NCBI GenBank assembly: GCA_001600635.1
Contig: BCKL01000056.1
Coordinates: 1-20,513 of the forward strand
Reading direction: 5' to 3'
DNA from: Leucosporidium creatinivorum
Lineage: Eukaryota > Basidiomycota > Microbotryomycetes > Leucosporidiales > Leucosporidiaceae
DNA: 20,513 bases
Shown here: positions 1 through 20,513 of the stretch, piece after piece
How positions within the stretch are numbered: position 1 is the first letter of the stretch
Layout: the number at the start of each line of letters is the position of its first letter
The notes under the pieces: generated by a model
What the model was told of the DNA's origin: nothing
Seen by the model: only the letters and a program-made list of their open reading frames with translations
Databases searched by the model: none
Program-made: the position numbers and the translations under genes

Positions 1-118
1 CTCAGACCACTGCTGGACTACCATCGACTTGCTGACCAGAATGTCGAAGCTGAGTCCAAAGGCTCGGAGCGGCGCTCAACCTCTCTCTTCCTCCTACTAC
101 TTTACGATCTCGCTCAAA

Positions 119-1504
119 ATGGCCGCCCTTCTCGCAAATCCCCAGGTGTCAGGACTCGTGTTCAGTTTGGGAGCCATGCAGGTTAGTCAAACAGCTTACG
201 CTCTTTCACATGGGAGTAACGCCGGAGGCTGTAGGTGATCAGGTTGACGTGTACAGCGTGAGAGCGGCGTCGCTGCACACACGGGCGGTTCTCAGGGTCG
301 TTTTGGCCGGCAATGAGACGTCGCACAGTGTAGTACACATCTATCGGAACACGGTGAGCTGACCCACGCTCTCTAATTCGCTACAGGTCGCCCGCAAGAT
401 CGACTTTGAGAACCCCGAGACGCTCACCCTCGTCCGTGGCGGATACGTCGCCGCTCAGCTCCTCTGCCTCGCCGCCTACTTCTACGCCTCCACCAAGGTA
501 CATCCTCCTCCCACCCCTTCGCTCTCGGACTCTCGGTGCGGTGGACGACGAGGAACCGGCGTGGCGCGCTGGAGAACACGGCGGAATGGCGTGCGGGCGG
601 CGTGTCAGGCCTGTTGGAGTACGGCAGGGCTGCAGGGAGCATGGGCGGATTCTGATCGAATGCAGGATACAGTCGCGCCGGCTCTCGGTAGCTGTGAAGG
701 GGAGCAGCGCCGACTAGGTTACGCCAAGTCGTGTGAGGACAGCGCGGCTCTGTAGGCCGACTCGAGCGTTCGCCATGAGCCAGGGAGTAGGGAGGGAGCC
801 TCAACGACTTGTACTATCGTGCAGGATGGTTCAGAGGCCGTCACTGCCCTTTATTGTCGAACGGAGCCCCCCCCCGCCATTCGCCTTTCAACTCCGACCT
901 CCGCCTGCAGGCAGATGCTGACTCTATTACACCGCTGCAGATCAAGTCGAAGAACGACCTCAAGGTGCTCAAGTATGTCGAGCCCAAGGCTCCCATGGTA
1001 AGCTGCTCTTTCACGGCCGAGCTCGAGGATACGTAGCTGACCTCCCGGCGTTCGACAGCAACAAGACCCTGGAGCCCTCATCACCACCACCAACCGCGAC
1101 TACGACCTGTCTGAGATCTCCAAGGCCGTCCGTGGTGTTCTCATCGGCATTGCCTTCGTGCGTAGCATCGCTGTTCGGCGGCCGATCAGCGACAAGCTGA
1201 CCCTCTTTCGAACGATAACAGATGTGCTTCATGCACGGTTACATGAAGTACACGCAACCTCTGTTCATCCAGGCGATCATGGCCCTCAAGGGACTCTACG
1301 ACTCCAAGGTGAGTCTGCCCTGCCCCCGCCAGCCGAGCCCTTTGTTGATCTCGTCTCTTCGGCGCGACACAGATCCTCAAGATTCACCTGTTCGGCAAGC
1401 CCGCTGTCGACGACCTCAAGCGTCCCTTCGTCGCTCCCGCCGGATTCATGGCCCCCGCCGCTGCTGCCGAGCCCGTCGCTGTTGAGGCCAAGAAGGACAA
1501 GTAG
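119..1504 (+). CDS. PHO88: PHO88 / SND3 family ER membrane protein (SRP-independent targeting)
   Basis: Six exons: 119-181, 387-497, 941-997, 1059-1157, 1222-1308, 1373-1504, giving 182 residues, close to yeast Pho88. All junctions close in frame. Visible family landmarks are NPQVSG near the start, ARKIDFENPE after the first intron, KYVEPKAPM, TTTNRDYDLSEI, the FMHGYMKYTQPLF stretch and KIHLFGKPAVDDLKRPF. Hydrophobic segments lie near residues 8-22, 36-55 and 100-115. The tail is Ala/Lys rich (ends AKKDK). Family knowledge: Pho88/Snd3 sits in the ER membrane, was first linked to phosphate transport and later to the SND route of protein targeting. An in-frame upstream ATG at 41 would add 26 residues, but family members start near NPQ, so 119 is preferred. 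Intron 2 (498-940, 443 bases) is unusually long and carries a 9-base C run near 867. Confidence 0.93.
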
Positions 1505-1728
1505 ACGCATCGCCGAGTTTCGCAAGTGTTGGACGGTCGAAAAGGGGTCGGAGGGAGACGCGCTGTACGCTGTACCACATTTCAAGTAATACTACAGCTC
1601 GCTCCTCGAGATTCCCACCCATCTCGTTGTCCTCGTGATCGCGAGCAGGAGTCGGCGGACCTTCAAGCCGGTGCAGCCCCACAATTTCGCCTCTTTTCCT
1701 CCTGCTCTTCACGTCGTCCAGCGGTCCA
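1505..1728. other. Intergenic: PHO88 3' region and upstream region of the arrestin-like gene
   Basis: 224 bases between two genes on the same strand. It should hold the 3' UTR of the first gene and the promoter and 5' UTR of the second. It is pyrimidine-rich just before the ATG at 1729. I see no clear TATA box, repeat or RNA gene. Confidence 0.6.
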
Positions 1729-3612
1729 ATGAGCCTGCCGTTGCGCTCACTCGCAGAACGACCTATCGCAGAAGATGGCAACGCTTCCACGTTTCCTTAC
1801 TCGGCCGCCGCCTTTGAGCAATCGCACAGCTCGGGCTTGGAGGTGCGCATCGAATTGGATCCGCCCAGCAACGCCCAAGGACAGTACTGCACTACCGAAA
1901 CCCTCAGAGGTCGAGTAACAGTTATCCGCAAGCCCACTTCGGCCTTTCCTACAGACTCGGCGGTGGTCGTCTGGATCCGCTCGCTCGCTCTTCGCCTTTA
2001 TTGCGAGTCGCGGACTACATTCTGGATGATCTTGGATGATCAGGAAGCGGAAAGAAGGAAGCTGGAGATGCAGGAGAATCTGCCCCCGCCGACGGATCTC
2101 GGCGAGGCGGTGCACAGAACGATGTCGAGGGGGAGCCGAGCTACGACGAAGAAGGGCAAGCAGAAGGAGAAGGAGACGGTCAGATGGAGCTTGGAACCAG
2201 AATGGGCGAGGGCGACTTTCGGAGAGGTCTCGCTCGTTAGTAACGGAGCGTATCAGGTCGCCGGCGCCGAGGAGCTGGACGACCGCTTTTCCCTTCCGTT
2301 CCAAGTCGCCCTTCCCTCCGAGCTCTCCTTCGACGAGTGGAACCACTTCTCACACGCCGATCGCTCCCATCACCGAAGTCTCCGCCCCTCTCCTCCCTCC
2401 TGCCGCGACTCGGCGGACGTCTCGGTCGAATGGTGCGCCGAGGCGATCCTCGACCTACGCTGGACCTCGCGCTCCAACCTCGCTACTCCCTTACATCACT
2501 CTCCCACCGAATCTCCTACATCATCTATCGCCAGCGTCTCAACCTCCTCCTTCGACCTGGATCAGCTCGACCCGTGGCGCAACTCCCGCGGCTTCCTCCT
2601 CTCCAAGCCCAGCCGTATCGTCACTCGAGTCGTCTTTCCCGTCATCCCGGCCGACGCTCAGCAACTGCAGCATAGCCTGGCGGACGATGTGATCTACTCG
2701 TTCGCCGAGAAGGAGAGAACGGCGCTCAGAGCGCATGCGGGCAAGTTGAACGTCTCGGTTGCCGAGGCGCATAGGAATAGCTCGACTTGGTTGAAGGTTA
2801 TTGAGTTGAGGAGTTCGGCTTTGGGGAAAGTGTTGGGGCTTCTGACTGTCGAGGTGCGTCCCTTGTCTCTCTTCAATCGAGCCCGGCGCTGACCCTCTCG
2901 GCTCAAAGCTGGTCACTCACAAACCCCTCTACCTCGCTCGCACCAACCTGCGTGGCTCTCTCTCCCTTTACCTTGATTGGAACCCCGCCACGAAGCGCCG
3001 ATTCGGTCTCTTCAAGCTGCTGAGCAGCGGCGAGGGAATCAAGATCCAGCAAGCGACGCTCGGCGTTGATGTGTGGACCTGGTCGAGGGGTGGGAATGGG
3101 AAGGTTAAGAAGCAGAGTAGCGCTATTCGGTATGTTCCCTCTGGCATCGTGTTTTCAGCGAGTCAGTACTCACAGTGCATTTCAAGCAGCTCCCTCCTCG
3201 TGCCCCTCGACATTCCCCTCACCGCTTGCCAGAGCTCGGCGCACACGGCTGGGAGGTACAAGGTCCGAGTACCCTTTGATCTGAGGGATGCGCAAGGTCA
3301 TACGCCCTCAAAGGATCTGCTGCCGAGCTTCAAAACTGCTAATGCAGAGCGGGAGGTAAGGTCCTTTCGTTGCCTTTCGCCGAGAAGAGCGCTGATGAGA
3401 GGTGTTGAGCGAGCAGTACACTATCACCGTTTCTATTCGACTGAGTGGGGGTGAGACGGACTATTATGTCGCTGTTGTACCGGTGAGTCGTCTTTCTTGA
3501 CTTGAGCGAGTTCGGCGCTGATTTTCGGCGAGCCCAGTTTCAACTCACGTCGGGGATTGCGCCGAGGGTGGAGGGGCATCTGGGAGGTATCGAGGAGGGC
3601 GAGGAGGAGTAG
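1729..3612 (+). CDS. Probable arrestin-fold (alpha-arrestin-like) protein
   Basis: Five exons: 1729-2853, 2909-3129, 3190-3355, 3417-3482, 3538-3612, giving 550 residues; all introns are 55-61 bases and in frame. The N-terminal part has an arrestin-like strand pattern: EVRIELDPP near residue 39, then YCTTETLRGRVTV and WIRSLALRLYCESRT. A basic, low-complexity insert (RATTKKGKQKEKE) interrupts it near residue 140. The C-terminal part has further beta strands, such as SLLVPLDIPLTACQ, RYKVRVPFDL and YTITVSIRLSGG, as in an arrestin C domain. Alpha-arrestins usually act as adaptors for ubiquitin ligases in membrane-protein endocytosis, but I find no PPxY motif, so that job is uncertain here. The arrestin call rests on fold-like pattern, not on a close remembered match. 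The C terminus is acidic (EEGEEE). The start is the first ATG of the open frame. Confidence 0.55.
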
Positions 3613-3856
3613 ATGCGTTGGTCGCTGCTATTGATCTTCGAAGTGAAAGCAAGGCTGTCGCGATGAGAGCGGATTCCCTACGGCGCCGAGCTCTCCGCAT
3701 AGCCCTTCTGCCCGACATCCCGAGACTGGCCTCACGCCTCTGTTCTATAGATGATGAACTTCAAGTGCTACCTTACGCGCTGTGACAGCTCCTCACGAAG
3801 CCCTTTAAGCTCAAGCTCGTACTCAACTTCGGCGCTCTCCGAAGGCGAATCCTCCG
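3613..3856. other. Convergent intergenic region (two 3' ends)
   Basis: 244 bases between two genes whose 3' ends face each other, so it should carry both 3' UTRs and poly(A) sites. It includes one copy of the recurring GGCGCCGAG word (3682-3690). I see no gene. Confidence 0.6.
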
Positions 3857-5653
3857 CTACACCACCGCCTGCTTGACAGGCATCATCGCCCCCTCAGGCG
3901 CCGGGTTCCTCTCCCTAAACTCATCGTTCACTTCCTGCTCGCCGCAAACCTCGTCAGCATCCTCTCTTCCCCTCTCTCCCGTCGTCCACTTCCTCCACCG
4001 AGCGACGGACGAACTCACCTTCATCGTCACCCATTCGACGCCCTCATGTCCATTGATCCACTCGATCAACTCTTCGAGGATGAGGAGCATGTGTGGACGG
4101 CCGGAGGTGTCGGGGTGGAGGGTGAGGGGGCTGTGGAACGGGAGAGGTGAGCCCCGAGCAGGGGGGGAAAGGAAGGAAGGAAGGAGGAGTGAAGGGGGGG
4201 AGGGACATACAAAACGAACCAGTCCTCTTCGCGGTAGAAGTATTCGAAGTGCTACGAAGATGAACAGAGCTGGCTTTCAGCCTTGCTCTATGAAGAGAAG
4301 AACGCGGAGCGCCGAGAGACGGGCTGACTGCTCACCTTCTTCCATAGATCCAACGTCGTTCGAGCGTCGACAAAACCGTGCGAGTTGGGAGCGTTCTTGA
4401 TGAACATGTGAGGGGGCAGGTCATCCAGGTACCCTGTGGCGGTTGCATTGAATTGTGAGAGGAGGGAGCGGAGAGAAGGGGAGGGTGAGAGAGAAGGGTC
4501 AGCTCGTGCTCGGCCGAAGCTCAGCACAACAGAGCAAGCTCCTCCAACCTCCAGCACGATACAATGCAGACCAGTATGACAAGGTACAGTCACTCACAGT
4601 TCGCCGGAATCTCGACCAACCCCGTCATCTTCCCTCGGACCAAAGGTTTCATCCACTCCTTCGCGCTCTCGGCCTTGTAGTTGATCTTGGTCCAGCTATC
4701 CTCGTTCCTCGTGTAGAAGGGCGAGCAATCGTGCGCCTGAGACGAGTGGTCGTACTCGATCCCCTTCTCGAGAAGGAGAGCCACGCCTTCCGCCGAGGTC
4801 TCCCACCAGGGAGCGACGGAGCCGATGGGGGGTATACCGCAAAAGGCGGTTAATTGCTGTAGGTGTGAGTAGAGGTGAACTAGGGTCAGCAGTGGGTGGC
4901 GAAGGCGGAGACCTGAGAAGGATGGGCGAGGGAAGGCTCCGAGTCGGCGTTGGCGCACCTCGAAGGTATGGTCCAGGACTTCCTTCTGTTGCTCAAAAGT
5001 CATCGCCGTGGGATTCTCGTGGGAGTATCCGTGCTGTTGAGCGAGATTGGGGTGAGCTTCAAGTCAGAGGGAACGGCGCTCTCGGAGCTCTCACGAGTCG
5101 GCCGAACTCACCAGGCCAATCTCGTGCCCTGCGTCTCGCACAGCAGCGCATTGCTCGGGAAAGGTGTCGAGCGAGTGGCCGGGGATGAACCAGGTGCTAT
5201 TGGGATGCGTGCGAGAGGGTCAGCAGCTGTAAGGTGTCGTCCGCGCCGAAGATGGCCGAGTGCAGGAGGGCTCACGTCTTCATGTCGTACTTTTCGAAGA
5301 GCTTGAGCAGGCGGGGGATGCCGACCTGTGAAGGAGTGGAATAGAAGTGAGCCCCGTCCTATAGCGGTACAGGGAGAGGAAGGGCGAGCGAAAGAGGCGA
5401 GAGGTGGGGCCAGCCTCGGAGCTGCTCTATAACGATGCTACTCACCTCACCGGCGAACATGCCCCGGGAGATATCATTGGGAGAGTCTTCTCCGCCGTAA
5501 GAGCCGAGCCTGTAGAGGAGTAGGCGTGAGATGAGGGTAGGTCAGGCGATAAGCGAGAGGTGAGTGAGCTGACCAGCCCGAGACTGCGTCGACGTCTACT
5601 CCGATGGTGCACAGCGCTCGTTTGGGCTTGGTATTAGTCGAATCTGTAGCCAT
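3857..5653 (-). CDS. Polysaccharide deacetylase, HpPgdA-like carbohydrate esterase family 4
   Basis: Ten exons read right to left: 5574-5653, 5446-5509, 5276-5325, 5112-5196, 4959-5033, 4598-4856, 4336-4433, 4211-4251, 4019-4130, 3857-3934, giving 313 residues, a usual length for this subgroup. Family features: [10 protein letters not shown] with Asp20 and Asp22, [29 protein letters not shown], and HGYSHENP with His94 and His98. The D/H/H metal set has the spacing (72 then 4) that I recall for Helicobacter Pgd[11 protein letters not shown] near residues 255-263 probably supplies the catalytic His. Such enzymes remove acyl groups from polysaccharide or related amides; the substrate here is unknown. 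No signal peptide is visible, suggesting a cytosolic protein. Intron 1 uses a less common gtcagc donor. Intron 8 is a GGAA/G-rich purine tract. The start ATG at 5653 follows the frame; an upstream TTG extension is unlikely. Confidence 0.88.
4161..4204. repeat. Low-complexity purine tract with GGAA repeats in an intron
   Basis: Purine-dominated stretch on the + strand: a 7-base G run, then GGAA repeated about three times, then another 7-base G run. It lies in intron 8 (4131-4210) of the deacetylase gene, so the transcript carries it as a pyrimidine tract. It is probably simple-sequence expansion. Confidence 0.85.
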
Positions 5654-5810
5654 GTCCGAGGTCGAAGCGATTTGGGGGAAGCGAGATCTCGGCTCAGCTT
5701 TGGAATCGCTCCCTCTCGCGGCCAAGTCGAAATCGCTCTTACCCTTCCGCCGTCATCTCCTCGTCGTCTCCAGCCGAATCGACTACAGGACTTAACAGGC
5801 GACTAGTCAG
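5654..5810. promoter_or_regulatory. Divergent promoter shared by the deacetylase gene and LOS1
   Basis: 157 bases separate the two start codons, which point away from each other, so both promoters and 5' UTRs must fit here or overlap the genes. I see no clear TATA box. The stretch just before the LOS1 ATG is GACTAGTCAG. Assignment as a promoter is by position only. Confidence 0.6.
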
Positions 5811-8800
5811 ATGGAGCAGCTCGCCTCACAAATTTCTGCAGCGGTCAAATGCGCCTTAGACCCATCCCCTTCCACTCCAGCCGAAACTCGCTCCCAGGCC
5901 TACACTTTCCTGCAGCAAGTCCGAGATGCTAGTGCAGAAACTTGGCAACCTTGCTTGAACTTCTTCTTGGAAAAGAGTTGGTCAAGTGAGGAACGCATGT
6001 TTGGAGTACAGGTCGTCGGTGACAGGTGAGTTGACAGAGGGATCCTTTTCGCGGCCTTTCCAGCGCTTTCGAGGGGTTCAAGAGGGCCGTAGAGCAAGCA
6101 GAGAGTGGGGAGGGAGAGCTGAAGCACTACAGATTCAGTCTGGGCCGTTTTCGAGCGGCTGCAGCTGGTCAGAAGCTCAGAGCGGAGCTTGCTGAGTGAG
6201 GGAAGAGATTCAAAGTCATTCAACTCGAGTACAGCAGCGCTATTGGAGTTGAGTAGGGTGACTAGGTAGTCGCTCTGCTTGCTTCATTCCATGTTGCACT
6301 GCTGTACCGAGTTGAAGGAGAGCTACAACGGGCAGCGCGCCGGCTACAAGAGGACGCTCTTTCCCATCTGCGCTTCTCGGCGGGGCAAAGAGCTCTGTAA
6401 GGGAGCGCTGTCAGCGGTGAAGGAGTAGCTCTCACAGTATTCCTGGCGACTCTGCACATGCTTACTGACCCTCCGACTTCAACTCAACAGCCTACCATCC
6501 CTCGCTCCCGACGCACTCGCCTTTGTTCAGTCCTCGCTGCTCGACTACTTTACTCGAGAATACGTCGAAGGGGAAGCAGAGGATGGTGTAGCTTGTAGGC
6601 TGCTCTCACGCGCCCCATCTCTCTGACATCGCTAACCGCCAACTCGCGTGACCTCTTCCCTTCCCGCTCGGCTCGGCTATCGACAGACCTCAAGAACGCC
6701 TCCCTGCACCTCATGTCGCTCCTCTTCCTCCAAACCTACCCCACAGCAGCACCGACCTTCTTCTCCCACTTTCTGAACCTCCTCCGCACCTACCCTACTT
6801 CCGCCAACATCCCTACCACCTCGGCCACTCCCTTCAACCCTCAAACTACCGACCTCTTGCTGCGTTTGCTGCATGAAGTGTCGTTGGAGATCTCGGATGC
6901 GCAGTTGAGGTTGAATAAGAGCCCGAGTAGGCTGCAGAAGGATGTCGAGTTGAGGGATGCGGTCAGGGAGAAGGATGCGACGAGTATTGCTGGGACGCTG
7001 TGGGAGATTATTGGGGAAGCGTTGGATGGTGTGGGGACGGAGGATCCTAGCGGAGGGAAGATCGGGTTGAAGGGTGATAAGGCGAGGGAGGTGGCCGAGA
7101 TGGCGGTGCGAGTAGCAGGGGATTACGTTTGTGAGTTCGTTGAGTTCGGCGCCGAGGATTCGAGCTAACCTGACTCGTTCAACAGCCTGGATCGACATCA
7201 ACCTCATGGTCACGCCCACTTCCATCCCACTCCTCCTCCGCGCCCTCCACCTTCCCTCTCCCGCCGACATCTCCATCCGTACAGCAACAGCCGACGCCCT
7301 CCTCGAAACCGTCACCAAAGGAATGCCCGCGACCGACAAGCTCGCCCTGCTGCAAGTGCTCGATATTGGGACGGTCCTCGGACGGTTGGTCGATATTGGG
7401 AGGGAGAATGGAGCGACCGAGGCGAGTGAGGAGATTGAGCAGTTTAGGGAGAAGTTGGCAAAGGTGCTGAACGGCGTCGGGTGCGAGTTGTGCAAGATCA
7501 TCGAGGATGTGAGTTGCTCTCGCTCTTCAATTCTAGAGCCCAGCTGACCCGTCTCAACCTACGCAGAACATTTCCACCCCCGAAGCCAAGCTCGCCGCCC
7601 ACTCGATGGCCACCTCCCTCCTCCCCCTCCTCCTCCGCTTCCTCTCCGACTCGCACGACGAAACCGCCATCGCCGTCTTCGGGTACGCCAACGCCATCCT
7701 CTCGGTCTACAAGAAGGAGAAGAAGCGCGCCGGACCCAATGCGGCGGCGACGCTGACGGCCGAGAAGAGGGCGTTCTTGGTCGAGCTGTTGAAGGCTACG
7801 GTTGCTAAGATGGAGTATAAGGGGGATGTCGAATGGGAGTTGAGTCTGGAGGGAGAGGAGGATGAGGAGATGCTGCTGTTTGCTGAGATGAGGAAGGTGA
7901 GTTCGTTGATGCTCGGCGCTGGGTTCGTTCGCCGCAGACGTTTACAATCGCTCCACTAGAACCTCCGCTGCATCGGCGACGCTATTGCCTACATCGACAC
8001 CGAACTCTACGCCGACGCTATGCGGTCCATCATCATCGCTTCGCTCGACCTTTACGAGACGGGAGGAGCTTCGGCGGCCAGCTTGTCGTGGCAGAGAATC
8101 GAGCTGGCGTTGGCGCTGCTGTACGGATTCGGTAGGTCGCATTCTCATCTCTGCCACGTTTCCTTCAGAACTCGAACGCTCACCTTCCTCCCCCTCACTA
8201 CAGGTCAAGCCGTCTCCGCCACAGGACCCGGCGCCTTCGTTCAAGTCCCCGACTCGGAGATCCAACGCGCCAAACGGGAGGCCGACTACCGCATCGACTA
8301 TACGCAGTACCCTCTCTCCCAGCTGGGCGAGATGATGCTCCGTGCGTGCAGGAGCAAGGTCGTCGCTCATGAGCATGCGAGCGTCTCCCTCCAGTTCTTC
8401 GAGGTTGCGGTCAGGTATCACGACTTCTTCAAGCTGTGCCCAGAGTATATTCAGCAGATCTTGCCGAGCTTCTTGGATGAGCAGTGAGTATCTTTCGGTC
8501 TTTGTCGAGCGATCTGGGCGCTGGAGCTGACGAGCTCCGCTCTCTGCGCTTTACGTAACAGTGGCCTGCATCAAAGCGAGGAGGCGGTCCAGGCTCGCGT
8601 CTTCTACCTCTTCAGTCGCTTCATCTACCAGGCCAAGACGATCGTCCAGGCGCAGGTCTCGGGCGAGCTCATCTCCGAGATCCTCACTCGCATGCAGGTG
8701 TGTTAATGGTGACGTACCCATGCGCCTTCCAGCTCACTGACCTCGACTTCCACCGCGCAGGACCTCCTCAACGTCAATGCCGAGCTTTCCTCCCTCGACG

Positions 8801-10347
8801 CTCCCTCAGACGACCTCCTCACCAAAGCCGCCGGTACCCCTTCCTTCTTTGACTCGCAACTTTACCTCTTCGAAGCAGTCGGCACTCTCATCTCCATCCT
8901 CAACCAAATCCCCGAGCAACAAGTCACCCTCCTTCGCGCGGTCCTTACTCCCCTACTCGGCGGCTTGCAGGCCAACGTTCGACCGGCAGCGTCAAGTCCG
9001 GAGGACTACCAGGCGATCTTCCAGGCGCATCATCTTATGATGGCGGCGGGGAATGTGGCGAAGGGGTTCCCTGATCTCAGCGCGAGGACCCCGACGGCGA
9101 GTGGAGCGTGGGTCGAGGTGTTCAAAGAGGCTACCGAGCAGATCTTGACTGTCGCCAAGACGATGGGAGGTTTCGTCATCATTCGCGATGCTGTGCGTTT
9201 CACCTCCCCTTCTTCTTGTACGCGGAAGCTGACCCGCTACGACTCTACAGGCCCGTTTCGCCTTCAACCGCATCGTCGCTACTACCGGTCAAGCCGTCCT
9301 TCCCCTCATCCCCGCCCTCATCGACTGCCTCATCGGTCAAATCACTTTCCCCGAACTCGCCGAGCTACTCAGTTTCATTGGTCTCCTCGTCGCCAAGTAC
9401 AAGGTGAGCCCTTTCGCCTTTCTCGCTCTCCTCGCCTCGCCGCTTACTTCCCCTTCCGCCCTCAGACCTCCTTCCTCGAGATCCTCGACACCCTACTACT
9501 ACCCGTCTTCCAGCGCGTCTTCACCTTCCTCAAGCAGCCGATCAACGGCACGGACGACACGGTGCAGCACTCGCACCTCCGCCGCGCCTACTTCAACTTG
9601 ATCCTCTGCATCACCGGCGCCGGTCTCCAGGAGGTCTTCTACTCCGAGAGTGAGTCGCTTCTCGTTCAGTTTGTAGCTCGAGAGCGTCTCGCTGACCTTA
9701 CTCCTTCGCCAATCGCAGAGAACAAGGCTCACCTCCAAGACATCCTTCAATCCGTCACGCACTACATCAACACCGACTCGCTCGCCCCGGATCAGCGCTT
9801 CGGCTTCATCGTCCTCAACAAGCTCGCCGGCCTCTGGGTCGAGCAGTACCGCCCCGCGACCGCCCCTCCCATCGCCAACGGCGCTCCTCCTTCGCCCGTC
9901 CCCGGCTTCGAGCAGTTCCTCTACAGCAACGCCGTCAAGCTTTGCTTTGAGGTGCCGTTGAAGCCTAGCTTTGACTACAGCGATGCTCAGAGCTTCCAGG
10001 TGAGTTCGGGGGTCGGTTACACTTGAGCTTTGGCGGAGAGCTGACTGCTCGCTCCACCTCCCCACAGGTCATCGGCGAGATCGCCAACCTCCTCAAGCTT
10101 GTGCTGCAGAAGCGTGGCGCCGAGTTTGTCGAGTTCATGACCTCAACGCTGCTCCCCTCGATCCAATGCCCTCCCGATGCTGCCCAGGCGTTCATGACCG
10201 CGCTGCAAGAGGCTCCAGAGTACGTTCAGCTCAAGATCCTTCGTCCGAGATTCAAGGCTGACCCTCTCTCGTATCACCAACAGCGGCAAGCAGTTCAAGA
10301 AGTTCCTGCAAGAGTGGCTCCGCCAAAGTCGGGGGGCACCTCGTTAG
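5811..10347 (+). CDS. LOS1: Exportin-T (LOS1), tRNA nuclear export receptor
   Basis: Fourteen exons: 5811-6025, 6491-6594, 6687-7130, 7186-7508, 7567-7896, 7960-8131, 8204-8483, 8562-8697, 8761-9192, 9251-9403, 9466-9649, 9719-9999, 10068-10219, 10284-10347; 1089 residues, matching yeast Los1 (about 1100) and human XPOT. Collinear family segments include SWIDINLMVTP, VTKGMPATDKLALLQVL, VSLQFFEVAVRYHDFF, ARVFYLFSRFIYQAKTI, LRRAYFNLILCITGAG, FIVLNKLAGLWVEQY, LKPSFDYSDAQSF and the C-terminal KQFKKFLQEWL. Exportin-T is a HEAT-repeat karyopherin of the importin-beta family; with Ran-GTP it carries mature tRNA from nucleus to cytoplasm. Intron 1 (6026-6490, 465 bases) is far longer than the others (55-92). 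The exon 13 donor was chosen at 10220, which keeps the C-terminal family sequence in frame. The gene looks intact. Confidence 0.95.
6026..6490 (+). other. Oversized first intron of LOS1
   Basis: 465-base intron with gtgagt donor and CAACAG acceptor; the branch site is probably TACTGACC close to the 3' end. Joining exon 1 to 6491 gives the segment expected from exportin-T family alignment, so the whole stretch should be removed. It holds a short open stretch from 6061 to a TGA near 6197 after a possible internal acceptor, but this does not resemble the family. I see no snoRNA boxes or repeat ends. Confidence 0.75.
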
Positions 10348-10843
10348 ATTCCTTTTCCTCACCTCAAAAGCGAGCTGCGATAGCTCTTACGACCGTCCTC
10401 ATCCACTACCCATTTACGACCCTTCTCTCTTACATCGTTTCCGCTTCGACGAACCCCCTCATCTCGATACCACCCCCCTTCGCCCTTCGCACAAAATGTC
10501 TCTTCGCTCCCCCCCTCGCATCACTCTTACCCCCCTTCTTGGCCCGCTGTCGATCGTTGTAGAAACGCATAGTGTGTCGCGGCGAATACAAGCACCTTCC
10601 ACCGTGGCTCGTGCTATTGCTGAGAAAGAAGGGCATTGGAAGCGAACGCCGAGCGCCGAGCTAGCCCGCGGGAGAAGAGGATAGGATTGACAGGCTTGAC
10701 AGAGGGTAAAATAGTTCGTGCTGTTTATTAAGGTCTATACCTACTCCTCGCCTAACCTCATACAGCGCGCCTCCTTTTCTCGTCCCCTCGACCTCAAGCG
10801 AACGAGCTCGAACCTCTTGTCCGCAACAACAATCTCGCATCCC
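10348..10843. other. Intergenic: LOS1 3' region and promoter of the PLC-like gene
   Basis: 496 bases without a gene. The first part should be the LOS1 3' UTR. The part near 10700-10840 includes an AT-richer patch (GGTAAAATAG near 10706) and is pyrimidine-rich before the ATG at 10844. There is a GCCGAGCGCCGAG doublet near 10649. No TATA box or RNA gene could be named with confidence. Confidence 0.6.
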
Positions 10844-13800
10844 ATGTCGACCGAGGATACAGCAGTACACGAAGTAGTAGGAGGGAGTAGCAGCACGACT
10901 GCTCGACCTCTTCCTCGCGTGCTCAGCGTGCAGACGAGCAGCTCGAGCAGCAGCCTCGCTCCTTCGCTCGACGTCGTTCCGCCAACGCCCACCTCGGCCG
11001 CTCAAGCTACAGGAAACTCTTTGATGGATCCGGCTACTCGCCCAAAGCTTCGACACAAGCTCTCCGACTCGCTACTTGCGTCCTTCCGCGAGGTGAAGTC
11101 GGCTCTCCCTTCGCTCCCTCGCCGCAAGTCGAGCGAAGGTAGCCTTAGCACGGGCAAATTAGTTTCCGATGGCGAGCATGGATCAAAGACGACTTCCTCT
11201 CTCGGCGCCCTCCCCTCCCTCCTTCGCCGAGCACCCGGCATCAAGCTCACCCTGCTCAACCAAACCGGCCTACCTATTTCCCTGTCGACTTGGCCGATTC
11301 GCTCGGAGGACGGAGACGCGTGCGAGATGAAGGCGTTTCGAGGGAGCGGCGTGGTGGAGTCGAGCTCGCTGGATCGAGAGAAGGTGTGGGAAGGGGACGA
11401 GGCTTCGGTCCTCGAGCTGGGGACTATTCGCAAGCTGACGAAGCAGAGTTGGAGCGCTGCCAATGCTCATGCAGAGGGATGGGTGAGTTGAGCTCGTTTT
11501 GGGTGATCTGAGAGACCTCGCTGACCTCCCAGCTCTCGCAGATCTTCTTCGACGTGCTCGTGCCTCCTCCGCCGAACACTCCCTCAACTCGACCTTACGC
11601 CCTCCACCTACAAGCCTACCTTCGCCTCTCTACCTCCGGATCAGCCAAAGCTTCCCTCGGTCGATTCGACCTCGACTCTTCCACCGACAAACCCATGCCG
11701 TCAGGTCATCTCGGCCGAGTCGAAGTCGTTCGGTCGGGCGAAGGTCCTTCCCCCCTCACACTTCCTCGCTCGTCTTCCGTCCATCCGAAATCTTTGTCCT
11801 CGCGCACGAGCGTGGATATGGTAGCAGTCGAGAAGAAAGATCAGGCGACCGAGCTCGGCGATGTTGTCGAGGTTCGCTACTTCTTGACGCCTGACGTCGC
11901 GCAGGCGTGGAACGAGGTGGACGACGGCACGAAGGGGAGAAGCTGGATGAAGCCGAGCAAGGGTATAGTTGTGAGCTCGTGGGTCAGCCATGAGGACGTC
12001 GTCGTTTCGCTCAACATCAAGTGAGTCTAAGCCACAGGCCTTCGCAGCCTAGAGCTGACCCCTGCACTTCAACAGCAAGGAAGCCCGATATCACGAGCAC
12101 ACGTCCTACCGACATGCAGCTCCTCCGATCGCTGCAGCCCAAGCTCACGTCTCCTCCATCTCCGCCGACTCAAATATTCGCACCATCGAGCACTTTCCCG
12201 CTCCGCACGGCCTTCGTATATCGCATCACGTCCTCGACGGCTTCGACTACCGCACCTGCTGGATACACGTTCGTCACGGGAGGGACACTGTGCTCGAGCG
12301 CATGCTCAAGATCAATCCACTCGACGGCAGCGTGTGAGTCGCAAACGCGCCGAGCGGAAGGAAAGCAGCTGACGTCCATAGCCGACAGCACGGGCGCACA
12401 CATCACCTCTACCGTCGACACGCCCGTCTGCTTCGACCACGAGCATGCGCTGAGCGTCAACTACGGCTTCTTTGATTCGGGCGTCGGCAGGAGCAAAGAG
12501 GTGAGCCGAACCTCCTCGGCGAAAGACTGGGATCGAAGCCTCGCACTCACACTCTTCGCTCACAGCTCTACATCTACGCTTCGAGGAAGCAGTCGACCTG
12601 GCTCGAAGACCTCATCAGGACGGATCCACGAATTTTGAAGGCGCCGTTCGGCACGCTCGCCCTCGCGGGATCGCATGATGCAGGCATGTTCGGCAGGTGA
12701 GTCAACGGATGAGCGACGCTAGGCTTATGAGGATAGCTGAAGTTCCTATCACACAGAATCAACACCGAGTACGTTCAGGTTTCCCTGCGCTTGTTCCGTC
12801 GCCAAGCTCAGCTCTCTTAGTCTCAGCGGGGCCTCGTCTGCAACCTCGCTGATCTCTCTCGCTCACGCAGCCTACTTCGCTTCATCAAGAAAGGCCAAGC
12901 TGGCGACCTTCCTGCCGTAGCTCGAGCCCTCCCTCTGCTTCGCTTCGTGCTCGGCCTCCTCAAGACATTCTCGGTTAAGCCTCATCGGGTGAGTACAGCT
13001 TCATCTCACAGCTTCGAGAGAGCGTGCTGACCAGCTGGTGACAATAGATCCTGGAGAACCTCGCCAACACGCAGAAGGACACTATCGCCTCGCAATTGCA
13101 GCTCGTGAGTCGCTCATATTTCGAGCTCTCTCGGCGTCGCCCATGTCGGCGAAGTGTCGGCGCTGATCATAGTATCTCAGGGAGTCCGCTTCTTCGACTT
13201 TCGCCCGGGATACTCGCTCTTCGACATCGTGCGTCCTCTCTGCAGCAGTTGCGAGCGAGGGCTGATTTCTTCGCCGAATCTCTCAGGTCGACGAGATCAA
13301 AGGCGAGCTTCGGCACCAACACTCGATCGTACCCGGCTGCAGCTACGAGGGATTCCTTATCGACATCTTCACCTTCTTGCATAATAATCCGCAGGAGATG
13401 GTCGTTGTCGAGGTGGGTTCCCTGCAAAAGTTGCTGTCGAATGTCGCTGACTCGGCCGACGACGTCCGCAGCTCAAGTCGGACAGCTTTCCCTTCCCCTC
13501 GGACGTGTACGACCCTGCGACAGGCAAGCTGGTTGCCATGTCGATGGTCCCAACAGTAGACGAACTCGCTGCTGTGCTCCGCTCGGCTTCACTCGTCGAC
13601 CAGTCTATCCTAGTCGGCGATGCTCGCCACCTCGCTCGTCCTATCGGCGACTTGCTATCGGAGAACAGACGCCTCATCCTCGTCGACCGGATTCACGCCC
13701 TCGGGTCGACATCTCAAGCTGCTGCCGAAGCCCCGAGCGGCGCAGAGGCAATTGAGGTCGGCGCCGAGCGTTGGGAGAGAGCCGACTCCTACAGCCACGA

Positions 13801-14400
13801 GATGTACGACGGCGACGACGCCGAGAAGATCAAGGCTGCTCTTATGAGTACGCATTAGGACGCCTGCTACCGTACTGCTGCTGGAGAAGGAGGAGCGACG
13901 ATCTACCAGCTTCAGGCAACGCCGACGGCTTCGGTGTGGGCCGATGTGGGAGCTTCGTTGACGTACTCGGACGCTTCGAGCTTGCTGGTGTGGAGCAAGG
14001 CGAGGATGTGAGTCATCGGATCGGCGATGGAGCGAGATTCGGCGCCGAGCAGCGCTGACCTTCCGACCGCCTCGCAGGGACCGCGTAACCTACCCCTGGC
14101 TCGCGGCGACGACCTTCCTTGAGCCTGGAAACGTCATCTTTCTCAGTGAGTGCTTCGGCTGGACCTCGAAGCGGAAGGCTTGCCGACTGACCCCCTTGCG
14201 AACCAGACGACTTTGTGGACGGCGCGCTGGTAAGGGCTCCTTTTGCTTTCACGCTTTCTCGCACGTGAAGGTACGGCGCTGACGACCCCCTCCGCACCTG
14301 AAAGGTCGAGCATGCTCTCGACAAGACTCGCGAGAGGCTCGATCTCTGGCTTGCGAAGCACTCGCCGCTGTCCGAGGTCGGCGCCGGTACGGGAACGTAG
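10844..14400 (+). CDS. PLC-like phosphodiesterase with PI-PLC X-type catalytic domain; in-frame TAG near the C terminus
   Basis: Fourteen exons: 10844-11482, 11542-12020, 12076-12333, 12389-12500, 12566-12696, 12757-12768, 12871-12988, 13048-13104, 13181-13228, 13287-13412, 13472-14007, 14078-14145, 14207-14229, 14305-14400; about 900 codons. The first 200 residues are Ser-rich and low in complexity; a beta-rich middle region follows. The catalytic domain starts at LALAGSHDAGMFG (His near 532), then NTQKD, GVRFFDFRPGY (603-613) and RHQHSIVPGCSYEGFLIDIF (second His near 628), as in PLC-like phosphodiesterases. IYQLQATPTA, YPWLAATTF and LNDFVDGALVEHAL complete it. This superfamily cleaves phosphodiester bonds of inositol lipids or similar substrates; the substrate here is unknown. 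No signal peptide is seen. A TAG at 13856-13858 (codon 789) lies in the open frame although conserved coding resumes directly after it. Exon 6 is only 12 bases. Confidence 0.85.
13856..13858 (+). other. In-frame TAG inside the conserved end of the PLC-like gene
   Basis: Exon 11 runs in one frame from 13472 to 14007 apart from this TAG. Upstream (DAEKIKAALM) and downstream (GGATIYQLQATPTASVW) both look like conserved parts of the same domain. A small intron from a gtacgc donor at 13848 to one of the AG sites at 13886-13895 would restore the frame, but it would be only 39-48 bases, below the 55-base minimum of other introns here, with no CTGAC branch site. Otherwise it is a true nonsense change, a sequencing error, or a read-through site. 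Confidence 0.8.
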
Positions 14401-14734
14401 CTGAGGGGAGAGTGAAAGGATAGCGAGATACACTTGTTCCGCCGTTAAGTCGCCATGCGGGGGAGCGAGACCGAGAGCGATTGAGTTGGGATCGATGTCG
14501 AAGCCCATCGCCGAGAGCTCTCCTGCGCCATCTCCCCCGCTCCAAGCTCAACAGTAGATGACAGCAAAGTTGCAGGGAAAGTCTATGATGGAGGAGGGGA
14601 AAGGTCGATGCAGTGTTGACGGATGTACAGATGTGTGAGCTGCAAAAGGGCGGAGAGGTTAGCGTTCGAGCCGAGCCGAGCGCAAGAGACATGCAAGCTT
14701 ACGAGGCGAGCCCGCAAACCGAAAGGAGCGCAAA
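14401..14734. other. Convergent intergenic region between the PLC-like and SH3 genes
   Basis: 334 bases between two 3' ends; expected to contain both 3' UTRs and poly(A) signals. Open frames here look like composition-driven shadows. I see no gene, repeat or RNA signature. Confidence 0.6.
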
Positions 14735-15966
14735 CTAGAAAATAGCGTTGATGGCGTTGCTCTGTGGGGTAGAAAAGGGGGAAAATCAGCATTCAGTCGC
14801 CCATCTCGGTCCACTCCCCTCCAGCTCGGCGCTCCCTCCAAGCTCGGCGCAAGGTCACCAGTCCCCGAGAACTCACCGCAATAGCCGAACCAGTTCCAAA
14901 CCCTACACCACCAGCAAACGCCGTACCCATCCTGCCCGCAAACTTGTGCTTGTTCTTCTTGTCGGGGATGGGAGGAGGGGTGGCCTGAGACTGCACGGGC
15001 GCGGGAGGGGGAGGAGGGTGCGAGGAGTAAGGGCTGGGTTGCTGGTAGTCTTTCTTCTCGTCCCATTGGTTGTGAGGAGCGCCGCCGTAGGAGGAAGGAG
15101 CGCCGAAGGAAGGTTGGTGCTGAGCGGCGTAGGATTGAGGCTGCTGGTAAGGGTATTGAGCCTGCTGCGAGGGGAGAGGGGCAGCGAAGGAGGGAGTGGA
15201 CGAGTAGTTTGAGGTGCCGGTGGAGTTGGGATAGAGAGTTGAGGCAGTCGAGGATGGGTAGGCCGAGGGAGGAGCGGGAGAAGGGGTCGGCGCCGAGGGG
15301 ACGTCGATGCGCTCGCAGTAGTTGCTGGGGAAGAGGCCCGTCTTGCCGTCTGTTTCAACGCAGCGAGAGAGAGATACAGAAAATGTTTGGGAGTCAAGAT
15401 CAGCCTTTTGCGCCGAGAGAGCTGAGGCGATGCTGCGAACGACAACGCGAACGGCTCCCAGGACTCACTGAGGGATCCACGCCACCAGTCGGCATTCTCC
15501 TCTGCTTCCAGTACAATCACATCTCCCTTTGCGAAGCCCAAGTCGTCCGGCTGTAGCGTTACGAAGGGACGAGAGACGGAAGGTCAGCGTTCGGCCTCCT
15601 TAGCGAGTCGTTTGTAGCTTGTTGGAGATGCGAGAGAGCAGCAGTGATCTGCTACAGCGACCTAGACACCACTCGACAACTCACCTGAGTAGCAGCATAG
15701 TCCCACAGAGCGCGAAGGTGCTGAACTTGTGGCGCGGCAGACGTGGGAGCAGCAGGAGGAGGGGGTACAGTCCTCGCCTGCTGAGCTACAGCTCCTCCGT
15801 TCAGGTTGAGCTGACCTAGTTGCTGGTTGAGCTGTCCAGCGTTGGCTGAGGGGAGCTTGGAGCGGATCAATGCGGCGTCCTGAGCTGAGATGAGCGATTG
15901 TGTAGCGAGAAAGTCGACGTCGGCCTGCATGCGCGAGAGCAGGTGTGCGAGGAGAGCTTGATCCAT
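14735..15966 (-). CDS. SH3-domain protein of the LSB1/PIN3 type (actin-patch associated)
   Basis: Four exons right to left: 15685-15966, 15469-15550, 14877-15349, 14735-14761; 287 residues. The order matches yeast Lsb1/Pin3: an N-terminal helical segment with DVDFLATQSLISAQDAALI (about 16-35), an SH3 domain at about 83-136 (ALWDYAATQ, DLGFAKGD, WWRGSLNGKTGLFPSNY), then a long Pro/Gln/Ser/Tyr-rich linker (137-250), and a Gly/Ala-rich end, KFAGRMGTAFAGGVGFGTG, finishing in SNAINAIF. Yeast Lsb1/Lsb2 end in a comparable Gly/Ala-rich segment finishing VNNIF. Known roles: binding Las17/WASP to restrain Arp2/3-driven actin assembly, and, for Lsb2/Pin3, prion induction through the Gln-rich region. 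The Gln/Tyr-rich linker suggests low-complexity behaviour, which is inference. The last exon is only 27 bases. Introns are 115-134 bases, longer than in neighbouring genes. Confidence 0.88.
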
Positions 15967-16261
15967 CTTTGTAGCGAGTTGAGGTAAAAACAAGGTGAGA
16001 GTGGGAGAGCAAGCTGCTTCGAGCGCCGAACTCTCGCTTTCGTCGAACTTCGCGGTCGATTCACTCGCTACACGTCGAGGTGCGAGACTATGACCACGCC
16101 TGCAACTGCGAGAGAAAACACACAACACACTCGTATCGAAAAGCAGCTAGACAGAAAGTTTAGGTCGAGAGAGAGAAGCGAGCCGAGCTCTTCGCCGAGG
16201 CGAGAATGGCTGTCCGTTGAATTGGGGGCTGAGAGCTCCGCTTAGCGCGGCGGTGAGGGAC
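15967..16261. promoter_or_regulatory. Upstream region of the SH3 gene
   Basis: 295 bases between two genes on the minus strand: promoter and 5' UTR of the SH3 gene on the left, 3' UTR of the small upstream gene on the right. One GCGCCGA word occurs near 16023. No named promoter element is evident; the assignment is by position. Confidence 0.55.
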
Positions 16262-16907
16262 CTAGTTGATCTTGTAAATGAGCATCAGTGGTTACAGGCT
16301 CTTGAGGATTGAGTTGAGAGCGAAGCTGGACTCACGATCTTATTGGCGATGAGCTCCAGGAGAGCCTGGTCTCCAACAACGGCGCGGCGTTGGTACTGCT
16401 CCATGACAAGAGCCTCAATCTTGTCCAAGACCTCTTTGGAGCGAGGTGAGTGTACTTGGGTCTTGAGCTCGTTGCTGTGAACCGAGCTCCGAGATCAGCT
16501 CAAGTCCTCGCTTGCTCGGTCGAGTCGAAGCCTACTCACACCTTCATGTTGAGGCTCGGACCTCTGAGTAGCTCCATCACACGCAGGAACGCTCCAGACG
16601 CTTCAATCTTCACTTTAGCTTCCGCCAACTTGGTCGAGAGGGTCTTCTCGGCTTCGGCACGCTCCATCTCGACCCCCCTCGCAAGCCTCGAGCTGTGTTC
16701 AGTGAGAGGCTGCTGGTCGTCCTCGGGCGAGCCAGTGTAGGAGAGGGCGGGAGAGTCGGAACTGGTCGAGGTGGCGAGGGCGGGAGAGCCAGCGATGGAG
16801 GGCGATTGGGAGGTAGAAGTGTCCGGGGAGGATACAGCGTACTCGTCGTCAAAGATGTTCTGCGCCTGCTCCTGCTGCTGGTAGGGCTGTCGAGGCTGAC
16901 CAGACAT
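16262..16907 (-). CDS. Small uncharacterised protein with charged, probably helical region
   Basis: Three exons right to left: 16540-16907, 16336-16474, 16262-16270; 171 residues. I do not recognise the family. The first 70 residues are Gln/Ser/Thr/Pro-rich and look disordered (QPYQQQEQAQNIFDDEYA, then SP/SPA repeats). From about residue 80 the sequence is charged and helix-prone (RGVEMERAEAEKTLSTKLAE), followed by a well-structured end: FLRVMELLRGPSLNMKVNEL, SPRSKEVLDKIEALV, QYQRRAVVGDQALLELIANK. This suggests a small helical adaptor or complex subunit, which is inference. The final exon is 9 bases and codes only for Ile, Asn and the stop. Without that splice the protein would run on for about 16 residues and then stop. 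The frame stays open upstream to an ATG at 17156, but a strong intron signal (16916-16984) lies there, so the start at 16907 is preferred. Confidence 0.75.
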
Positions 16908-16915
16908 GATTCGAG

Positions 16916-16984
16916 CTGGAGAGACGCGGGGGGCTGTCAGCTGCTGCAGCTCATAGTGCGAGCGGGAGGCGACGGAGGACGTAC
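16916..16984 (-). other. Probable 5' UTR intron of the small uncharacterised gene
   Basis: On the minus strand there is a gtacgt donor at 16984, a GCTGACAG branch-type site, a pyrimidine-rich stretch and a CTCCAG acceptor ending at 16916, eight bases before the ATG. The size (69 bases) fits other introns of the window. If spliced, the start codon lies at the very beginning of exon 2. Confidence 0.65.
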
Positions 16985-17406
16985 TTGTGACTTGTAGATC
17001 TAGGCGGAGAGTCGAATGGAGCTCCGCAAGCGAGGCGGAGAGAAGAGACGAGAAGCATGAGAGAGAGTTGCGAAACGGGCGCGCCGCTCGCTTTTGGTGA
17101 GGGTCGAGTTGCGTATCAAGCGAGAGAAAGCCGGGAAGGGTACAGAAATGCGTCATAGGTTAGAGAGCGATGCAGATGATCCCAACAGATGCTCTGTAGG
17201 GCTCCCCCCTTCTGCCAGCAGACCTCGGCGCTCTCTCGGCTCACGGCTCACCGCTCCCTCTCTCCAGCGCTTTCCCTCTCACCGCTCTCCACCGACCTCT
17301 CCCAGCACCCAAGATCAACTAAAGACCAATGCATTGCTCCTCCTCCATTCCATACCCTGCTCCCACACCTCGGCGAACGGGGCCCTGACTAGCGAAGAAG
17401 CTGCGA
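16985..17406. other. Intergenic: promoter of the small gene and 3' region of COX13
   Basis: 422 bases between tandem minus-strand genes. The left part should be promoter and 5' UTR of the small gene, the right part the COX13 3' UTR. It contains a pyrimidine-rich stretch at about 17200-17320. I see no gene, RNA or repeat. Confidence 0.55.
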
Positions 17407-19023
17407 TTACTCGGCGTCGGCGAGGGGGATGTTGACCTGTTTCAGCGTTGTAGAGGATCGCATGGGTTGATGAGGTGATGGAGAAGAGGGGGGGGGGGCG
17501 GGAGTGATGCGGCGGAGGAGGGGCGGCAGAGAGGGGACGAATGAGAGAAGACGAGGAGGGTCAGCGCCGAGAACGAGGAAGGAGTACGAAAGGAGAGCGT
17601 ACCTTGGGGTTGTAGAAAGGAGTGTAGTCTCTGTGTGTATCGAACGCGAGATGAAGCGCAGCAAGAGTCAGCTCCCCGTCGTCTCTCAAAGTCCGACGAC
17701 TTTGAAACGCACCCCCAGGGAAGGTCGCGGTTGCGCATGTTGAAGTAGGGGTAGACGACGCGCTCGGGGAGCTCTCCGCCGTTCTCCTCCTTCATGTGGG
17801 CGACGTGGGCCTCGTGCTCTGTTGGGGGAGAACGGGACAAGAGAGATGGGGCAGGCGGAGCGCCGAGCAGGAAGGGAGGGGAGAAGGACAGGGTCAACGA
17901 TGAGCGGGGAGAATGGAGAGAGAGTTTGAAGCTCACCCGTCATGAGGTTGGCCGAGTTGAGGTAGCCGACGATGACTGTGGAGAGGGAGAGAGAGGTAAG
18001 CTTCGGCGTTCGGGTCCCGGCGGGTGCTGGAGGGCCATGAGCAGCAGAGAGCTGGAGAGGGCAGTCGGATGGGATGCAGTGATGTCTACCATCAGCAAGT
18101 CCAGCCCACGGGCCCTCTCAAGACAGCAAGTCGACCGTTTCGGCGACGAGGTCGAGACGGCCGGACTCGCGCTTAAAGGTCCCCCGCGCAGGCTGCTCTG
18201 TGGCCTACTCTCGAGCAGATGCTTCCGCACTGCCTGCACGCTCCCCCCTCTCTTCCCGTCCTTAGTGACCACTTGGCCCCCTCGCTCGTCCCGCCTAACC
18301 CATCCCGTCCGCTCCTCCTCACAAACTCGAGGCAGGTTCCCTCCACGAGTCAGCTGAATCCTCCAACTTCAGATGTCCAGTTCGCCCTCCGCCCTCCTTC
18401 ATAGTCGAAGGGGAGCGAGGAGCGGGTTGGGAGGTCGGGGGCAGGAGGATGCGTTCGAGCTGGAGATGGGCGGGGGCGAGAAGTCGAGTTGGGAGGCGAG
18501 GACCAGCAGTGGCCGCGCTGATGCACTCACTAGCAGGGCAAGCGACGTAGAGGCTGTAGGGTGTGCAGAGCGAGTGTCAGCTACAGAGCTCGAGGGAGGT
18601 GTTTAGATTGAGAAGAGGGCAGAAGGGGCGAAGGGGAGCTGTTGTAGGCCGTTGTAGCTGCTCTTGGCTGTTGTAGAGGAGTACACAGTACTCTTCCTGC
18701 CGCTCTTGCTAATCCCAACCCTGCTGTACCGCTGTAGCTTCCGTCCCAGTTGCCTTCCGAGTGGCCCCGCCAACCAAACGCTGTCTAGCACCTCGGATGA
18801 AGAGCTGTAACGTACGTGATCTTGCGCCAGAGCTCAGCGGAACCCTTTGCGTGGTCAGCGACGTGAGCGCGCGACTCCAAGAAAGCGCGTCCAGCTCCAG
18901 CCGACTCGAGAGTCGCAGTGTTGGCAACAGTTTGGGCCAGGCGCTGTTGAGCAGAGTAAGAGTCAGCTACAGAATTTAAGTGCAGTGCAGCAGATTACTT
19001 ACAGCGAGAGTAGGGCGGAACAT
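17407..19023 (-). CDS. COX13: Cytochrome c oxidase subunit VIa (COX13), mitochondrial
   Basis: Seven exons right to left: 19003-19023, 18816-18943, 18531-18553, 17937-17975, 17713-17818, 17603-17630, 17407-17436; 124 residues, close to yeast Cox13. The N terminus (MFRPTLARLAQTV...) looks like a mitochondrial targeting sequence: Arg present, few acids. Then come HAKGSAELWRKIT, one membrane segment at about residues 51-69 (LYVACPAIIVGYLNSANLM), EHEAHVAHMKEE, YPYFNMRNRDLPWGDYTPFYNPKVN, and a short acidic end. The YxxxNxRxxxxPWG and FWN/FYNPKVN pattern is characteristic of subunit VIa. It is a nuclear-coded, single-span inner-membrane subunit at the cytochrome oxidase dimer interface that modulates activity. 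Exons are tiny and some introns very long: intron 3 is 555 bases (17976-18530) and intron 2 is 262 (18554-18815). The gene looks intact. Confidence 0.93.
17488..17498 (+). repeat. Eleven-base G run in COX13 intron 6
   Basis: A homopolymer of 11 G on the + strand, C on the transcribed COX13 strand, inside intron 6 (17437-17602). It is likely length-variable and a place for sequencing error; it does not touch coding sequence. Confidence 0.9.
17976..18530 (-). other. Oversized intron 3 of COX13
   Basis: 555 bases, about nine times the usual intron here. The gtgagt donor and CCACAG acceptor join PAI to IVGYLNS within the membrane segment, so the splice is well supported. A plus-strand open frame covers much of it but has no family resemblance and looks composition-driven. 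I see no mobile-element ends or snoRNA boxes. Confidence 0.8.
18638..18693. repeat. Repeated TGTTGTAG-type words and a short palindrome in COX13 intron 2
   Basis: Three near-copies of CTGTTGTAG (18639-18647, CCGTTGTAG at 18649-18657, 18668-18676) are followed by a palindrome, GAGTAC-ACA-GTACTC, at 18679-18693. All lie in intron 2 of COX13. They may be simple local duplication. Confidence 0.75.
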
Positions 19024-19147
19024 GGTGGTAGTGAGAGACAAGTAAGTAGCGAATGAAGGAGAGAGGCTCAGCTCGGGGACTTGGGAAAAGGCGCGACAAA
19101 GCCGAAGGGGGTTAGACTCTGCCTACATTTCACTACATAATCAAACA
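19024..19147. promoter_or_regulatory. Divergent promoter between COX13 and the TRAP-alpha gene
   Basis: 124 bases separate two start codons that point away from each other, so the promoters and 5' UTRs must share this space. The right half is AT-richer (ACTACATAATCAAACA just before the ATG at 19148). No defined element is recognisable. Confidence 0.6.
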
Positions 19148-20513
19148 ATGGTCAAACTGCACCTATCTAGCTTCTTAGGTAGCACTAACCTGCTACAGCT
19201 ATCGCCCTCCAACCGCTGATCGCTTCCTCTCTCGTTCGCTGGATCTCAGCCGCTGCGACTCTGGCCTGCTCCGCCCTAGCTGCCAAGGTGTCTACTCCGG
19301 ACGTGGATGTCAGCATTCAATGGCCAGAGAGGAACCCTTTCGGCCGTAGGTTATCCCTCTTCTCTGCTTTAGAACCGGAGCTCGAGCACCTGGGAACGAC
19401 GTGGATGCCGCTGGGTCGCGTGCTGAGGCTTAGGGGGAGGTCGAAGGGATGCGAGGGAGCAGTGGGATCACGCAAGGATATGTGGGAACTTGGTGGACAG
19501 GTCGGTTCGGCTGTAGGAGGGCTTTGGCTTTGACCGCCAGCGTAGAGCTCATCGCCGGAGGGCGGAGGTGGGGCAGCAGCTGAGCTCGTCGGATGGCAGG
19601 GAGACGATGGAGGAGGTGCAGACAATACTTGGGTGTCTAGCTAACCCTCGCCTCCCGTAGGCATTACGAACGGCCACTCTTCTAACCTCCTTCACGTCCG
19701 CCTCAACAACCATGCTGGCGAGGAGATTGTCATCACTCGCGTCTATGGTGCTTTCCGCGAGCCTCATGGTCGCGAGAGGGCATTGAGGAATGTGAGCTAG
19801 GCAGCTGGGACTCTGTGCCGAGCTGGGAGCCTTTGCCGAGTTGGAAACCTTCGCCGAGCTGGAGCTGAAGCTGACTCTTTGTCCTCTTGAATCGCAGACT
19901 ACGACCCTTGCTCTTCAGCAGCCGGTTCTTCCTGGGCTCAAGTCGCCTTTGATCCCTTACAAGGTCGACTCTCGCTCTCGGCTTTCATCCTCGGTGCAGC
20001 TCGGCTGACCTCCCGCTTCTTGGTTAGTTCCACTCCGAGAACAAGCAAGGAGAGGTTGGACTCCGCGTCTGGGTCGACTACCTCGACGCTGTGCGTTTCT
20101 TCCTTGGACGTCCATCACGTTCTCCAGTTGACCTCTCCTTCGCCGAATCCGCAGAGCAAGAAGGTCCACACCATCCTCGGCTTTGAGGGAACTGCCACCG
20201 TTTCCGAGCCCAAAGGAAGCTGGTTTGATCCCGCTCTGTATGTCCTGCTCTCTGTCTCTTCTTCTGTTTTCTCCCCTCACCCTTTCCCCCTTCCCTACTC
20301 TCCCTCCCTCTCCCTTCCTCCCCTCGACGCTGCCCGGCTCCACAGACTCTTCTCCTACCTTATCATGGCCTCCCTCCTCCTTGGCCTCGCTTACCTCATC
20401 TACACCTCCTACACCGCCCCCGCCGCCGGCTCCAAGTCCAAGTCCTCCAAACCCTCAGTCAAGCGCACTCCCGGGTTTGGTTGGGTTAGGGTTGGGTTAG
20501 GGTTAGGGTTGGG
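19148..20513 (+). CDS. TRAP-alpha/SSR1-type ER translocon-associated protein, 3' end replaced by telomere repeat
   Basis: Seven exons: 19148-19178, 19250-19345, 19661-19791, 19898-19963, 20028-20090, 20155-20237, 20346 to the window end. The start codes a signal peptide (MVKLHLSSFLAAATLACSAL, cleavage probably after Ala22), then the lumenal domain: DVDVSIQWPERNPFGRITNG, LLHVRLNNHAGEEIVITRVYG, GLRVWVDYLD and LGFEGTATV. One membrane segment covers about residues 159-179 (FSYLIMASLLLGLAYLIYTSY), followed by a basic cytosolic start (SKSKSSKPSVKR). The architecture matches TRAP-alpha; yeast IRC22 is related. The protein sits by the Sec61 channel and helps some substrates enter the ER. Native sequence ends at about Pro199; the frame then reads into telomeric repeat without a stop. 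Remembered fungal homologues continue with a charged tail ending in Lys-rich sequence, so the end is missing. Intron 2 is 315 bases; intron 6 is a long pyrimidine tract. Confidence 0.85.
19816..19869 (+). repeat. Three tandem 18-base imperfect repeats in a TRAP-alpha intron
   Basis: Three consecutive copies with an 18-base period: TGCCGAGCTGGGAGCCTT, TGCCGAGTTGGAAACCTT and CGCCGAGCTGGAGCTGAA, directly followed by the GCTGAC branch-type site of intron 3 (19792-19897). Copies 1 and 2 differ at three positions; copy 3 is more diverged toward its end. This is probably local slippage. Confidence 0.85.
20250..20330 (+). repeat. Long pyrimidine tract in TRAP-alpha intron 6
   Basis: Intron 6 (20238-20345) is almost entirely C and T on the transcribed strand from about 20250 to 20330. 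It lacks the usual CTGAC branch site, so splicing may rely on another site. The flanking exons still join in frame (Pro-Ala-Leu-Leu-Phe). Confidence 0.7.
20473..20513 (+). repeat. Telomeric repeat tract at the chromosome end
   Basis: The last 41 bases are telomere-type: an initial GGGTTTGG, then TTGGG, TTAGGG, TTGGG, TTAGGG, TTAGGG, TTGGG. TTAGGG is the common fungal telomere repeat. The G-rich strand runs 5' to 3' toward the edge, as at a true right-hand end. The five-base TTGGG variant alternates with the six-base unit. The tract begins directly after the CCC of a proline codon in the TRAP-alpha gene. Confidence 0.9.

Follow-up and report, generated by a model that had tools for sequence, protein, structure and literature searches.

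The window, i.e. the whole stretch of DNA analysed here, corresponds to the entire contig C56 (positions 1-20513), one of the 63 contigs of a Leucosporidium creatinivorum assembly of 27,713,604 bases. At its distal end lies a gene for TRAP-alpha, whose last exon is directly followed by 41 bases of telomere repeat and then by the end of the contig, with no spacer in between. The features are as follows:

19148-19178, + strand: TRAP-alpha exon 1, start of the signal peptide (MVKLHLSSFL); ATG, phase-1 donor GTAGCA; hand model
19250-19345, + strand: TRAP-alpha exon 2; acceptor TCTCAG, donor GTAGGT; open frame
19661-19791, + strand: TRAP-alpha exon 3, luminal domain; Pfam and PDB matches, spliced by hand
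19898-19963, + strand: TRAP-alpha exon 4; Pfam and PDB matches, spliced by hand
20028-20090, + strand: TRAP-alpha exon 5; Pfam and PDB matches, spliced by hand
20155-20237, + strand: TRAP-alpha exon 6; Pfam and PDB matches, spliced by hand
20346-20472, + strand: last TRAP-alpha exon, cut off; membrane segment and the basic first part of the cytosolic tail; no stop before the repeat
20470-20475, + strand: junction CCCGGG; GGG assignable to gene or telomere, putative 3-base seed
20473-20513, + strand: telomere array of mixed TTAGGG/TTGGG units; the G-rich strand faces the contig end

The seven-exon model was built by hand, without transcript support; all six introns have GT/AG borders, and the frame is open over 199 codons. 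For Pfam and PDB searches, a protein of 188 residues was spliced by hand, with the first exon left out. It matched the Pfam family TRAP_alpha (PF03896) with 36.5 bits (cut-off 24.7; E 3.7e-9; profile positions 18-163 of 180) and, as the best PDB match, chain 9i78_7, a TRAP subunit alpha (E 4.5e-8) from a structure that we take to be fungal. Without splicing, the frame gave no Pfam match, and a 42-residue query with the membrane segment found no match in the PDB. In the C56 translation, a putative signal peptide at the N-terminus and a single putative membrane segment can be made out by eye. The cytosolic tail of TRAP-alpha is generally conserved among fungi, and fungal members of the family are marked by a WIPxHH motif near the C-terminus. 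Chain 9i78_7 (278 residues) has such an extra tail with WIPAHH close to its end, and a stretch of the conserved tail matches this chain. The translated C56 gene ends before such a tail and contains no WIPxHH; this is no argument against its identity as TRAP-alpha, since the tail is the very part that is cut off.

A match to a Pfam family at E 0.001 or better was obtained for five of the 17 window frames scanned, and frames other than that of TRAP-alpha match Pho88, Xpo1/Exportin-T and COX6A. Because of this content, C56 appears to resemble core sequence rather than a subtelomere. Pho88 (window positions 363-755), presumably identical to SND3, and TRAP-alpha (19148-20472), both linked to the ER, lie at opposite ends of the contig, which is probably a coincidence.

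The junction between exon and repeat

The last exon, preceded by the acceptor CCACAG, starts at position 20346 and codes for LFSYLIMASLLLGLAYLIYTSYTAPAAGSKSKSSKPSVKRTP. Its frame is free of stop codons and stays so through the repeat up to the contig end. The sequence from 20473 to 20513 reads GGGTTTGGTTGGGTTAGGGTTGGGTTAGGGTTAGGGTTGGG, at which point the contig stops, and Tandem Repeats Finder called an array at these same positions. In a sliding comparison, 32 of the final 35 bases were identical to an ungapped TTGGGTTAGGG or TTAGGG array, as compared to 21 of 35 for the best 35-mer in the rest of the window, so that a chance origin of the terminal tract is excluded. Two statements of the sequence-only reading, that a telomere sits directly on the last TRAP-alpha exon and that the frame runs into it without a stop, are thus borne out.

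Because the three G of CCCGGG can be assigned to either side, the junction is defined only to within three bases. The same reading had proposed that this motif provided priming homology. A short GGG (20473-20475) does stand at the join, as in known cases of healing, and is compatible with a short telomere-like seed, although it could also belong to the added bases. The first telomere unit is irregular at C56 (GGGTTTGG) and likewise at contig C10 (GGGTTTGGG).

The telomere repeat and the other contig ends

Telomere arrays were detected at 21 of the 126 contig ends by pattern searches, which possibly missed more of them. Strictly terminal arrays number 20, C56 included, and at 20 of 20 the G-rich strand points outward; the count is 20 and not 21 because the array of C37 is not the outermost sequence of its contig. 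At the start of C37 (L063:1-60), twelve bases of non-telomeric sequence separate a short array from the contig end. This array may be internal within a subtelomeric repeat, and a similar sequence was noticed by eye near an end of C23. As 19 other contig ends are capped by a matching mixed repeat, the C56 tract represents the organism's own telomere.

Over the terminal 110 bases of all 21 ends, 90 TTAGGG and 77 TTGGG units were counted. The unit after TTGGG was TTAGGG in 56 of 61 instances, and the unit after TTAGGG was TTGGG in 45 of 63. Since the 5- and 6-base units mostly alternate, the basic unit is close to the 11-mer TTGGGTTAGGG. Among the papers found in an open-licence library, none was, judging by title or opening of the abstract, a fungal report of this alternating repeat, and none of those found for TTAGGGTTGGG together with telomere dealt with fungi according to its title; the telomere of Rhodotorula pacifica is described as plain TTAGGG (PMC12509554). 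Counts of the repeat over the assembly prove little, because backward controls match as well: a TTAGGG triple was found at five places as against five for the backward control, a second repeat pattern at five as against four in the control, and a mixed 18-mer with two mismatches at 68 as against 37 for the backward control. The argument therefore lies in the place and direction of the repeat at contig ends. By the array-length rule, the C56 array measures 35 bases (41 from the first GGG) and is the second shortest of the 21 (range 34-88). Interrupted units are present in the arrays of C15 and C42 and hardly at all in that of C56. This regularity is no proof of a young end, since several other arrays (C12, C19, C26, C62) are equally regular.

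The sequence-only reading had also stressed the missing subtelomeric spacer. No spacer is present between exon and repeat; as a special feature of this end, however, its absence did not hold up. For a comparison of the ends, the last 6 kb of each (5,980 bases at C17, all of C56), minus the final 80 bases, were used. Sixteen of the 20 terminal ends matched no other end at E 1e-5, a proportion that may be biased, because repeated subtelomeres assemble badly and would then show no telomere. A diverged repeat is common to C6, C15, C19 and C37, and 31 bases are common to C27 and C37. As 16 of the 20 ends lack a shared subtelomere, the spacer-free end of C56 is not exceptional in this assembly.

C56 is also not the sole end with an array that cuts a coding frame, since the array at the end of C6 breaks into a chromodomain frame that probably belongs to a retroelement (L052:5661-5936; Chromo, 36.7 bits, cut-off 25.1). 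This frame was one of two that exceeded the Pfam cut-off among ten open frames near nine of the 20 other array-bearing ends; frames had been chosen, with four shown per end, by a codon score trained on only 1,111 codons, some of them unverified. The second, with a DHHC match at C12, stops about 110 bases short of the array, and an eleventh frame, also at C12, gave no Pfam match. The matches to YL1 at C51 and to LRR_14 at C2 did not reach their Pfam cut-offs. At C2, C26 and C28, open frames without a Pfam match run up to the array, and PDB searches with the C2 and C26 frames yielded only E 0.056 and 0.93.

Proposed origin of the C56 end

With a TRAP-alpha query, six matches were obtained in the assembly. 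All six lie in C56, and a second copy as donor was rejected; the complete second copy for which the sequence-only reading had advised a search was thus not found in the assembly. An alternate haplotype of the contig was rejected for the parts tested, positions 1-5400 and 15000-20470, which match only themselves; 5401-14999 lies outside the valid scope of this duplicate test. A query with 1-15100 missed its own locus, yielding no more than a stretch of about 83 bases in C15 that matched at 75%, and was left unused. Since query and window parts match only C56, the C56 gene was not copied from a locus still contained in the assembly.

The lost tail was searched for as well. The pattern TGGATHCCNNNNCAYCAY occurs at two places in the genome (C5 and C13), as compared to none for the control, and both were rejected as the lost TRAP tail, the frames not being TRAP-like by eye. 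A 26-residue tail query found no match in the assembly, in a search run without a positive control, and the WIPxHH pattern would miss a diverged or intron-split tail. The lost tail could simply be unassembled.

Telomerase is represented by its RNA-binding domain (PF12009), found on C4 as two neighbouring pieces with 72.9 and 31.6 bits (cut-off 25), the first of which contains one in-frame TAA, perhaps within an intron; none of 14 control genomes matched. Telomere-like 14-mers occur at 40 places, as compared to three for a control pattern, and the three internal ones were considered as telomerase RNA templates. None of them was accepted. The sites at C1 and C9 sit in apparent coding frames (by eye), and the one at C23 lies inside a presumed intron (by eye) of a gene for a ubiquitin-conjugating enzyme, the sense strand of the gene being the G-rich one. 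The C23 site is an isolated exact 18-base telomere-like sequence (C23:476830-476847; L059:4831-4848) about 2.5 kb inside the contig end, which looks more like an interstitial telomere scar than like a template of telomerase RNA. For the telomerase RNA of Ustilago, a link to emi1 is described.

We consider it likely, with a probability of about 0.72, that the chromosome arm ends in the last exon of TRAP-alpha through breakage or erosion and that telomerase healed this end, starting from a short G-rich seed. A double-strand break, or the erosion of a failed telomere, would have reached the codon after ...KRTP; GGG or a G-rich 3' end would have seeded telomerase, which would have copied the irregular first unit GGGTTTGG and then the regular TTGGGTTAGGG/TTAGGG repeat. 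All distal DNA, including the end of the cytosolic tail, would have been lost; break, seed and distal loss are what we infer from the join. As a second TRAP-alpha copy was not found in the assembly, simple terminal truncation followed by telomere addition fits best. The host-type repeat stands at the very end with its G-rich strand outward, it is fused directly to single-copy sequence without subtelomeric repeats, and a telomerase domain is encoded in the genome. The direct fusion is weak evidence of healing, given that 16 of the 20 terminal ends match no other end. The healing proposed by the sequence-only reading thus stands on the organism's own repeat, the single TRAP-alpha gene, the telomerase domain and the GGG, and has lost weight on the side of the spacer.

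Telomere healing as a type of event is already known from Plasmodium, Magnaporthe and the basidiomycete Cryptococcus. In P. falciparum 3D7, healing is described at five of 28 ends, four of these inside a truncated var coding region (PMC5550746), which makes the kind of event proposed here a known one. As at C56, the repeat is fused into a coding region there (var, rif), distal DNA is lost and subtelomeric repeats are missing; however, the genes hit include subtelomeric multigene families, whereas here a conserved ER gene found only once is affected, and those events were verified by long reads, whereas the C56 join is known from the assembly alone (PMC5550746). In Magnaporthe (Pyricularia oryzae), fungal ends were likewise truncated and capped (PMC7367193, PMC8381367). 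Seeds of 1-4 nt were used for 19 of the 24 telomeres formed de novo at the rDNA end (PMC7367193), and for most telomere-adjacent sequences not explained by terminal truncation a second copy existed (PMC8381367). Avr-Pita is separated from a telomere by 48 bp, near but uncut, in contrast to TRAP-alpha, and strains were compared in that work, whereas C56 is known from one assembly (PMC7367193, PMC8381367). In Cryptococcus crosses, chromosome breaks were also capped by telomere repeat, with 15 de novo telomeres in hybrid progeny and one, about 17 kb from the end, in intraspecific progeny; these were mostly hybrids carrying the chromosomes of both parents (PMC7846113).

It appears unlikely that an assembly artefact, i.e. 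a chimeric read or a false graph join, added the telomere where the coverage of TRAP-alpha ended. The contig is short (20.5 kb) and ends at the repeat, and its array is among the shortest; exon and repeat, however, share only about three bases, seemingly too few to mislead an assembler, and the array is correctly oriented, with its units mixed as at other ends. Furthermore, the 20-mer at 20449-20468 occurs only once in the assembly, with two mismatches allowed, so that an alternative continuation from this sequence is absent from it.

Equally, there is little probability that break and new telomere arose in a part of the culture or on one homologue, the intact chromosome being unrepresented in the assembly. 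Spontaneous breaks healed in culture are described for Plasmodium (PMC5550746), passaged Magnaporthe cultures gained new telomeres (PMC7367193), new-telomere candidates were sought in reads of cultured strains (PMC8381367), and breaks in Cryptococcus hybrids were tolerated, as the authors reason, thanks to the chromosome of the other parent (PMC7846113). An intact majority should, however, leave its own continuation, and none was recognised in the tail searches, which had no positive control. Very improbable is an old fixed end, with TRAP-alpha long being the last gene in the species or clade and its C-terminus coded by telomere: the upstream frame is open and unique sequence beside telomeres is usual in this assembly, but the cytosolic tail is generally conserved in fungi, a stretch of it matching the 9i78 chain, and the C56 array is hardly interrupted as compared to C15 and C42, a weak point given the equally clean arrays elsewhere.

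What the cut gene could encode

For an end healed by telomerase, the intact upstream frame and the GT/AG introns suggest that the event may be recent or that selection may be ongoing. Within the contig, the repeat provides 13 complete open codons, and a 14th is completed by the next T (GFGWVRVGLGLGLG). The continuation of the array was simulated 20,000 times, with units drawn according to the unit counts of the 21 ends. TAG directly followed the 14 telomere-coded residues in 18,334 of these simulated continuations (92%), the median tail being 14 residues long, and 99.9% reached a stop within about 40. The stop comes at once because TTAGGG is the usual next unit. If an array consisted of TTAGGG alone, two of its three frames would stay open, unlike in the mixed array, in which 5- and 6-base units shift the frame and make a message without a stop, as raised by the sequence-only reading, unlikely.

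If the gene is transcribed, the predicted product would be a TRAP-alpha that carries, in place of its own tail, about 14 residues encoded by the telomere up to a TAG. From the orientation of the gene, transcription would head toward the telomere and would yield G-rich RNA of the TERRA strand, TERRA being RNA of the G-rich strand (PMC12566771). It is doubtful, though conceivable, that the cut gene is still expressed, with transcription running from its promoter into the telomere, as a hybrid of TRAP-alpha mRNA and TERRA-like G-rich RNA that gives rise to a stable protein, in which the tail of about 14 residues (GFGWVRVGLGLGLG) substitutes for the cytosolic tail. In that case, telomere repeat would serve as coding sequence.

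Overall, if confirmed, the C56 end would place a conserved ER gene at the extreme tip of a chromosome, its reading frame running into telomere repeat. It would then offer a natural test of whether the cytosolic tail of TRAP-alpha is dispensable, as well as of the fate of a message that is transcribed into a telomere. The case also shows that candidates for telomere healing can be read from the assemblies of little-studied fungi.
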